Positions 1 to 64,000 of a stretch of 64,000 nt of DNA are shown piece by piece. The notes under the pieces were generated by a model. That model was not told the origin of the DNA. It saw only the letters and a list, made by a program, of their open reading frames with translations, and searched no databases. Location of the stretch: positions 1,455,813 through 1,519,812 of the forward strand of contig CAJNDT010005445.1 in NCBI GenBank assembly GCA_905221615.1, in the 5' to 3' direction. Numbering within the stretch: the first letter of the stretch is position 1; each line of letters opens with the position of its first letter. The position numbers and the translations under genes are program-made. The DNA is from Symbiodinium sp. CCMP2592. Lineage: Eukaryota > Sar > Dinophyceae > Suessiales > Symbiodiniaceae.

Positions 1-2530
1 ATCCACATACATACATACATACTTACATACATTGAAAAAGCATATGTATGTGTATATATATAGCAAGATACAGCAATCTGCCATGATGATGTACTTCAGT
101 GTATAACAATCCATTGGAATATACAACTATATGCAATGACATGTGACACCTCCCGGCTTGCTACCATGGCGCTGTCAGCGGGATGCGCCCAGATTCCAGG
201 TGTGGCATCACTTCAGCAACGTTCCTGCTTCTGTCTGGTGGGTTTACGCGGAAAGGGCCTAGATTTGGATACGCCTTCATGATTAAACTTCGGACTGACG
301 GCTTTTGGGAATATCGTCTCAGGTTTACGATTCCGGGTTTAGGGCTTGTTTTAGCTTGAAATGTGCGGGGTCATGGGGTTGTGTGTGTCGGCTGGCTTTG
401 GGGCTGGTGTGGGTGTGGAGGCTTAGACTGCAATGCTAGCATTCTGATCCACATACACATACAGGTACATCTACATGTGCAGATACATAAATATGTAGAG
501 GTATACACATGAATATACAGATGCACATGCATATACGAACCCATAGAAAAGTATACAGTACACAGATTCATAACTATATTAATACGCCAGGCTCCCGTGC
601 ACTCCTCTCTCGGCAGGCCGTTTCGACCAGCTGAGTACCGACGTGCTTGGGCAAAGTGTCCTGAATGTTAAACCGGCTATAGGACCCTAAAGCTTGAACC
701 CTAAAACAAAAAAACTGATTGGCTGCACCCAGAACCCCACACCTTTAGAACCAATGTCTTAGGTGAGGTGTAGGCTTGGCTTTTTGACTGATGTATTGAT
801 CGGGGCTCGAAACTTAGGGTAGGGTTGAGGATGATGGTGTCTGAGGCCGCAGGGCTGCTGCGCTGCTGTTTGGGGTCCTGATCTTCGAAACCGGAAGGGA
901 GCCCTAAGGCAGGAACAGCTGCTTTCGTTTTGTGTCCGCTAGAGAGCATCCACGAAATTATACCAACTAGCGTGCTTCTACCCGGAATACATAGGAAGAG
1001 TAGAGGCTTTTGTATCCTTGGGGGGTTGCCTTTGGCGTAGTAGGCAGGTTTAGGAGTTTTGGTCGGGGCATGTTGATTGAAGTCATGTTGCCAAGAAACA
1101 AGAACCCGTCCTGAACGCCCAACCCTAAACCCTAACCCCCCCCTGAACCCCGAAAAAGAGAATCCACAAACTGAAGCCATCCGAACTTGGGATCGGCAGG
1201 GTTGAGAAAACTACCACCTTTAATGCTTTCATAACTATCTGGATAAACACAGTATTCATGACTTTAAGAATAGAAATCCCGAAACTACAATGATTTTAAG
1301 AGTAGAAATTTTCCGAAACTAATGATAATGTTCACAGGTATCGGGCCGGGGGTTGCTTTTAGCTTTTGCCTATCCGCCTTAGAGGGCTTCCGAAGGCCGG
1401 GTGGCGGGTGGGACCTGGATGTAGCACTCCAGGGCATCGCCTAAGATAGGGTCTAGAGCTTTGAAGACCCAAATATTCCGGAGTCAACATGGACAAGGCG
1501 GAGCTACTGAAACAGTGTAGGCGGTTCAGGGGTGAGGCTTCGACGCTTTAGGTTTGGGGTATCGGGGCTCAGCATTCTAGGACATTTTGGGCTCAGGGCT
1601 TCAGGATGTTCTAAGCCGAGTAGGATGTTTTAGTATATACTGCTGTGGATGCTTCAGATTGAAGTTTCAAGTCTTTCGATTGAGCTAGGTTAGGAGTGGT
1701 CTCCGAGGCATCTTAGACACATGCTCAGGCTCTCAGCTGTTCGCGATGCGATGGGACGTCAATGATTGAAGCTTTGGCTTGTTGGGTGTCGGCGGAAACG
1801 ATCGTTGAAGCGCTTGGAGCTTGAACTGACGGCTTGGAAAGTAGGCTCGAAATCTCGTAGAGCACAACGAGCATAATTTCAGCAGTAATGTGGGCAGCAC
1901 ATGAGAACCAAAGCCCAAAGGGCGCCCAAACACTCATGCTCGAACTTACGTGCAAGGGGAGATGATCTCCAATGCAGCCACGGCATCGAAGCGTACCCTC
2001 CTGCACAGACGACATGCTTGGAATTTTTGCCGCCCTGGGCTCTGAATTCTACACATCTCTCCTCAGACCTAGAAACCCCAAACCTCCCAACCTGCATCAA
2101 AACACACACCCCGATCAAAATCCCTGAACCCGACGTCCCGGTCCGCCCTCAACCTCAAACCTTAAAAGAATGCGATGGCCTAAACATCTAGAACAGCCTT
2201 GCGAAATTTATCGCACCGCGCCAACTCTATGAGGATGACAGATGGGTCGTTGTGATCGCTTGTCAAAGTACCCCTGCAGGACCCAGAGTTCAATGATCCA
2301 ACCCCCAAATCAGAGCTCTAACCCAATCCCTAAACCACAGCCCTACTAAGACACTGAAGCTAGCCCGTAATCAGCAACTCCTCCGAACAACCAGACAGCG
2401 AGTTCCCTAAACCCTGAAACCGTACGAATCCTGAACCCTGAACCACAAATCCCTCCCAGCCTAAGCCTCCAAGCCCTCAACCTGAACTTATTCATGCTAA
2501 CGAGAACAATAATGGTGCAGTAAGGCAAAC
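1..2530. other. Gene-poor left edge with microsatellite and degenerate telomere-like motifs
   Basis: The first 60 bases are an imperfect CATA tetranucleotide tract, and similar ACATAC/TACATG-rich sequence returns at about 445-545. Isolated AACCCTAAACCC-type words occur, for example near 1120-1140. A 35-bp imperfect tandem duplication (ATGAYTTTAAGARTAGAAAT core) lies at about 1258-1325. Short open frames on both strands (for example at 701-1180 and 1725-2191) have no recognisable domain, overlap one another antisense, and look like chance frames. I see no gene here that I would defend. Confidence 0.5.
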
Positions 2531-2533
2531 AGT

Positions 2534-2697
2534 CCTAAACCCTAAACCCTAACCCTAAACCCTAAACCCCCAACCCTAAACCCTAAACCCCTAATGCAAA
2601 ATTTAAACCCGTAACCCTAAACCCTAAACCCTAAATACTCTAATCCAAAATTTAAACCCCTAACCCTAAACCCTAAACCCTAAATACTCTAAACCCC
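2534..2697. repeat. Interstitial telomere-type array, C-rich strand (CCCTAAA)n
   Basis: A run of CCCTAAA units with CCCTAA and CCCCTAA variants, interrupted by a repeated spacer (TGCAAAATTTAAACCC / TCCAAAATTTAAACCC). CCCTAAA is the complement of TTTAGGG, the plant-type telomere repeat also found in dinoflagellates. It pairs with an oppositely oriented array 110 bp downstream. Confidence 0.85.
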
Positions 2698-2807
2698 AAT
2701 CCACTTCGCTCCTGTAGGGCCGTCTTCAGCAGGACTAGGGTGGAGCGCTGCGTGGGTTTCAACCCCTCCCTGCGCATCTTCGAAGCCAGATCCCGTACCT
2801 TCATGCA

Positions 2808-2904
2808 TTTAGGGTTTAGGGTTTAGGGGTTTAGGTTTAGGGTTTAGGGTTTAGGGGTTTAGGGGTTTAGGGTTTAGGGGTTTAGGGTTTAGGGTTTAGG
2901 GTTT
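2808..2904. repeat. Interstitial telomere-type array, G-rich strand (TTTAGGG)n
   Basis: About 13 units of TTTAGGG with TTTAGGGG variants, running opposite to the C-rich array at 2534-2697. On the top strand the order is C-rich, 110-bp spacer, G-rich. That is the reverse of what a simple end-to-end telomere fusion would leave. Confidence 0.85.
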
Positions 2905-5150
2905 TCTGTACAGTTAAGTCAAGTTTAGGTTTAAGCACATACTGTAGGGTTTGGGGGTGGGCAGTGTTTCGGGATTCGGGCTTTCGGAGTTTCTTGTTGG
3001 CACCTTCAGAGTTTAAGAAGTCACGGTTGCACAGTTTAGGTTCCAAGAGTTGAGTGCTCAGGAGTTTAGGGTTTGATGGGCTCAGGTTCAGAGTTTGGAG
3101 CATCTTGGCACCTTGTGGGGGTGGGGCTGTGTGGCGCAGGCCTCGCGGGGATATTCTTGAGGGTCTGGGGCGGCCACGGGTTTGGGGATGCGCGGTCATG
3201 TTCCTGATCTTGAGTCATCCCTGAGTCCCCCCGAATCGCAGAAAGAGATGAACTTACAGGGGTGTAGCCTAATGCCTAAACTAAACAGGCCAAGCCCCGA
3301 ACCAAAACCCTGCACCATTGCATGCTACCGCACAAGCACAAGCCCCACACCCACAACTCCAACACCCCAAACCTTGAACCCTAACTCCTGCACCTCAAAC
3401 CTTCAATCCTCCACTTTCGCTTCTAAGCGCTCACGATCCACAGTTTGAAGCCCAACGCAAAATCTTGTAGTCCCCACTCGGATCCCAACATACCCACACT
3501 TTGATGCCTCCCCCTAAAGGATTTTAAGTCCGCATCAACCCGACACCTTGGGCCTCAAAACCCCTTTGAAGGAACCACTCTGCAGGCCCTTCCATCCCCT
3601 CAAGACCCACACCTCATCGAAGCTTCGGGTGGCAAAGTGTAGGTTCATCAAGATCTCATAGGTCCTTTTGGCAGGGTTGGAGGGCATATATGTACATATT
3701 TAGTATATTTAAATACATATATATATATATATACACACACATGCATGCATGCATGCATACATGCGTACATCTCTTCTGGCAGGGCTGGAGGAGATTATAG
3801 TTTGAGGTTTAGGCTGTTTACGGTGGAGGGTTTCGAGCAAGCACCAAGAAAGCCAGGAACAGCATGATTGGCGTGGCATTCCGTACAGATCAGTTACTGT
3901 CGGGTTTGGGAGGAGGGCTCCGGCTAAGCAGTTTGGAGTATAGAATGTGGGATTTAGAGTGTTAGGGTCTCCGGTTTCCTACGCCACTGAAACCCCCAAG
4001 ATTCGAACATGAGTGTCAACGCTGAAATTAGCCCCTTGCTTGTGCTTAGTTCCGACACGAGATGCACAAAGCAGCAGCCGCAGCCACAGCAATGGCCGCA
4101 GCAGCAGCAGCAGCACCACCATCAGCACGATCACCGCTACCACTACAAGCAACGGGCAGAGAGGTTGTAGAAAAGCATCGGAACTCTGCGCAGTCATCGC
4201 TGCAGGAGGAGCAGCAGCCTATACATCTGCTGCAACAAAAATTGCAGCAATGCAGCCTTTAACCGTCAGGGTCCTGCTGTCTGGATTCACGCCAACACGG
4301 GCAAAAACGCTCAGCCTGAGCGAAAGGAAGCTAAAGTGAGAGGGTTTCTCATCGTAGGTGGCATTAGAAGTAGCCTAGAGTCGTGCTTTGATTCTGCATG
4401 ATCCAATTATCAACCTCTAAAACTATGTTATATGATGAAGAACCTCCATGTTAGGGTTTACGGGCCTGGCTAGGGTTCTGGTTCGTGGCGACATCCGGAA
4501 CGCGCGAACGGGCTCTAGAGCCCAGAAAACACGGACACTCCACGCCTCCACAAAGTACACCCGAGCATCAACACCGGAGCATGGCGGAAGAGGCATTTTG
4601 CCCTCTAAGATCAAGCCGTGGGACAGCTGGTTGACGAGGCCGGCATCCAAAGACTTCATCATTGGCATCAGCAGTTCCTCAGAATGAAACGGAACGACTC
4701 CATGCTATACAAAGGCTTACTTCAGTTCTATCTGAGATCAAGTTATGTCATTTGCGGCAGCATCTGTGCAAAGTGTTGGCCATTCTTGAGGCCAAGAAGC
4801 TTCAAGTAGTCTGAGTCCGACACCCACAGATGAAACCCCAGAAAGTCTCGCGGTGAGCCAAGCATCGTTCATGAAGTCCACATTCTGCGAGGCCTTGCCC
4901 CACACTACGAAACAGTGTCTGAGATTTTGAGAATGGCATCCAAGACTGTGCAGAGCTCCAGGTTTCGACAGGTTGAAGGGTAATGGGGCATTGGGTCATG
5001 CAGCCTCAGTGTCAACACGATAAAGACGGCTTTAGCCAGGAAATCCTAAACTCCCCATCCAACCGCCAAACCGAAACCCTGAGCCACAAACTGCAAAGCA
5101 CAAACATGCTAAACTCCAGGCCCCAAACGCCCCAAGAAGTCCAAAACCCA
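2905..5150. other. No supported gene; degenerate telomere-like words and simple repeats
   Basis: The stretch holds scattered AACCCTAA-like words, an AT/ACACATGC microsatellite at 3684-3769 (alternating TA, then AC, then four ATGC units), and a CAG/CAC-rich trinucleotide stretch at 4064-4130 that is open in several frames and reads as poly-Ala or poly-Ser. The two-frame openness and biased composition argue against real coding. Frames at 4423-4687 on both strands overlap and show no domain. Confidence 0.5.
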
Positions 5151-5284
5151 CTAAACCCTAAACCCAAGAAGTCCAAAACCCCCCTAAACCCTAAACCCCA
5201 AAACCCCCTAAACCCTAAACCCTAAAAGCCCCCTAAACCCTAAACCCTAAACCCCAAAACCCCCCTAAACCCTAAACCCAAGAA
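5151..5284. repeat. Telomere-type array with a higher-order CCCCTAAACCCTAAACCC unit
   Basis: Four or five copies of a higher-order block, CCCCTAAACCCTAAACCC followed by a short A-rich linker (CAAAA or CAAGAAGTYCAAAA). The linker AAGAAGTCCAAAAC appears at both ends of the array, so the array has its own internal duplication rather than being a pure CCCTAAA run. Confidence 0.8.
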
Positions 5285-5395
5285 GTTCAAAACCCAGCAC
5301 CTTCCCGAAAGCCACTAAGAGGAGCCAGGCCTCGCTCTTCAGCACGAGGCCTTTCACCTGGCCATGAGCCCAAACCCACCACAAGCAGGCTTCTA

Positions 5396-5510
5396 GGGTT
5401 TAGGGCTTAGGGTTTAGAGTTTATAGAAATTGTTAAGGGTTTGGGTGCCAAAAACGTTTTCAACGAAACGTTTTCAACGAAACGTTTTCACCGAAACGTT
5501 TCTTCTTTTG
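5396..5510. repeat. Dispersed repeat copy A abutting TTTAGGG tract
   Basis: A short TTTAGGG tract runs straight into a unique block that reads GAAATTGTTAAGGGTTTGGG then TGCCAAAAAC, followed by three copies of an ACGTTTTCAACGAA-type 14-mer. The same block, again directly after a TTTAGGG tract, is found at 10283-10395. The shared block begins at 5417 here. Confidence 0.75.
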
Positions 5511-5523
5511 AACCCACACCTTG

Positions 5524-5800
5524 AGTTTGGGGGGGGGGAGCGGGGGGGAGGGGGCCATAGCTGGGATGGGAGGGCTGGGGCTGGGGTCGGGCTGGGACTG
5601 GGGCTGGGGTCGAACCATCATAGAAAAAACATTTTGAACGAAACATTTTGAACGAAAGTGTGGGGGGCTGCTGCCGGGGCTGGTGGGGCTGCTGGGACTG
5701 GGGCTGCTGGGGGGCTTGTGGTGCCTGGGGGGGCTAGGGGGGCTAGGGGGGGAGGGGGGGCTAGGGGGGCTGGCTGCTGGGTTGCACTGTTTGCGGGCTG
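5524..5800. repeat. G-rich low-complexity tract
   Basis: Long G runs (ten in a row near 5529) and repeated GGGGCTAGGGG, GGGGCTGGGGTC and GGGGCTGCTGGG units. Several groups of four or more G-runs lie within 30 bases, so the strand could form G-quadruplexes. Copies of AACATTTTGAACGAA at 5628-5657 are related to the 14-mer in the neighbouring dispersed repeat. The proline-rich antisense frame over this tract is a composition artefact. Confidence 0.75.
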
Positions 5801-5879
5801 TGGGACGGCTGGGCTGCTGGGAGTAATTTGCGTTATCGGTCATTTTGATTTGAAAAAGCCCTGCTGAGTGCTGGACTGG

Positions 5880-8270
5880 CGGGCTTCCTGCGTTTGCCGG
5901 TCGTGCTCATCACATGGAGCCCGTAAGGGACATCGAAGCGACCTAGCCAAGGACAGATCGTGATGCAGACCATTGGGATGCAGTTGCCCGGGCCGGCCTG
6001 GCGCTCTCGCTTTGATGCAGCTCTCGGCGAGCACCGTCTTGTTGTGATCCAGGGCCGGGTTCACGTCCAGCATCCCCTTCGCCTGGTGATGAACGAGGAC
6101 GAGGACCTTTTTCGACTACTTCTATGCTCGAACGCCAGTCAGTAAGAGCCCCACTAGCACTGTTTCATGCGTGTCGTAGCAAAAGAGGAGCCCGCGGAAC
6201 TGCATGGCCGTGGCGAGGGTGTAGCGATCACCCTGCCTGCGGAACGAGCTGCGCATTTAACACTTCCATCGACTCCCTAACAAATCTACCTTCCCGGTTG
6301 TAGCAGTCCATAGTAGGCGGCCACGGCAAGCCCCATTTCGGTCTGGCCGTCCTTGTAGTCAATGCCCTCCTGCAGCATGCAGGCGAACACGATGTGCAAG
6401 ACTCGCCTGCTCTCGCATCCTGGTTGCACGTCTCTTCCTCTGGCAACACGTAGATCTTGAACTCATCGTTCCACTCCTGCCAGGTTGTCGAGTCTGTGCC
6501 GAGTGGTTTGACGCGCCTCGTGTTGGCTCATGAGCAAAGGAAAACAGCAGAAGCAGTTTATGGCGTTGAGGGTACGTGACATCATCTGAGAAATGTGCGG
6601 TCCCAACAGCCGGCCTTGAAGCGCGTAGGCGTCACGAGAAGCTGCAACCTCGAGTAGGCCTGCTCCAGGTTCTCCACGGTGCGGAGGAGCCACGAGGCAG
6701 TGGGAGATGCGAGGATGGACACGTCTGAGTAGTACATGTGCCCATCCTCTTTGCCAAGCAGCACTGAGATCTCGGATGGCCAACCTTTGCGCAAGAGACA
6801 AACCGCACGAGACACATGCACGCTTTTGCAACATGGGCCGAGAAACTGCCGGCTACCATTGCTTTCAGGTGCTCGGGTTTGTGCCGCTTGCCGAAGTCAT
6901 AACACAGCAAGGACCTGTCCAGCTCCCGAGCCAGCTGGCAGTTGCCCTCCGGCAGGACGGTCACGGACACAGCAACCTCAAGCAGCGCATCGCACCGGCG
7001 GCTGCCTTCTTGGACACCGCGAGGGCGTCGGGCCTAATGCGAGATGAGATCCTAGGTGTTCCACTTGCAAACTTCTTATCGCCGAGTTTAGCACCCCGTT
7101 AGCTGCTGGAACGTCTCGACCGTCACCAACCTCGCGGGTTGCAGCACCCAGCTACTTTCTTGCAGCCATATCTGCAGCAGTTGGCGCCTCCGGTTCTACT
7201 CGCACGTCCGCATTCTGGCGGGCCTGCTCGTTTTCCTCCAAATTGATGCAATCTCCACGTACCCACGAGCACTCACCGCCAGACCTCGTCGACGTCCGAA
7301 GCTTCAGTGGCCTCGGCACGAGCGAACGATCATGCATTGGGTTGCCCTGGCGGCAAGACTTCACTGTCGAGCCTCGTCGCTGTCAGAGGTGACTGGGGGG
7401 ACCTGGCACCAGAAAGCAGTGCCGTCGCACGAACTCAGCTGGACTTCCGACGTGGGTTAGCCATCGGCTTTACGCCATCGGCAGGGCATGTGAGACTCGT
7501 ACCGGCGTCGCTGTCCGTGTCGGAACCGGCTTCTAGGACCTGACATTGGGCAGCACTCTTCAGGAAAGTAGTCCTGCTTCCTGGACCTGTAAGGGCTCCT
7601 CGCGTACAGCCTGCCAAATTCCAGTGCGACCACGTCGTAAGAAGAGGGCCCGGAATCGCCTCTGCATTGCCGACCTCGTCCTCTGCCTGAGCGAAGTGGC
7701 TCGAACGAGCAACATGCACTGGACTCTTCTTTTGGTTGGAGCTCTTTGCTTGCCGGCCTCCGTGTCGGAGCCTGCCCTGAACAGCTCCTCAGCTGGCCTT
7801 TGCTCCTCCGGGTCCGGTTGAAGGCTTCCACGGACCTCCGAGCAGCACGAAGCAACAAAATACCTTAACTACGCAGTGCGATATTGCCTTTGAACGACGC
7901 ACAAACTGGTAGACTGGCGTGTCAAAGAGCCCGAGGACATTCCTCTGTCGTTCCACCGTCATGGCTCGAAACTGTTCCACGGCCGTCTTCAAGGCCTTGG
8001 CGTCGAGGGCTCAACTTCCAAAATGTGATTTGAAATAGGCTTTTAACATTCTTGCCGTCTCTTGTCGCTAAAACCGCATCCGTTCCCTGGCTGGGTTTCG
8101 GACTCCAGGGAAGAGCCTGGGCTGCCAACCGTGGAGGAGCAAGTTCAAAGGTCCCGATTGCAGTCTCTGCAGTCGCCTGCAGGGACATCACGATATGACG
8201 AAGACAGCCGCAAGCTGAAGCCATTTCCACCGAACTGATCGGTCGACAGGTCATAGTGGGCACAAACTGC
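5880..8270 (-). pseudogene. Possible decayed or multi-exon minus-strand coding sequence, function unknown
   Basis: Several minus-strand pieces have protein-like composition and follow each other with frame changes. Examples are the pieces around 8000-7880 (TAVEQFRAMTVERQRNVLG), 6970-6780 (CQLARELDRSLLCYDFGKRH), 6770-6590 (GKEDGHMYYSDVSILASPTA) and 6590-6450 (RTLNAINCFCCFPLLMSQHE). None carries a domain I recognise. They could be exons of one gene with unmarked introns, or a pseudogene broken by indels. The plus-strand frames over the same span are less protein-like. Homology search of the concatenated pieces would decide. Confidence 0.25.
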
Positions 8271-8320
8271 CGAAATGGGACTCCGCGGCAGATGCTATGC
8301 TTCTATAGTAGAATCCAGTT

Positions 8321-8395
8321 AGTGACCTCCGCAACTGCTGTTTTGGTAGATTCATTATCAGACTGACCTCCGCAACTGCTGTTTCGGTAGATGTA
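8321..8395. repeat. Short tandem duplication
   Basis: GACCTCCGCAACTGCTGTTT followed by T/C GGTAGAT occurs twice, 43 bp apart, within an otherwise featureless stretch. No gene overlaps it. Confidence 0.8.
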
Positions 8396-8558
8396 TTAAT
8401 GCCAGACTCTGATATATGTTCAACCCCCCCTCCCCCCTCTCCGAATGACCACCCTTAATACGACGGATGTCTAACCCACCCAAGTTGCGTCTAGGTCGGT
8501 CCCCTCTGGAACTGTTCTGAAACTCCTTCGTAGGAAGCTCAGCACTTGAATTTCAGAC

Positions 8559-8792
8559 GTGCTCCATCGGGTTTCCCTTACATTTGCCGTAGGCCTTTGG
8601 TTGCTCCCCCGCGCATTTCCCATCACGGAGATGCGAAAGCACAGAATTCTCGCGAAGATGCGCTTCCAGCAGACTTCAGTTTCTGATCTCCCCGATCGGA
8701 TTCTTGGTGGATTTTTGCTAGAACTTCAGCACAGGTTATCGTACAAGATACCAAACCGGTGTATCCGACTTCCCAAAGAAACTCACCATTAG
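8559..8792 (+). CDS. Small hypothetical protein with signal-peptide-like start (weak)
   Basis: A 77-codon ATG frame starts with a short basic/polar stretch followed by a hydrophobic run (SLTFAVGLWLLPRAFP), which would fit a cleavable signal peptide. The remainder (RILGGFLLELQHRLSYKIPN) shows no domain I know. The frame is isolated, with no partner gene close by. Given the number of chance frames in this region I hold it only weakly. Confidence 0.15.
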   Translation: MLHRVSLTFAVGLWLLPRAFPITEMRKHRILAKMRFQQTSVSDLPDRILGGFLLELQHRLSYKIPNRCIRLPKETHH

Positions 8793-8799
8793 TCACTCG

Positions 8800-10280
8800 T
8801 GTTCATGTGATTCCTGCCTGGCCAAAACCACGTCTGGATCCGCTTCTGGCTGCATCACCGGGGCCGGGTCGACTGGCCGCTGGAGTTCCTCGATGCACTC
8901 CGGCAAGAGGTGCAACGATTTCCTGATCCCGACAACAAGTCTTGGGTTTCACGTGCTCCAGAACTGCTGGCACTATGACAGCAAGTGCGGCAGTGCGGCA
9001 TCGCGCGTCTCTGTGCAGCCGGCACCGCAGGCTGCCGCCGTCGTAGCGGCCTGGGTTATGCTAACAGTCCCTGATCACGCACAATCACAAAGGCGCTAAG
9101 GCTGCAGAGGCAACGGCGCTCCGCCGCGGGCTGCCCTGACGACGGGATTGGTGTCGACATCGCTCACAGGAATATCACGACAGTGGGCGACCAGCATGGC
9201 AGCGCGCACAGGGAGCAACATATCGAATCACGTAGGCATGTGTGGATCACTTGGCCCCGCACGGGATGTTTCCATTAGCCGCATGTTGGCGGCGGTTTCT
9301 GTCCTTCCCATCGGCATATGTCCAGACACAGAGTAAACCAGGACACAGGAGCATACCGCTCCAGTGTGCCCGCACAGGACACAACAGGCGGAGACGGGAG
9401 ACCGGCACACGGCCGCCCGCGACTGGCCACACACAAGATCACACAGGACGCCAGGACAAACAAACGCAACCGCGCGAGCTTTGTTGGACTAAACGGAACA
9501 AACAAAATGCCAGGGCACGGCGGGTCGACCACCTGGATTTCTGCGGAGTTGCCATCCGTACATTGCCGACTCCTCCCACTGCTCCCCCCCGCCACATTGC
9601 ATCCTCTTCGAAAGCTAAATGCTGCCTGCGCACATTCATCAGCACATCGGCAACCTTACTATGCCACAGCCGCATCATCCGGCCGGATCTCAAGTCGCCG
9701 CACGCGCACGAGGCATGGACGAAAGACAGTCTAAGGGCATCGACGGCATCGACCTCACCCCGACTCGCAACCTGCCTGGAATCTCTATCCATCCGGCGTA
9801 ACGCGGATAGCATGGAATCCCTCACCCGCCCCCCCCCCTTCCCATCCAGCTCGCGGAAGACAAAACTCCAACACGGTGACAGCCCGACTTCACTATTCCC
9901 ATGCAGGGACCCAGCTAGCCCCGCCCGGGATAGGTCGTAAGCACGACGTGACACAGCCAGAGCATGTTACCTGCGGGATTCACAGAAGTCGAGTTCTGCC
10001 GAGAGCCCGGCTCGTCTGGACAGGAAGAAACGGCCGCCAGCCTGCCGGCCGAATCGCATCGCATGCTGAGCCCGTGCCTCTGCCGATGCTCTCACACACT
10101 CACACACACAAAGATCCATGGCAAGGTCACATCGGGGACTAGAGCCGCCGCGAGGAGTTCGCACTCCCGTTCGCCATGACTGTCGCGATACGACTACGAC
10201 TCAACCGAGAAACCCGGATGTCGAGAAACCGAAACTGTAGCGCCCCCGAATCCCGAGATACTCAACCACACGTCTCTCAC
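8800..10280. other. No supported gene; GC-rich region open on both strands
   Basis: Frames of up to 232 codons (plus, 9242-9940) and 171 codons (minus, 9439-9954) overlap antisense here. Both are rich in R/S/P/T, lack any motif, and owe their length to high GC. I treat this as non-coding or decayed sequence. Confidence 0.45.
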
Positions 10281-10282
10281 GT

Positions 10283-10395
10283 TAGGGTTTAGGGTTTAGG
10301 GTTTAGGGTTTATGGAAATTGTTAAGGGTTTGGGTGCCAAAAAGTTTTGACCGAAAGTTTTGGGCGAAACGTTTTGGCAAGAGTTTTGATTTTGG
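10283..10395. repeat. Dispersed repeat copy B abutting TTTAGGG tract
   Basis: Four TTTAGGG units run into GGAAATTGTTAAGGGTTTGG and TGCCAAAAAGTTTTG, matching the block at 5417-5460. The following GAAAGTTTTGGGCGAAACGTTTTGG is a decayed version of the 14-mer repeats seen in copy A. Confidence 0.75.
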
Positions 10396-10598
10396 AACCT
10401 TGATTTGGTGTTGGGCTGGGCTGAGTTAATGGTTGAGGTTGTGATGGCTGTTTTGAGTTGGCTGGGCTGAGTTACTGGTTGAGGTTGCGGTTGTGCGAAA
10501 TTGGATTATCAAGAAGCTAACGCCAGTTTTAACCGAAATGCTGGGCCCTAGCGGTGGTTACAAACAAGGACAAGCAATTTCTATTTATCACTTTCTTG

Positions 10599-10672
10599 AG
10601 GGTTTAGGGTTTAGGGTTTAGAGTTTAGGGTTTAGGGTGTAGAGTTTAGGGTTTAGGGTTTAGAGTTTAGGG
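10599..10672. repeat. Interstitial TTTAGGG array, degenerate
   Basis: About ten TTTAGGG-type units with GTTTAGAG and GTGTAGAG variants, ending in GGCTCAGCAG. Complementary degenerate words (AAACCCTGAACCCTTAAACC) follow at 10797-10860. Confidence 0.8.
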
Positions 10673-10854
10673 CTCAGCAGCTCCGGATCGAGCAGTTTTA
10701 AAGTAGAGTTGTGTTTACGGTTTAGAAATAACACCCACCCACCCTCAGAATCCCATAACATCAGGGAAATACAAAGTTTCACTTCTTTCACAGCTTGAAA
10801 CCTTAAACCCTGAACCCTTAAACCCTAAACGCTTAAACTCTGAACGCTTAAACC

Positions 10855-11515
10855 TTGAACTTTGAAATCTCGAGAATTGGGCCTATCCCACGAATTCCAT
10901 TAAGCTTGGTCTGGAAGTTTGGGCCTATCCACACGAATTCCATTAAAGTTGGTCTGGAATTGGGCCTGTCCCACGAATTGGTTTGGGCCTATTCCACGAA
11001 TTCGTGGGATAAGGCCCAAACTTCCGGACCAACCTCAATGGAATTCGTGGGATAAGGCCCAATTCCAGACCAACCTTAATGGAATTTGTGGGATAAGGCC
11101 CAAGTCTTGACCAACCTTAATGGATTTCGTGGGATAAGGCCCAAGTCTTGACCAACCTTAATGGTTTTCGTGGGATAAGGCCCAAACTTTCGTGGGATAA
11201 GGCCCAAGTCTTGACCAACCTTAATGGTTTTCGTGGGATAAGGCCCAAACTTTCGTGGGATAAGGCCCAAGTCTTTGCCAACCTTAATGGAATTCGTGGG
11301 ATAAGGCCCAAACTCCGGACTTGGGCCTTATCCCACGAATTCCATTAAGGTTGGTCCTCAGTTTGGGCCTTATCCCACGAATTCCATTAAGGTTGGTCTG
11401 AAATTGTGCCTTATCCCACGAAATCCATTAAGGTTGGTCAAGACTTGGGCCTTATCCCACGAAATCCATTAAAGTTGGTCCGGAAGCCTGGGCCTTATCC
11501 CACGAAAACCATTAA
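10855..11515. repeat. Palindromic tandem array of a GGGCCTTATCCCACGAATTC unit
   Basis: About 13 copies of a roughly 37-50-bp unit, whose core is GGGCCTTATCCCACGAATTC followed by CATTAAGGTTGGTC. The first copies (10875-10995) run forward, the middle block (11000-11310) runs in reverse complement, and the last block (11318-11515) runs forward again. Two inversion centres result, at about 11001 (CCACGAATTCGTGG, extending to a near-perfect 40-bp palindrome) and about 11313. Open frames reported on both strands (repeated GLIPRKPLRLVKTWALSHES-type text) are just translations of the repeat. Confidence 0.9.
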
Positions 11516-11638
11516 GGTTTAAATTACTATATGATACATTTGAAGAGGTTTAGGGTTTAAGAGTGGGGGAGCTTGGGGCTTGTTTCTTTTTTTTAAGCGC
11601 CTCTTTTCCTCCTTGCAGAGGGGGGCTTCAGGACTTCG

Positions 11639-11730
11639 AGTTTAGGGTTTAGGGGTTTCGGGGTTTAGGGTTTAGGGTTTAGGGTTTAGGGTTTAGGGTT
11701 TAGGGTTTAGGGTTTAGGGTTTAGGGTTTC
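11639..11730. repeat. Interstitial TTTAGGG array
   Basis: Around 12 nearly perfect TTTAGGG units with two TTTAGGGG/TTTCGGGG variants at the left end. It is the most regular telomere-type run in the window. Confidence 0.9.
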
Positions 11731-13010
11731 AAAGCCTATGAAAGCATTAGTAAACCCTATAAATCCCGTCAACGAAACCACTGAAAGGGCAAGAAGAGGC
11801 CTCTTGGAGGATGAAAGAACGGTCCTTGCGCAGTCGCTGCATTGATTCCACCACCTGCCATTGGGTTTGGAGCGTAGGGTTCAGGCAGTTTGGGGTTTTG
11901 GGTTTCTGGGTTTAGGGTTCTTTTTTGCACGCCTTTTGGAACTGCCCAAGAGTCTCAGACTATCGAATCCACAGTTGTGGAAGGCATCAGGGACGACATC
12001 CATCCAACCATCTCGACGACGCTGAGTTTAGGGTTCAGGGTATAGGGCTTGATTGAGATTACGGGCTTACAGGTTGGTTCAGGCTTTGTTTAGGGTTTAC
12101 AGAAGGGGTATATCAGGTCTTCATTGCAGCTTGTATGAGCGTTTGACAAGTTCTCGTGCAGTCGCTGTTGAAAGGACGGTCTCGGAAACACATATGCCGA
12201 TGCCCCTGAAGTACCCCCCCTAGGGGGAGCGAATGGCTTCTGACCTCGCCCCAAGAACCAAACGAAGCCTTTTGCAGGTGTCGTGTTAGAATTTCTGGCT
12301 TGTTGGGCTACGTCCGAAACATAGCCGTCGCATGGTGGCATAGTATCGTGAAGAAGTCCGGTTTGGGTTCAGGCAGGAAGCCTTGTGGCAGCTCTCATTT
12401 TCAACTCGCACCCGCTCTGAGTCTCTGACAAACAACAGAATTGAAATAGACAGTGCGCAGGGCGCGCTGCGCTAGGCCTGGCAGGAATCTGCTAGTCCTT
12501 CTACGTGGTTTCAGCTCGAAAGCGAAGCTCAAAATCTGGCGATTCTACATCAAACAATGTTTGACATCCTGTATAATGGATTGTAAAAACTTACAATCTG
12601 TTGAACGCACGTTCAGCATTCGATCTCTCCAACTTTCAGGCTTTCAGAAAGGCAGTTCTCGAATTATCCAGACTGTCGGCAAGCACTGTAGTAATAGTAG
12701 CCAATGGCGCGGGGAGCCGCGTCAATTTGTTCAAAAATACCGCACTGCCAAAGCATAGGCATAGACATCTCAGAAGAAGGCCTTGTCGCGCCCCTTTGGG
12801 CACGCAAAACCCCACTGACGAACTGTTGCCGCTCGACAGCCCAATACAAGCCCTGGCTTCATACGAACAATCTTTGCTAGGGTGGCAAATCGTGTAAACC
12901 TTGTGTAAACCGACCTAGACACTAGAACTCTTGTTAGACCAATACCGTGCAGGACGAGAAAGGACACTTTTTCGGCCAACCAGAACCTGGACAAATGCAA
13001 CAACTTGCCG
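11731..13010. other. No supported gene
   Basis: Mixed sequence with scattered GTTTAGGG words (11880-12080) and short frames only. The largest plus-strand frames (12453-12758 and 12601-12897) overlap each other in different phases and contain no recognisable motif. Confidence 0.4.
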
Positions 13011-13014
13011 TGCT

Positions 13015-13104
13015 CCTTACCTTAGGCTAGTAGGGAATGGAAGAATGGTACTAATAGTAGTTATTGTACCCCATTCCCCCATTCCCTACTAACCCAAGGT
13101 AAGG
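13015..13104. repeat. 90-bp hairpin element with 26-bp terminal inverted repeats
   Basis: The left arm at 13015-13040 and the right arm at 13079-13104 are reverse complements with two mismatches over 26 bp, separated by 38 bp. The arms begin CCTTACCTT. The element ends four bases from the stop codon of the minus-strand RRM gene, so it would lie in that gene's 3' UTR. It could be a MITE-like element or an RNA hairpin. Confidence 0.85.
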
Positions 13105-13107
13105 CTC

Positions 13108-13698
13108 CTAAAGGCGGAAACTGAGCTTCCCCTCGGCGCTAAGCACTATTGTGCAAGCTGGCTCGTCTCTCGAAGTCGTACATGCCTGACTACCTTTGAT
13201 GATGGACTCGTGGAGTGCCATCTCACTCGACATGCCGGAAGGTTTGCTTGTCGGAACACCTGTCCCAATTCTTGTCACGTCTGCTACTTTTGATGCCTCG
13301 ATTCCCGGCATGTTGTGGCGGTGAAACTCGCAATGACAAGGCGCCAGCAGCAACCCTTCTGGCATTTCTGCAGGCACGTCGCTCTCGCGCTTAATGCATC
13401 GGAGTATGCCTCTGCCCCTCAATGGCTCGAGGCAGAGTGGAGTTGCTTTGCGAAAGCCCGGAACAAACTGGCCGTGGATGTTGCCGATGCTCTGCTGCAC
13501 TGCGAACCCCGGGCATGTGCGGAGCACAGCGAAACCTCGTGACTTGCCATTCGGAAACAATGTCATCTCCATCTGGAAGCCTCTGAAACCTTTTGAGTGG
13601 AGGAAGTTGCGCAGGATTTCCGCATCACATTTCGCGGGGATGTTGCGCAAGAAGAATGCTTCTGCAGCTTCCTGGTCATGGGCCTGTGCCCTCATCAT
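13108..13698 (-). CDS. RNA-recognition-motif (RRM) protein
   Basis: A 196-codon minus-strand frame from ATG at 13698. Residues about 13-80 fit an RRM: RNP2-like AFFLRNIP, a helix with FLHSKGFRG, then RNP1-like KSRGFAVLRT, ending near GNIHGQFVPG. The LRNIP start and the FRG before the second strand recall Mei2-type RRMs, which bind RNA in the nucleus or cytoplasm; that subfamily is inference. Beyond residue 90 the sequence is Ser/Thr/Pro-rich with no further domain. It is short for a Mei2 protein, so it may be a lone RRM domain, a retroposed fragment or a terminal exon. A strong hairpin lies directly after the stop codon. Confidence 0.6.
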   Translation of the reverse strand: MMRAQAHDQEAAEAFFLRNIPAKCDAEILRNFLHSKGFRGFQMEMTLFPNGKSRGFAVLRTCPGFAVQQSIGNIHGQFVPGFRKATPLCLEPLRGRGILRCIKRESDVPAEMPEGLLLAPCHCEFHRHNMPGIEASKVADVTRIGTGVPTSKPSGMSSEMALHESIIKGSQACTTSRDEPACTIVLSAEGKLSFRL

Positions 13699-13739
13699 GA
13701 GTAGAGCGTGGCCAGAGAATCTTCAAAGACCCTGCTGAA

Positions 13740-16370
13740 AGTCAAGGGCACAGCTTGAGCCGACCCTCTCCGGGATGTTGCGCGACAACTTTGCAAGAAT
13801 AACAAGGGAGGGTAGTGGTGGGTTCAAAGACGATTATACCACTTACAGGGGGTGCTACGTAGACTGCTGGCTTCGGGCCCACACCGTCGCCAAGGGTCGC
13901 ACAAGCTCTTTCGGCCCCTGGGCTTGAAGTATAACCGTGAAATACGTTTGATTATAGACATCCTGCATTACCTTAAGGATGCTAAACTATGGAAATTATG
14001 GTATATTCCTTATAATGGGCATTGCAGGATCTATATCATCAACCGTAGTGGCTCGGGATCCAAGTTCAAGCGTGAGGACTTCAAGTCTGTATCTTGCAAA
14101 GAGGCTACTTACAAACCCTTCAGGCCTATGTCAGGGGTATCAGCGTCTCAAGTTTTGAGCAATGTGGGGACCGTAACAAATACAGTACGGTTGCGGGGCA
14201 TGCTAGAATCTGACCGTACAGCAACGCAACGAGACTAGCGTTGCTAGCTGGTTTTTCGGACTCAAAGAGTGGCATTCAGATTATCGGAAACCCGCAAGTC
14301 TAGATCCATAGTTGGGCCTGAGGGCTTGCGGCATAGAGCCACCCCAACACGAACAAGACAGTGCCCTGGCCTGCACCAGCGTAGTGGCCGGGACCTTCGG
14401 AAGGCCAGACCCCGATCTATGACCGTAAACTGCTGCTTGGGGTGTGTCTATAAGCGCTATACATTCCCCACTGCATTCTTCTACGTAGTACTGCTACTGG
14501 TGTAACTGGTTCCAGAAATCATGTTCTTGCAGCAGCAGCAGCAGCAGCAGCATGAGGAGTCGTGGCATGCAACCGTTACCATAAAGACCTGAACCCAAAA
14601 CCCTGAAACCCTAAACCCTGTGACCCTAAAACCCCCCAGACCCTAAAACTCTAAAATTAAACCCTGAGCTCCTCGAACCCCAAAAGCCCCCGCCGCACCT
14701 CTCCAGTACGCTGGAGCAGACCCCATTTTCTTAAAACGGTGCGATGGTCCCCCTGCTCGTATGCCTCGGTAGTGGCCTCCAAGACAGCTGTGGGTTCAGT
14801 TATTTTGAGCTCTACAGGTGTATGTTTCGGATTCGGATTGAGGAACTCTGTCTATTTATGACACGCAAAGGCTTGAAGATCGATGGCTCCATGGGTCAAG
14901 GCGTTAGGGCTGCAGGATCGCAAATGCCGAGAAGACTAGTCTGGATATGCCAGTGCTAAGTCTGAAGCAAAATTGACCTGCAGCATCATCAGTACGGTCG
15001 TCAGCAGTATCGGAGGGGCAACACCATTCTTATCGGCCTGCGCCTTCACGTCCGCATTCGCATCATCATCACAGTCACTATCGATATCTTCAAGGAGTTT
15101 GGGTGGGTTAGTGCAGGAATTTATTCTTAGGGCAGGACGGAGTCTCAGCAAAGGGGTCGGTGGGGGCCGTCGCTGGAGCTCCGGTTAGAGGGTTTGGGTC
15201 TAGGTCCGAGTCTAGGTGTTACGGCGTAGGTCTAAGGTTCAGGGTTTCGTGTTCTGGGGTTGCCTTGTCTTGGTTTCGGGGAAGCTGCAGAATCGGTTCG
15301 GGAGCCACAGAGGCCGTACAGTGGGTTTTGAGTTTCATGTACGCTGCCCTGCTTCTTCAAACCCTAAACCCTAAACCCTAAACCGCAAGCGCCCCCTCCT
15401 CCACGAGACGGGAGTGGTTCAACTTCGTCCCATTCGTCCCGTCCTCCTTGGTCTTGCCGGCCTCGTTACAAGGACAAAACTCGGGGATTCAGGGCTGAGG
15501 GTTTGGGGGGAAGTCAAGATAACTGAACTCCATACCAATAAACCCTAGAACCCTAGAGTTCCTTCCAGCCCGACGCCCAAACTTGAAGAATCGAAACTCC
15601 CGATCATGGGAAGAAAAGCAGATCAGCCCGGGACTTTAAAAAGGGTCTCCATGTTCAAGTTGCCCTCTGGTCCGATACTTTACCACTTGGTGTCATTGAC
15701 AGTTTGGGATTGAGATTTCCCCCCTTTCAAGCCCCAACGAACTCGTCGACTTCGGTGTGGCTTTCTCGCGGGGTGTAAGGGGCCGAAGGGCTCATTGATT
15801 CGTTTGCAGCCTTTTCTATCGTTGGCTCTGGGGCTTAGGAAGTTCTGTGGGGACAGAGGCCGTATCAGCCCCGGACCCCAGAAAGCCTGCCCTTGAACCT
15901 GGACATAGCGCTCTAAAGACAGGTCCTCCTATCCGCCGGAAATACGGATACCTCACCCACCTTCGTTCATGCCCTAGGCCCGAAAAAGACCTCTAACGCC
16001 TCAGGCTTTGGACGTGAAGCCCTAAACTCCCAACGCCAAATGTCAAACAAAATAACTCCGCACCCTCAGCTTTCAGGCCTTTCGCTTGCCGTGCTTGCGC
16101 CAAGGCCACAGAACCTGGCGAGAGCCATAAAAGAGAAGATTGTAAGCTTCTAGTATTGTTGCGAGAGCCAGCTCCTGAAAAGCGAGGTAAATTCTGCAAG
16201 ACAGCACGTCCGGGGAGATATACACAGCCTCCAACAAACCGCAAGGCATCTGCATCCTAAACCTTTGGGTTGGGGTGCTTCGCATGTTTTGGGCCGCCCG
16301 GAATTGCCGACACCTTCTGTGGCAGGTCAGGAAAATGGGGTCTGAGGGCTCTAAGGCTTAGGGTCTATAG
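13740..16370. other. No supported gene; degenerate telomere-like words, AGC microsatellite
   Basis: A 128-codon plus-strand frame (13852-14238) lies over AT-richer sequence without motifs. An (AGC)7 microsatellite occurs near 14531-14551. Degenerate CCCTAAA words occur at 14600-14660 and 15360-15385. Confidence 0.4.
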
Positions 16371-16374
16371 GCTT

Positions 16375-16468
16375 TACCTTAAGCCGGAATAACCTACCTT
16401 TTTAGGGTTCCTTATTATGATTTCCTGATAAAAGTCCTTAAAAAGGTAGGTTATTCCGGCTTAAGGTA
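16375..16468. repeat. 94-bp hairpin element with perfect 30-bp inverted repeats
   Basis: 16375-16404 and 16439-16468 are exact reverse complements over 30 bp, around a 34-bp loop. The ends read TACCTTAA / TTAAGGTA. No obvious target duplication flanks it. It shares the TACCTTA terminus with the elements at 13015-13104 and 21176-21286. Confidence 0.9.
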
Positions 16469-16469
16469 G

Positions 16470-19255
16470 GGTGTGGGGGTTGTAAGGTCCCAGGCCTTCA
16501 GTCCGACTCTCTGCTGCCCTGGGCCTCGTAAAGCCTACTAGGAGGTTCAGGGGTAGTTGTATGTGGGGTTATAAGTCCCGTAATATGAGTTACAAGTATA
16601 GCTACCCTGGTTATCACACCATTTATAACTACCCACGAACCTCCAAGTACTTCAAAACCCGAGACAGGCAGCCCTGGACTGCAGAGACACAAAACCCAAA
16701 CCCTAACCCCACATTGCAGATCGTATTGCCAAGGGCCCGCACGTTGCCGAAGAGGAAGAATTGAAGAAGGAAGGCTCCACCGAAGAGTAGCAACTGCATG
16801 GACTTTCTGCTTGTTATCCATGCTTTCGGGCTTTGAGAGGATTTAGTTTGACGGAGTGGCTACTTCAGGCTTGCGTGTCGAAGTGCGACCCTTGGGCTTT
16901 GGACGCAGAACCTCAGCTTCGAGGCTTGACAAGCCGAGCTTAGATACGAATGTTTCGATCAGCGGAGCCCTGGCGAGCTCCCTGAGGTTCAACCCCAAGC
17001 ACTTCGCTTGAAATCCAAAAGGTCCCAAACCGGAACCAAAAATTCTCTATTCTGAACCCGAAGCCCTACGGCATTCTGAGCAAGCAATTCAACCAAAATT
17101 GGAACTGATATCAAAAATCACTTAAATATCCTCCTTGTCAGCCCCCGCAGAAACGCGTGTCCTACTCGTCTTCGGGAATAGAAGACTAATTTCGGAATCG
17201 AAACTACTTTCGGTAGATGCAACTTGGCAACGGCAACACAGCAAACGCTTCGGCATGCAAATATGTGCGATTTGTGACCTTCATGTCTTTCTCCTTCCCT
17301 CATACATTCGCAACCTCGCCGAACTGCTAATATCCAGCACCCTAAACCCTAAACCCTAACGGCGATAGAAGCACTCAAATCCGAATCTCCCGAACTAGCC
17401 AGCAGGCCGCGGACACAACAACACACCAGAATTGACAGCAAAGCTTGAGGCAAAAGCCCGGACCGAGAACTTGCCCAAATAAACCTGAGACTTTGGCACA
17501 AATTCGGACTCCAACGAGCCACAACTTGAGAATCCAAAACCAGATTTCCCGGAACCCGGACATCCGAAATTTTTAGTACCAGCCCATGATCGACACCCAA
17601 GGCGGCAACGGTACAAACTTGTAAATCCCTTGGCCGCAAATCTGGATCAGGTAAAAACATGCGATTTCGCCAAAACCCGAAAATACGGTTACAAAGTCGG
17701 TGCAACCTTAGTGGAGAGGTTTCCTGGCACACGGCTCTTGGGCTCTTGAAACCCCAAAAATCCATCAACTAGGAGCAGCGCACCTCGCCGCTGAAGCTAA
17801 TAAGCAGGGCCTGAACCTGGCCCGGCCCCGCGGGAGAAAGAGAGAGAGAAGGAGAGCAAAAGACTTCTGAAAATGAAGAAGGTGGGGTGTCCCTCCTGTG
17901 GCTGTTGAGGTGGTAGGATTGTGTATGGGCTTGGTTGGCGGGTTTCCGTTTTTCGGCTCTTGAGATGTAGGGCTGTGTGGAGGCTCGGGGCGAAGGAGGC
18001 AAAGACTCCATCTCGGATCTTGACTCTTGCGTCTTGAGGTTTGGACTTCTGTTGCATTCAAATATTTATAGTCGGAGGTTGAGCATTTTGAACCCTGAAC
18101 ACTAAGCCCAGCCCTATAAATGCATCATTTTGGGTCGAACAGGTCTCAGGTTTCGGGTCCTCTTCTTGCCCAGGGGTTTGAGGCTGAAGATTAGGGTTTG
18201 GGGGTAACTTCTGGGCTTGTGCTTACACCCCATTTTACCATAAAATATGCGTTTCCAAACTCGAATCCCGCGCCGACAGTACGGAACTTCAAACCCAAAA
18301 CCTTGAACCAAGACTTCAACCTCCAACCCCACCCACGTCCCACCCAAAGGCCGTGCCTGCTCCATCAGGTCCTCCATTGTTGAGTCTGCTGGTCGAACTT
18401 TCCTTACTCTTGCAAGAAACTTTGCAAGGTCCAGGGCCTGGGCCATACCATGACCCTCCAAGGTCCCTTCATAGAGAGGGCTCGGAGGAGGGCCTTTGCG
18501 TTCAGTTCAGGAAAGTGGTTTGCAGGGATAGCGCAAAGCTCCTGCTGCCTCCCCCAAATCCAAAGCCCGGACGTTGAATTGCTTTATAAGGTTGGTTATA
18601 CGATATCATGGTGTACTGTACTGCACTGAACTGTAACATACTGTACATTTACGATGATCTACTGTACTCTCTATATGATGCCATAGTATACTATACCTAG
18701 CCTAGCATGACCAGCCTCGAGATGTTTGAACATCGCACCCCACACCACACAATCGAGGGAATGAAGTCCGGTGAAGGGTCAAGTTGGTGAAGGCATTCCG
18801 CCCAACGGCCTCCTTAGGCTTAGGTTTCGCGGCAGAGTACAATCGCCGAAAACCCTTGTAGCACTCCATTCCTCCTTTACGTCGACACCGACCGCTTGCA
18901 AGGAAAGCCACATCAGGTCCAGCCAAGCGGCTACGAATACCTGCCGTTGGGCAGTGCAAAAGCGCGAGCTCTGCAATGCGCATGGGAGTATCTCTCAAGC
19001 TTTCAGCCTTGTGTATACATCCCGAAGCTCACCACTCGGCCGAAAACCCCTTCAGGAACCGTTCTAGGAACCCTAAACGACCCTGAATCCTGCCCCTCAC
19101 GAAGCAGTCGCATTCATCCGATACAAGCCCTAAACTTTGAAAGCCTCCATACAAGCCCTAAATTTTGAAAGCCTCCACGCCGAGGCCTGGCTGCATGGCA
19201 TCACTTCCAAGGCTTAAGGCTCAGTTCAGGAGTTCGTGGTCCAATGCCCGAACAC
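16470..19255. other. No supported gene
   Basis: Overlapping short frames on both strands (for example 17349-17768 minus, 17765-18061 minus, 18114-18461 minus) contain no recognisable domain. CCCTAAACCCTAAACCC occurs at 17341-17358. An imperfect ACTGTACTGTA-type tract occurs at 18608-18700. Confidence 0.4.
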
Positions 19256-19257
19256 CA

Positions 19258-19377
19258 GAAGGTTTAGGGTTCAGGGTTAGGGGTTTAGGGGTTTAGGGGT
19301 TTAGGGGTTTAGGGGTTTAGGGGTTTAGGGGTTTAGGGGTTTAGGGGTTTAGGGGTTAGGGGTTTAGGGTTTAGGGC
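19258..19377. repeat. Interstitial array of the variant TTTAGGGG
   Basis: About 12 units, mostly the 8-mer TTTAGGGG rather than TTTAGGG, ending in two standard units. The homogeneous variant suggests local amplification of one mutated unit. Confidence 0.9.
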
Positions 19378-20284
19378 TCAGAGCTGCGAGTTAGGACTTC
19401 GTCGATTCCAACAGCCCGGGAAAACCGCACCGAAACCTCATCTCTGGAATCCTCGACGCACCCCCACTTCGATACTCGAAATCCATGAGACCGTTTTACA
19501 CCCGTCGTTCTGTGCAAAACTCCACAACTTCCGAATCCCGCAGTCCGGAAACCCCGAGCCCGAAAACCAAGAGCAAAGTAGTTCCCAAAGCAACGAACAA
19601 GACACCCGAAATCCGAAGCCAGATCTTGATAGCCCTTCTTGTAACCCTTACACCTTTACTGGAACAGGCCTGGAGCTGTTGCTCCAGCACGTTTTGGGGG
19701 AAGATGGTCGGCCGACCACCGGCAAGCCAGAGCAGTGCAAAGGCCTTGCCTTCCAGGCACGGGCGAGGGGCAGGCTCGACCCTAAACTCGAAACCCCAAA
19801 GCCTAAACCCAAATACCTGCAGCTTTGGTTAGGAGCCTGTTTGCAAGAACTTCCCTCAAGAAATCTCAAGATACCTGGCTGGCGTTTGGGTTAGGGGACG
19901 ATGGCATCAACAAAGATACCAGAGCTCGTTTAACAGCAGCTGAAGCCTCTCTTGCTGAAGAGAGAAGTAAACTAGGAGTCATACCAGGGTTCAGGGGAGA
20001 AGGCTTTAGGGATGGACCCCTCAAAATGCCAAGGCACACCGCAGCAACTGACCTGGGCCGGTGCTGAAAGTCATCGCCCTGAATCCCCAACAAATCTTCG
20101 CTCTGATCCCCAATAGCTCAGATTCAGATGCGCACGTTAGCCCATGGAGTTACATCTCAAAAGCGGGGGTTAGGATTTCGTGTTGTGGGGGTTTGCAAAG
20201 GCCTAGGTTCCAGAGGTCAAAGGCCGAGAGTTCCATCCTATGCCCTGAACTCCAGAAGCCTGCAAGCCCAGGACCCCAAACCCC

Positions 20285-20394
20285 ACATGGGGGTTTCCGA
20301 AAATAAGGGACCGAAATATAGTCCCTTAAACAGTAGAAGCCTCATCATAAGGCCCCCAAAATAAGGTACCCGTACTTTTCGGAAACTCCCACAT
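20285..20394. repeat. 110-bp inverted-repeat element
   Basis: The arms at 20285-20303 and 20376-20394 match as reverse complements at 16 of 19 positions, sharing the core GTTTCCGAAAA. AATAAGG words occur inside both arms. It looks like a short non-autonomous element. Confidence 0.6.
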
Positions 20395-21175
20395 CACCGT
20401 ATGGTACATACTAATCCTGAATCCTCGTCCTTGACCAAACGCCACTCAACCCCAGACCCTACATTGAAACCCAGTCCTGCTCTGCACCTCCCTGCGACGG
20501 AGAGCCAAAGTCGCAACAACAGGAAACCTACTAACCCTACTACTACCCTACTATAACCCTACTACTACCCTACTACTACCCTACTACTACCCTAAGCCCT
20601 TTGCCGGCGTGTTGCATGCACAAGCTCTATACTTCAATCCCGAACCCGAACACCCTAAATCCGAAAGCCTCAACCCGAATCCGTTAAACCCGGAACCGGA
20701 ACCCTTAGGACCATTTTGAGCCTGGCAGCTTTCGGGGGAAGGTCGTGGCACAGCCGACGGAGCGATAAAGAAGTCTGCGTAAATCAGCGGTAAGGGAGCC
20801 TCGGCTCTGGCTTCGATGTTTGGGAGCTTTGAAACGAAGAGCCCTGACTTCACTGGCTTTGGGGAGCTGCAAAAGCCTTTAGGACGCTGTGATACTGCCT
20901 GGTGCATCATTCAAATCTGCAGGCCGCCGGAGGCTTCGGGTGTGGCTCAGGGTAAGATTCAAAGGCCCAGGTTTGAGACTCCAGGATTCGGCGCCTATGC
21001 GGAATCCACAATGAAACTCCTGATCCAGCTCAGATGGGATGAAGCAACTCTCCCACAAACAGCCTGGGAGTCTAGGGCCTATAGGGGTGTAGACTTGCGG
21101 GCTTCACGGTTCCACTTGAAGACTCTTCACTTATGGGCCAGGCTCCACCAGGCTCCCTGGAGATCCTTGAGGTTC

Positions 21176-21286
21176 TACCTTAAAATCCCAAACCCCACGT
21201 TTCTGTGGGTTCTTATTATAAACCATAATGCCCTAATATGGAATTTATAGGGACCCTACAAAAGTAGGTTTTGGTAGCTTAAGGTA
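21176..21286. repeat. 111-bp element with TACCTTAA / TTAAGGTA ends
   Basis: It begins TACCTTAA and ends TTAAGGTA, with an internal small hairpin (AACCCCAC / GTGGGTT) and a TTATTAT segment also present in the loop of the 16375 element. The long arms of that element are not conserved here, so relatedness rests on the ends and the TTATTAT core. Confidence 0.5.
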
Positions 21287-23434
21287 GGGCCTAGACTGGC
21301 TTGACTAGGCTTCAGGCCTGACGGTGCTTGTTTCAGGTCTCTTAGGGCACACCCGGTGGAGACCCAGTCCAAAAAGCAACACACAATGTGACGAACTCGA
21401 GCGAAGCGGCGCGCGGTAAGCAGAGGTAACCGCGCGAAGGTTCTTGAGCCAAAGGGCCGTTGCGAGCGCAAGGGTGGAGCTTCTCTGATGTCGGGCTTTA
21501 GCGTTTTTTATAAGTGCAATGGCCCCTTTCCAACTCTGAGATTTAGGCTTTGGGAATTCACTAGGGTGCGGAAGAGCTTCAGAGCTTCAGGGCTTGAAGT
21601 TGTGGTCAGCCGCATCACATCACATGCACTTGACATGCGAAGCAAAGCTACTTCATGCCTGAGGCAACGTTTCATCAATCCACGCGATGGCTTTCCTACG
21701 CACCTAGGTGCGGCCGGCCATTTCTACGAACAGACGACCTCGCTGCCTATGAATCCCTGCCGATGAGTCACCCCGCAGCGACCGCCAGAAGCTGAATCCC
21801 GGCCCGTAGTTTCTTAAACCAGCCCTGAGAACCGTCAACTTTTTAAACCTCAAACATAGAAAAGCAGTAGTGACCAAACATTTGAAGAAAAAAGGTGGCT
21901 CACAACTAGCCGATCCAAATGGGGGCTTCTTGAGTGACGGGTTGAGGCCCTGTGTTGAACAGGGCTCTGTTTTATGAAGGTATTTTGGGCGGTACTAAAC
22001 CGCCAAACCCAAAGATACGAGACCCAAAGCCTTGAAAGGCTTCCTGAAAAAAGCCAAATGTGCTGAAACCCAATCGGGCCCTGGAATTTGATCGTAGCCA
22101 AAGCAACCACCGACCTTCCCCGCCAATGCGCGCTTCCTGGATGCAGTTCCATAAAGTCAGGTTTCGCTTTTAGGTAGAGGGGCTGGGGGTTTGAGGATTC
22201 ACCATAGGGCTGGGTATGGTGGTCTAGGCCTCGAGGTTTGAGGTTCAAGGTCTAGGAAAGCGCTTTGGACAGGTTGTGTTCCCATGGTTGGGGTCACTGA
22301 TGCCATACCGAAATATCTACCTCTGACCTTTGCGTACACAAGCCTGAAAAGTCGGATCCCCAAACCTCAGGACTTAAAGTCTCAACCACTCAAGGGTAGC
22401 TGCCAAACCCCTCAGAATCAACCCGTCAAGTTCTGCTGAACCGCAGTCCCAGTATTTCAAGCCCCAGAGCCCGACATAATATCCATCCCAGGCCTCTTCA
22501 TCTTGTCGCCATCCCAAGTGGAAAGGGTCGCGGCGACGGCTTGATCCGACCGTGCTGCCAGAGTGAAAACGATCAGGGCTCTGGGGCTTAAAACTTCAAG
22601 GCAGTGGGGCTGAAAGGTTTAAAGATGCTTGAGTTTGAGCCTCAGCGTCAGGCATCCAGCTTTCGAGCTTTTCAGGGGGCTCTGCATCCTTTCGAGTGCA
22701 GACCTGCGGCTTGAGACTGCTTTGAGGTTTGGGACAGTGGGTTCAGACGAAGCCGAAGCCATCGAGCATTTCCTCAGACCGAAACCGCACTTGGAGGCTG
22801 CCGCCAAGCACATGTTCCAATGCTTCACTAAGGTTTCTTGTGCTGAAGAGCTCCAATAAAAAAAATTGCTCTGGATCTTGCAAGTCGCAGGAAGTTGGCA
22901 AGACATGACTTATTCTCCGCGACCTAGACCGGGTTAAAGCCAAAGGGAACCTGACCCTAGTCGGGAAACGACAGCACGGACAAAAAACGATGCCTTTCTC
23001 TTGCCTGCGAAGGGACCTCGCCGCTCATGAGCCAGGTGGTGAAACTCCATGGGCTTAGATTTTGGGTTTGGAGTTTAAGGTTTAGGGTTCAGGGTTGAGT
23101 TTCGAACTTTGGAGTGTTGGGCATGTGCTTCGGACTGACAAAATACACACCACCACACTGCACCAAATCTCGGGTGTAAGGGTTCAAGCTTCACAGGGCG
23201 GCTTAAAGTGACACATGACATGCCATTCAGCATGTAATCGTACGGGAAGCATCATTCAAGCATTGCGAGCTGGACGTGGTGGAACTAGAGGGCCAATGCC
23301 AGCAAAGGCAGTAAGGTTGCACCGCCCAGTATGAGCCTTTCTGCCCCATTGGTTAGTGCAGCGCTGCAGGGGACCGCAGTGGATGGAACAAGTGAGAACC
23401 TGAGCGCGCGTGACGGCACAAACTGTTGTGTCAA

Positions 23435-23704
23435 CTACCCCCAGTTGCCAAGGAGCAAGGGGCTACGCTCACATTTATTAATGCCAAGGCACTTGAAGGA
23501 CATTGTGTTGCCATAGTCGATACACTCACCAGCATTAATGTGCCCGATATTGGTAGTATCACTCAAAAATCCGACAATTTCTTGGCTTGGCGTTCCAGAG
23601 CAATCCTGACCAGCTGGATAATCTTTTCGGTTCACGAAAGAGCCTTGGCAGTACCAGCCGTGAGTCTGCGATTCGTGCTGGCAGCACAGAGTATCTCCAG
23701 ACAC
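23435..23704 (-). CDS. Cys-rich fragment, possibly an exon of an unknown secreted protein (weak)
   Basis: The 89-codon minus-strand frame has evenly spaced cysteines (GDTLCCQHESQTHGWYCQG, then DCSG, then GECIDYG, then KCLG, then KCER), as in extracellular Cys-rich domains. A further minus-strand piece in a different phase at 23763-23951 (YFGSGCVSGGIMPNQG) may be an upstream exon. I cannot name the family. Its Cys pattern and lack of telomere-like text set it apart from the chance frames around it. Confidence 0.25.
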   Translation of the reverse strand: MSGDTLCCQHESQTHGWYCQGSFVNRKDYPAGQDCSGTPSQEIVGFLSDTTNIGHINAGECIDYGNTMSFKCLGINKCERSPLLLGNWG

Positions 23705-24907
23705 TTCGCATTCGAACTCACGCTCACCTAGGGGCAGAATTTCAGGTGCACACGCCTTTAGTTTAGCTTTTACAACATGATGCAGGTGTAGGGCGTAGGC
23801 TCCAACAGTATTCCTGCAATGACAGCTCGAAGGGACCTTGGTTCGGCATTATCCCACCTGAAACACATCCACTTCCGAAATACTGCGCGTAGCTGATGTT
23901 GTCCGCCACCACGCTTCGGAACACGGCCGCCGGTATCCACCACAACCGCATGAACTTATAAGTTCACGAGCACTGCCCTAGAGCTCTTGAACCCGATACG
24001 ATGGCAAAGTTCCTGCATCTTGCTGCACCTTGTGCGCCAAACACAACATGCTTCGAGCAAAACGGGTCCGTGTAAGAGGTCCTGCGAAAACTCCCTCGGT
24101 CTGTTGCATGCTTCTCCACTGGAACCACATCAATAAGATTGCCAAAGCTACGCAACATCGCCCTGAAAGCATCTCTACCAAAAGCACAATTTAGACCGTG
24201 GGCGGCTAAAATAGCAGCGTGTCGAAAAGACCAATTGCCGGCAAAATTTCATCTTTGGTCGAAAATCCTTGATATTCCAATAACAAACAAAAACAAAACT
24301 GTCAGAACTGCGACTTTAACATGTTGTACCCACTGGCTCAATTTTTGCAAATGTGGAACATGTTTGCGATCTGTAATATCGGATAATCTTTAAACGCTGC
24401 GCACATTGATGTTAAAATTATGCATGTATTTATATACTGCACAACTCCCGCAAAAAAAGAACCTCTTGCATGATTTGAGCAAAAAATCAGCAAAAATAGA
24501 TCGAAATCCTAGCGGAATATCATAACTAAAACATAGTTGTTTTGCATACGATTGAGAAAGTGTTTGATAGGTACAAACACACCTACATGTGTCTCTGCAG
24601 AGCCAAAGCTCACAGCAGTCGCCATACATGTTGCATCCTGACATGGCTGGCAACGGCGCAAAATCATTCAGGCTCTTTAATCCTTGCAAAAGTTCAAGTT
24701 TGCTGGCAACACTGTCACCTACTGGGGAGGCACCTGTGGCGCACACGTTTTCGAAGGGTTTTTCGGTCTCGAACATGAACCCGTCAAATCTGTCCAAATG
24801 AAGGTCGAAACAAGGTCCGGGATACTCTGGAGACTCCCACATGAGTTTGCCTTGTGCAGCTTACAATTTCGGTTTGCTCTCCGGGTTTCTGTTCTGTTTC
24901 ATTGTGT

Positions 24908-24999
24908 GAATTCGTTACTCCATGCGACGTTTTAGTAAACCAGAATAGAAACAGCTGGTATAGTTTGAAGCAAATCGAAACGTCTCGGCGGCCCTGCAG
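24908..24999. repeat. Direct repeat, copy 1
   Basis: Starts GAATTCGTTACTCCAT and contains GCTGGTATAGTTTGAAGCAA, ending at GGCCCTGCAG. A diverged second copy follows at 25052-25136. Confidence 0.85.
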
Positions 25000-25051
25000 A
25001 GTCGCGCGGAGTAGTGGGGCACGGAGTAGCTGAAACTGTAGCACTTGCTAC

Positions 25052-25136
25052 GAATTCGTTACTCCATTTTGGTAAATCAGACTAGAAAGAGCTGGTATAG
25101 TTTGAAGCAAGTCAAAACGTCTCAGCGGCCTTGCAG
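25052..25136. repeat. Direct repeat, copy 2
   Basis: Same start (GAATTCGTTACTCCAT), same core (GCTGGTATAGTTTGAAGCAA) and end (GGCCTTGCAG) as 24908-24999, with an internal deletion of about 7 bp. Confidence 0.85.
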
Positions 25137-25139
25137 GAG

Positions 25140-26560
25140 GGTTTAGGATAATAGCAACCCGCGTGCTTGTAGTTCGAAACCGCACGTTTGATGTTGTGTG
25201 TTGGGTTTAACGTTTTTTGCGTGTCAGAAGGTGCAAATTCCCCACAATTACTAGCTCTTTCACCACATCCTAAAACACTGCGTGAAACCGGGACGGACGG
25301 CGGAGTAAGCCTCTTCCCTTGCAAAAACTGGGATTCAAGCACATATCCCGCTTCAAATATATATGCTGCCATCGAGGAACAAGGGCCACTCTCCGTGAAA
25401 AATCTCGCTGGCAGCTTTGGGTCTTGCTTTTCACTTTGGTCCCAGGCCTCCAAACCACGTTTGTTGCCACTTTGGTCCCAAGCCCTCCAAAATCTACCGG
25501 AGCGTGGTGTCCAAAAGGTGTTGCTCATGCTCGGTGTCGAAAACATGCAAAACCTCTCAGCCCGAACTTGCAATACCATGATCCAGTAAGACGCGACGAA
25601 TGCCGTTTTGGCACTGACAAGGAGCACAATCTTTTTTTTGATGCCAAAGCTTGCTTGTTTCAACTTTTCTGCAAACAAACTCCAGAAGAAGACGTTGTTT
25701 GGCAAAGACATGCCGGAAGACGCCAGCCGCCACCCCAAGCCCACTTCATGTCCCAACTCCGCGCCAAGACACAATTGTGCTTTTTGGCGTGGGCGGGCCT
25801 CAAAGACAGCAGTTGCTGCACTCGGTCCCAGTAATAACTACAAGAACTACAAGAATGAGAAGAAAGAGAGATGCACACTAAGGTGAAACGGGCTGCGACT
25901 TGCAGACTTCGCCGGCAGGCATCGTTCAGCCCTTGTTATGTTTCAAGTGCTAAAGCCGCTCAGAATCACTCTTCCAGACAGATTGGGTAGCACAATGGCG
26001 CACGTACGCTTGTGAAGGCCAACTTGCCAGGAACGTTGGGGCACCCATTGCTTTCAATGGCAGGAACTAGTAGAAGAGCATACGTCCTGTCTGGTGCCCG
26101 AGAAATAGGCCCGTTTTTTTGGCGTGGGCGGGCCTCGTCGACTACGGCTGTAGCACTCGGTCCCTACAAGCAAGACAAACCAACAAACGAACAAAAAACA
26201 GCGGTGAAACAGGGCGGCTCGATAAAAAGAGGCAAAGAGCTAGCTGCGGCGCACAGGCTTTGCCGGTGTTGGCCGTTCAGCACGAGCTACGGGGCCTCAG
26301 CGACCGATCCACGACAGCAGAAGGCCGTCGCCTAGAGCTGTCCAAGACCACCGGTGGAGCCCAAAGTCGGAGCTCCGGCCGCCGTTCTAGTTCCGTCGAA
26401 CAACGGTCAGCCCCGGGGTCCTGTTGTGTCGCGATCGCGCACACAAAGTCCACAAGTCCACGGTGGAATCCACAACCAGCGGCAAGAGCCAGGAAATGGA
26501 CCCTACGACGTATGTCGCTGGTCATAGATGGCTCTAGTCTCTGGAATGCGACGGCCTACA
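25140..26560. other. No supported gene; two related GGCGTGGGCGGGCCTC blocks
   Basis: The words TTTTTGGCGTGGGCGGGCCTC and ACTCGGTCCC recur in the same order at about 25780-25830 and 26113-26165. They are followed in each case by GTGAAAC and then a TTCAGC word, suggesting two decayed copies of one repeat. Overlapping frames on both strands here carry no domain. Confidence 0.45.
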
Positions 26561-26563
26561 CCG

Positions 26564-28396
26564 TCACTGGGTACAATCCAGTGTCGAAGGCCACGGCCAA
26601 GAATCCAGCAGGCGCTGCATGTCGTTGCCGCTGGTCGGAAAGTGGGATTCGCGCAACAGGTATAACATTTGGTAATTGCGCTGCTCATACAGCTCCTGTA
26701 GGCGGTAAAAACCATATCGGTGTGTATCTTGATCCGGCTCATGGAGATGCGGCATCAGCTCAGTAGAGATGAACGGGATTTGAATGCCTGGGCCGATTCC
26801 ACCCCGTTCAATGAAGGCCTCCGCTTCGTCTCTCCAGCGTTCCTGGCCCCTAGGGTCTCCTAGCCGAAACCATGCGCGGCGTCCGTCGGGCAGGGTCTTA
26901 TCGTTCGTCTCTTGGGCCACCAAGTGGTGGATGAGAACCTTGGCCCTCGTGTCCCACGCGTCGAAATGGGCGTGGCGCCACAGGCGCACCGGGAAATAAA
27001 AGTCCTTTTTCTGTGGACCTCTCAGCCAATAAACCACCACCGCGCTAAGATCCCAACCAGAGGTGGTAGCAGCCGCCCGAAGGCGCCACAGGGCAGCGTG
27101 CAGAAGGCCAGCGGACTGGATGGGAAGCGTGGGCGGCGCTTGCAGGACCCAAGGGGACATCGTCCAGCGGGAGCATGAGTCTAAAAGTGCCCTTGCACAC
27201 GCCCGGGTATGAGAACATTTGGGGGTCGAAGTCACCACGCCTAGCAGGGAGAAGCCCACGATGGAAGCCTTCCATCAGCCGTGCGGCAATAGCGATTTGG
27301 GGCTGCCCACAAGGGAGGCAGGCACGTCCACCTTAACCCGTACCTCAAGGAAATGCAGGTCATTCTGACAGACTGGGGAGATGCTCACGAGTTGTAGCAG
27401 GGGGGCTGCTTCAGGCTCATCCACCAGGGCCCGTGCAAGGTAGAACAACAACTGCACCACAATGAAGCAAGGGGGTGCCCTGATTCGGGTCCATGCTCGA
27501 GCCTCCCTCCCCCGTTGCTCGCCGGACGCTTGATCCAGTGCCACGGCGCCTGCCCGTAGGCAAGGGAGGTCTCTTGGGTGCCAGAGACATTTGGATAAGA
27601 CTACCATCTCGGACTGGTGACTTATGACCTGCCTTTGGGGAGCGAGAACTTGAGACCATCGAGCTCGTCCAAGCAAAACCACCACCAGATCTCCGGGCGA
27701 GCCAACTCGTACCACGAAAGGTCGAAGACACGCCCTTCAGGTAACCGCAACACAGGGTCGCAAAACTGCGCCAGCGCAATGGAAACTGCCAGCAAGGGAG
27801 TGAGGCACACTCGGAAAGCCTCACTTTCCGTACAGTGACGAAGCATTAGCGCACGATCTGCAAAATCGACCACTCTGGCTCCGAAATTCTGAGGGCTGAC
27901 CTTAACTTCGCACGCCGGCAAGGAGAGGGGCAGCGAAAGAAGGGAAAGGCAGTCCGTCCGGTTGGGGAGCAGTTGGCGCAGCGCAGCCGCGCTTGCAGGG
28001 CCGTCAATTGGCGACTGCTGCCTGCCCTTGGCCTGGTAGCTGCGGAGGATGTCGTGCTGCTCCGCGAAGTCATCCTCATCTTCAGGCGGAACGCAGTTGC
28101 TGGAAATGGCGGCGACACCGGGCAACAATCGGCTAGGCGGGTATTACGAAGCTTGGCGGTCAAGTCAGGGTCCTCTTTAGCCGGAACGCCATCCTCCGCT
28201 TAGCAAATCCGGCGGTATCGTAGAGGGCACCCGGTAGGCCCGTTGCAGCAACCAGCGGGAGAAGGGCCTCAGGCTGGTTCGAGTTGCGCAGCAGCGTAGA
28301 GACAAAGTGCTGGAGCCGCCCCAGCAGCGTCAGGTTGACGGTGGCCGAGGCAATAGCATAAAGATAGAATGCGCCTGGCACAGCCGCAACTAACAT
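26564..28396 (-). pseudogene. Broken or multi-exon minus-strand gene of unknown function
   Basis: Four consecutive minus-strand frames read in order 28396-28160, 28128-27622, 27715-27275 and 27259-26564, each with protein-like composition but changing phase. The first starts MLVAAVPGAFYLYAIASATV, a hydrophobic N-terminus. Later parts contain CDPVLRLPEGRVFDLSWYEL, IVVQLLFYLARALVDEPEA and HRYGFYRLQELYEQRNYQML. I recognise no domain. Either introns lie at the phase changes or single-base indels broke the gene. Its start lies just left of the spliced-leader relic at 28399-28453, pointing the other way. Confidence 0.4.
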
Positions 28397-28398
28397 GT

Positions 28399-28453
28399 CC
28401 GTAGCCCCTAGCCCCTCCCGTAACCCCTTTGGCTCAAGGCGTCTCGGCTCAAG
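28399..28453 (+). other. Decayed tandem spliced-leader (DinoSL) relic
   Basis: CCGTAGCC at 28399-28406 equals the 5' part of the dinoflagellate spliced leader. 28418-28438 matches the 21-nt leader at 18 of 21 positions and ends in TTTGGCTCAAG. 28439-28453 is a second, poorer 15-nt unit (11 of 15) again ending GGCTCAAG. Such tandem units are known to mark cDNAs of trans-spliced mRNAs that were reverse-transcribed back into the genome. On the plus strand, the copia element starts right after it, and the next gene is the DNMT gene at 38307. Confidence 0.65.
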
Positions 28454-28458
28454 GTTTC

Positions 28459-28656
28459 TGCAACTTGTGCCGATCAGGTGAGCTTCAATCGTTCGTGCTG
28501 GTCCCTCGCTTGACCTCTCAAGTAAGGGGCCCCTTTTCAGGAGCCGATAGACGGCACGGATCCGACCTTGGCGGTCGCATGGAAAACCGGTGCTGAGTGC
28601 ACCTTCGTGTGTGTGATTCGAGCCCTACCTTCAGCTTCCCTGCGCGACTCGCTGCA
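28459..28656 (+). repeat. 5' LTR of copia-1 (198 bp)
   Basis: Starts TGCAACTTGTGCCGATCAGG and ends GCGACTCGCTGCA, giving TG...CA termini with TGCA at both edges. Reading base by base I find no difference from the 3' copy at 37334-37531. Such LTRs carry the promoter and polyadenylation signals. Confidence 0.95.
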
Positions 28657-28657
28657 T

Positions 28658-28670
28658 TGGCAGCGGAGCA
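28658..28670 (+). promoter_or_regulatory. Primer-binding site of copia-1
   Basis: TGGCAGCGGAGCA begins one base after the 5' LTR. Its complement ends CTCCGCT-G-CCA, as expected for a tRNA 3' end whose acceptor stem opens with A and pairs with U, a trait of eukaryotic initiator Met-tRNA, the usual copia primer. The tRNA identity is inference. Confidence 0.7.
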
Positions 28671-28863
28671 CGGTTGCTCCAAGGACCTAACTGGCTCCTA
28701 AGGTGATTCCCTCCTCTTCGCGATCGGTGGTGCCAGTCTGCCTGCACTTGGAGTCACCTCAGAGCTACGATTAGAGAGCTCTGGAACCCTTTCTCCGGGA
28801 GTTCAACTTGACTCCCCACGTTCACTACGACTTTGTCTTCAAGTTTTCCTTTTCTTCTTTGAC

Positions 28864-31800
28864 ATGTCTGGCCAAGGCGACGTTGGTGGCTCAGTTCCTG
28901 TATGGGATGGTGCAGCTCGCAGCTGGCGGAGATATACCAGGGAAGTGGCGTGGTATGTTCAGAGTACTGCGCCACACAAGCGTCGGCACTGTGCAAGCCG
29001 ATTGATGGGGAAGCTCAGTGGACCAGCGAGACTGCTGGCAATGTCATGGTCACATGCTGCGTTTGACTCCGAGGACGGCACGCGCAAGCTCTTGCAGAGG
29101 CTTGCATCAAGCCCCTTGGTTCGGAAAACGCTTCCGAATGCGGCAGCGATCTGCCAGCAGTACTTTTCGTTCCGACGCCATGTCAATGAGTCGATCGGGA
29201 ACTTCTTGGTCAGAGAGACGCTGGTCCATGAGGAGTTCCAAGAGGCGATCATAAGGTTGCACGAAGAAAAGATGGGAATCACTCAGGAGTCCAAGGACTT
29301 TGGCCTACCTCCCGTTCAAGAAGAGGACTGGAGTGATGAGACATGGGGCGGCTCATGGGAGTCGTGGTGGAACTACGACGAGGACTACCTGGACGAGGGC
29401 GGCGATGATGATGCTCAAGGCGGTGACGATCCTCCTGAAGGCCAACCTACTACCCCGACGGCAACTGGTGTTGGCGATAGTGGAACCCGCGAGCCAGGCG
29501 GACCAACTCTGCCAGGTGCTACTGGATCGTCCCCAAGTCATCGCGAGGATCCTGGTGATGAGCGACAAGCCGATCCCTCGACTTCTCCTTCACGACGAAG
29601 CGCTGCGAAGCATCGGCCACCTCCGATGCCACAGACAGTGGACGAACTGTCCATGACAGACTCGTTCATCATGGGAGTTCTCCGTGGATGGCGACTACTC
29701 CAGGCGGCAGGTCTCACAGCAGAGGAGAAGCGGGACATCCTTTCCACAACCCGCAACAGCCTGGACTATGAGGTGATAGCCCAAGCTCTACAAGGACTCT
29801 GGGATGAACAGCTTCTTGGTCATCGGTACTCCAGCTCGCCACACTCCCAGGCCTACTACATGGGTGCCGATGAAGGCGAGGCGTTCTACCATGAGTACAA
29901 CGACGACTGGGGCACCGAGGACGACAATTGGAGCGAGGGCTACGCGTACTACCACGACTACGAGGACAACTTCGATGATCCTTGGTGGTACGGGGACACT
30001 GACTACAGCTACCAGGCCACCGCGGACGACAGCGAGCCCATCGACGATGAGAAGTACAAGGAGGCCAAACAGGCGGAGAAAGTGGCGGAGTCTCTGGCAC
30101 TGGAGGCTCAGAGGACATGGGCAGATGCCCAAAAGGCCACTCAGGCCTTGAGACGAGACCGAGGCTTCGGCGCATCCGGCGCTAAGGGCCACTTCTCTCC
30201 GGGCAAGTGCTATGCCTGTGGCGGCAACCACTTCATTCGCGACTGCCCGACAAAAGGCAAGGGGAAACAGCGATCCTACATGGCCGATGCGGAGGACTAT
30301 GGCATGCACTACGTTGGCAAGGGCAAGTCCAAGGGCAAGGGAAAGGGCAAAGGCAAATCTGGTCTTTGGCTAGAGAGCTACGCGGCCTGGAAAGGCAAGG
30401 GAAAGTCCAAGTTCAAGGGCAAGGATGTACCAAGGACTGTGAATGCCTATCATGCTGGCGCCGATCCCTACAGCCTTCATGGACTTGAGCTTACCTCAAC
30501 AATGGAAGCAGCATCGGCGACGTCGGCCAGCCGCACTCCGGAAATGGGCATGCTGGATTGCGGTGCCACAGCCTCGGCGGCACCTGAGGCCGTAGTGAAG
30601 GACCTCATAGCTGTTATCCTGTCTCACGACAAGCAGGCAGTCATCGAAGTTGACCAGAGCTCGCGGCCATACTTTCGGTTTGGTGATGGGAGATGGGGAC
30701 GTGCTCTGTATAGACTACATATTTCTAGTGACGTGTCAGGACAGAACCACAGCTTTGCCATCTATGCGCTACCAAACCCTGCTGAGTTCTACAAGTCCAA
30801 CTTCGATAAAACCAATTTAGTGCCCATCCTGATCGGAATGGACTTTCTTGGCAAGCAGGGACAGTGCATGATAGTAGACTTTTCGACGGGGTTGTTCGTC
30901 AACACTCACGAACCAAATCCTCAAGCTGAACGTCTTCATGAAAATCATAAAGGACACTACATGCTCGACCTGTGTCACTACATCACTCGCGGTCACAAAC
31001 GTCAGGATGGTCATGCTCGAGTTGTCGTATTGCCTCCAACAGTAAGCCGTTCCAGCGTTCCCGAGGTGCATGTGTTAGAGCTCCACCCTGTGCAGTTTGA
31101 TCTTACGGTCAGTGATGTTGAGTTTGATCAAAGAGAGCTGGAACATTCCTGGCAGAGACTGCTACAGCTTCATGCACAGTCAAGACAGCTACAAGGACTT
31201 GATGCTATGACCGCAGCTGCTTCAGCATCAATGTGTCGAGCTTCAGCTCAACAGACGACCCCGACAACTTCCTCTCCGACTTCCCTCTGTGATGGCGGCG
31301 CTCTCCCCTCCGGAGGAACAGGCGATGGTGGCGACGCTGAGAACTTCAGCTCCCAAGGCGAAGGCCAAGCCATTGGACCCTTCTCGTGCAATGAAGGGCG
31401 ATCCGCGGGATCCCCGGGCGGATGCCAAGACGTGGCCGTGTATGGGACGTCATGTACCAGGACCTCCGGGCGCCAACAATCACGGCCAATGGCAGCATTG
31501 CGCTCGGTGCGATTTCAGGATGAGCTACATCCCCCGTCAAGGATCCAAGGGACAATTCACGGCCACCAAGAATCCAGAGATGGTGGCTCGAGCACTCCGA
31601 GAGCTACGACCACTGATGGGAGACTTTGCTCCCACGGCAACGATCGTGAGGGCGATGCAAGCCAAGGTGGATGCAGAAGAAGTTCTACGCAATCACATTC
31701 GCGACCTACAGGCGAGCTACGCGGAGCCCCAGGGATATCCCAATCAGCTGGAGACAATGAAGCCAACTACATCAAGGACTTCGGCAAGCCCCGCGACACC

Positions 31801-34800
31801 CTCTTCGACCAGCAGCTGGCAGGTGACGAACCAGACGGAGATGAACTCTGTCACCATGGCGGGCGGCTACGAAGCAATGGACAACCAGCAACAGCCGTAA
31901 ACTCAAGAACTACTTCTAGAACGACTCGGCCCCTGAGTGTTGGTCTGGGCAACAAGGTGATGAATGCCATCACACTCATGGCTACGATGGTGTCATCTCT
32001 GCTGGTTGGACTACATGTTGGTGATCGAGATGGCCTTTGGGAAGTGACCTGTGCTCCCCACTCGTGGCTCAGTCAGGCGGCGCAACAACATGAACTTCAA
32101 TCCAGAGTGATCAGCCTCCACAACGGCTACGACCTCTACAAGCCCGAAACTTGGGAGCGATTGCGCGACCTCCGTCGGCGTCGAAGGCCGATGAAGATAT
32201 GGTTCAGTCTTCCGTTCTCCAAATGGTGTCCGTGGAACTACATGAACTACAAGCGCGATGGACGGGAAGAGCAGCTGGAAACTGCACGAAGGCGAGAGCG
32301 CAGGATGTTGTGGCATGTCAACCAGTTCATCAAGGAGACGCTTTCTGCCGACCCCCAGGTGATGATCTACTTCGAGTGGCCAACGCAGTGCGTTGGCTGG
32401 AAACAACGACCTATGGAAGACCTGTGGGACTACATGGATGGGCAAGGACAGGTTTGGGCAACCTGTCGAGTGGACGGGTGCCGCTACGGACTACGAGACG
32501 GTGATGAAGGCGGCTTCCTACGAAAGCGCTGGACTATCAAGACCAACGACGAGAACTTCCACAGAGTGTTCCGGACTAAGGTGTGTCCGGGAGGACACTT
32601 CCATGCTCACAAGAGTGAGTCTGAATGGTCCATCGACACCTACTACCCTTGGAAGCTGGTTCAGTCTGTGTGCCGGTTTTGGCGCGATTCTCTTGTTCCT
32701 ACACGACATCTACGACTACTACAACGAAGAGACGATCTACCTGTGGATGTAGATGCCGCTGAGGACAACGAGTCGGCACCATCGGACGCCAACTACGTGA
32801 ACTTGGCCGAGGACTATGGCTGTGAACACGAAGAGCATGGAAGTGATGATCAGTTCGAGATCAACCTGAGGGAAATGGATCGATTATCCCTCAAGGCACT
32901 TTTCGAAGAAGCCATGCACAAGGAATGCTACTCCTTCAGCAACCTGGAAGTCCTGATGACCGAGTTCTTCAATATCTACGATAAGATCCATCAGGAACAC
33001 AGCCGATGGTCACCTGGACATGGATGCGCTGTGGCCTTTGGTGGCTACTCTCATGGCGCCTTCTCGGGAGTCAGCAATGCCACCGACCGGTTTGACTTCC
33101 TGGTGAAGTATGTGAACGGCTTCTTCAAACATCATCACCCTGAGGCTCTTTGGTCCAGCTTTATGCTCAACAGGAACTGCAAGAGCCTCCCCCATAAGGA
33201 CCACCACAACTACAAGCTCTCAGATAATGTGATGTGCGGATTTGGACGCTACAAGGGTGGCGGCCTGTGGGTGTGCAGAGTACCGAGTGATGGTGATGTT
33301 GTCAAAAGACGACGGCTACCAGATGGGACAACCGTCAAGGGCATCATCAAGGACACCTTCCACCAGTTTGTTCGATTCCGACCAAGTGAGCTCCATGCGA
33401 CCGAGATGTGGACCGGAACCCGGATGGTTTTGTCCTTTTACACAACTCGATTAACACCATGGCTGTCCCAGGTCCATCGTCATCAACTACAAGCTCTTGG
33501 ATTTCAGCTGGCAACAGAGCCATACGCCAGTCAGACACATTCGACACCACCATCACAATCCTGGGGCACCAATGAACTTCAGAATGTTCAACTACCAGAC
33601 GTCAGTCAAACACATTCGGCACCACCATCACAATCCTGGGGTACCTCATGTTTTCCGGTCGTCACTGGTACAGAGTTGAATCCAGTCACCGAGGATCCAC
33701 TACCAGAAGGCGTCGACAAGGTCGAGTACCAGAAGTGGCAGGCGCAGGTCGCAAAATTCCACAAGGCAGCAGGTCACCCTACGAATCGCAATCTGGCTCG
33801 CATCATCAAGGACGCCGGCCATCCAGATTGGAAGGTACAGATTGCGAAGGAGTTCTACTGTCCTAGCTGCGAAAGCCTTAGACCTGGCGGCATGAGTTCT
33901 GGACAGGTTCCCCCGGCCAGTACGCATAGTCAATTTCAGGCTTGGGAGGCCATTGCGGTTGACTCTGCAGAGTGGATACCACCGGGCAAAAAGAAGAAGG
34001 TGAAGTTTCTCCTGTTCATGGATGTGGCCACCAAGCTACGTGTGGCCCATGTGCTGTACCTCTGCGACTTCCTTGAAATGCGAGCCGAGTCTGGAAGTCA
34101 CTTCGTTGAGGCCCTCTCCGAGAGATGGTTGAGTCTGTTTCCGCGACCTCGAGTGGTGATCTTGGATTCCGCCAAGAGTTTCATGTCTGAGCAGGCCAGC
34201 AACTTCTTGACGGACCTGCAAGTGTTGGTGCACTACGTTGCCGAGAAGGAGCCATGGGCCAACGGGGTGATTGAAGCGGCTATTCAGGACGTGAAGCACA
34301 CCGCTTCAGCGATCTACTTGGAAGCGATGGATGTGGATTTGTCAGTGACTCTTCACATGGCTGTCGCCGCGCTGAATGCCACGGAGTTTACCGCGGGCTA
34401 CTCGGCACATCAATGGGCCTTCGGAGCTTCCCATCAACCTACTGATGAGGATCGGCAATCCCTGGAGCTTGTGGATCCCAAGAGTGACTTTGCTCGTTTG
34501 GTTATTTGCCGACAACAAGCCGAGGAGATAGCGCGGAAAACCAAGGCCAAAAGAACCTTGATGAAACTCCACAACAGCAGTGTTCGACAACCTCTACGAC
34601 AATTCTCACCACTTGATTTGGTCAAGGTGTGGCGCAAGGTTTGGCCAAAGGAACAACATGTGGGGCCACGAGGTGGCTTCAAGAAGTCCGGCCGACCGCA
34701 TTGGATCGGGCCAGGACGTGTCCTGTTTCAGGAGGCGCTACCGCACCAAAAACAAGGCGAAGATCGAATGCATGTGGTGTGGGTCTTAGTTGGCAGTCAA

Positions 34801-37308
34801 CTTCTACGTTGCTCCGTTCACTCAGTGCGGCCTGTCACTGAGACTGAAAGATTTCAGCATGAGATCACCACGGAGGAAGACTTCACCCGCTGGCGATCAC
34901 TCGCCGACGTCCTACCCAGGAAAGAGTACACCGACCTCATGGATCAGACTCCGAATGAAGATGAGACAGAAATGCCAAACCTGCCCGAGCAACCTGACAG
35001 CACAACCACTGTGGTTCCTCATCGACGTCTACGGCAAAAGGTGACCTACCGACCCGGTGATTATCAACATCAACCGGTGAATGAACGACTTCATCGTCAA
35101 CCTTCTGATGGAGAACAACTTGAACCCACGACGGCAACCTCATCTACTACACCAGTGATGGTTCCCCCGGAACCACAAACTCTGGACGATGTGAACGAGT
35201 ACCTGGAGCCTGAGATGAAGCGGGCACGAGTGGATGAGGATGGCAACATCATGGACTATGATCTCCGTTGGACTCAGGAGCTCGAGACGAGTGAGCCCCA
35301 ACCGGAGCCCACCATGGATCTTCACGCCGCGATGGCCGATACCAAGGAGTTCCTCAAGATCGAGATCGATCTGCCTACAGAATGGTCCCATCGACAGCGA
35401 AAGAAGTTTGAACGTCATCCAGTGGCGTTCTTGGTGAAGAAGATGAAGGACTCCGAAGTCAGCTTGACCCGCCTCTCACCAGCTGAGCGTGAGCTGTTTG
35501 TGCGTGCCAAGGCCAAGGAAGTGGACTCGTTCATCAAAAATGAGGCTGTGCGCAAGTGTGTGGACTCCCAGGAAATCCGCGAGGCCTACGACTCCCAGAG
35601 AATCGTCAAGGCCCGATGGGTGCTAACCTGGAAGTTGGTACCGCCAGAAGATCGCGAATCAGCCATGCAAGATGCAACCGAAAATCCAGGAACTACCTTG
35701 CATGACAAACAAGGACGCCGCAAGGCTAAGGCACGGATTGTGCTGCTTGGATTCCAGCATCCGAGCCTGCTTGACCCCAGTTTCAAAACAGCAAGCCCAG
35801 TGCAGTCGATGGTTGGGCGAAACCTACTGTACTTAATGGCTGCTCAACATGGCTGGGAACTTGAAGGACTGGATCTGGCCACGGCGTTTTTGCAAACTAT
35901 GCCTACCGAAGCAGATGCAAGGTTATGGACAACGGGCGTAGAAGAGCTACGACAAGCTCTTGGAGTCGATTCCGAAGGTATACTACGGATCCTTCGAAAT
36001 ATCTACGGCAGCACCACCGCTCCTCGAGGACTTTGGTTGGACCTCCACAAGACCCTGACGAGCCTTGGAGCAATTGCGATAGTGGGAGAACGATGCCTTT
36101 GGATATGGCTATCGCAACATGAACGCGACGGAGATCATCCAAGGACCATTGGCGCCATGGGTGGCCATGTCGACGACTTCCATCGCATTGGCGACAACGA
36201 CAGTGAGGAGTGGCAAGCCATTAAAGAGAAAGTCAACAAGGCCTACAAGTGGGGCATGACGAAATTCAAGAACTACCGTCACGCCGGCACAGACGTGAGC
36301 ACATCAGTCGATGCCCACGGCAACATGAAGATCACCGTGGACCAGGACTACTACGTAGAAGGCCTCATGGATGTGGACATTCGGCCTGACCGACTGGCCA
36401 TGGATGGCACGATGAATGCTTCAGAAGTTGCGGCATGCAGGACGGCACTCGGCGCCCTGCAATGGTTAGCAATACAAACCCAGCCGCAGCTCTGCAGTCG
36501 ATGCAATCTGTTGCTGACCGAGGTAGTGACAAAGGCGCAGCTTCAAACTGCGCGTGAAATTCAGCAGATGATTGCTGAAGTCCGCAACGAGAGCTGTCGC
36601 CTTGAGTTCTTCAAGCTACGCACCGTGCGACACTGGTCAGAGATCGTCTTTGTCTCCATGGGTGACCAGGCACACGCCAACAGGGACAAGGGAGATTCCA
36701 CAGGGGGTCTTCTTACGCTCGCTGCTGGACCAGAAGCCCCACAAGGCAAGGTATGCCCTATGTGTCTCATATCCTGGAAAACGTGGAAACTCAAGCGCAA
36801 GGCCATTGGAAGTAACGATGCTGAGGTTCAATCAATCCTTGAAGCAGAAGACCAGAACTTCCGCATAAGGCTGCTATGGACCGAACTACATGGCCGAGGT
36901 GTTCCCCGGCAACTTCGTGATGACTTGGTCACCAGCGCCGAGAACCAGGCCATGGGTGTGAAAGGCATCTTGTGCACAGACTCCCGTGGTGGCTACGATG
37001 CTGTGGAGCGGAACGAGTCGCCGCTCTTGGGCTTGAGCAACATGAGGGCAGCTCTTCAAGCCTTCCAGCTGAGAGACAATCTTCGTCGAGTTGGCTGCGA
37101 ACTCAGATGGGTGGCCTCCGATTATGACTTGGCGGATGCCATGACGAAGAAGAAAGCAGAGAGTCGCGTTGGGCTCTTAACCTTCTTGAAGACGTGGTTG
37201 TGGTCAGTTGCTTTTGATCCTACCTTCACCTCCGCAAAGCGGAGCAAGCAAAAGGGTCGCTCTGCAGTTGGTGAGATTACCAAACATTTGAAGCGATCAT
37301 ACGATTGA
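28864..37308 (+). CDS. Copia-1 gag-pol polyprotein with methyltransferase-like and dioxygenase-like domains
   Basis: One 2814-codon frame, about twice the usual copia length. In order: gag with knuckle C449-x2-C-x3-H-x4-C461 and a Gly/Lys-rich tail; protease with D565-C-G-A in place of D-S/T-G-A; a low-complexity stretch (about 790-1045, see overlapping ORF); a methyltransferase-like part (about 1055-1270) with WEVTCAPHSWLSQAA, HNGYDL, IWFSLPFSKWC (1112-1122) and FEWP (1170-1173); a 2OG-Fe(II) dioxygenase-like part (about 1390-1540) with H1444-K-D1446, GGGLW (1465-1469), H1511 and R1520; integrase with H1633, H1638, C1666, C1669 and D1700, D1768, E1804 (DX35E); RT with D2337 and HVDD (2435-2438); RNase H with D2601, E2654, D2706. 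Pol domains are certain; the two inserts are motif-based calls. Cys is absent where methyltransferases have PPC (here LPF). Confidence 0.93.
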   Translation: MSGQGDVGGSVPVWDGAARSWRRYTREVAWYVQSTAPHKRRHCASRLMGKLSGPARLLAMSWSHAAFDSEDGTRKLLQRLASSPLVRKTLPNAAAICQQYFSFRRHVNESIGNFLVRETLVHEEFQEAIIRLHEEKMGITQESKDFGLPPVQEEDWSDETWGGSWESWWNYDEDYLDEGGDDDAQGGDDPPEGQPTTPTATGVGDSGTREPGGPTLPGATGSSPSHREDPGDERQADPSTSPSRRSAAKHRPPPMPQTVDELSMTDSFIMGVLRGWRLLQAAGLTAEEKRDILSTTRNSLDYEVIAQALQGLWDEQLLGHRYSSSPHSQAYYMGADEGEAFYHEYNDDWGTEDDNWSEGYAYYHDYEDNFDDPWWYGDTDYSYQATADDSEPIDDEKYKEAKQAEKVAESLALEAQRTWADAQKATQALRRDRGFGASGAKGHFSPGKCYACGGNHFIRDCPTKGKGKQRSYMADAEDYGMHYVGKGKSKGKGKGKGKSGLWLESYAAWKGKGKSKFKGKDVPRTVNAYHAGADPYSLHGLELTSTMEAASATSASRTPEMGMLDCGATASAAPEAVVKDLIAVILSHDKQAVIEVDQSSRPYFRFGDGRWGRALYRLHISSDVSGQNHSFAIYALPNPAEFYKSNFDKTNLVPILIGMDFLGKQGQCMIVDFSTGLFVNTHEPNPQAERLHENHKGHYMLDLCHYITRGHKRQDGHARVVVLPPTVSRSSVPEVHVLELHPVQFDLTVSDVEFDQRELEHSWQRLLQLHAQSRQLQGLDAMTAAASASMCRASAQQTTPTTSSPTSLCDGGALPSGGTGDGGDAENFSSQGEGQAIGPFSCNEGRSAGSPGGCQDVAVYGTSCTRTSGRQQSRPMAALRSVRFQDELHPPSRIQGTIHGHQESRDGGSSTPRATTTDGRLCSHGNDREGDASQGGCRRSSTQSHSRPTGELRGAPGISQSAGDNEANYIKDFGKPRDTLFDQQLAGDEPDGDELCHHGGRLRSNGQPATAVNSRTTSRTTRPLSVGLGNKVMNAITLMATMVSSLLVGLHVGDRDGLWEVTCAPHSWLSQAAQQHELQSRVISLHNGYDLYKPETWERLRDLRRRRRPMKIWFSLPFSKWCPWNYMNYKRDGREEQLETARRRERRMLWHVNQFIKETLSADPQVMIYFEWPTQCVGWKQRPMEDLWDYMDGQGQVWATCRVDGCRYGLRDGDEGGFLRKRWTIKTNDENFHRVFRTKVCPGGHFHAHKSESEWSIDTYYPWKLVQSVCRFWRDSLVPTRHLRLLQRRDDLPVDVDAAEDNESAPSDANYVNLAEDYGCEHEEHGSDDQFEINLREMDRLSLKALFEEAMHKECYSFSNLEVLMTEFFNIYDKIHQEHSRWSPGHGCAVAFGGYSHGAFSGVSNATDRFDFLVKYVNGFFKHHHPEALWSSFMLNRNCKSLPHKDHHNYKLSDNVMCGFGRYKGGGLWVCRVPSDGDVVKRRRLPDGTTVKGIIKDTFHQFVRFRPSELHATEMWTGTRMVLSFYTTRLTPWLSQVHRHQLQALGFQLATEPYASQTHSTPPSQSWGTNELQNVQLPDVSQTHSAPPSQSWGTSCFPVVTGTELNPVTEDPLPEGVDKVEYQKWQAQVAKFHKAAGHPTNRNLARIIKDAGHPDWKVQIAKEFYCPSCESLRPGGMSSGQVPPASTHSQFQAWEAIAVDSAEWIPPGKKKKVKFLLFMDVATKLRVAHVLYLCDFLEMRAESGSHFVEALSERWLSLFPRPRVVILDSAKSFMSEQASNFLTDLQVLVHYVAEKEPWANGVIEAAIQDVKHTASAIYLEAMDVDLSVTLHMAVAALNATEFTAGYSAHQWAFGASHQPTDEDRQSLELVDPKSDFARLVICRQQAEEIARKTKAKRTLMKLHNSSVRQPLRQFSPLDLVKVWRKVWPKEQHVGPRGGFKKSGRPHWIGPGRVLFQEALPHQKQGEDRMHVVWVLVGSQLLRCSVHSVRPVTETERFQHEITTEEDFTRWRSLADVLPRKEYTDLMDQTPNEDETEMPNLPEQPDSTTTVVPHRRLRQKVTYRPGDYQHQPVNERLHRQPSDGEQLEPTTATSSTTPVMVPPEPQTLDDVNEYLEPEMKRARVDEDGNIMDYDLRWTQELETSEPQPEPTMDLHAAMADTKEFLKIEIDLPTEWSHRQRKKFERHPVAFLVKKMKDSEVSLTRLSPAERELFVRAKAKEVDSFIKNEAVRKCVDSQEIREAYDSQRIVKARWVLTWKLVPPEDRESAMQDATENPGTTLHDKQGRRKAKARIVLLGFQHPSLLDPSFKTASPVQSMVGRNLLYLMAAQHGWELEGLDLATAFLQTMPTEADARLWTTGVEELRQALGVDSEGILRILRNIYGSTTAPRGLWLDLHKTLTSLGAIAIVGERCLWIWLSQHERDGDHPRTIGAMGGHVDDFHRIGDNDSEEWQAIKEKVNKAYKWGMTKFKNYRHAGTDVSTSVDAHGNMKITVDQDYYVEGLMDVDIRPDRLAMDGTMNASEVAACRTALGALQWLAIQTQPQLCSRCNLLLTEVVTKAQLQTAREIQQMIAEVRNESCRLEFFKLRTVRHWSEIVFVSMGDQAHANRDKGDSTGGLLTLAAGPEAPQGKVCPMCLISWKTWKLKRKAIGSNDAEVQSILEAEDQNFRIRLLWTELHGRGVPRQLRDDLVTSAENQAMGVKGILCTDSRGGYDAVERNESPLLGLSNMRAALQAFQLRDNLRRVGCELRWVASDYDLADAMTKKKAESRVGLLTFLKTWLWSVAFDPTFTSAKRSKQKGRSAVGEITKHLKRSYD
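31289..31900 (+). CDS. Overlapping +1-frame ORF inside copia-1 gag-pol (203 codons)
   Basis: This frame lies wholly inside the gag-pol frame, shifted +1. It looks more like real protein than the main frame does: it has a Cys/His cluster (WPCMGRHVPGPPG, then HGQWQHCARCDFRMSYIP), then helical text (NPEMVARALRELRPLMGDFA, VRAMQAKVDAEEVLRNHIRD). The main frame over the same bases is mostly S/G/R/T/Q. Dinoflagellate copia polyproteins, as I recall them, carry a C-H-C-C plus helix block at this place, so I infer two compensating indels, or a frameshift product. It is not a separate gene with its own promoter as far as I can see. Confidence 0.55.
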   Translation: MMAALSPPEEQAMVATLRTSAPKAKAKPLDPSRAMKGDPRDPRADAKTWPCMGRHVPGPPGANNHGQWQHCARCDFRMSYIPRQGSKGQFTATKNPEMVARALRELRPLMGDFAPTATIVRAMQAKVDAEEVLRNHIRDLQASYAEPQGYPNQLETMKPTTSRTSASPATPSSTSSWQVTNQTEMNSVTMAGGYEAMDNQQQP

Positions 37309-37333
37309 AGACTCATCTTTGTTTAGGGTCTGG

Positions 37334-37531
37334 TGCAACTTGTGCCGATCAGGTGAGCTTCAATCGTTCGTGCTGGTCCCTCGCTTGACCTCTCAAGTAA
37401 GGGGCCCCTTTTCAGGAGCCGATAGACGGCACGGATCCGACCTTGGCGGTCGCATGGAAAACCGGTGCTGAGTGCACCTTCGTGTGTGTGATTCGAGCCC
37501 TACCTTCAGCTTCCCTGCGCGACTCGCTGCA
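37334..37531 (+). repeat. 3' LTR of copia-1 (198 bp)
   Basis: Same 198 bases as 28459-28656, starting 25 bases after the gag-pol stop codon and followed by the target duplicate GTTTC at 37532-37536. Confidence 0.95.
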
Positions 37532-37536
37532 GTTTC

Positions 37537-38306
37537 CTAAAGGGAAGATCTGGTGAGACGTAGTAGGGTGGGAGGCCGTAACTTGAAGGTTCGTTAGCTA
37601 CAGGAAGCTCACTCTCTGTGAGGGCGTAGGGGGTGGGAGGCCCTTGAGACTCCTGTAGCGCGTGCAAACTGCCCAAGGTGTCTTTCAAGAGTTACCTTCG
37701 GTGTTTGTGTTACAGGGCCTTCTGTGGCGCGGGCAAGCTGCTTAAGGTGTTTCTCTTGTGTTTCCCTTGGTGTGAGCAGTCCGTATAGGTGCTGGAAGGC
37801 CCTAGTAACTGCCGAAGGTGTTTTTAAAGAGTTACCTTTGAATTTTTGCCAAAAGGGGAGGCCTGCTACCCCCCGAGAGTCTGTGCCAACTGCCGAAGGT
37901 GCCTCTCAAGAGTTACCGCTGGTGTGAACGTCCATTTCCATTGTGTGGACTCTGTGCTGGTCAAACTTCATAAGAGCGACTGTCTCAGAGCTGCCCTTGG
38001 GCTTCTCACTGACTGGCTGTTGCGAGAACGCCTCGCAAGTTCAAGGTTTCTTGACCAAAGTCCACCCTAATTTTGCTTCGCGATAACTGTGCATTGCCTT
38101 ACCAGCGTAAGTGCACTGGACATACTGACAACGTTGTCTGTGCTTTCTATATCCCTCTGACATACGTCAGTCGGCCTTTGCCAACGAAGCAGTCTTAGGC
38201 AACCGTGGCTCTCTTGAAGCTCTGATTTGGGCTGGCATCTCTCTTCCATAAGTTCGGTGGGTTTTCGTTCGCATCTTTGCTTTGGGAGTTTCCCTTATCG
38301 CTAGGG
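37537..38306 (+). other. Leader region before the DNMT gene, with four imperfect repeats
   Basis: No gene. Four imperfect copies of a motif AACTGCCGAAGGTGTYTYTC followed by AAGAGTTACC-type text lie at about 37668, 37728, 37808 and 37887, spaced 60-80 bp apart. If the relic at 28418-28453 belonged to the downstream gene before the copia-1 insertion, this would be its 5' UTR. Confidence 0.5.
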
Positions 38307-39296
38307 ATGACTGCACGAGATGTTGCCGCTAGGGAAACGTGCAAGCAACTTTGGAGACATCTTCTTGAAAAACTTGTAACGATGGATCTCAAGGTGGATG
38401 TGTTGTTTGCCTCTTTCCCTTCTGTAGTTGAAGAGGGTGAAGCTTTCGCTGCAAGAATTGATCGTGTTTGCACGTCTTGGGTCGAGGATGTTGCTGCTCT
38501 TGCTGGTACCATCAAACCTCACATGCGCATTGTTATGATCGATCCTATCCCGCAGCGTGTTAAAGAAGTGTTAACACTGGTGGACGCTTCGAATGAAGTT
38601 CAGGTCGTTTTTTCTACGCCCAAAGGTTTTCCACAGGATGTTGTTTATTATGATGTCCGAAAGAAGTATTTATCCTCTTCAAACTACAGTGTCCAGATCA
38701 ATCATTTTAGAGAGCAACATGATCTTGTTCCTTCGCCCGTGCCTGCGAAGATTGGAGCTCCGCCCAATGAAGCCTACCCGGTGTGGGCAACGTTTCGACG
38801 TCATGATGTTGAACGACCACCGCAAGAAGGTTATGTTGACTCTGGGAATGTAACGTGGCAAATCTCGGTGAGTGCTGCATTTGGCTTTCTTCCGATCAAC
38901 ATTGCGGATGATTGGCTGTATATGGGATTTGCTAAGCTACGCGATCAGGTTTTCTTTCGGAGAACCACTCAAGATCGCATGCTTGGGGTCACATTTGGCA
39001 TTCGGCATCAGCATCTCAATGCTGACATTGCTGCACGTGCGATTGGGATGTTGGAAACATACGTCTCGCTTGCTAATGCTGCTTGTTGCAGAGGCGCTTC
39101 ACCCAACCTCCACATCTACGTTTCGCAGCTGCCGTGCGATGTCCTCAGCCATCTCTCTTCCTCTCTTTCTCTTGATGCATTCGAGCAATTGCAGGCCTTG
39201 ACAGTTTGCAACATTCCTGTCTCCACGCATCAGGATCAACACATTTATGCTATAATGCGCAAGCATATCAGCATGATATCTTTGCGTGCATTGTGA
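38307..39296 (+). pseudogene. DNMT-linked gene, segment 1 (unknown N-terminal region)
   Basis: The first in-frame ATG is at 38307 and the frame runs to a TGA at 39294-39296. It contains no domain I recognise; typical text is MRIVMIDPIPQRVKEVLTLV and VTWQISVSAAFGFLPINIAD. Codon use is clearly AT-richer than in copia-1. The protein-like text does not stop at the end of this frame but continues in the -1 phase from about 39260 (QHDIFACIVRQHLVLRTTPL), so I read this as one long gene with a one-base loss rather than a complete 330-residue protein. An intron with unusual borders is the alternative. Confidence 0.5.
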
Positions 39297-40801
39297 GACA
39301 GCATCTTGTGTTGCGCACCACGCCACTTCGTTATCAAGCCTTTATTGGTGTTTTGCGACACAATGCTGTTGACTTGCCTGAGAGCAAGGTTCGAGGTGCA
39401 TTTAAGTTCATCCCAAGGAATCACTGTCCAGGCACGCACCTTACCACTCGGTCCTATTTCGTCGAGTGTGTTTGCCCCTCTGTCGTTCCAGAGATCCACC
39501 TTCAAGTCAGGTCCCTCCGAGGAACACTCGATCTTGAGCAGGGTCGACAAATCTTTCGAAGTCTGGGAGTCACTCCGACATACGTGAGACATGCCTTCTT
39601 AGACTGTCAAGGGATTCAGGAAGTTGCCTTGCATGTGGTCATCCCTGCCGCCGATGAAGCAACCCTCTGGTCAGCTTATGGTGAACTTGATACTGGTGTG
39701 TTGATTGAATCTTTCATTAAAGACACCAGTGTGCTTCTACCATCTGCTGCAAAGCGTACTATCCTTGAGAAGCCTGAGCAGCATTGGAGGCGATACAGCA
39801 ATGCCCATGAGGTTCCTGCCACCAGGCTAACCTTTTTCATGCCGGTTAGCGCTGATGACAAACTAGCGGTCGAGCGCTACGCCTACTCTGCCCGCTTTAA
39901 GGTGTTGCAGTACGAATGTGTCGCAACTCAGGAGCCTGTTCCGATCTTGCACATTAACCTCAAAAGCGCCGCAGGAGGTCATCACTACGCTGTTATCCTG
40001 CAGGCACTTAAGGACTGCCCCAGCATCGGTGAGGACCCTTGCGAATATGGACGTGAGGTCGCCCCTAGAATTTTTGGTCAACACCATGACCTCCAATTCT
40101 CTGACGAACCTCCAGGTGCTGACGTCAGTGGCGTTTGTTACGCCGCCTTTGCTTTGGCAGGCAAGGGAAGTGTCCTTCTTCCACAGTTCGTCCAGCAGGG
40201 GCAGCAAGTGCATGTTTCCTATACAGGGGGCGTTTATTTGACCAATTTTGGGGATGCGATTCTCGTTGCCCCATACAGGAGAGATTATGCCGCTGTCTTT
40301 GGTGTCGATGACAAGGTTTCGATCTCATTTCTCGGAACTATAATTTGCCCTTCACGAACGCCTGATGAGCATCCCATTCCTGCCGCCGCTAAGTCGCCTC
40401 CCGATGACACTAAGGAAGCTTTGCCGCAAATTGCCATCCCTTCTTGCACGTCCGGCGCCCCCACATCCGCGGCAGAGGCAGCAGCTGCACGCGCGGGAAA
40501 CATATCCCGCAGCGTCTGTTCAGCTCTTTCCGGGCTCAAAAAGGGTCATCCTGGCGATGCACCGAATGAGCCTACTGAGAAAGGGTGCGAAAAAAGCACC
40601 ACGACCCACGACACTGATCGGGCTAAGCTAATAGCTGCCCAAATGCCCATCAATTTTTTCTCCAAGCAGTCTGTTGAGGCTGGCATTTCGAATCAGCCGA
40701 GCAGGCCGTCGAAAGTCGCCTCCCACAGCGACATAGCCCAGCCACACGGTAATGCTGCCCCTTGCGATTCAGCAGCTGGTGTTGTTGACAGTGCTGTGTG
40801 A
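39206..40801 (+). pseudogene. DNMT-linked gene, segment 2 (unknown)
   Basis: Continues segment 1 in the -1 phase; reliable coding starts near 39260. It has folded-protein-like text up to about residue 390 (KVRGAFKFIPRNHCPGTHLT, EPVPILHINLKSAAGGHHYA) followed by an Ala/Ser/Pro/Thr-rich linker. The frame ends with GTGTGA at 40796-40801, where the next segment begins in the -1 phase, overlapping by four bases. The segment shows no cysteine-methyltransferase or retroelement motif and I cannot assign it. Confidence 0.5.
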
Positions 40802-41565
40802 AAGGGCTGCGAAATACTTCCGCTACCCTATCTTCTGGCAAGGGAATAGTTTCGTCTCGGCAAACATCAAAGGTTAACACCAGAGATAACGCCGTCAAGG
40901 CAGGTAGCGATGCTCGTATTGTCTCGCCACCTCCACCTGCACCTTTGCCAGTAAGGGTTACGGAAGCTGCACTTAGACTCCAGGTATCTGCTCGGCTGGA
41001 CTCCCTGGTGTGTCACCTTGCGTGCGCCTTTCGGGTCATGGCCTTTAATAGGCTGACTAAAGAAGAGCTTACCAAAACTCCAAGCAGCATTCAGAGTGCC
41101 TTCATTGCTGTCGGAGCAGGGCTAGTAACTCGGGACTGGAGCAAAGAGCTCCGTGAAGGCTTCGCGGATGCACTTTTCTCTTATCACCCGAAGGATTCTG
41201 CAGGACTACACTCGGTTAACGATACCATGGAGAATGCACTTCCTTTCTTACAGAGTGTTTCTCAGACTAACCTTGCATTAAAGATCAAATCTGAGTGCGC
41301 CTGTAACAATCGCTTGGGTACGCAGGCTGCCCTTCGACTTGCTAAACATGCACAGTACACGGTCCTGTTAACCGACCTAGGAGCGCACGATGATATTCTC
41401 GTTAACTTCGATGCGGCGGTCAAGTCGTCAGTTGCTCGAATTGTAATGACTGGAGTATGCGAAAGAACCTGCGATGTTTGCCACACGCAGCTCAAGCCCG
41501 ATGGTTTACACTATCCACGGTCGTTCGCTTTCGTCTTGGAATCTCATAGCTCATCCTACAAAAAA
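40802..41565 (+). pseudogene. DNMT-linked gene, segment 3 (unknown; weak deubiquitinase-like hints)
   Basis: Continues from 40801 in the -1 phase after a Pro-rich linker (IVSPPPPAPLPVRV) and reads well to an A6 run at 41560-41565, where the phase changes again by -1. It includes Cys pairs SECACNN and CERTCDVCH. Joined with the start of segment 4 (ALVIHCPRREHYCTLEF, SYDNLQGL) the pattern faintly recalls the zinc and His boxes of USP-type ubiquitin proteases. I cannot see the catalytic Cys box, so this is only a hint. Confidence 0.4.
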
Positions 41566-43643
41566 GCGCTGCTTATGACTTGCTGGGCCATGAACTCACG
41601 CTCGACGACATCAGCAATACCAGGTTTCGCGTACAGGCACTCGTCATTCATTGTCCTCGTAGAGAACACTACTGCACGCTCGAGTTTGCAGACTGTGGGC
41701 TCGCCTACTCTTATGACAACCTGCAAGGGCTGCGACTCGTCTATCGAGACCACTTGCCTTTCGAGTGTGCCTCCTATGCCAAAGAAGCCCTCTCTTTTTC
41801 ACAATGGCAAGAGGAACTCGGAGCCCAATCATCGGTTACAACTGTTGTCGTGCAAGCAGCTACTGCAGCCAGTAGGCGCGTGCAGCAGGCCTACATCAAT
41901 GCTGCATCTCATCTCTCTCTGCCCAAAGCTTCGTCCTCCCTCGCCGCCTCCGTTGCCGGAATTGGATCGCTTGTTGATCAGCATTTAGCCCCTTTGGCTC
42001 CGACACCTGATGCACCTAGCACTGGTCAGACTCTTCCTGACCTAACGGATCACGACACACCAATGCCCCTGGCAGAAGAGAGCGATGGGCGCCACGTTGT
42101 CACTGTTGAGGACTCCGATGAGGAGCTCAACAAACCTGATGATCCTTCCCGAAAAAGAAACCCCCCAACTGAAGCAGCACCTGATTCTGCCAAAGTTTCC
42201 AAACCTGCTGTGTTGTTCACTGCTGCAACCGATAGAGGGGTCCGACAGTTGCGAAATACTATCGCTTCTGAATATCGTAGATCATCGGGATTCATTGGCC
42301 TTGCACGGTCTGCCAAGGAGCTTTCCGACTGCTGCCCTTTGAGCTCTGCGTCATATGCTGTTATCTCGCTCTTCGATGGAGCCTGTACAGCTGTTGACAT
42401 CATCAAATCCTGTCACAAACAGCAGCCTAGTGCCCTGATTGCAGTTGAGAGGTGTGGCCAGATACGAGGCCTTGTCTCTGTCCTGCGCCACTTTGACATC
42501 CATGGGGAATGGCAGGAATGTGGTGGAGGATACCCTGTCGCCTACCTCAAAGATGTTGCCGACATCCTCGCTAATTCGTGCCAAAGGATCAAGGAAATGC
42601 TGCAGTTATGCGATGCTACATTGGCATGCGTCTATGTAGTTGCCGGTTCGCCGTGTCCGGATTTGACCTTTGCAGGCAGGGTCACGCAGTTCAGCCTTTT
42701 ACTATGTGTGGGCAACTGTGCGCGCGCTTCAGACTATCCTGTCGTCAACGTTCAGCCGCTTGTCGAGAATGCTGGCTCTATGAAGCCCATTTTTCAGCAG
42801 CACATTGCTATGCGCCTTGGGCTCCCTCAGGGTGCACACTCTATTGCCGACGCCGTTGATTTTGGCAAGGTTGCATCACGCAAGCGTTCTTTCTTCTCAC
42901 GGGCCATGCAACCTGTTACGGGTGTGCAGCGCCAGGTCATCTCCCCGTTAGATGCCGGATGGTCGCCCGCACTTGTTTCTGATGATCGCGGACAGATCTC
43001 ACATGCGATCCTCCCCCCTTTCATGCGGCCGCGGGGAGAAGCCCCAGATGGCAGTCCACGGTTGACCACTGCTCTCTATCATCCCCGGTTCTTGCTGTAT
43101 CAAGTTTCTTACTTCGGAAGTTTTGCCAATTTTGAAGCTGCTTGCTGTAGCCCTCTTGCTCAAAAGCAGCGTTTCCCAGCACTTCCTTGGGAGCAATTTT
43201 TTCCCGCACACTTGCTCTCTGACTGGACAACTTTCGTTACTGCCGGCAATTCCTGCAATGGTTACATCGAAAAGAGCCTCGAAGACTCTCTTGAGTCGCT
43301 CTTCGTTTATCTCCAAACGACACCGCTTCCATTCCGCCCTATAAGGCTACACGAGTTGCTTGCTGACCTGGAACTCCTTGAGGTGTTTCGAGTTGTGCCG
43401 CGCTTCGCCTCGCATAGCCTTATTGCTTCGCTTGCCGGGAATTCATTCATACCGAGCGTTGTGAGAAGATTTGTCGTTACCGACCTTGCTAATTGTCACC
43501 CCATTGCATCCGTGCCCACCCCTGAAGATCTTCGTGCTCATTATGAGACACTGAAGCAGGCTGTGCGTGAGCAAATTGACGCCTCTGTTAGTGCTAAAAG
43601 GGTTTCCTTAGTTATCGTTCAAAGATCGTGCTTTGTGTTTTGA
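41559..43643 (+). CDS. C5-cytosine DNA methyltransferase (DNMT) segment
   Basis: An ATG-led frame of 687 codons opens at 41580, but coding in this phase extends back to 41559. Residues (from 41580) about 255-640 hold the C5-methyltransferase motifs in order: I, ISLFDGACTA (D266, SAM binding); IV, AGSPCPDLT with catalytic C359; VI, VENAG with E396-N397; VIII, R434-K-R436; X, GNSFIP (620-625). A Ser/Pro/acidic linker (DEELNKPDD, then RKRNPP) precedes it. SPCPDLT resembles DNMT3/plant-type more than bacterial enzymes. All catalytic residues are present, so this domain could be active if translated. It probably adds methyl groups to DNA cytosines in the nucleus. The final about 11 residues derive from the 43612 repeat, which seems to have cut off the native C-terminus. 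Confidence 0.85.
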   Translation, partial: QKSAAYDLLGHELTLDDISNTRFRVQALVIHCPRREHYCTLEFADCGLAYSYDNLQGLRLVYRDHLPFECASYAKEALSFSQWQEELGAQSSVTTVVVQAATAASRRVQQAYINAASHLSLPKASSSLAASVAGIGSLVDQHLAPLAPTPDAPSTGQTLPDLTDHDTPMPLAEESDGRHVVTVEDSDEELNKPDDPSRKRNPPTEAAPDSAKVSKPAVLFTAATDRGVRQLRNTIASEYRRSSGFIGLARSAKELSDCCPLSSASYAVISLFDGACTAVDIIKSCHKQQPSALIAVERCGQIRGLVSVLRHFDIHGEWQECGGGYPVAYLKDVADILANSCQRIKEMLQLCDATLACVYVVAGSPCPDLTFAGRVTQFSLLLCVGNCARASDYPVVNVQPLVENAGSMKPIFQQHIAMRLGLPQGAHSIADAVDFGKVASRKRSFFSRAMQPVTGVQRQVISPLDAGWSPALVSDDRGQISHAILPPFMRPRGEAPDGSPRLTTALYHPRFLLYQVSYFGSFANFEAACCSPLAQKQRFPALPWEQFFPAHLLSDWTTFVTAGNSCNGYIEKSLEDSLESLFVYLQTTPLPFRPIRLHELLADLELLEVFRVVPRFASHSLIASLAGNSFIPSVVRRFVVTDLANCHPIASVPTPEDLRAHYETLKQAVREQIDASVSAKRVSLVIVQRSCFVF

Positions 43644-43810
43644 TGTCTATCATGTTTGAACCTTCAGGGATGAATGCTTGCACTCACACATGTCACATGC
43701 GAGAAGTTCAAAGCTCGACGCTATTTTCACACGGTGGGGTAGCAAGTACCGCACACGGCAGATATCTTCGAACTGTCGGTCCTGTGAGACACAAGACTCT
43801 TTTCGTCCCC
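43612..43810. repeat. 200-bp direct repeat, copy 1
   Basis: Begins TTATCGTTCAAAGATCGTGC and ends CTTTTCGTCCCC. The second copy at 44292-44491 differs, as far as I can see, by one inserted T. The DNMT frame ends inside this copy. Confidence 0.95.
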
Positions 43811-44291
43811 TCCGAAAGGAGAACTAGCCACTCTCAAGCCGTGCACGGCTCACAAACTGAACCTTAGTGAACGGTCTGCCAGTCGAAGACGAGCAAGACC
43901 GAGCAAACTGCGAAGCAGAGAGCCAAGACCCGAACCAGGTCTGATGCATAAAGCATACCTGAGTGTCCTCAAACTGAGGTCCAAAGCTTCCTGAGGTAGC
44001 ACAACACGGATGCAATCTCTGCACTTTCCACGAATCAATTAGGGTGGAGAGGGTGGGTATTTCAAATAAAACTCTCGCCCGATTCAGGGCTTCCTGCCCC
44101 TTCGAGAGGTCAAGCTGCAACGGACGAATGTATTCTTCAACTGGTTTACAGCATGTATAAATGAGTTCAATAAAAAGGGCAGTGTAAAAGAAAAGCCCTA
44201 AAACAACAAATCAAAATTGGACTCAGTTCTGAGTCATTTTGTCATGTTGTTTTTCTTCGAACGATAAAGCCATATCTTCTTAGAATGTAAC
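43811..44291. other. 481-bp spacer between the direct repeats
   Basis: No gene. Minus-strand frames here are short and motif-free. The right end is AT-rich and contains a GACTCAGTTCTGAGTC palindrome at 44219-44234. In a split-direct-repeat (Ngaro-like) element this would be the A2 segment; no other copy exists in the window. Confidence 0.4.
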
Positions 44292-44491
44292 TTATCGTTC
44301 AAAGATCGTGCTTTGTGTTTTGATGTCTATCATGTTTGAACCTTCAGGGATGAATGCTTGCACTCACACATGTCACATGCGAGAAGTTCAAAGCTCGACG
44401 CTATTTTCACACGGTGGGGTAGCAAGTACCGCACACGGCAGATATCTTCGAACTGTCGGTCCTTGTGAGACACAAGACTCTTTTCGTCCCC
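44292..44491. repeat. 200-bp direct repeat, copy 2
   Basis: Nearly identical to 43612-43810. The minus-strand RNase H frame terminates inside this copy (stop at 44407). Confidence 0.95.
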
Positions 44492-45069
44492 ACTTCCAGG
44501 AGTCGCAGTGTTAAGCAGGCAGATTCGAAACTCTCTTCACACACCACTTTGGTCGCCTCGACCGACTCGTCCTTGAATCCTAGCTTCTTGACTCTATCAA
44601 GTTTCATCCTTGAGGGTTCGTCAGCCAGGTTGGCTGGTGATGCCACTCTCGCATACCACGGCAAGATGCCGTGGACATACTCAAGGAAATTGACCTCATC
44701 GATAAGAATCCCAGCAACCCCTTTCTTCGAAGAGCCGGCGATGTACGCATGTCTCGCAGCATCATTATCGATATAACAAATCACTCCCGTTCCAGCCACA
44801 GCACCTGGCTGTTCGTATGATCCTGCGAAAGCAGCTGTCTTTTCGACTAAGAGCTTGAGACCGATCAAGACCCCGAACATTTCGAGCTCGTATATGATGG
44901 TATGCTCATCTTGCAACGACATAGACTTGGCTTGCTGCTCTGAGATCGGCACGCTGAAGAAAGAGAGTGCCGAGCCTGACCCGGTGAGAAGGACGCCCCC
45001 CAGGCCTCCAGTTCCTGACTCCGTTTCAAACGCCACATCGGTGGTAGGCCCTTTCGGGGCAGCAGCGTG
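44407..45069 (-). pseudogene. RNase H end of a DIRS/Ngaro-like reverse transcriptase, truncated
   Basis: The minus-strand frame is open from 45069 (a TAG lies at 45070-45072) to 44407. It shows the RNase H-like tail typical of DIRS/Ngaro-type elements: TDVAFETESGTGGLGGV, then EHTIIYELEMFGVLIGLKLL, then YIDNDAARHAYIAGSSK, then LPWYARVASPANLADEPSR. The fingers, palm and YVDD of the RT are missing, so this is a 3' fragment. No ATG opens the frame in the right place. After the RNase H part it carries a 60-residue tail that runs into the 200-bp repeat. No tyrosine recombinase follows. Confidence 0.75.
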
Positions 45070-45246
45070 CTACCTTAAGGCCCTAGATTGGAAGGTCCGT
45101 CTCTTCCATCTCTGAAGCCAGCATGCACCGCATGAGCAACCGTTTAAAGCAGGCGTGCAACAGGTGGCGGTTGCAAGCGCTGTCTCAGTATGAAAAAGGG
45201 AAACCCTCAAGAAAAAAAACCGAGTGCTGCGCGCTCTGTTTTTCAC

Positions 45247-45258
45247 TGGTAGCGGAGC
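45247..45258 (+). promoter_or_regulatory. Primer-binding site of copia-2
   Basis: TGGTAGCGGAGC is complementary to a tRNA end CTCCGCT-A-CCA, fitting initiator Met-tRNA. It differs by one base from the copia-1 site over the 12-nt core, 33 bases before the gag ATG. Confidence 0.7.
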
Positions 45259-45290
45259 TCCTGAGGACTTAGAAGGAGCTTTACAGCGCC

Positions 45291-48200
45291 ATGGCCTCGC
45301 TCTTGCTAGGTGGGAGTAGTGAGACTCCTGCTCAGAACGTCCCTGTGCCTGAGGAAGGCATGGACTTCGACCTGTTTGGACCAGGACCCGTGGGACCTGT
45401 AGGACCTGTGAACAGTCCTGTTGGGTCGCCGACAGCTCAGCAAGCAGCAGCGGCTGCACCTGCGAGTGGTTCTGCAACAGTGCCAGAAGGTGTTAGTGGT
45501 CCGGCTGTAGCGCCGGCGGCTCCTGCTCAGTGTCCGGTTCCTCCGAACCCTGCGTTGGGAGGTGAACAACTGCAGCAGTTGATGTTGCAGATGCTGAACA
45601 ACCAGAACACGGCTTTACAGCAACAGCAGAATCAGATGAACTTTCTGATGCAAGCTCAGAGTGCTCAGTTGACCCTCTTGAACCGCCGTTTGGACGAGGA
45701 AGAAGCCAGACGGAAAGCCGACGAGGATCGGCGAAAGGTGTCTTCGGACCCCTTTGCAGCTGCAGTGGCTGCTAGCAGTTCGGGAGCAGCGCCGACGGCG
45801 CCTACTGGGTCGCTTGTTGCCCCTCCGAGTGGGCCTGCTGCGAGTTCTGGAAGCTTTTCGAGTTTTGGTGGTCGTGCAGAGAAGTATCTGCCACCCCTGC
45901 CTCTCATCAATGCTGGTGAGATGAAGCAAGGCCGGATCCGCGAGCTTGAGGAGTTCCACCGCTTTCTGGAAGTGCTGTCCAGCTGGCTAGCATTGACCGA
46001 TGACGCCTTTGTTGGCGAGCTAAGGCAGTGCTTGTTTGTTGCTGGTGAGATCCAGCAGGTTACTTTGCCCAGTGACACTGCGGGAAGAAGTGCACGTCTT
46101 TTTTACCTGTTGCAGCAAGCTTTGGCAAAGTGGGACAGAGGATTGGAGATCCTCCGGAGTGTTTCGACACGCCAGAGCAATGCAGCTGCAGGATATGAGG
46201 GTGTGAGAGAGCTTTACCGGCAGTACTCTGTGAACAGCCGCATGGAGGCGGTGTATATCAGAGACGAAATGCTAAAGCTCCACACAAAGACTGCAGCGCT
46301 GAAGCGCCCTCTGGAAGTTGTGCGTTTCCTCGAGGACGAAATCTCCAAGGGAGATAAAAAGCTGGTGCGTTTTCCCGACCTCTGCTTGAACGCCGCCGAC
46401 AGATCGGCCATTTTGCTGCAAGCTGTGTCAGTGCAAGCGAGAGAGTACTTGGTGCTGCATGGCAAGACTGGCAGTTGGACCGAGATGGCGGAGAGTCTTC
46501 GTTTTTACGAGGAGCAGCTGCGCATGGTGGAGCTGCCAAGTGGTGGTTTGCGTGGTCTCAAAGGAGACAAAGGCGGGAAAGACGGCAAAGGCGCGAAAGG
46601 AGGAAAAGCCGGCGGTGCCAAGGACAAGTCCCAGATTGTCTGCTGGTACTGCGAGAAGAAAGGGCACTATCAAGAAGAGTGCCGCCAGAGGATCGCAGAT
46701 GAGAAGAAGCAGGGCAAAGGCGACAAGAGCAACAAGCCCAAGGGCAAAGGCCAGGGCGACAAAGACAAAGGAAAGGGCAAAGAGAAAGGCAAAGGCAAGC
46801 ATGGCAAGGATAAGGGCAAGGACAAGAAGACCAAGAAGCAGCACGCCCGTGCTGTAGCGGATGGCGAAGCAGAAGAGGAGCCGGAGGGAGAGACTGTGAT
46901 GGCCCTTCGCGCTTCTGGCGAGTTGATTCCGGTTGATGCCCGCGGTGGCGTCTTGAGGACGACTCCTTCGACACCTGAGGTGCCTGCTGCGGCGCACCGA
47001 GTGACCGTTGAGCACAGAGTGTGCTTAGTTGGCATTGAGTCGCAAGATAGCTACTGGCTAGTGGATAGCGGTGCTACTTCTCATTGCATGTCGGTCTCCT
47101 GCTTCGAGAAGTATGAAGTCCTTCGCACTTATGATTTTAAGCCCACGCTGTCGAATGCCTCCAACGACATGATTGAAGTGTTGAAGGTGTGTGACGTTCG
47201 CGTTCGTTTTGGGAAGCTTGTGGTGGTGCTAGAGCATTGCTTGATCACGAACTTAGATTTCAATGTCTTGTCACCGTTTGTGGCTTGGCAGAGAGGATGG
47301 CACACCATGCTCACCAACACACCTCATATTTTCAACAAGAAGAACAAGAAACGCATTCGGTTGACTGTCAAGGATCGCGCTTGGTACGCGGTTGCTGCTT
47401 TGAAGGATTCTGGGGATAAGATGGAGGTTGATGCTTTGAAGCCCTCGTCGTCCCCGAAAGCAACGGAAAAGCCTGAAACCACGAAACCCCCGAAAGCCAC
47501 GGAAAAGCCTGAAACCGCGAAACCCCCGAAAGCCACGAAAGCCCAGAAAGCCCAGAAAGCTCAGGAGCAAAGGTCTTTGGAGTCTGTGAAGAGCCTAGAG
47601 TACACGCCTTTTAAGTTTCTGCTGAGGAGCTTGAGGACGCACGGTGGTAGTGCCGTTTCGGTCTGTGAGGGTGCTGCTCTGGAGTCTCTTGAACGCTGTG
47701 AGCTTGACCGCTTTGGCTGTGGTAGCAGAAGTGGCAAGAAAGATTCTGAGGCTCAGCCGTCGTGGACCGCTGGGTCGATGATGATAAGTGTTGTGAGCTT
47801 GTGGTGCATGGCTTGCGTTGGCGTGCTGTGCTCCCTGTGGACCTTAGTGAGTGAGTGTGCTTGCGAGGTTTCAGGGTTAGGGTTTCTTCAGGATTTGCGA
47901 GGCGGTTCCCTGCGGAGGCTGCAAGGTAGTGCAGTGCGTGTCGTGAGGGAGTGTGCGTGCAAGGTTTCAGGGCTAGGGTTTTGTCAGGATTTGCAAGGCG
48001 GTTCCTCGTGTAGGCTGCAAGGCAGTGAGTGCGCGAGGTCAGTACGGCGTAAGCTGCAAGGCAGTGAGTGCGCGAGGTCAGTGCAAGGTGGTTTCAAGTG
48101 GAGACTGCAAGGGTGCGCAAGGGTCGTGCATCGTAGTTTGGTGCTCAAGCTTCTGTTTTTCACGCTCCTCGTTTTGTGCGATGGGGCGTCGACGAAAGAA

Positions 48201-51200
48201 GCAGCCGGAGCCCCCGGTATCCTCGACGGACGAGGAAGAAAGGTCGTCGCAGGCGGCAATTATGGCTCAGAGAATGGCGGACCTCACCGCTATGAAGAGC
48301 GCTGCGTCTGCCCGACGATCCGATGTGGTGACGGTCGCATCGGTGATAGAAAGCACGGCTCGGGAGGAATCCGAGCGGAGGCAGATGGAGGAGCACGACG
48401 AGCTCACCAAGATTTCTCGCGAGTGGCACAAAATGGCAGTGCCTTCACAGCCAAAATCGCCACTGCAAAAATCACCGCTGCCGTCAAAGCTGGAGGAAGA
48501 AGAGGAAGAAGGCTGGGGCAAATGGCGCCCCGAGTCTGGTGTGGCCACGGACGTTGCCGAGGCCCTGGATGCTGCAGAGAAAGCCGTCGAGAAAGTGCCC
48601 AAGCGCAAGAAGAAGCGGGCATCTCGTGCGACAAAGGAAGCCACGAAGGCCTTGAAGGAGGTCCGTGGTGCGGCAAAGAAGGCCACGAAGGCCTTGAAGG
48701 AGGCTGCAGCAGCCGAGGAAGCCGAGGCGGACACTGTGGACCCTACTTTTCTGAATCCACATTTGTTTGTCGCGCCCACCTCGAAGAAGAAGGCCCGGAA
48801 GCCCGAGCGGAAGCCAGCGGATGGTGGTCCGGTGACGATGGGCTACAATCGCCAGCTGATGCAGGTGGTTCGGACGGAGAAGAAGGTCGTGAAGGCCAAG
48901 AGGCTTGTGAGAAAGAAGCAGCACGCCCGTGCTGTAGCGAAGGGCAAGGCGCTTGCCGAAGGCGCCCTGGAATGGGTGCAAAGCCGCCTGGACGAAAGAT
49001 CCGAAGGCCGGCCGGCCCAGGAGCCGGAGCAGGGTGCAGTGGACCTACTTGTGGCAGTGGGGACTGCGGAAACCACGGTCGATGCCCAAGAAGCTGTTCC
49101 TGTACCTGCGAAGAAAAAGCGAAAGAAGAAAAAGGCCGCTGTCGAAGCGGTTGTGGACGCCGCTGCCGAAGCGGTTGTGGAAGCCGCGGCCGAGGCTGTT
49201 GTGGAAGAGGTGGCACCAGCTGCTCCCGAGGAGGACGTGCCGATGACACCGGCGCCCTCAGATCCACGTGGAAAGCCTCGTTTGGCTCCAAAGCCAAAGA
49301 CAGTGACCAGGCCGGCTGTGACCTTAAAGCCGGCCGTTATTGTGATTCCGGATGGGCCACCGCCGCCCAAGGTGAAACCGTCCAGGTCGCCGGCCAAAGT
49401 TTCTCCCTCGCCGCCGAAGCCTTCGAAAAGAGCCGTGCCAGCGGCACCGGAGACCCCTGGAGTGAATCCTGCTTTGGTGCCAGTGAAGGCGATGCCAGTG
49501 AGGCCGGCGGCGCCTCCGAAGATGGTGCCTGTGAAGGCCATGCCGGCCTTGCCAGCGCCAGCAGCGCCAGCAGTGCCGCTGCCGCCGTTACCGCCCCCGC
49601 CGTTGGGGTACCAAGGATCGTTTTTGCTGGGACCGCAGCCGCCTCTGGGATACCACAGATCGCTTTTGCTGCAAGCCCCGCCGACCGATCCAAAGAGCAA
49701 GGCACCGATCCGCCCAACACAACGGGTACTCGGTGGTTCGTATGGCCCTCCAGACCAAGGGTCAACGCAACATGGACGCGGCTCCAAGAGGCGCTCCCGC
49801 TCTGTCTCTATCTGAGACCTACCGTGCGACCAACCGCAGGGTGCAAAAGGATGCGTCTGAAGAGGAAGTGGAAGCGATCTTCTGTGAGAGTAGGTTGCTT
49901 TGAGTGTGGTGAGTGTCCGGGTGTGCTCGGTAGAAAGGGTGAAGTTCTGAGGTTGCAGCGCTATAGGGTTTTACGGGTTTTTGGGAAGGGTTTTGCAAGT
50001 GAGTGTGAGGCCCAGACCCCCACAGAAGCCTGGAGGCCCAGTGACGTGCTGCAAGTGTTTTGCGAGGGTTTTGTGAGAAAGGCTCAGGCTCTACTTAAAG
50101 CCTTGGGGCCCTCTGTGCGAGTGTGTTTGCCAGGGTACGCGCAAGAAGCCCCGAGAGCCCAAGCCCCCAAAACGTCCAAAGTCACCGAGGCACCGAGAGT
50201 CAGCAAAGCACCGAAAGTCCCCGAAGCACCGAAAGCCAGCAAAGCACCGAGAGCCAGCAAAGCACCGAGAGCCCCCGAAGCACCGAGAGCCAGCAAAGCA
50301 CCGAGAGCCTCTGAAGCCGTGGAGTGTTTTGTGCTGGTTGGTGTGCGGCGTCTGCGGTCCTTGTGCTGTTGTGGCTTGGAGCGTGTGCGTGGCTTGTGGT
50401 TGTGTTGTGCTTGTGGCTGGGATGACCTAAGGTCGGAGCCTTTGAAGGTGAAAGGTGGCTGGGATGAGAAAGTGTCTGAGCCGCCACACCGTTTGTGCAT
50501 GATGCGTGGACTTCCGGTGGAAGTGACGATTTCCGATGAAGAGTTGATTCCGGATGGTGATCCACCAAGGCAGGCGGAACCCGCCCAAGCCTCAGCTCCA
50601 GCACCGGTTGTTGAAGCCGAGCCTGCTGCTGAAGATGCTGGGGATATTTCTGAAGAAGGGGAACTTCATGTTCCACTGGAGGATAAAGAGTATCAGGAGC
50701 ACGTTGCTCGGGGCCATCAGCCCTATCTGCCTTCGTGTTCTTTGTGTGTGTCCAGTCGAGGAGTGATTCCAGCGCGAAGGCGCAAAGATCCTTCAATTCC
50801 GCAAGCAAGCTTCTTAAGCGACTTCTTGTTCTTTACGAAAGACCTGAGAGTGTGCATTGTGGTGCACGAGCTTAGCGGATATTGTTTCGCTGTGCCCTAC
50901 CCCACAGGAGGTGATCCAGGGCATGTTGCACGGTGTATAAACGCCGAGCTGGCCGCCGCAGGTATTCAAGGTCAGCATGTTGTGCTGAGGATGGATAATG
51001 AAGCGTCTCTGATCTCGCTTTGGAACAAGGTGGGAAAAGACCGCTCATACCCAGGCCTCTCGTTGCACATAGACGCGGTGCCGAAAGGACGGCCGCAGTC
51101 GAAAGGGCTTGTGGAGGTAGGTGTGCGACACTTGAAGGAAGCCTTCTGGGTGAATTGGTTGACGCTAGAAACTACGCTGGAGAAGAAGCTCCGGCTGGGT

Positions 51201-54200
51201 GGTTTGTTGTACAAGGAAGCTTTGAGATATGTTGCTAGGACAAGGAACCTGCATGCGACCTCGAAGTCGCAAACCACGCCAATTGAAAGGCTGAGACGCC
51301 AACATCTTCCAGTAACGAAGACGTTTCCTTTTGGGTGCAAGGGTTTTGCCAAACCTGCGAAGCAGAAGCCTGAGAATCGAGGCCGCCGCCTCATCCCGTG
51401 TATGTACCTAGGGCCTGCTAAGCCCAATGGTGGAGGAGTGCGTGTGCTCCCTCTTGATCGGCCTGATGAGGTCGAGGTGATGTCGGCCTTTCGGCCGGAC
51501 CAGCCTTACCTGTATCCTGAGGAGTTGGTGGTACAAGCCGCTGATTCGGGTGCCCCTTCTAGGCAAGACAACGTTTTAGAGCGTCCTGTTTCCTTAGACC
51601 TGAAGCCCCCCGAAGCCTTTCAGCCTGGAGAGCCTAAGGGTAATCTAGTTGAGAGGGGGAGTGCGGAGCCGGAGGCTCCAGCTGAGCTCTTGGAGGATGA
51701 GCTTATGGACTATGATCCTTCTCCAGTTGAGGAGGAAGAGGTACTCCCTGAAGGGCCCCCTGCAGGAGAGAACGAGGCCCCACCTTTGTACGATGTGGAC
51801 ATGCAGCCGGCCGACGATGATGACCCCATGGAGGTGGCGATCAGCTGGCTGGAGGACCATGCTTTGTACTCCATGTGTTCTAGACCTGAGGTTGTGTTCG
51901 CGGCAAAGGACGCTAAAGGGTCTAGGGCGGCCAAGTTGGAGTTTACTTTGAAGTTTGGAGGGTCCAAGGTGAAGGTTGAGGTTCCTTCTGGGGCTGCTGA
52001 TGAGTATACTGGGGAGGTTCTTGAGGAGAAGAAACTTGGGGAAGGGATGCGTCTTGAAATGGAGGAACTGGACCACTTTGGTGTGTGCCAGGTTGTGTCT
52101 GAGAAGGAGGCGTTTCGCCTTGTGCGGGAAGCTAAGAGGAGAGTGCTTTCCACCAGGTGGGTGTTGCACTACAAGGACGGGCACAAGCGTGTGCGCTGCC
52201 GTTTGGTTGTGCGTGACTTTAAAGGGCCCACCTCTGCTTTAGCTGATGGCATCTATTCTCCTACTACTACCTTAGAGTCTGTGAGGTGTCTGTTGGGGAT
52301 GTATGCGCATTTCGGAGGGAAGGTGATTTCGGGAGATATTTCTGTGGCCTTCATGCAGGCTAAGCTGTTTTCTACTGAGGTGGTGAAGCTGCCGGAGAAC
52401 TGTAGGACAGTGTCAGGTGAACGTGTGCATTGTCTGCTGAAGCGTGCCATGAATGGTTTGCGGATTGGGCCTTTGGCTTGGTTTCGTGAGCTAGGAGAAA
52501 CACTGAGAAAACTTGGTTTCTTTGTTACTGCTGACAGCACTGTGTATCGCAAGGTGATCAAGGAGAAAGGCAAGGATGCCATTGTGTTGGTGTTGGCCTA
52601 TGTAGATGACATCTTGGTTTTCAGCACGGTTGCGAGTGTAGCTGAGAAAGTGTTTGAGGAACTGAGTAAAGTGTTCAAGATGAAGCGCACGGGAACGCTT
52701 CAACCGGGAGAGAAATCGGTGATCTCCTTCCTTGGGAGAAACATTTATCAGAGGAAGACCGGAGACTTGTACTTCGGACTCAAACCCGGGATGCTCCATA
52801 GCTGTGCGGAAGAGTATCAAATCACGAAGGGAGCGAAACTCCCCAAGCTTGAGCGTTTGTGGACCAGTCTGGAATCCACCCCGATCACGCATGAGGCCTA
52901 TCAGCGCTACCGGCGCGTGTTGGGCAAACTGTCGTGGCTAGCTTTGACAAGAGCTGATTTGCAGTTTGTTGTAGGTTTTCTGGCCCGGAGCCAGAGCAAC
53001 CCAGACTCCAGGAGTGAAGCGTGTATTCGAGCTGTGCTGCGTTGGATTCTCACGCTTGGGAATCGGGTTCAGCGGATCCCGGCACAGTGGGTGAACTATC
53101 GCCCTTCGGAAAGTACGCGTGTGATCGATTGTTTCTGTGATGCTAGCTGGAATTTGCCCTCTGTGAGTGGGGCGATTATCTGCTGGCAGTGCAACCTGTT
53201 GAAGAGTTTTAGCCGTAAACAGACGGTTGTGGCCCTGAGCAGTGCCGAGGCTGAATTGAGTGCTTTGGTAGAGACTGTGAAAGAGGCTTTGTTTGCAGGG
53301 TTGCTTCAACAGTCGTTTTTGGAGGGATTGCCTGAGGATGATACCGGAAGCTTTTGGATCCGGATTTGTACCGATTCTGAGTCGGCAAAGGCGATTGCTT
53401 CAATGGAGGGACTCTTGAGAAGGGTTCGTCACCTGGAGTTGCGGTGTGCTTTCCTGCAGCAGATGGTTCAGTCGGGGAGAGTGATCCTCGAGTTTGTGGC
53501 CGGAGCATATAATGCCTCCGACGGCCTGACCAAGAGTATGGTCTTTCAGGAGCAGCTGGACAACCTCTACGAGGTAACCGGTTTGGTTTCTTTTGAAGAC
53601 GAGTTGGGTGAGTTTGAGCTGGAACGCCTGACTGCAGAAGAGCCGGTAAACCGTTCTTTTGTTCCTGAGGAGTACGTTTCACTGTGTGAAGCAGTGGCGA
53701 AGAACCAGGTCACCTTTGTGGTCGTTGAACTGTTCTGCCAGGAAGAAAGTGCCTTACAGAAGGCATGTGAGAAGCTTGAGATTGCCTATGTGGGCGTCAC
53801 TGAAAAGCTTGACTTTTGTTCTGAGCAGACGCAGTGTTTTCTGAAGGAGTTGTTTTCTGTGTTGAGTTGTGGCTTGAAGACGAAGATCTACTGCCATATC
53901 TCCACTCCCTGTACCACTGGGTGTCGTTTGCGTTACCGCGGGTGGCGCAAGTACAGTCAAGAGAAGTGGGAAGAGAAGAAGAAGTTGCATCAGCGTGCTT
54001 GGGAACTTCTTGAAGGTTTGTTGAAACCGGTTGCTCGGAGTGAACGCTTGTTGTTGACTCAAGAGTGGCCTCTGCAGAACGACCTCTGGAAGGACCCGCG
54101 GTATCTTCAGGTTGCTTCAGAATTGGGGCTTTCTGAGGGTATTGTGGTAGACCGCTGTGCGTACGACTGTGTGTTTAAACGGTGGTACTTTGCCACGAAC

Positions 54201-54368
54201 AGTAAACGCTGGGTCAAAGTGTTTCCTAAAAGGGAATGTGACCAAGTGCATGAACATGTACAGGTGGAATTAAAAGATTCAGGGTTCTATCCTGAAAAGC
54301 TAGGTCTAGAGCTTGTAAAGTTTGCTCAAAAGACACTAGGTGCCGCATCAGTCCAAGAGGGGGTGTGA
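45291..54368 (+). CDS. Copia-2 gag-pol polyprotein with C-terminal methyltransferase-like domain
   Basis: A 3025-codon frame. Gag has a Pro/Ala/Gln-rich start and knuckle C451-x2-C-x4-H459-x4-C464, then a KGKGKDKGK tail. Protease is D592-S-G-A-T. Next comes a long non-pol stretch (about 700-1790): KPPKATEKPET repeats, Cys-rich repeats, a stretch overlying another ORF, and APRASK repeats. Integrase has H1804, H1809, C1816, C1819 (a shortened zinc region) and D1844, D1902, E1942. RT has D2349 and YVDD (2437-2440). RNase H has D2617, E2653, D2695 and LTKSM after D2744. The last 230 residues look methyltransferase-like: VVELFCQEESALQKA (2811-), STPC (2871-2874) and QEWP (2924-2927). Pol calls are firm; the methyltransferase call is inference from motif layout. 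Confidence 0.92.
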   Translation: MASLLLGGSSETPAQNVPVPEEGMDFDLFGPGPVGPVGPVNSPVGSPTAQQAAAAAPASGSATVPEGVSGPAVAPAAPAQCPVPPNPALGGEQLQQLMLQMLNNQNTALQQQQNQMNFLMQAQSAQLTLLNRRLDEEEARRKADEDRRKVSSDPFAAAVAASSSGAAPTAPTGSLVAPPSGPAASSGSFSSFGGRAEKYLPPLPLINAGEMKQGRIRELEEFHRFLEVLSSWLALTDDAFVGELRQCLFVAGEIQQVTLPSDTAGRSARLFYLLQQALAKWDRGLEILRSVSTRQSNAAAGYEGVRELYRQYSVNSRMEAVYIRDEMLKLHTKTAALKRPLEVVRFLEDEISKGDKKLVRFPDLCLNAADRSAILLQAVSVQAREYLVLHGKTGSWTEMAESLRFYEEQLRMVELPSGGLRGLKGDKGGKDGKGAKGGKAGGAKDKSQIVCWYCEKKGHYQEECRQRIADEKKQGKGDKSNKPKGKGQGDKDKGKGKEKGKGKHGKDKGKDKKTKKQHARAVADGEAEEEPEGETVMALRASGELIPVDARGGVLRTTPSTPEVPAAAHRVTVEHRVCLVGIESQDSYWLVDSGATSHCMSVSCFEKYEVLRTYDFKPTLSNASNDMIEVLKVCDVRVRFGKLVVVLEHCLITNLDFNVLSPFVAWQRGWHTMLTNTPHIFNKKNKKRIRLTVKDRAWYAVAALKDSGDKMEVDALKPSSSPKATEKPETTKPPKATEKPETAKPPKATKAQKAQKAQEQRSLESVKSLEYTPFKFLLRSLRTHGGSAVSVCEGAALESLERCELDRFGCGSRSGKKDSEAQPSWTAGSMMISVVSLWCMACVGVLCSLWTLVSECACEVSGLGFLQDLRGGSLRRLQGSAVRVVRECACKVSGLGFCQDLQGGSSCRLQGSECARSVRRKLQGSECARSVQGGFKWRLQGCARVVHRSLVLKLLFFTLLVLCDGASTKEAAGAPGILDGRGRKVVAGGNYGSENGGPHRYEERCVCPTIRCGDGRIGDRKHGSGGIRAEADGGARRAHQDFSRVAQNGSAFTAKIATAKITAAVKAGGRRGRRLGQMAPRVWCGHGRCRGPGCCRESRRESAQAQEEAGISCDKGSHEGLEGGPWCGKEGHEGLEGGCSSRGSRGGHCGPYFSESTFVCRAHLEEEGPEARAEASGWWSGDDGLQSPADAGGSDGEEGREGQEACEKEAARPCCSEGQGACRRRPGMGAKPPGRKIRRPAGPGAGAGCSGPTCGSGDCGNHGRCPRSCSCTCEEKAKEEKGRCRSGCGRRCRSGCGSRGRGCCGRGGTSCSRGGRADDTGALRSTWKASFGSKAKDSDQAGCDLKAGRYCDSGWATAAQGETVQVAGQSFSLAAEAFEKSRASGTGDPWSESCFGASEGDASEAGGASEDGACEGHAGLASASSASSAAAAVTAPAVGVPRIVFAGTAAASGIPQIAFAASPADRSKEQGTDPPNTTGTRWFVWPSRPRVNATWTRLQEALPLCLYLRPTVRPTAGCKRMRLKRKWKRSSVRVGCFECGECPGVLGRKGEVLRLQRYRVLRVFGKGFASECEAQTPTEAWRPSDVLQVFCEGFVRKAQALLKALGPSVRVCLPGYAQEAPRAQAPKTSKVTEAPRVSKAPKVPEAPKASKAPRASKAPRAPEAPRASKAPRASEAVECFVLVGVRRLRSLCCCGLERVRGLWLCCACGWDDLRSEPLKVKGGWDEKVSEPPHRLCMMRGLPVEVTISDEELIPDGDPPRQAEPAQASAPAPVVEAEPAAEDAGDISEEGELHVPLEDKEYQEHVARGHQPYLPSCSLCVSSRGVIPARRRKDPSIPQASFLSDFLFFTKDLRVCIVVHELSGYCFAVPYPTGGDPGHVARCINAELAAAGIQGQHVVLRMDNEASLISLWNKVGKDRSYPGLSLHIDAVPKGRPQSKGLVEVGVRHLKEAFWVNWLTLETTLEKKLRLGGLLYKEALRYVARTRNLHATSKSQTTPIERLRRQHLPVTKTFPFGCKGFAKPAKQKPENRGRRLIPCMYLGPAKPNGGGVRVLPLDRPDEVEVMSAFRPDQPYLYPEELVVQAADSGAPSRQDNVLERPVSLDLKPPEAFQPGEPKGNLVERGSAEPEAPAELLEDELMDYDPSPVEEEEVLPEGPPAGENEAPPLYDVDMQPADDDDPMEVAISWLEDHALYSMCSRPEVVFAAKDAKGSRAAKLEFTLKFGGSKVKVEVPSGAADEYTGEVLEEKKLGEGMRLEMEELDHFGVCQVVSEKEAFRLVREAKRRVLSTRWVLHYKDGHKRVRCRLVVRDFKGPTSALADGIYSPTTTLESVRCLLGMYAHFGGKVISGDISVAFMQAKLFSTEVVKLPENCRTVSGERVHCLLKRAMNGLRIGPLAWFRELGETLRKLGFFVTADSTVYRKVIKEKGKDAIVLVLAYVDDILVFSTVASVAEKVFEELSKVFKMKRTGTLQPGEKSVISFLGRNIYQRKTGDLYFGLKPGMLHSCAEEYQITKGAKLPKLERLWTSLESTPITHEAYQRYRRVLGKLSWLALTRADLQFVVGFLARSQSNPDSRSEACIRAVLRWILTLGNRVQRIPAQWVNYRPSESTRVIDCFCDASWNLPSVSGAIICWQCNLLKSFSRKQTVVALSSAEAELSALVETVKEALFAGLLQQSFLEGLPEDDTGSFWIRICTDSESAKAIASMEGLLRRVRHLELRCAFLQQMVQSGRVILEFVAGAYNASDGLTKSMVFQEQLDNLYEVTGLVSFEDELGEFELERLTAEEPVNRSFVPEEYVSLCEAVAKNQVTFVVVELFCQEESALQKACEKLEIAYVGVTEKLDFCSEQTQCFLKELFSVLSCGLKTKIYCHISTPCTTGCRLRYRGWRKYSQEKWEEKKKLHQRAWELLEGLLKPVARSERLLLTQEWPLQNDLWKDPRYLQVASELGLSEGIVVDRCAYDCVFKRWYFATNSKRWVKVFPKRECDQVHEHVQVELKDSGFYPEKLGLELVKFAQKTLGAASVQEGV
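47458..47562 (+). repeat. Coding repeat (KATEKPET[TA]KPP)
   Basis: A 36-bp unit present twice and then degenerating into AAAGCCCAGAAAGCCCAG, encoding Lys/Pro/Thr/Ala-rich text just after the protease region of copia-2. Confidence 0.85.
47853..48110 (+). repeat. Tandem repeats inside copia-2
   Basis: Two 96-bp copies start at 47853 and 47949 (GAGTGTGC, then AGGTTTCAGGG, then CAGGATTTGC, then AGGCTGCAAGG). They are followed by two 40-bp partial copies (GCTGCAAGGCAGTGAGTGCG) at 48013 and 48053. In the gag-pol frame they encode Cys-rich text (ECACEVSGLGF / ECACKVSGLGF). The sequence looks non-coding in origin although the frame stays open. Confidence 0.85.
48181..49815 (+). CDS. Embedded +1-frame ORF in copia-2: Lys/Ala/Pro-rich basic protein (544 aa)
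   Basis: ATG at 48181 opens a 544-codon frame inside the gag-pol frame, shifted +1. The encoded text is strongly biased: a basic start (MGRRRKKQPEPP), acidic/polar helices (ESERRQMEEHDELTKISREW), Lys/Ala helices (KEATKALKEVRGAAKKATKA), a repeated AVVEAAAEAVVE stretch, then a Pro-rich half and an Arg/Ser end (RGSKRRSRSVSI). It resembles disordered, basic nuclear proteins rather than an enzyme. The main frame over the same bases is G/R/S/C-rich and looks like the shadow. It may be a captured gene or domain that now sits in an insertion within pol. I see no promoter of its own. Confidence 0.6.
   Translation: MGRRRKKQPEPPVSSTDEEERSSQAAIMAQRMADLTAMKSAASARRSDVVTVASVIESTAREESERRQMEEHDELTKISREWHKMAVPSQPKSPLQKSPLPSKLEEEEEEGWGKWRPESGVATDVAEALDAAEKAVEKVPKRKKKRASRATKEATKALKEVRGAAKKATKALKEAAAAEEAEADTVDPTFLNPHLFVAPTSKKKARKPERKPADGGPVTMGYNRQLMQVVRTEKKVVKAKRLVRKKQHARAVAKGKALAEGALEWVQSRLDERSEGRPAQEPEQGAVDLLVAVGTAETTVDAQEAVPVPAKKKRKKKKAAVEAVVDAAAEAVVEAAAEAVVEEVAPAAPEEDVPMTPAPSDPRGKPRLAPKPKTVTRPAVTLKPAVIVIPDGPPPPKVKPSRSPAKVSPSPPKPSKRAVPAAPETPGVNPALVPVKAMPVRPAAPPKMVPVKAMPALPAPAAPAVPLPPLPPPPLGYQGSFLLGPQPPLGYHRSLLLQAPPTDPKSKAPIRPTQRVLGGSYGPPDQGSTQHGRGSKRRSRSVSI
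50187..50318 (+). repeat. 18-bp coding repeat (APRASK/APRAPE)
   Basis: About eight units of AGCACCGAGAGCCAGCAA and variants, encoding a run of A-P-R/K-A/V-S/P-K/E in the copia-2 polyprotein ahead of the integrase. Confidence 0.9.
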
Positions 54369-54595
54369 AAATCCCATTTTGGTTGCCGGAGTGCCAAGGC
54401 GAGGTCACTCAGTCCACAGGAGTGCAAGGAGCAGTTGGTCAGTCCGTTTCTGTAGGTTTGCGATCTCAGTTAGGCATGCCAGCAGCTGTTCCGCCAGTGA
54501 AGCCCAAGGCCCCAGCTAGACCCAAACCCAAAACAAAACCGAAGGCTGACCCAACACAGCGCACCCTTCGTTTTTAGGCCCAAGGCCTGCTAAGC
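54369..54595. other. Gap between copia-2 and the kinase-like gene; partial spliced-leader-like word
   Basis: A 70-codon frame here (54365-54577) would start at GTG overlapping the gag-pol stop. It encodes a Lys/Pro-rich tail (KPKAPARPKPKTKPKA) and is probably not a gene. TGAAAATCCCATTTTGG at 54366-54382 is shared exactly with 56885-56901, where it leads into the spliced-leader relic. Confidence 0.5.
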
Positions 54596-55882
54596 ATGGC
54601 GCCCAAGCAAGAAGGGCGGCACATATCCACGCAACTCCGCCGTGAGGAGCGGGGATTATCATGGAAATCAGCGGCGACGATAGACCGACAGCGGGGCCGT
54701 AAGAAAGCCCGCAAACAGAAGAAGCGCCGCGAACAATATGAGCACGCTGGCAGGAGAACTGAGGAGGCTTGGCCGCCCCCACCACCTCCACCAGGACCTC
54801 GTGCGGAGGCGAGACATCGTGAAGCTGAAGAGCTGCCGTACGACTTGGAGGAGCCCTCGCCTTCAGGGCTGAGGGCTCCCTCCACTGCGGCTGCTTCCAG
54901 CAGCCAGGGCCCAGCACGGGAGGAGCCCTCGCCTTTAGGGCTGAGGGCTCCACCCCCTACTGCTGCTGCATCCAGCAGCCAAGGCTTACCTTTGCAACGA
55001 CTTCCAGAAGCTGAAGAGCCACCGGTGGACCAGGACGACTCCAGCAACTGTCTTCAATCTGACAGCAGTGAGACACCACAGCCTGCAGTCGCGCTGAAAG
55101 ATCGCCCAAGTGACTTTGGCCCTCTTCTTCATGAGGATGGCCTAATCACTTTCTTATGTGCAGCTGCGCCCCAGGTGAAGCATCCGGTGAACCACTACCA
55201 GTGCCTTCCGGAAAGCCTTGAAGTTTACCATGACTTTGTCACTGGTGGGCGAACAAAAGCTGCTCGAGCGAGACGGCTGGGTTTCGGAAAGTCCCGGACA
55301 GTTTACGTTGACCCTGGCTCCTCGGAACACGTTCTGAAGTTGGCGCCCCCACAAGGCCACGGGCCAGAACCGGAAGCTTGGAGACGGCTCCCTCATATAG
55401 TGCCGTGCACTTTGGATGCGGGTATTCACCTGCTCACGCTTTCTTGGAAGAGCTGCTATGATATCATCTCCACGCATGTTTTGAGGCAGTCTAGGCTCAC
55501 TCCACTTTCGGTGTGGAGGCCAGCTCCGCCGGACCTTGATATGGTCCGCTACATGATGGCACTGACTGCGGAGGCCTCCCGTTTCTACAATCTCAAGGAT
55601 CTTGGCTTTTTCAACTTTGGTGTTGATGCCCGTGGCTTCATTATGATGTGGGACACCGCAGACTGGCTTCCATGGGAGGGTCAAAGGGCACACTGGCCGA
55701 ACAGACAGCGTGCTTCGGCTTTCTGGAGCGCGGTCAAGAGGAGTGTTCCAGACCACTTTCAGGAGCTACTCCAGCTTGTCAGCAACGCCTCGCCTGAGGA
55801 GGTGCTGCAACGGCTACGACCACTCCTTACGCAGCACTACAAGTGGTGCCTGCTACAGCAGGGAGTTTTCCTTGGTGACTAG
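54596..55882 (+). CDS. Kinase-like protein, basic N-terminus (428 aa)
   Basis: ATG at 54596, stop at 55882. Residues 1-75 are strongly basic (GRKKARKQKKRREQ), then poly-Pro and a duplicated EEPSP-GLRAP-TAAASSSQG stretch (about 84-130). From about 225 the text fits a divergent protein-kinase fold: FGKSRTVY (glycine loop), VLKLAP with K248, E260 in PEPEAW, D335-x4-N340 (DLGFFN) in place of HRDxxxxN, and MMWDTAD with D353 where DFG would be. The HRD His/Arg and the DFG Phe/Gly are absent, so it may be an atypical kinase or a pseudokinase; substrate unknown. It may be an extra gene of the copia-2 element (it follows 227 bp after pol, same strand) or an independent retroposed gene. Fold assignment is tentative. 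Confidence 0.6.
   Translation: MAPKQEGRHISTQLRREERGLSWKSAATIDRQRGRKKARKQKKRREQYEHAGRRTEEAWPPPPPPPGPRAEARHREAEELPYDLEEPSPSGLRAPSTAAASSSQGPAREEPSPLGLRAPPPTAAASSSQGLPLQRLPEAEEPPVDQDDSSNCLQSDSSETPQPAVALKDRPSDFGPLLHEDGLITFLCAAAPQVKHPVNHYQCLPESLEVYHDFVTGGRTKAARARRLGFGKSRTVYVDPGSSEHVLKLAPPQGHGPEPEAWRRLPHIVPCTLDAGIHLLTLSWKSCYDIISTHVLRQSRLTPLSVWRPAPPDLDMVRYMMALTAEASRFYNLKDLGFFNFGVDARGFIMMWDTADWLPWEGQRAHWPNRQRASAFWSAVKRSVPDHFQELLQLVSNASPEEVLQRLRPLLTQHYKWCLLQQGVFLGD
54848..54951 (+). repeat. GAGCCCTCGCCTT...GGGCTGAGGGCTCC repeat
   Basis: A 32-bp sequence (GAGGAGCCCTCGCCTT then AGGGCTGAGGGCTCC) occurs at 54848 and 54920 within the kinase-like gene, and a shorter third copy at 55957-55984 in its 3' flank. 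The unit is itself partly palindromic (GAGCCCT / AGGGCTC). Confidence 0.85.
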
Positions 55883-56893
55883 CCTACTAGGTGAGTCAAG
55901 CTGCCCTGGCCGTCGAGTGGAAGGCCGCCTGAACTTTTGCTTTTCACTGCCTCCTGGGCCCTCGCCTTAGGGCTGAGGGCCCGAGGCTGTGGAAGGGTGC
56001 AGCTCAGCCTGGGCACTGACCTGGACCAAAGGTCCCGCAGCAGGCCGTGACAGCCTTGTTGCTCTGCAAAATGGTTTTCAAGCACTGTACTTCAGCATCG
56101 CCTTTGCTTCGTAGCCTGCCTGCTTCCGCTTCTCCGTGCTCTGGCAGGCTTGCGGTGCCCAGGAGCGTTTTCTGCAGGATCCTCGGTCCGGTCAGCCCGA
56201 GTGTCCAGCCTTTGCTTTGAGCCTTTGCTTTGAGAGCTAGTTGGCAGGTGATCAATCTCTTCAGGTGTGTCTTTAAGGAGCAGGAGATCTGACAGCAGGA
56301 ACACGAAAGCTTTTGCCGCTTCGCTGTTTCGTACAGGACCACGCCTCGCCAGCTGGGCTGAGGCTTGCGGTGCCCAGGAGCCCCGTTTTCTGACCACGCC
56401 TCGCCAGCTGGGCTGAGGCTCGTACTCTTGAAGCTTGTGCAGGGCCAGTACAGGGTACGTGTAGTCAACAGGGGGGGGGGGGCCTTCCGTGCAAGAGTGT
56501 GCAGTGTGTGCAGGTGTGTACCCTGCTGCCCATCCCTCTGTTTGCACTGCAACAGTGTAAACCTGCTTGACACACCTGTTTTGCAGCTACTTTGGTTTGC
56601 AGCTGCACGGTCTCCTTTTCTTCTTGGCCGCCAACTGAGCTAAGTGAGTTAGTTATGAAGGTCGCTCAACCGCTACCTCGCCCAATGGGGCCTGAGGTTA
56701 CTTGAGCCAGACACCTTCCTGTATAGTCTTCCGATTTTGAATAGGGCTTTGAGGCTACTGGTTGTACTGGAGCCTTCAAGGCGTACTCGCTTAGCCCTGG
56801 CTTTGCTACAGCCAGTTTTAATTAATGCATGCTTCAGGGTTTCTTCGGACAGGCCTCTGGCCGTGGACTTCTCGCGCCACCGGAATGAAAATC
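55883..56893. other. No supported gene; local duplications and G13 tract
   Basis: GGCTTGCGGTGCCCAGGAGC occurs at about 56148 and 56362, and CCACGCCTCGCCAGCTGGGC at 56340 and 56396. A run of about a dozen G occurs near 56470. Frames on the minus strand (56004-56573) reflect these repeats. The stretch probably includes the 3' UTR of the kinase-like gene and the target region of the LINE. Confidence 0.5.
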
Positions 56894-56923
56894 CCATTTT
56901 GGCTCAAGCCATTTTGGCTCAAG
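56894..56923 (+). other. Tandem spliced-leader (DinoSL) relic, two perfect 15-nt units
   Basis: CCATTTTGGCTCAAG occurs twice without a gap (56894-56908, 56909-56923). This is exactly the last 15 nt of the dinoflagellate spliced leader. The 15-nt period is the known signature of successive rounds of trans-splicing and retroposition, because the AG in the leader's own CCGTAG serves as a splice acceptor. The LINE ORF1 starts 344 bases downstream on the same strand, so the relic most likely marks the 5' end of the LINE copy. Confidence 0.9.
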
Positions 56924-57266
56924 TGCTCAAACTTGAGGTGCCGACGTGGCCAGCCTTGAGGCCTGCATTCTAGAGCTCTCAAACAGAACCCAAAACATAA
57001 CCTCGAAGAGGTCGTAGGCCGGATTAGCCGGCAAGGGCTGGGAGGGAGCCGTAGACTGTCAGGCGCTCTGTGCGCCACTTTTCTTGAACACCACCGCAAC
57101 TTGCAACCTTGAAACATCTTGCTTGCACAGATTGCTTGAATTTCTTGGACAAAGTAAAATTTTGAGGGCCTTGCGTGCAAAAACGCCCTTTGTTGCCAGC
57201 TTTTCTTGTGGTACATTTTCTTGAAAGGCAGCAGACACACAAGGACTGGTGCAAGTCAGTGCGGAC

Positions 57267-57590
57267 ATGTCGCGCTTCCGGCCGTATGTCGTGTGCAGGA
57301 AGTGCAAAGAGAGCTGGCTGTATGCTGATCGCATTTCAACCCACCCGTGTTGTGCAGTTTGTGGTGCAACGTGGCCTCGACAGGCAAAGCCTAAGGTTAG
57401 GTTTGTACAGAGCGGTGATGAGGCGTCTGAGACCTCATTTAGGCCGCCCAGGCAGAGCAAGGAGAGAAAGCCCGGCAAGGCGGCACTCGCTTTGCACACA
57501 GTGTGGGAGAAGTTGACTCCCGAAGCCCGACTGGCGATCGAAGAAGCCGGGTGGAGGCCTCCATCCGCTCCGCGGCAGCGCTTGTTCCGC
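57267..57590 (+). CDS. LINE ORF1, N-terminal part (zinc ribbon)
   Basis: ATG at 57267 starts MSRFRPYVVCRKCKESWLYA followed by THPCCAVCGATW: two CxxC pairs, a zinc-ribbon-like fold expected to bind nucleic acid. Protein-like text continues (ALHTVWEKLTPEARLAIEEA) to about 57555, after which this phase turns into R/S/L-rich shadow and stops at 57797. The next part of ORF1 is in the -1 phase (see 57503-58225), so a one-base change has split ORF1 between about 57550 and 57590. I see no slippery heptamer there, which favours mutation or assembly error over programmed shifting. Confidence 0.65.
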
Positions 57591-58225
57591 CTCCGGGTCT
57601 CGGCGTTTTTGATGTTGACATGGAGGCATCTGAGGCCTGCGAGGCTAAGCAGAAGCTGTGGTCTGAAGCCACGGAGCAGCAGAAAGAGCTCACGCTCAAG
57701 GCCGGCCTCAAGCCGCCGGAGCAAACTCCAGCACCTACCTCCTATGAGGTTGGAACAGCGGCCAATGCAGCCTTTCGTAAGGCTACTGTTGCTTTGAAGC
57801 TGCTCGGTGACAAGAAAATCAGCCTGCAAAAGCGTATCGACCATGCTAAGGAGCAGTACCATGCAAGATTGACTGACATGAAGCAGCTGCAGGAGAAAAT
57901 CGATGAGGCGCAGCAACAGGTTGCTGATGCGGGCAAGGAGCTCAATACCAAAGTTCTGGCCCAAAGCGAATCTTGGAACAGTGAAATTTCGCAGTTTCTT
58001 GATAAGTTTGGGATTTCCTTGACTGCGGAGCAACAGGCTCAGATTGCACAGGTGCGTGCCGGCACACAGACAGCTCCTGACAGCCAGGCTCCAAATCTGA
58101 AGGCGGAGGCACCACGCGCGACAGAGTCAGCCAAGAAGCCTGAGCTGCCGAATGGCCAGCGCGACGCCCGTTCGAGGTCGCCGCGGAAGGCACAGGATGC
58201 AGATGGCGAGAAGGAGGATCTGTAG
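57503..58225 (+). CDS. LINE ORF1, C-terminal part (coiled coil)
   Basis: Reliable coding begins near VPPPGLGVFDVDMEASEACE (about 57585). A long heptad-like helix follows (LQKRIDHAKEQYHARLTDMK, then LQEKIDEAQQQVADAGKEL), suggesting the trimer- or dimer-forming coiled coil usual in LINE ORF1 proteins, which package the RNA. The end is basic and Ser/Arg-rich (RSRSPRKAQD). The frame closes with TAG at 58223-58225, and ORF2 continues in the very same phase. The ATG at 57503 is probably not the real start, given the upstream zinc-ribbon part. Confidence 0.7.
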   Translation: MGEVDSRSPTGDRRSRVEASIRSAAALVPPPGLGVFDVDMEASEACEAKQKLWSEATEQQKELTLKAGLKPPEQTPAPTSYEVGTAANAAFRKATVALKLLGDKKISLQKRIDHAKEQYHARLTDMKQLQEKIDEAQQQVADAGKELNTKVLAQSESWNSEISQFLDKFGISLTAEQQAQIAQVRAGTQTAPDSQAPNLKAEAPRATESAKKPELPNGQRDARSRSPRKAQDADGEKEDL

Positions 58226-61200
58226 GAAAAGGGTGAGGGTCTGGGTTCTGTGGGTGTTTTAGGGGTCCCTTGGTTCTCTTCCTGGAGAAAGGTTTCTGAT
58301 TCCTTGGGTTGCTGTTCGCTTGTTGAAGCCCCTGCTTTAGCACTCCTGTCCCAGACCTGCGCCGAGCCTCAGATTTTGCAACATCAGCAGATCGCTGTCG
58401 ATACATCATGTTTGCTCTGTGCTGCGCCCCTGGCGTCCTCACGTAGTGTGAGTTTCCACGCTGGAGTTAGCACCACAGGACTGTGTTTTCCTTGCTGTCA
58501 GGTGGCGTCGGCTAGAAGCTGTGCTGCTCCTCATTTTGCCGCGCACTCATTCTCGGCAGAGCCTCCGTTGGCGCAAGGTTGGGTTGCTAGGTCTTCGGTT
58601 CAAATTTCGGGCTTGAAAGAAGGGGCGATGCAGCTTGCATGTCAGGACTGGTGTTGTGCATGCTGCCATACGCCTCTGTCAGTGCCCCCCTTTGCCCCTA
58701 GGCCTCCCGAGTCAGCTTTGTGCCAGCACTGCATGCCGAGTCAGAGTGAGAGTTTTCATTATCGCCGTGGCTTTTTTCTTGAATCTTGTGCGCTTTCAGG
58801 CCAACCTGTGCCCAGGATCCTTGATTACAGAGTGCCGGCCAGGGTCTTCCGCCACAGGCCGTCCACTTTGCCACTGTGCTGGAGTGTTTGTGCTTCCGCC
58901 CGGAGGCATGAAGGCACCCTTGAGACCAGGCCCATTTCTAGCCCGAACCCGTGTGCGCCTTCGGGAGTTTTCCCTAACCCCAATTTGCCCTTTGCGAGTG
59001 GAGATGCATCGGAGCTTGAAGAGCTTGTGCAAGGGTTGCCTCCTTGTTTGAGTTGTGGCCAGAATGCAGTGCTTGGTCAGCAGGATTTTCCTTGGATTAG
59101 GAGTTTTCTTTCAGCCAGCAGCAAGGTCATGTTACACCGTTCATGTGAGGACCTTGCCACGGCTGTCAGTGATGTACTCTGTTACTGCCCAGGGTGTTTG
59201 TGTCGCTGGGCGGACCGCTCCACCAGCACCGAGGGCCTGCCTCACATATCCGATTGCTTGTCAGGACCACGTTTCTTTCCAGCCAGTGCTGCTCAGGAGT
59301 GTGATGAACAGGGAGAGGTGTCTGGTTCGCAGAAGCTCGCAATAGTGTGGCCTACATGTATCAGAGCATTCTCGTATGGGCCTTCCACGAATCGGAAAAC
59401 CCCTGTATCCAGACGGGCCCGCAGGCGCCTCAACCGCCGATTGCGACACGTTCTTGAGGGTTCAGGGCCCTTATCAGATCCGATTTATCACGGTGGTGAT
59501 GTGCTTGAACCTTGTGCAGCGGCGTCAGTCCATGCAGAAGTGGTTGACGTTGATAGCTCCAGGTCGCAGGCTGGCCATGATCTTTCAGTACCGTTCCCTA
59601 CCCCGTGTGCTTCCCAGTCTTGGGACCCTAGCCCCAATTTTGATTGCTGGGATGCTACTCCTGGGCATTGCGGCATCGCTGGTGAATTGCGCGGGCGTCC
59701 TGACCAGGACCAGCATCTTTTGGGTTGCGCGGCAGCCAATCTTGATGCCATGAGGGCCCCCAGGGCCCAGGAGGAGGGTGGTCGTTACTGTAGTGGTGGT
59801 GGTTTCTTTCAGGAGGTGGTGTGCCCGCTGGGCGAGGGTCCTGGGGGTCGGACTTTTGGGATTGCTTCCCTTAATAGAGTTTCCCTCCAGGGTCCAGGAG
59901 GTGGGTATATCACACACGCGGAGGATTGGCCCTCAGGAGGAGGTGTGGCCGCTGGCCGAGGACCCTGGCGGGAGCAATACATTTCGTTGTCTGAGAATTC
60001 TAACTTTCATGATCATCCGGTTCCAGCATGCCCTGAGGCTGGTGACCAAAGGTATGCGATGTCCCATCCAAGCGCTGCTGTGCGCCCTGCAGGCTGCACT
60101 CAGGATGACCAGGTGCTTTTTGCGCCGTCCGCATACCCATCTTTAGGAGAAAATGCATTTTCACATAAAGAAGGGTCTGCAGGAGTTTCAGCAGTTCCAG
60201 CAGTTGCCAGTGAAGGGGAAATTTCGGGTTTAGCCGCTCCGGATGATGTGTCTGTCAAACATATTGCTTCAGTTGCGCGGCGGCAGAACGAGGGGCAGAA
60301 TGAGGTATTTCCAATTCCTAACCCCAACCCGTGTCAACAGGTCGGGCGAGTCGCTGAGGAAACCCTGGCCGTCCCTAACCCCAATTTGATTTCACAGCAG
60401 TCTGCGGCTTTGGAGGCTCTGAAGGCTGATGTGCTTGCTGGAGCTTCAGGCCCTTTGCTCTCAAAGGTTGAAAGCATGGAAAGTCAGGGCATCATCAGTG
60501 AGGGTACTTTCATGTGGAAGGCTGTTGAGCTTGCTGTTGAGACTCAGGAGGATGTGCCAAAGCATGTTGCATGTTGGGCTTTGGAAGATGCCTTAGCCAA
60601 TCTTTCATGCCAATCCCAGAGGCCCGAACTCAAGATTCTTAGCGCGAATGTGACATCATGGCGCAAAGCCCTGTGCCCCTGGATTGCACAACACCAACCT
60701 TCCCTGTGCCTTCTCCAGGAAACTCACTTGAGTCCAGATTTGCCTGATCTGCTTGATTCACAGCTGGGCCCGTTTGGGTACGCGGCGTTCAGTTTGCCGG
60801 GCCGTCGAACTGCTAAGGGCGGCGTCAGTGGCGGCCTGTCCATATGCTTCCGCAAGCACCTCAATCTCAGGAAGGTCCATCATTTTCTCCATGATGGAGT
60901 GGGGTTTCAGGCTGCCGCGCTTAGGCTTAGGGACACCGACTTATATGTTATCAACATTTACTTGAAGTCGGGTGAGGGTTTGCAGAGCCAGACTAATTCT
61001 TTGGTCCTTTCTAAGTTGATCCCTTTTCTTCGCTCGATTAAGGGTATATATTTTGTTTCGGGGGACTGGAATGAGGATTTCGAAACCGTTGCTGCGACCA
61101 GCTTGGGTCGGGAAGCTAAGGGCCGGTTTGTTGATGCAGGGGATTCCACATGTACCGGTGGTGGTAATATTGATTACGGGCTTATGTCCTCTTCTGTTGC

Positions 61201-64000
61201 AGCTGCAGCTAGCCTCTCCCTTGATTGGTGCACACCCTTTGCACCGCATGCGGCCCTCCATTGGACATTGGGCATGCATCAACTAGACTTCAAGGTGCCT
61301 CAGCTTGTGCCTTTTCGGCCATCGCCGTTGCAATCCCAGCCCTTCGTCTTGACTAGGCCCATTGATGAGGCAGGAGAGGCTGAGGCGGAGGCTTCATCTT
61401 CCCAGCATCCCAGGATGCTGGGTTTGGGCAGCCTTCGCAAAGGCCTCACCGAGTTATTTGCCAGTCTGAGTGAGGACGTTGAGCGTTCTGTTTATGGGGT
61501 TTGCCAAGGTAGGGGAGCCCAAGTCAGTGTTCACAGGCGGCCATTAATTCCCACTTGTGCTCCATGTTCAGGATGGGGAGGCTCGCAGGTTTCCTTTTGG
61601 CACCGAATGATTGTTTGGTTTGATGCTTGCCTTCGGAAGGTTCATGTTAGCAGCTTTGCAAAAACAGCTGCAAAGAATCTACGGTTGATGTGGCATGGAG
61701 ACCTTGACTCATGTGAGAAGTTTGCCCAGGATTTGCAGGCTCTCATTGACTGTTCCCTTGTTGACCGTGTTCCGCCATTGCTTGAGAGTGCCAAGGCTCA
61801 ACACCATTTTCACTCCAGTGCATGGCAGGCTTCCAAGAGTGCTTCCTACCTGCAGTGGTTGCGGCGGTCTACTGTGAAAGGTATGCGACCTCTATTCTTG
61901 AGCATCAAAGCTGAGGAAGCTGTCACCATCAGGCCGTTTTTAGATGCCCCGGTGCAGGAGCGCATATATCTTAGGTGGAGACAATGGCACGAACTTTGGT
62001 TCTACCCACCGGGCGTGAACCCTGAACTTCGTGCTGAGCTCCGAACCAAAGCAATAGAGCAGGCTGCACACCTTCCACCAATTTCGCTTGATAAGGCCAT
62101 TAAGTATTTCAGGAAGGTTCCAATAAAAGCTCCAGGTCTAGATGGATGGACTTGTGAGGTCCTCCGTAATCTTGATGCTGAAGCTGTGAAAGCCATTATC
62201 CAATTTTACCACCACTGCGAGCGTCAGGCGTCTTGGCCTGACCAATTGGTTTACGCTTTGATTGCCCTTTTGCCAAAAAATGAGAAGCGTGAAAGGCCAA
62301 TTGCTCTCCTTCATGTGTTGTACCGGGCATGGGTCAGATTGCGATGGCACTTAGTTGATGATTGGCAGCGCGCATACACCCACAAAGCAAGTTGGGATCA
62401 AGCGGTTCCAGGTGGGCAAGTTCTTGATGTTGCACTTTCAAGATTAATGCTAGGAGAGTCGGTTCGCCGCGACAAGCTGCACCTTATTTCCTTATTTGTT
62501 GATATGGAGACATTCTACGACAGGTGTCTCTTTGATGACATCATAAGTTCCGGAATCCGACTGTCGTATCCGCCCATCATTTTGCACCAAGCACTTTTGA
62601 CTTATCTTGGTCCCCGTGTTGTGCAGTCGGAAGGTGCCGTTTGCCCGCCTATATGGCCAGGGCGAGGTGTGCTTGCTGGGTGCCCAGCAGCACCATCGAT
62701 TACCAAACTCGTTATTCATCCAATCGCTGCTAAACTTGTGATGAAGCATAGCGTTTGTAACTTAGATGTTTGGGTCGATGACCTTTCCCTGGACACGATT
62801 AACAAATCCGCTTCAAAGGTCGCCAGTGACAGTCTTGTACTGTTTCGGGGGTTGAGGCAAGATTTTGTCGCAAAAGGGGCCCAGGTTTCTGTAACAAAAA
62901 CTTCTTTTGTCGCGTCTTCGGCGGAGGCGGCCAAAGCCTTGAATCGATTGCTTTCAGACGACGATCCCAAGGTTAAAACCATGGCGCGGGACTTAGGGGT
63001 CTCTTCTGCTGGCGCTCGCCGTAGGTTGCTCGGTCTGGCTGAGCAGAGGCGTCGCAAGGCAATGCAGCGTTCAAACAAGCTCAACAAACTTGGTGTTAAG
63101 TGCGTATCCCACAGAGTTCGCATTGTCCGGGCGTCAATTTGTTCCGCCGGGTTATGGGGACATCAGGCTGCTGGTGTGAGCCCCAAAAGACGCAAATGGT
63201 ATCGAACCCTGTGTGCCAAGCAAATTGGTCGTCAGAAGTTGGGTTCCATTGATATCACTTTCTTGTTGCATTGCCATAAATGTGAAGACCCTCATCTAAC
63301 TTTGCTGCGCCAGCACGTAAGGGCTGTTGCCAGGGTATTTCGTAGATGGCAAAGTGTGGATGCAGCCAAGTTTTCCAGTACGTGGTCCAGTATCTGGCTT
63401 TGGCTTTCAGCCTCTCCACACCCTTGGAAAAAGGTCAATGGGCCCATTGCGGCCCTTCAGGCCTACTTGATGGAACTTGGTGTCCAATGCCAACAGGGTT
63501 CCACTTGGACTCATGTGTCAGGCACTTTGCATGTTGACTGGACATGCCCAGATGCTACACGGTGTGTGTGGCACTGGCTTTTGCCAATTTGGGAAGGCGA
63601 GCGTTTGAAGCGGATTGCAACACTGGAGGGTTGCCATGACCTTGCATCGGGCATTGACCGCACTGTTCCATTGCGCCTTCTCAAACGTCGGTTTTTTCAC
63701 AAGTCCACTCGTGTTAATTTGCAAGCCCTCTGGCAAGGTGCTCTGGTTGGCTCTTCCAAGCCGGGATGGTGCAGGTTGTGTAAGTGCTCTCTTTCTTTGC
63801 AGCACGTTCTGTGGGACTGTCCCTTCACTTCCCAGAAGTTTCCAGAGCCACCGCACCTCGCCAAAAAGCGTGAACTCTTTCCCTGGCCTAGTTTGTGGTT
63901 AAGAGGTTTAGTCCCCAAGGCTGCCACACAACTTGACACGCGCGGTGTGGCCACTGGCTTTGTTTACGAGGGCCTGTGGACTGGCCCCCACAGTGTCATT
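58226..64000 (+). CDS. LINE ORF2: Cys-rich region, endonuclease, reverse transcriptase, CCHC (partial, runs off the edge)
   Basis: I translated this phase line by line: it is open from 58226 to 64000 (1925 codons, no stop). The first ATG is at 58628. The first about 790 codons are rich in CxxC pairs (CLLCAAP, LCQHCMPS, CLSCGQN, CYCPGCLC) and PNPN motifs. From 60638 comes an AP-type endonuclease: LSANVTSW (N at 60647), LLQETHL (E at 60719), VSGDWNE (D at 61064); the usual SDH end is altered (APHAALHW near 61241). RT follows: KAPGLDGW (62126), RPIALL, FVDMETFYD (catalytic D at 62501), GVLAGCPAAP, and VWVDDL (D at 62777 and 62780). A zinc knuckle C-x2-C-x7-H-x4-C lies at 63770-63820. It cuts target DNA and copies LINE RNA into it. 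Key RT residues are intact, so the copy may be functional. Confidence 0.9.

Follow-up and report, generated by a model that had tools for sequence, protein, structure and literature searches.

A recent Ty1/copia insertion in Symbiodinium sp. CCMP2592 carries predicted C5-methyltransferase and TET/JBP-like dioxygenase domains ahead of its integrase

Results

The copia element of the window

The window, by which the whole 64,000-nucleotide stretch of Symbiodinium DNA analysed here is meant, contains a Ty1/copia element of 9,073 bp (28459-37531, + strand) with one intact polyprotein frame. The frame is open from 28702 to 37308 (+) through 2,868 codons, in agreement with the sequence-only reading of this DNA, which had called it intact, and encodes 2,814 aa counted from the first ATG at 28864. 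The features of the element are as follows.

28454-28458, no strand: target-site duplication GTTTC, 5′ copy (flanking bases, 5 bp)
28459-28656, +: 5′ LTR, 198 bp, TG...CA, with 198/198 bases the same as in the 3′ LTR
28864-37308, +: copia Gag-Pol polyprotein (RVT_2 match and homologues of like length)
30208-30246, +: Gag CCHC zinc knuckle CYACGGNHFIRDC (motif; zf-CCHC match sub-threshold)
30547-30579, +: motif GMLDCGATASA, which we take to be the retropepsin-like active site
32014-32712, +: MT, predicted C5-cytosine DNA methyltransferase fold (AlphaFold2, structural neighbours, conservation)
32899-33531, +: DX, TET/JBP-like 2OG-Fe(II) dioxygenase domain (predicted fold, conserved active site)
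33193-33201, +: Fe ligands H1444-K-D1446, HxD (motif and alignment)
33208-33210, +: N1449, the Fe-binding Asp + 3 (alignment; roles as described in PMC11040006 and PMC7854593)
33394-33396, +: H1511, third Fe ligand (motif and alignment)
33421-33423, +: R1520, 2-oxoglutarate ligand (judged from its place in the alignment)
33751-34284, +: presumed integrase HHCC and part of the DDE core (motifs AGHPTNRNLARI, CPSC, LDSAK and WANGVIEAAI)
35704-36249, +: reverse transcriptase, RVT_2 match (Pfam)
36691-37152, +: GDSTGG ... ADAMTKK, presumably the RNase H region, judged by its position
37334-37531, +: 3′ LTR, 198 bp (LTR comparison)
37532-37536, no strand: target-site duplication GTTTC, 3′ copy (flanking bases)

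The identical LTRs, the GTTTC on both outer sides and the open frame indicate a complete and recent copia insertion, which bears out the earlier impression of a young element. The assignment to Ty1/copia follows from the LTRs with a target duplication, the RVT_2 domain and the position of the integrase ahead of the reverse transcriptase, the full order being CCHC knuckle, protease motif, a long insert, integrase, reverse transcriptase and RNase H. The RVT_2 match of the window copy (E 2.5e-5, 24.4 bits) lies under the Pfam cut-off of 31.6, and the domain is present in many relatives. The insert between the protease and the integrase had been noticed before with a length of about 850 residues; it is indeed present but measures nearer 950 (from GMDFLG at stop-to-stop position 712 to the integrase HHCC from 1684), about 500 of which make up MT and DX.

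The genome searched comprises 1,098,105,373 bases in 5,383 contigs, and just seven LTR matches were found in it, namely both window LTRs, three with 97-98% identity and two with 88%, which suggests a small subfamily. On one contig a pair of LTR copies (G000:C3557:75964-76161 and 101320-101517), each sharing 98% identity with those of the element, lie 25 kb apart; they perhaps represent two solo LTRs or one insertion nested in another.

The window also holds a second copia element (45291-54368), in which a divergent MT-like domain (53727-54338; 21% identity, E 6e-4) is located C-terminally, after the reverse transcriptase, and in which no DX match was detected. Two direct repeats of 200 bp (43612-43810 and 44292-44491), 99.5% identical and 680 bp apart, are possibly LTRs that belong to a further element, either small or affected by a deletion.

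The MT domain

In the frame counted from the ATG at 28864 all the motifs lie where they had been placed by the sequence-only reading, namely WEVTCAPHSWLSQAA from residue 1059 (32038-32082), HNGYDL from 1086, IWFSLPFSKWC from 1112 and FEWP from 1170 in MT, followed by HxD, GGGLW and HATEMWTGTRMVLSFY in DX. MT was predicted by AlphaFold2 with a pLDDT of 91.7, and when structural neighbours of the predicted domains were compared by Foldseek, 50 of the 50 listed for MT belonged to the C5-cytosine DNA methyltransferase family. Among 23 copia MT members no Pfam family was common to more than one and none was a methyltransferase; the C5-methyltransferase reading of the copia MT consequently rests on the predicted fold. 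More generally, window positions 31771-33600 matched no Pfam family, the window copy gave no NCBIfam family, no match in viral contigs and a single unrelated match in the PDB (E 0.95), and a search of its relatives against PHROGs returned weak unrelated matches only.

The domain had been described as methyltransferase-like, and this holds for the predicted fold but hardly for catalysis in the window copy: in motif IV (SLPFSKWC) Phe stands at the position of the catalytic Cys, so an active methyltransferase is doubtful here and MT of the window copy is not classed as an active C5-methyltransferase. The motif I SAM loop of C5-cytosine DNA methyltransferases, FxGxG, was not found either, with WEVTCAPHSWLS standing at 32038 instead. 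Across copia domains the motif IV Cys is kept in 63/85 and the Glu of FEWP, a motif VI-like element, in 85/85, while the second copia clade has this Glu in 13/16.

The Cys is present in 33 of the 54 rows with DX versus 30 of the 31 rows without it. A loss of the Cys caused by the gain of DX was considered, the raw contrast being strong. The tree, however, requires five changes for the presence of DX and eight for the MT Cys, with which an independent-pairs test is unable to reach significance, and the contrast is given here as an observation only.

The DX domain and its active site

DX was predicted as a double-stranded beta-helix (pLDDT 93.4, pTM 0.89), the solved structures closest to which are NgTET1 and CcTet, with the best five rows all being TET/JBP. 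Tet_JBP (PF12851) is the sole Pfam 2OG family that matched more than one relative (7/12 and 8/27), with a best E of 2.7e-6 and all the matches under the cut-off of 34.9 bits; the window copy itself gave no match to this family.

The Fe(II) triad HxD...H and the 2OG-binding Arg are present in the window copy. H1444 and D1446 lie inside SLPHKDHHN (33184-33210), GGGLW begins at residue 1465 (33256-33270), and HATEMWTGTRMVLSFY spans residues 1511-1526 (33394-33441) and contains H1511 and R1520. The conservation of these positions was assessed on 81 copia domains, comprising the window copy, 54 proteins and 26 genomic loci, after one locus identical with the window itself (L001) and one broken copy (L002) had been dropped. 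H1444 is kept in 80 of them, D1446 in 80, H1511 in 79 and R1520 in 77; with identical cores removed (n=75) the counts are 74, 74, 73 and 71, respectively, and all four residues occur together in 68 of the 75 distinct copies. The seven incomplete rows have Arg replaced by Cys (three) or Leu (one) or a gap at one catalytic position (three), one of the gapped rows additionally having Ala for the first His. A chance occurrence of the motif is ruled out by this conservation and the confident predicted fold.

The assignment to TET/JBP-like dioxygenases made by the sequence-only reading is thus upheld by the predicted beta-helix, the nearest solved chains and the recurring, if sub-cut-off, Pfam family, and neither of the two outcomes named beforehand as speaking against it, a predicted structure with no beta-helix or an H1444/D1446/H1511 set not conserved in relatives, was observed.

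For DX, dN/dS amounts to 0.147-0.220 in the six of 11 pairs (>50% identity) with usable dS and for MT to 0.07-0.22, usable pairs only; dS is near saturation in all but one pair, so these values show constraint and allow no fine comparison.

An Asn three residues after the Fe-binding Asp (N1449 in the window) is conserved in 74 of the 75 distinct copia rows. The same position is held by Asn1387 in TET2, Asp234 in NgTET1 and Asp350 in CMD1, which are described as contacting N4 of 5mC (PMC11040006, PMC7854593). Taken together, DX is probably a 5-methylpyrimidine DNA oxidase of the TET/JBP type acting for the element.

A different possibility is an AlkB/ALKBH5-like demethylase clearing N-methyl marks or damage from the RNA or cDNA of the element, a role that has been proposed for the AlkB domains found in certain plant RNA viruses. 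Such an enzyme is unlikely here, as the best structural rows and the recurring Pfam family are those of TET/JBP, the HRDxHN stretch with the base-contact Asn matches TET2, and no AlkB family appeared in Pfam scans of the window copy and relatives (limit E 10, with HMMER filters dropping most matches above about 0.1). It should be added that CcTet, a TET, is described as handling 6mA too (PMC11040006), so the border between TET and AlkB is not sharp.

Distribution among copia elements

The MT fold is widespread among Symbiodiniaceae Ty1/copia relatives, whose gene models are named 'GIP' or 'Copia protein'. DX was found in 53 of 84 MT-bearing copia homologues and in none of the other 31, being present or absent as one unit. 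Two Symbiodinium polyproteins, P0085 (residues 1729-1951) and P0086 (1549-1719), have DX with no detectable MT.

The MT-DX query had at least 109 matches in the genome (72 of 4,956 candidates scored). Of 20 places chosen among them, 19 belong to a more distant second copia group and one to the first, as assigned by profile score and not by a tree. The order MT-DX is found in 16 of the 19 fetched stretches of the second group, the other three stretches being short, and H, D, H and R are kept in 19/19. One member of this group, L033, has an RVT_2 match with E 8e-24. A single stop (6316-6318, -) separates its gag (690 aa) from its pol (2063 aa) in the same frame, which suggests stop-codon read-through.

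The DIRS-like group

A six-frame Tet_JBP search of the 1.1-Gb genome (150 of 155 candidates scored) gave four places with 29.2-29.6 bits against a cut-off of 34.9, and 0 of 14 control genomes gave any. Two of the four were read in context and are DIRS-like retroelements (RVT_1 E 0.011-0.012); the DX of the remaining two is 98% identical to the first, and both lie in retroelement-type open frames. No host TET gene was detected by this search, which would miss genes with short exons. The group is located as follows.

L029-L032, L036 5911-9501 (+) and L038 6118-9810 (+): DIRS-like group, DX then C5-methyltransferase-like domain, RVT_1

In this group DX directly precedes a C5-methyltransferase-like domain whose PPC and EN motifs are intact and for which no C5-methyltransferase match was found in Pfam, NCBIfam or the PDB. 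The copia and DIRS-like DX belong to one family (hhalign 99.7%, E 1.2e-25), and the link between the MT domains is weaker (60%, E 8.6e-5). DX therefore recurs in three retroelement groups, i.e. two copia clades and the DIRS-like one. Matches to a tyrosine recombinase were weak (Phage_int_SAM E 0.42; integrase chain E 2), hence the name DIRS-like and not DIRS. A search of the DIRS-like DX against phages gave nothing of value.

One DIRS-like DX has at least 150 matches in the genome at 34-100% identity (150 scored of 5,103 candidates), two of which were examined in context and a few of which are pieces of one copy or contain stops. When the whole DX-MT module was compared with the protein database, at least 110 proteins were found among the best 8,000 candidates scored: DX occurs in 26 and MT in 108, while 24 have the two together, and in 22 of these DX comes first. 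DX thus has the look of a component that was joined to a widely distributed retroelement MT and can be lost from it again. In the 27 DX rows of this search, counting L029, the position of the first His is occupied by His in 22, by Arg in two and by a gap in three, the Asp is kept in 25, the second His in 23 (with Arg there in one) and the 2OG-site Arg in 26; among the 109 MT rows Cys is kept in 106 and Glu in 108.

One DIRS-like copy is adjoined by a 1812-aa open frame (L039 49-5484, +) whose product contains a cysteine protease domain of the OTU-like type (E 1e-12).

Discussion

The element seems to carry within Pol, ahead of the integrase, a two-part DNA-base-modification module. In the window copy MT, with its predicted C5-cytosine-methyltransferase fold, is probably not catalytic and would serve to bind DNA and flip bases; copies that keep the Cys perhaps produce 5mC as well. 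DX would be expected to act as an oxidase on the 5-methyl group of pyrimidines in DNA, the likely substrate being 5-methylcytosine or thymine. In the most likely mechanism, the module would remain together with integrase and cDNA once the polyprotein has been processed, this being its presumed place in the particle, and the oxidase would act in cis on the DNA of the element or on the target site. The supposed benefit to the element may be of two kinds: host-laid 5mC may be converted to oxidised, non-silencing forms, or T may be converted to 5-hydroxymethyluracil (5hmU), making the new DNA resemble resident host DNA.

A much broader role, in which DX is a thymine hydroxylase whose numerous retrotransposon copies account for much of the 5hmU of dinoflagellates, that of the host genome included, does not appear likely. 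All four genomic Tet_JBP places are retroelement-type frames, the DIRS-like DX matches are numerous, and the Asn at D+3 could pair with O4 of thymine as well as with N4 of 5mC, but TET2, which shares this Asn, has 5mC as its main substrate, and the six-frame search would overlook a host gene made up of short exons. Most repeats of Breviolum minutum are reported to be enriched in 5hmU, Maverick most, which would fit this role; copia is, however, not the strongest 5hmU class there (Marinov 2024, PMC11071213). It is quite improbable that MT and DX are just accessory DNA-binding folds for integration targeting or particle assembly, with catalysis irrelevant: the uneven retention of the MT Cys with its eight tree changes is as expected of a scaffold, but the full Fe/2OG set kept in most distinct copies of two clades is not needed for binding alone.

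The preferred reading thus remains that of a TET/JBP-type oxidase serving its own element. Its extension, in which at least three dinoflagellate retrotransposon groups carry a write-and-oxidise pair of C5-methyltransferase fold and TET/JBP-type oxidase, modify their own DNA and with their combined copies are a main source of modified pyrimidines on repeats, 5hmU included, is tentative and rather doubtful. Even so, intact conserved TET/JBP-like frames within repeats are concrete, expressible candidates for dinoflagellate base modification. Through them a part played by mobile elements in the modified DNA of dinoflagellates becomes accessible to experiment, and they offer a natural case of an element that may itself be equipped to oppose epigenetic marking or to promote it. 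In the open-licence literature no report of an MT-DX module in retrotransposons and no paper naming the enzyme behind dinoflagellate 5hmU were found; the available text of a 2024 review of dinoflagellate genomics has no word starting with dioxygenase or JBP (PMC11453091).

Comparison with known systems

DX resembles the TET/JBP enzymes NgTET1, CcTet, TET2, CMD1 and JBP1/2 in the beta-helix (predicted in DX), the HxD...H triad, the downstream Arg and the Asn or Asp at Asp+3, and differs from them in being compact (about 200 aa), residing in a retrotransposon polyprotein and scoring below the Tet_JBP cut-off. Dinoflagellate 5hmU, which was mapped preferentially to repeats, has been likened to the base J of kinetoplastids, and copia and Maverick are described as the least accessible repeats (Marinov 2024, PMC11071213).

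A C5-methyltransferase domain inside a retrotransposon is shared with the DNMT-bearing elements of Symbiodinium and Klebsormidium, which are LINE, DIRS and Gypsy, whereas the carrier in the window is a copia element. DNMTs in retrotransposons are thus already known, and some were shown to methylate CG; Symbiodinium copia elements were excluded from the carriers, being described as lacking any DNMT domain, and the main text of that survey has no words starting with TET, dioxygenase or hydroxymethyl (de Mendoza 2018, PMC5890265). With other Symbiodiniaceae Ty1/copia elements the element of the window has the whole backbone in common, DX occurring in some of them only.

The fungal TET/JBP transposons (Kyakuja, Zisupton, Plavaka, Helitron and others) likewise carry a TET/JBP dioxygenase on a mobile element, and their genes have been proposed to counter silencing (Kojima 2025, PMC12730594). 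According to the same survey no retrotransposon encodes TET/JBP, and the mobile carriers described so far are DNA transposons and Helitrons, whereas the carrier of DX is a copia retrotransposon.
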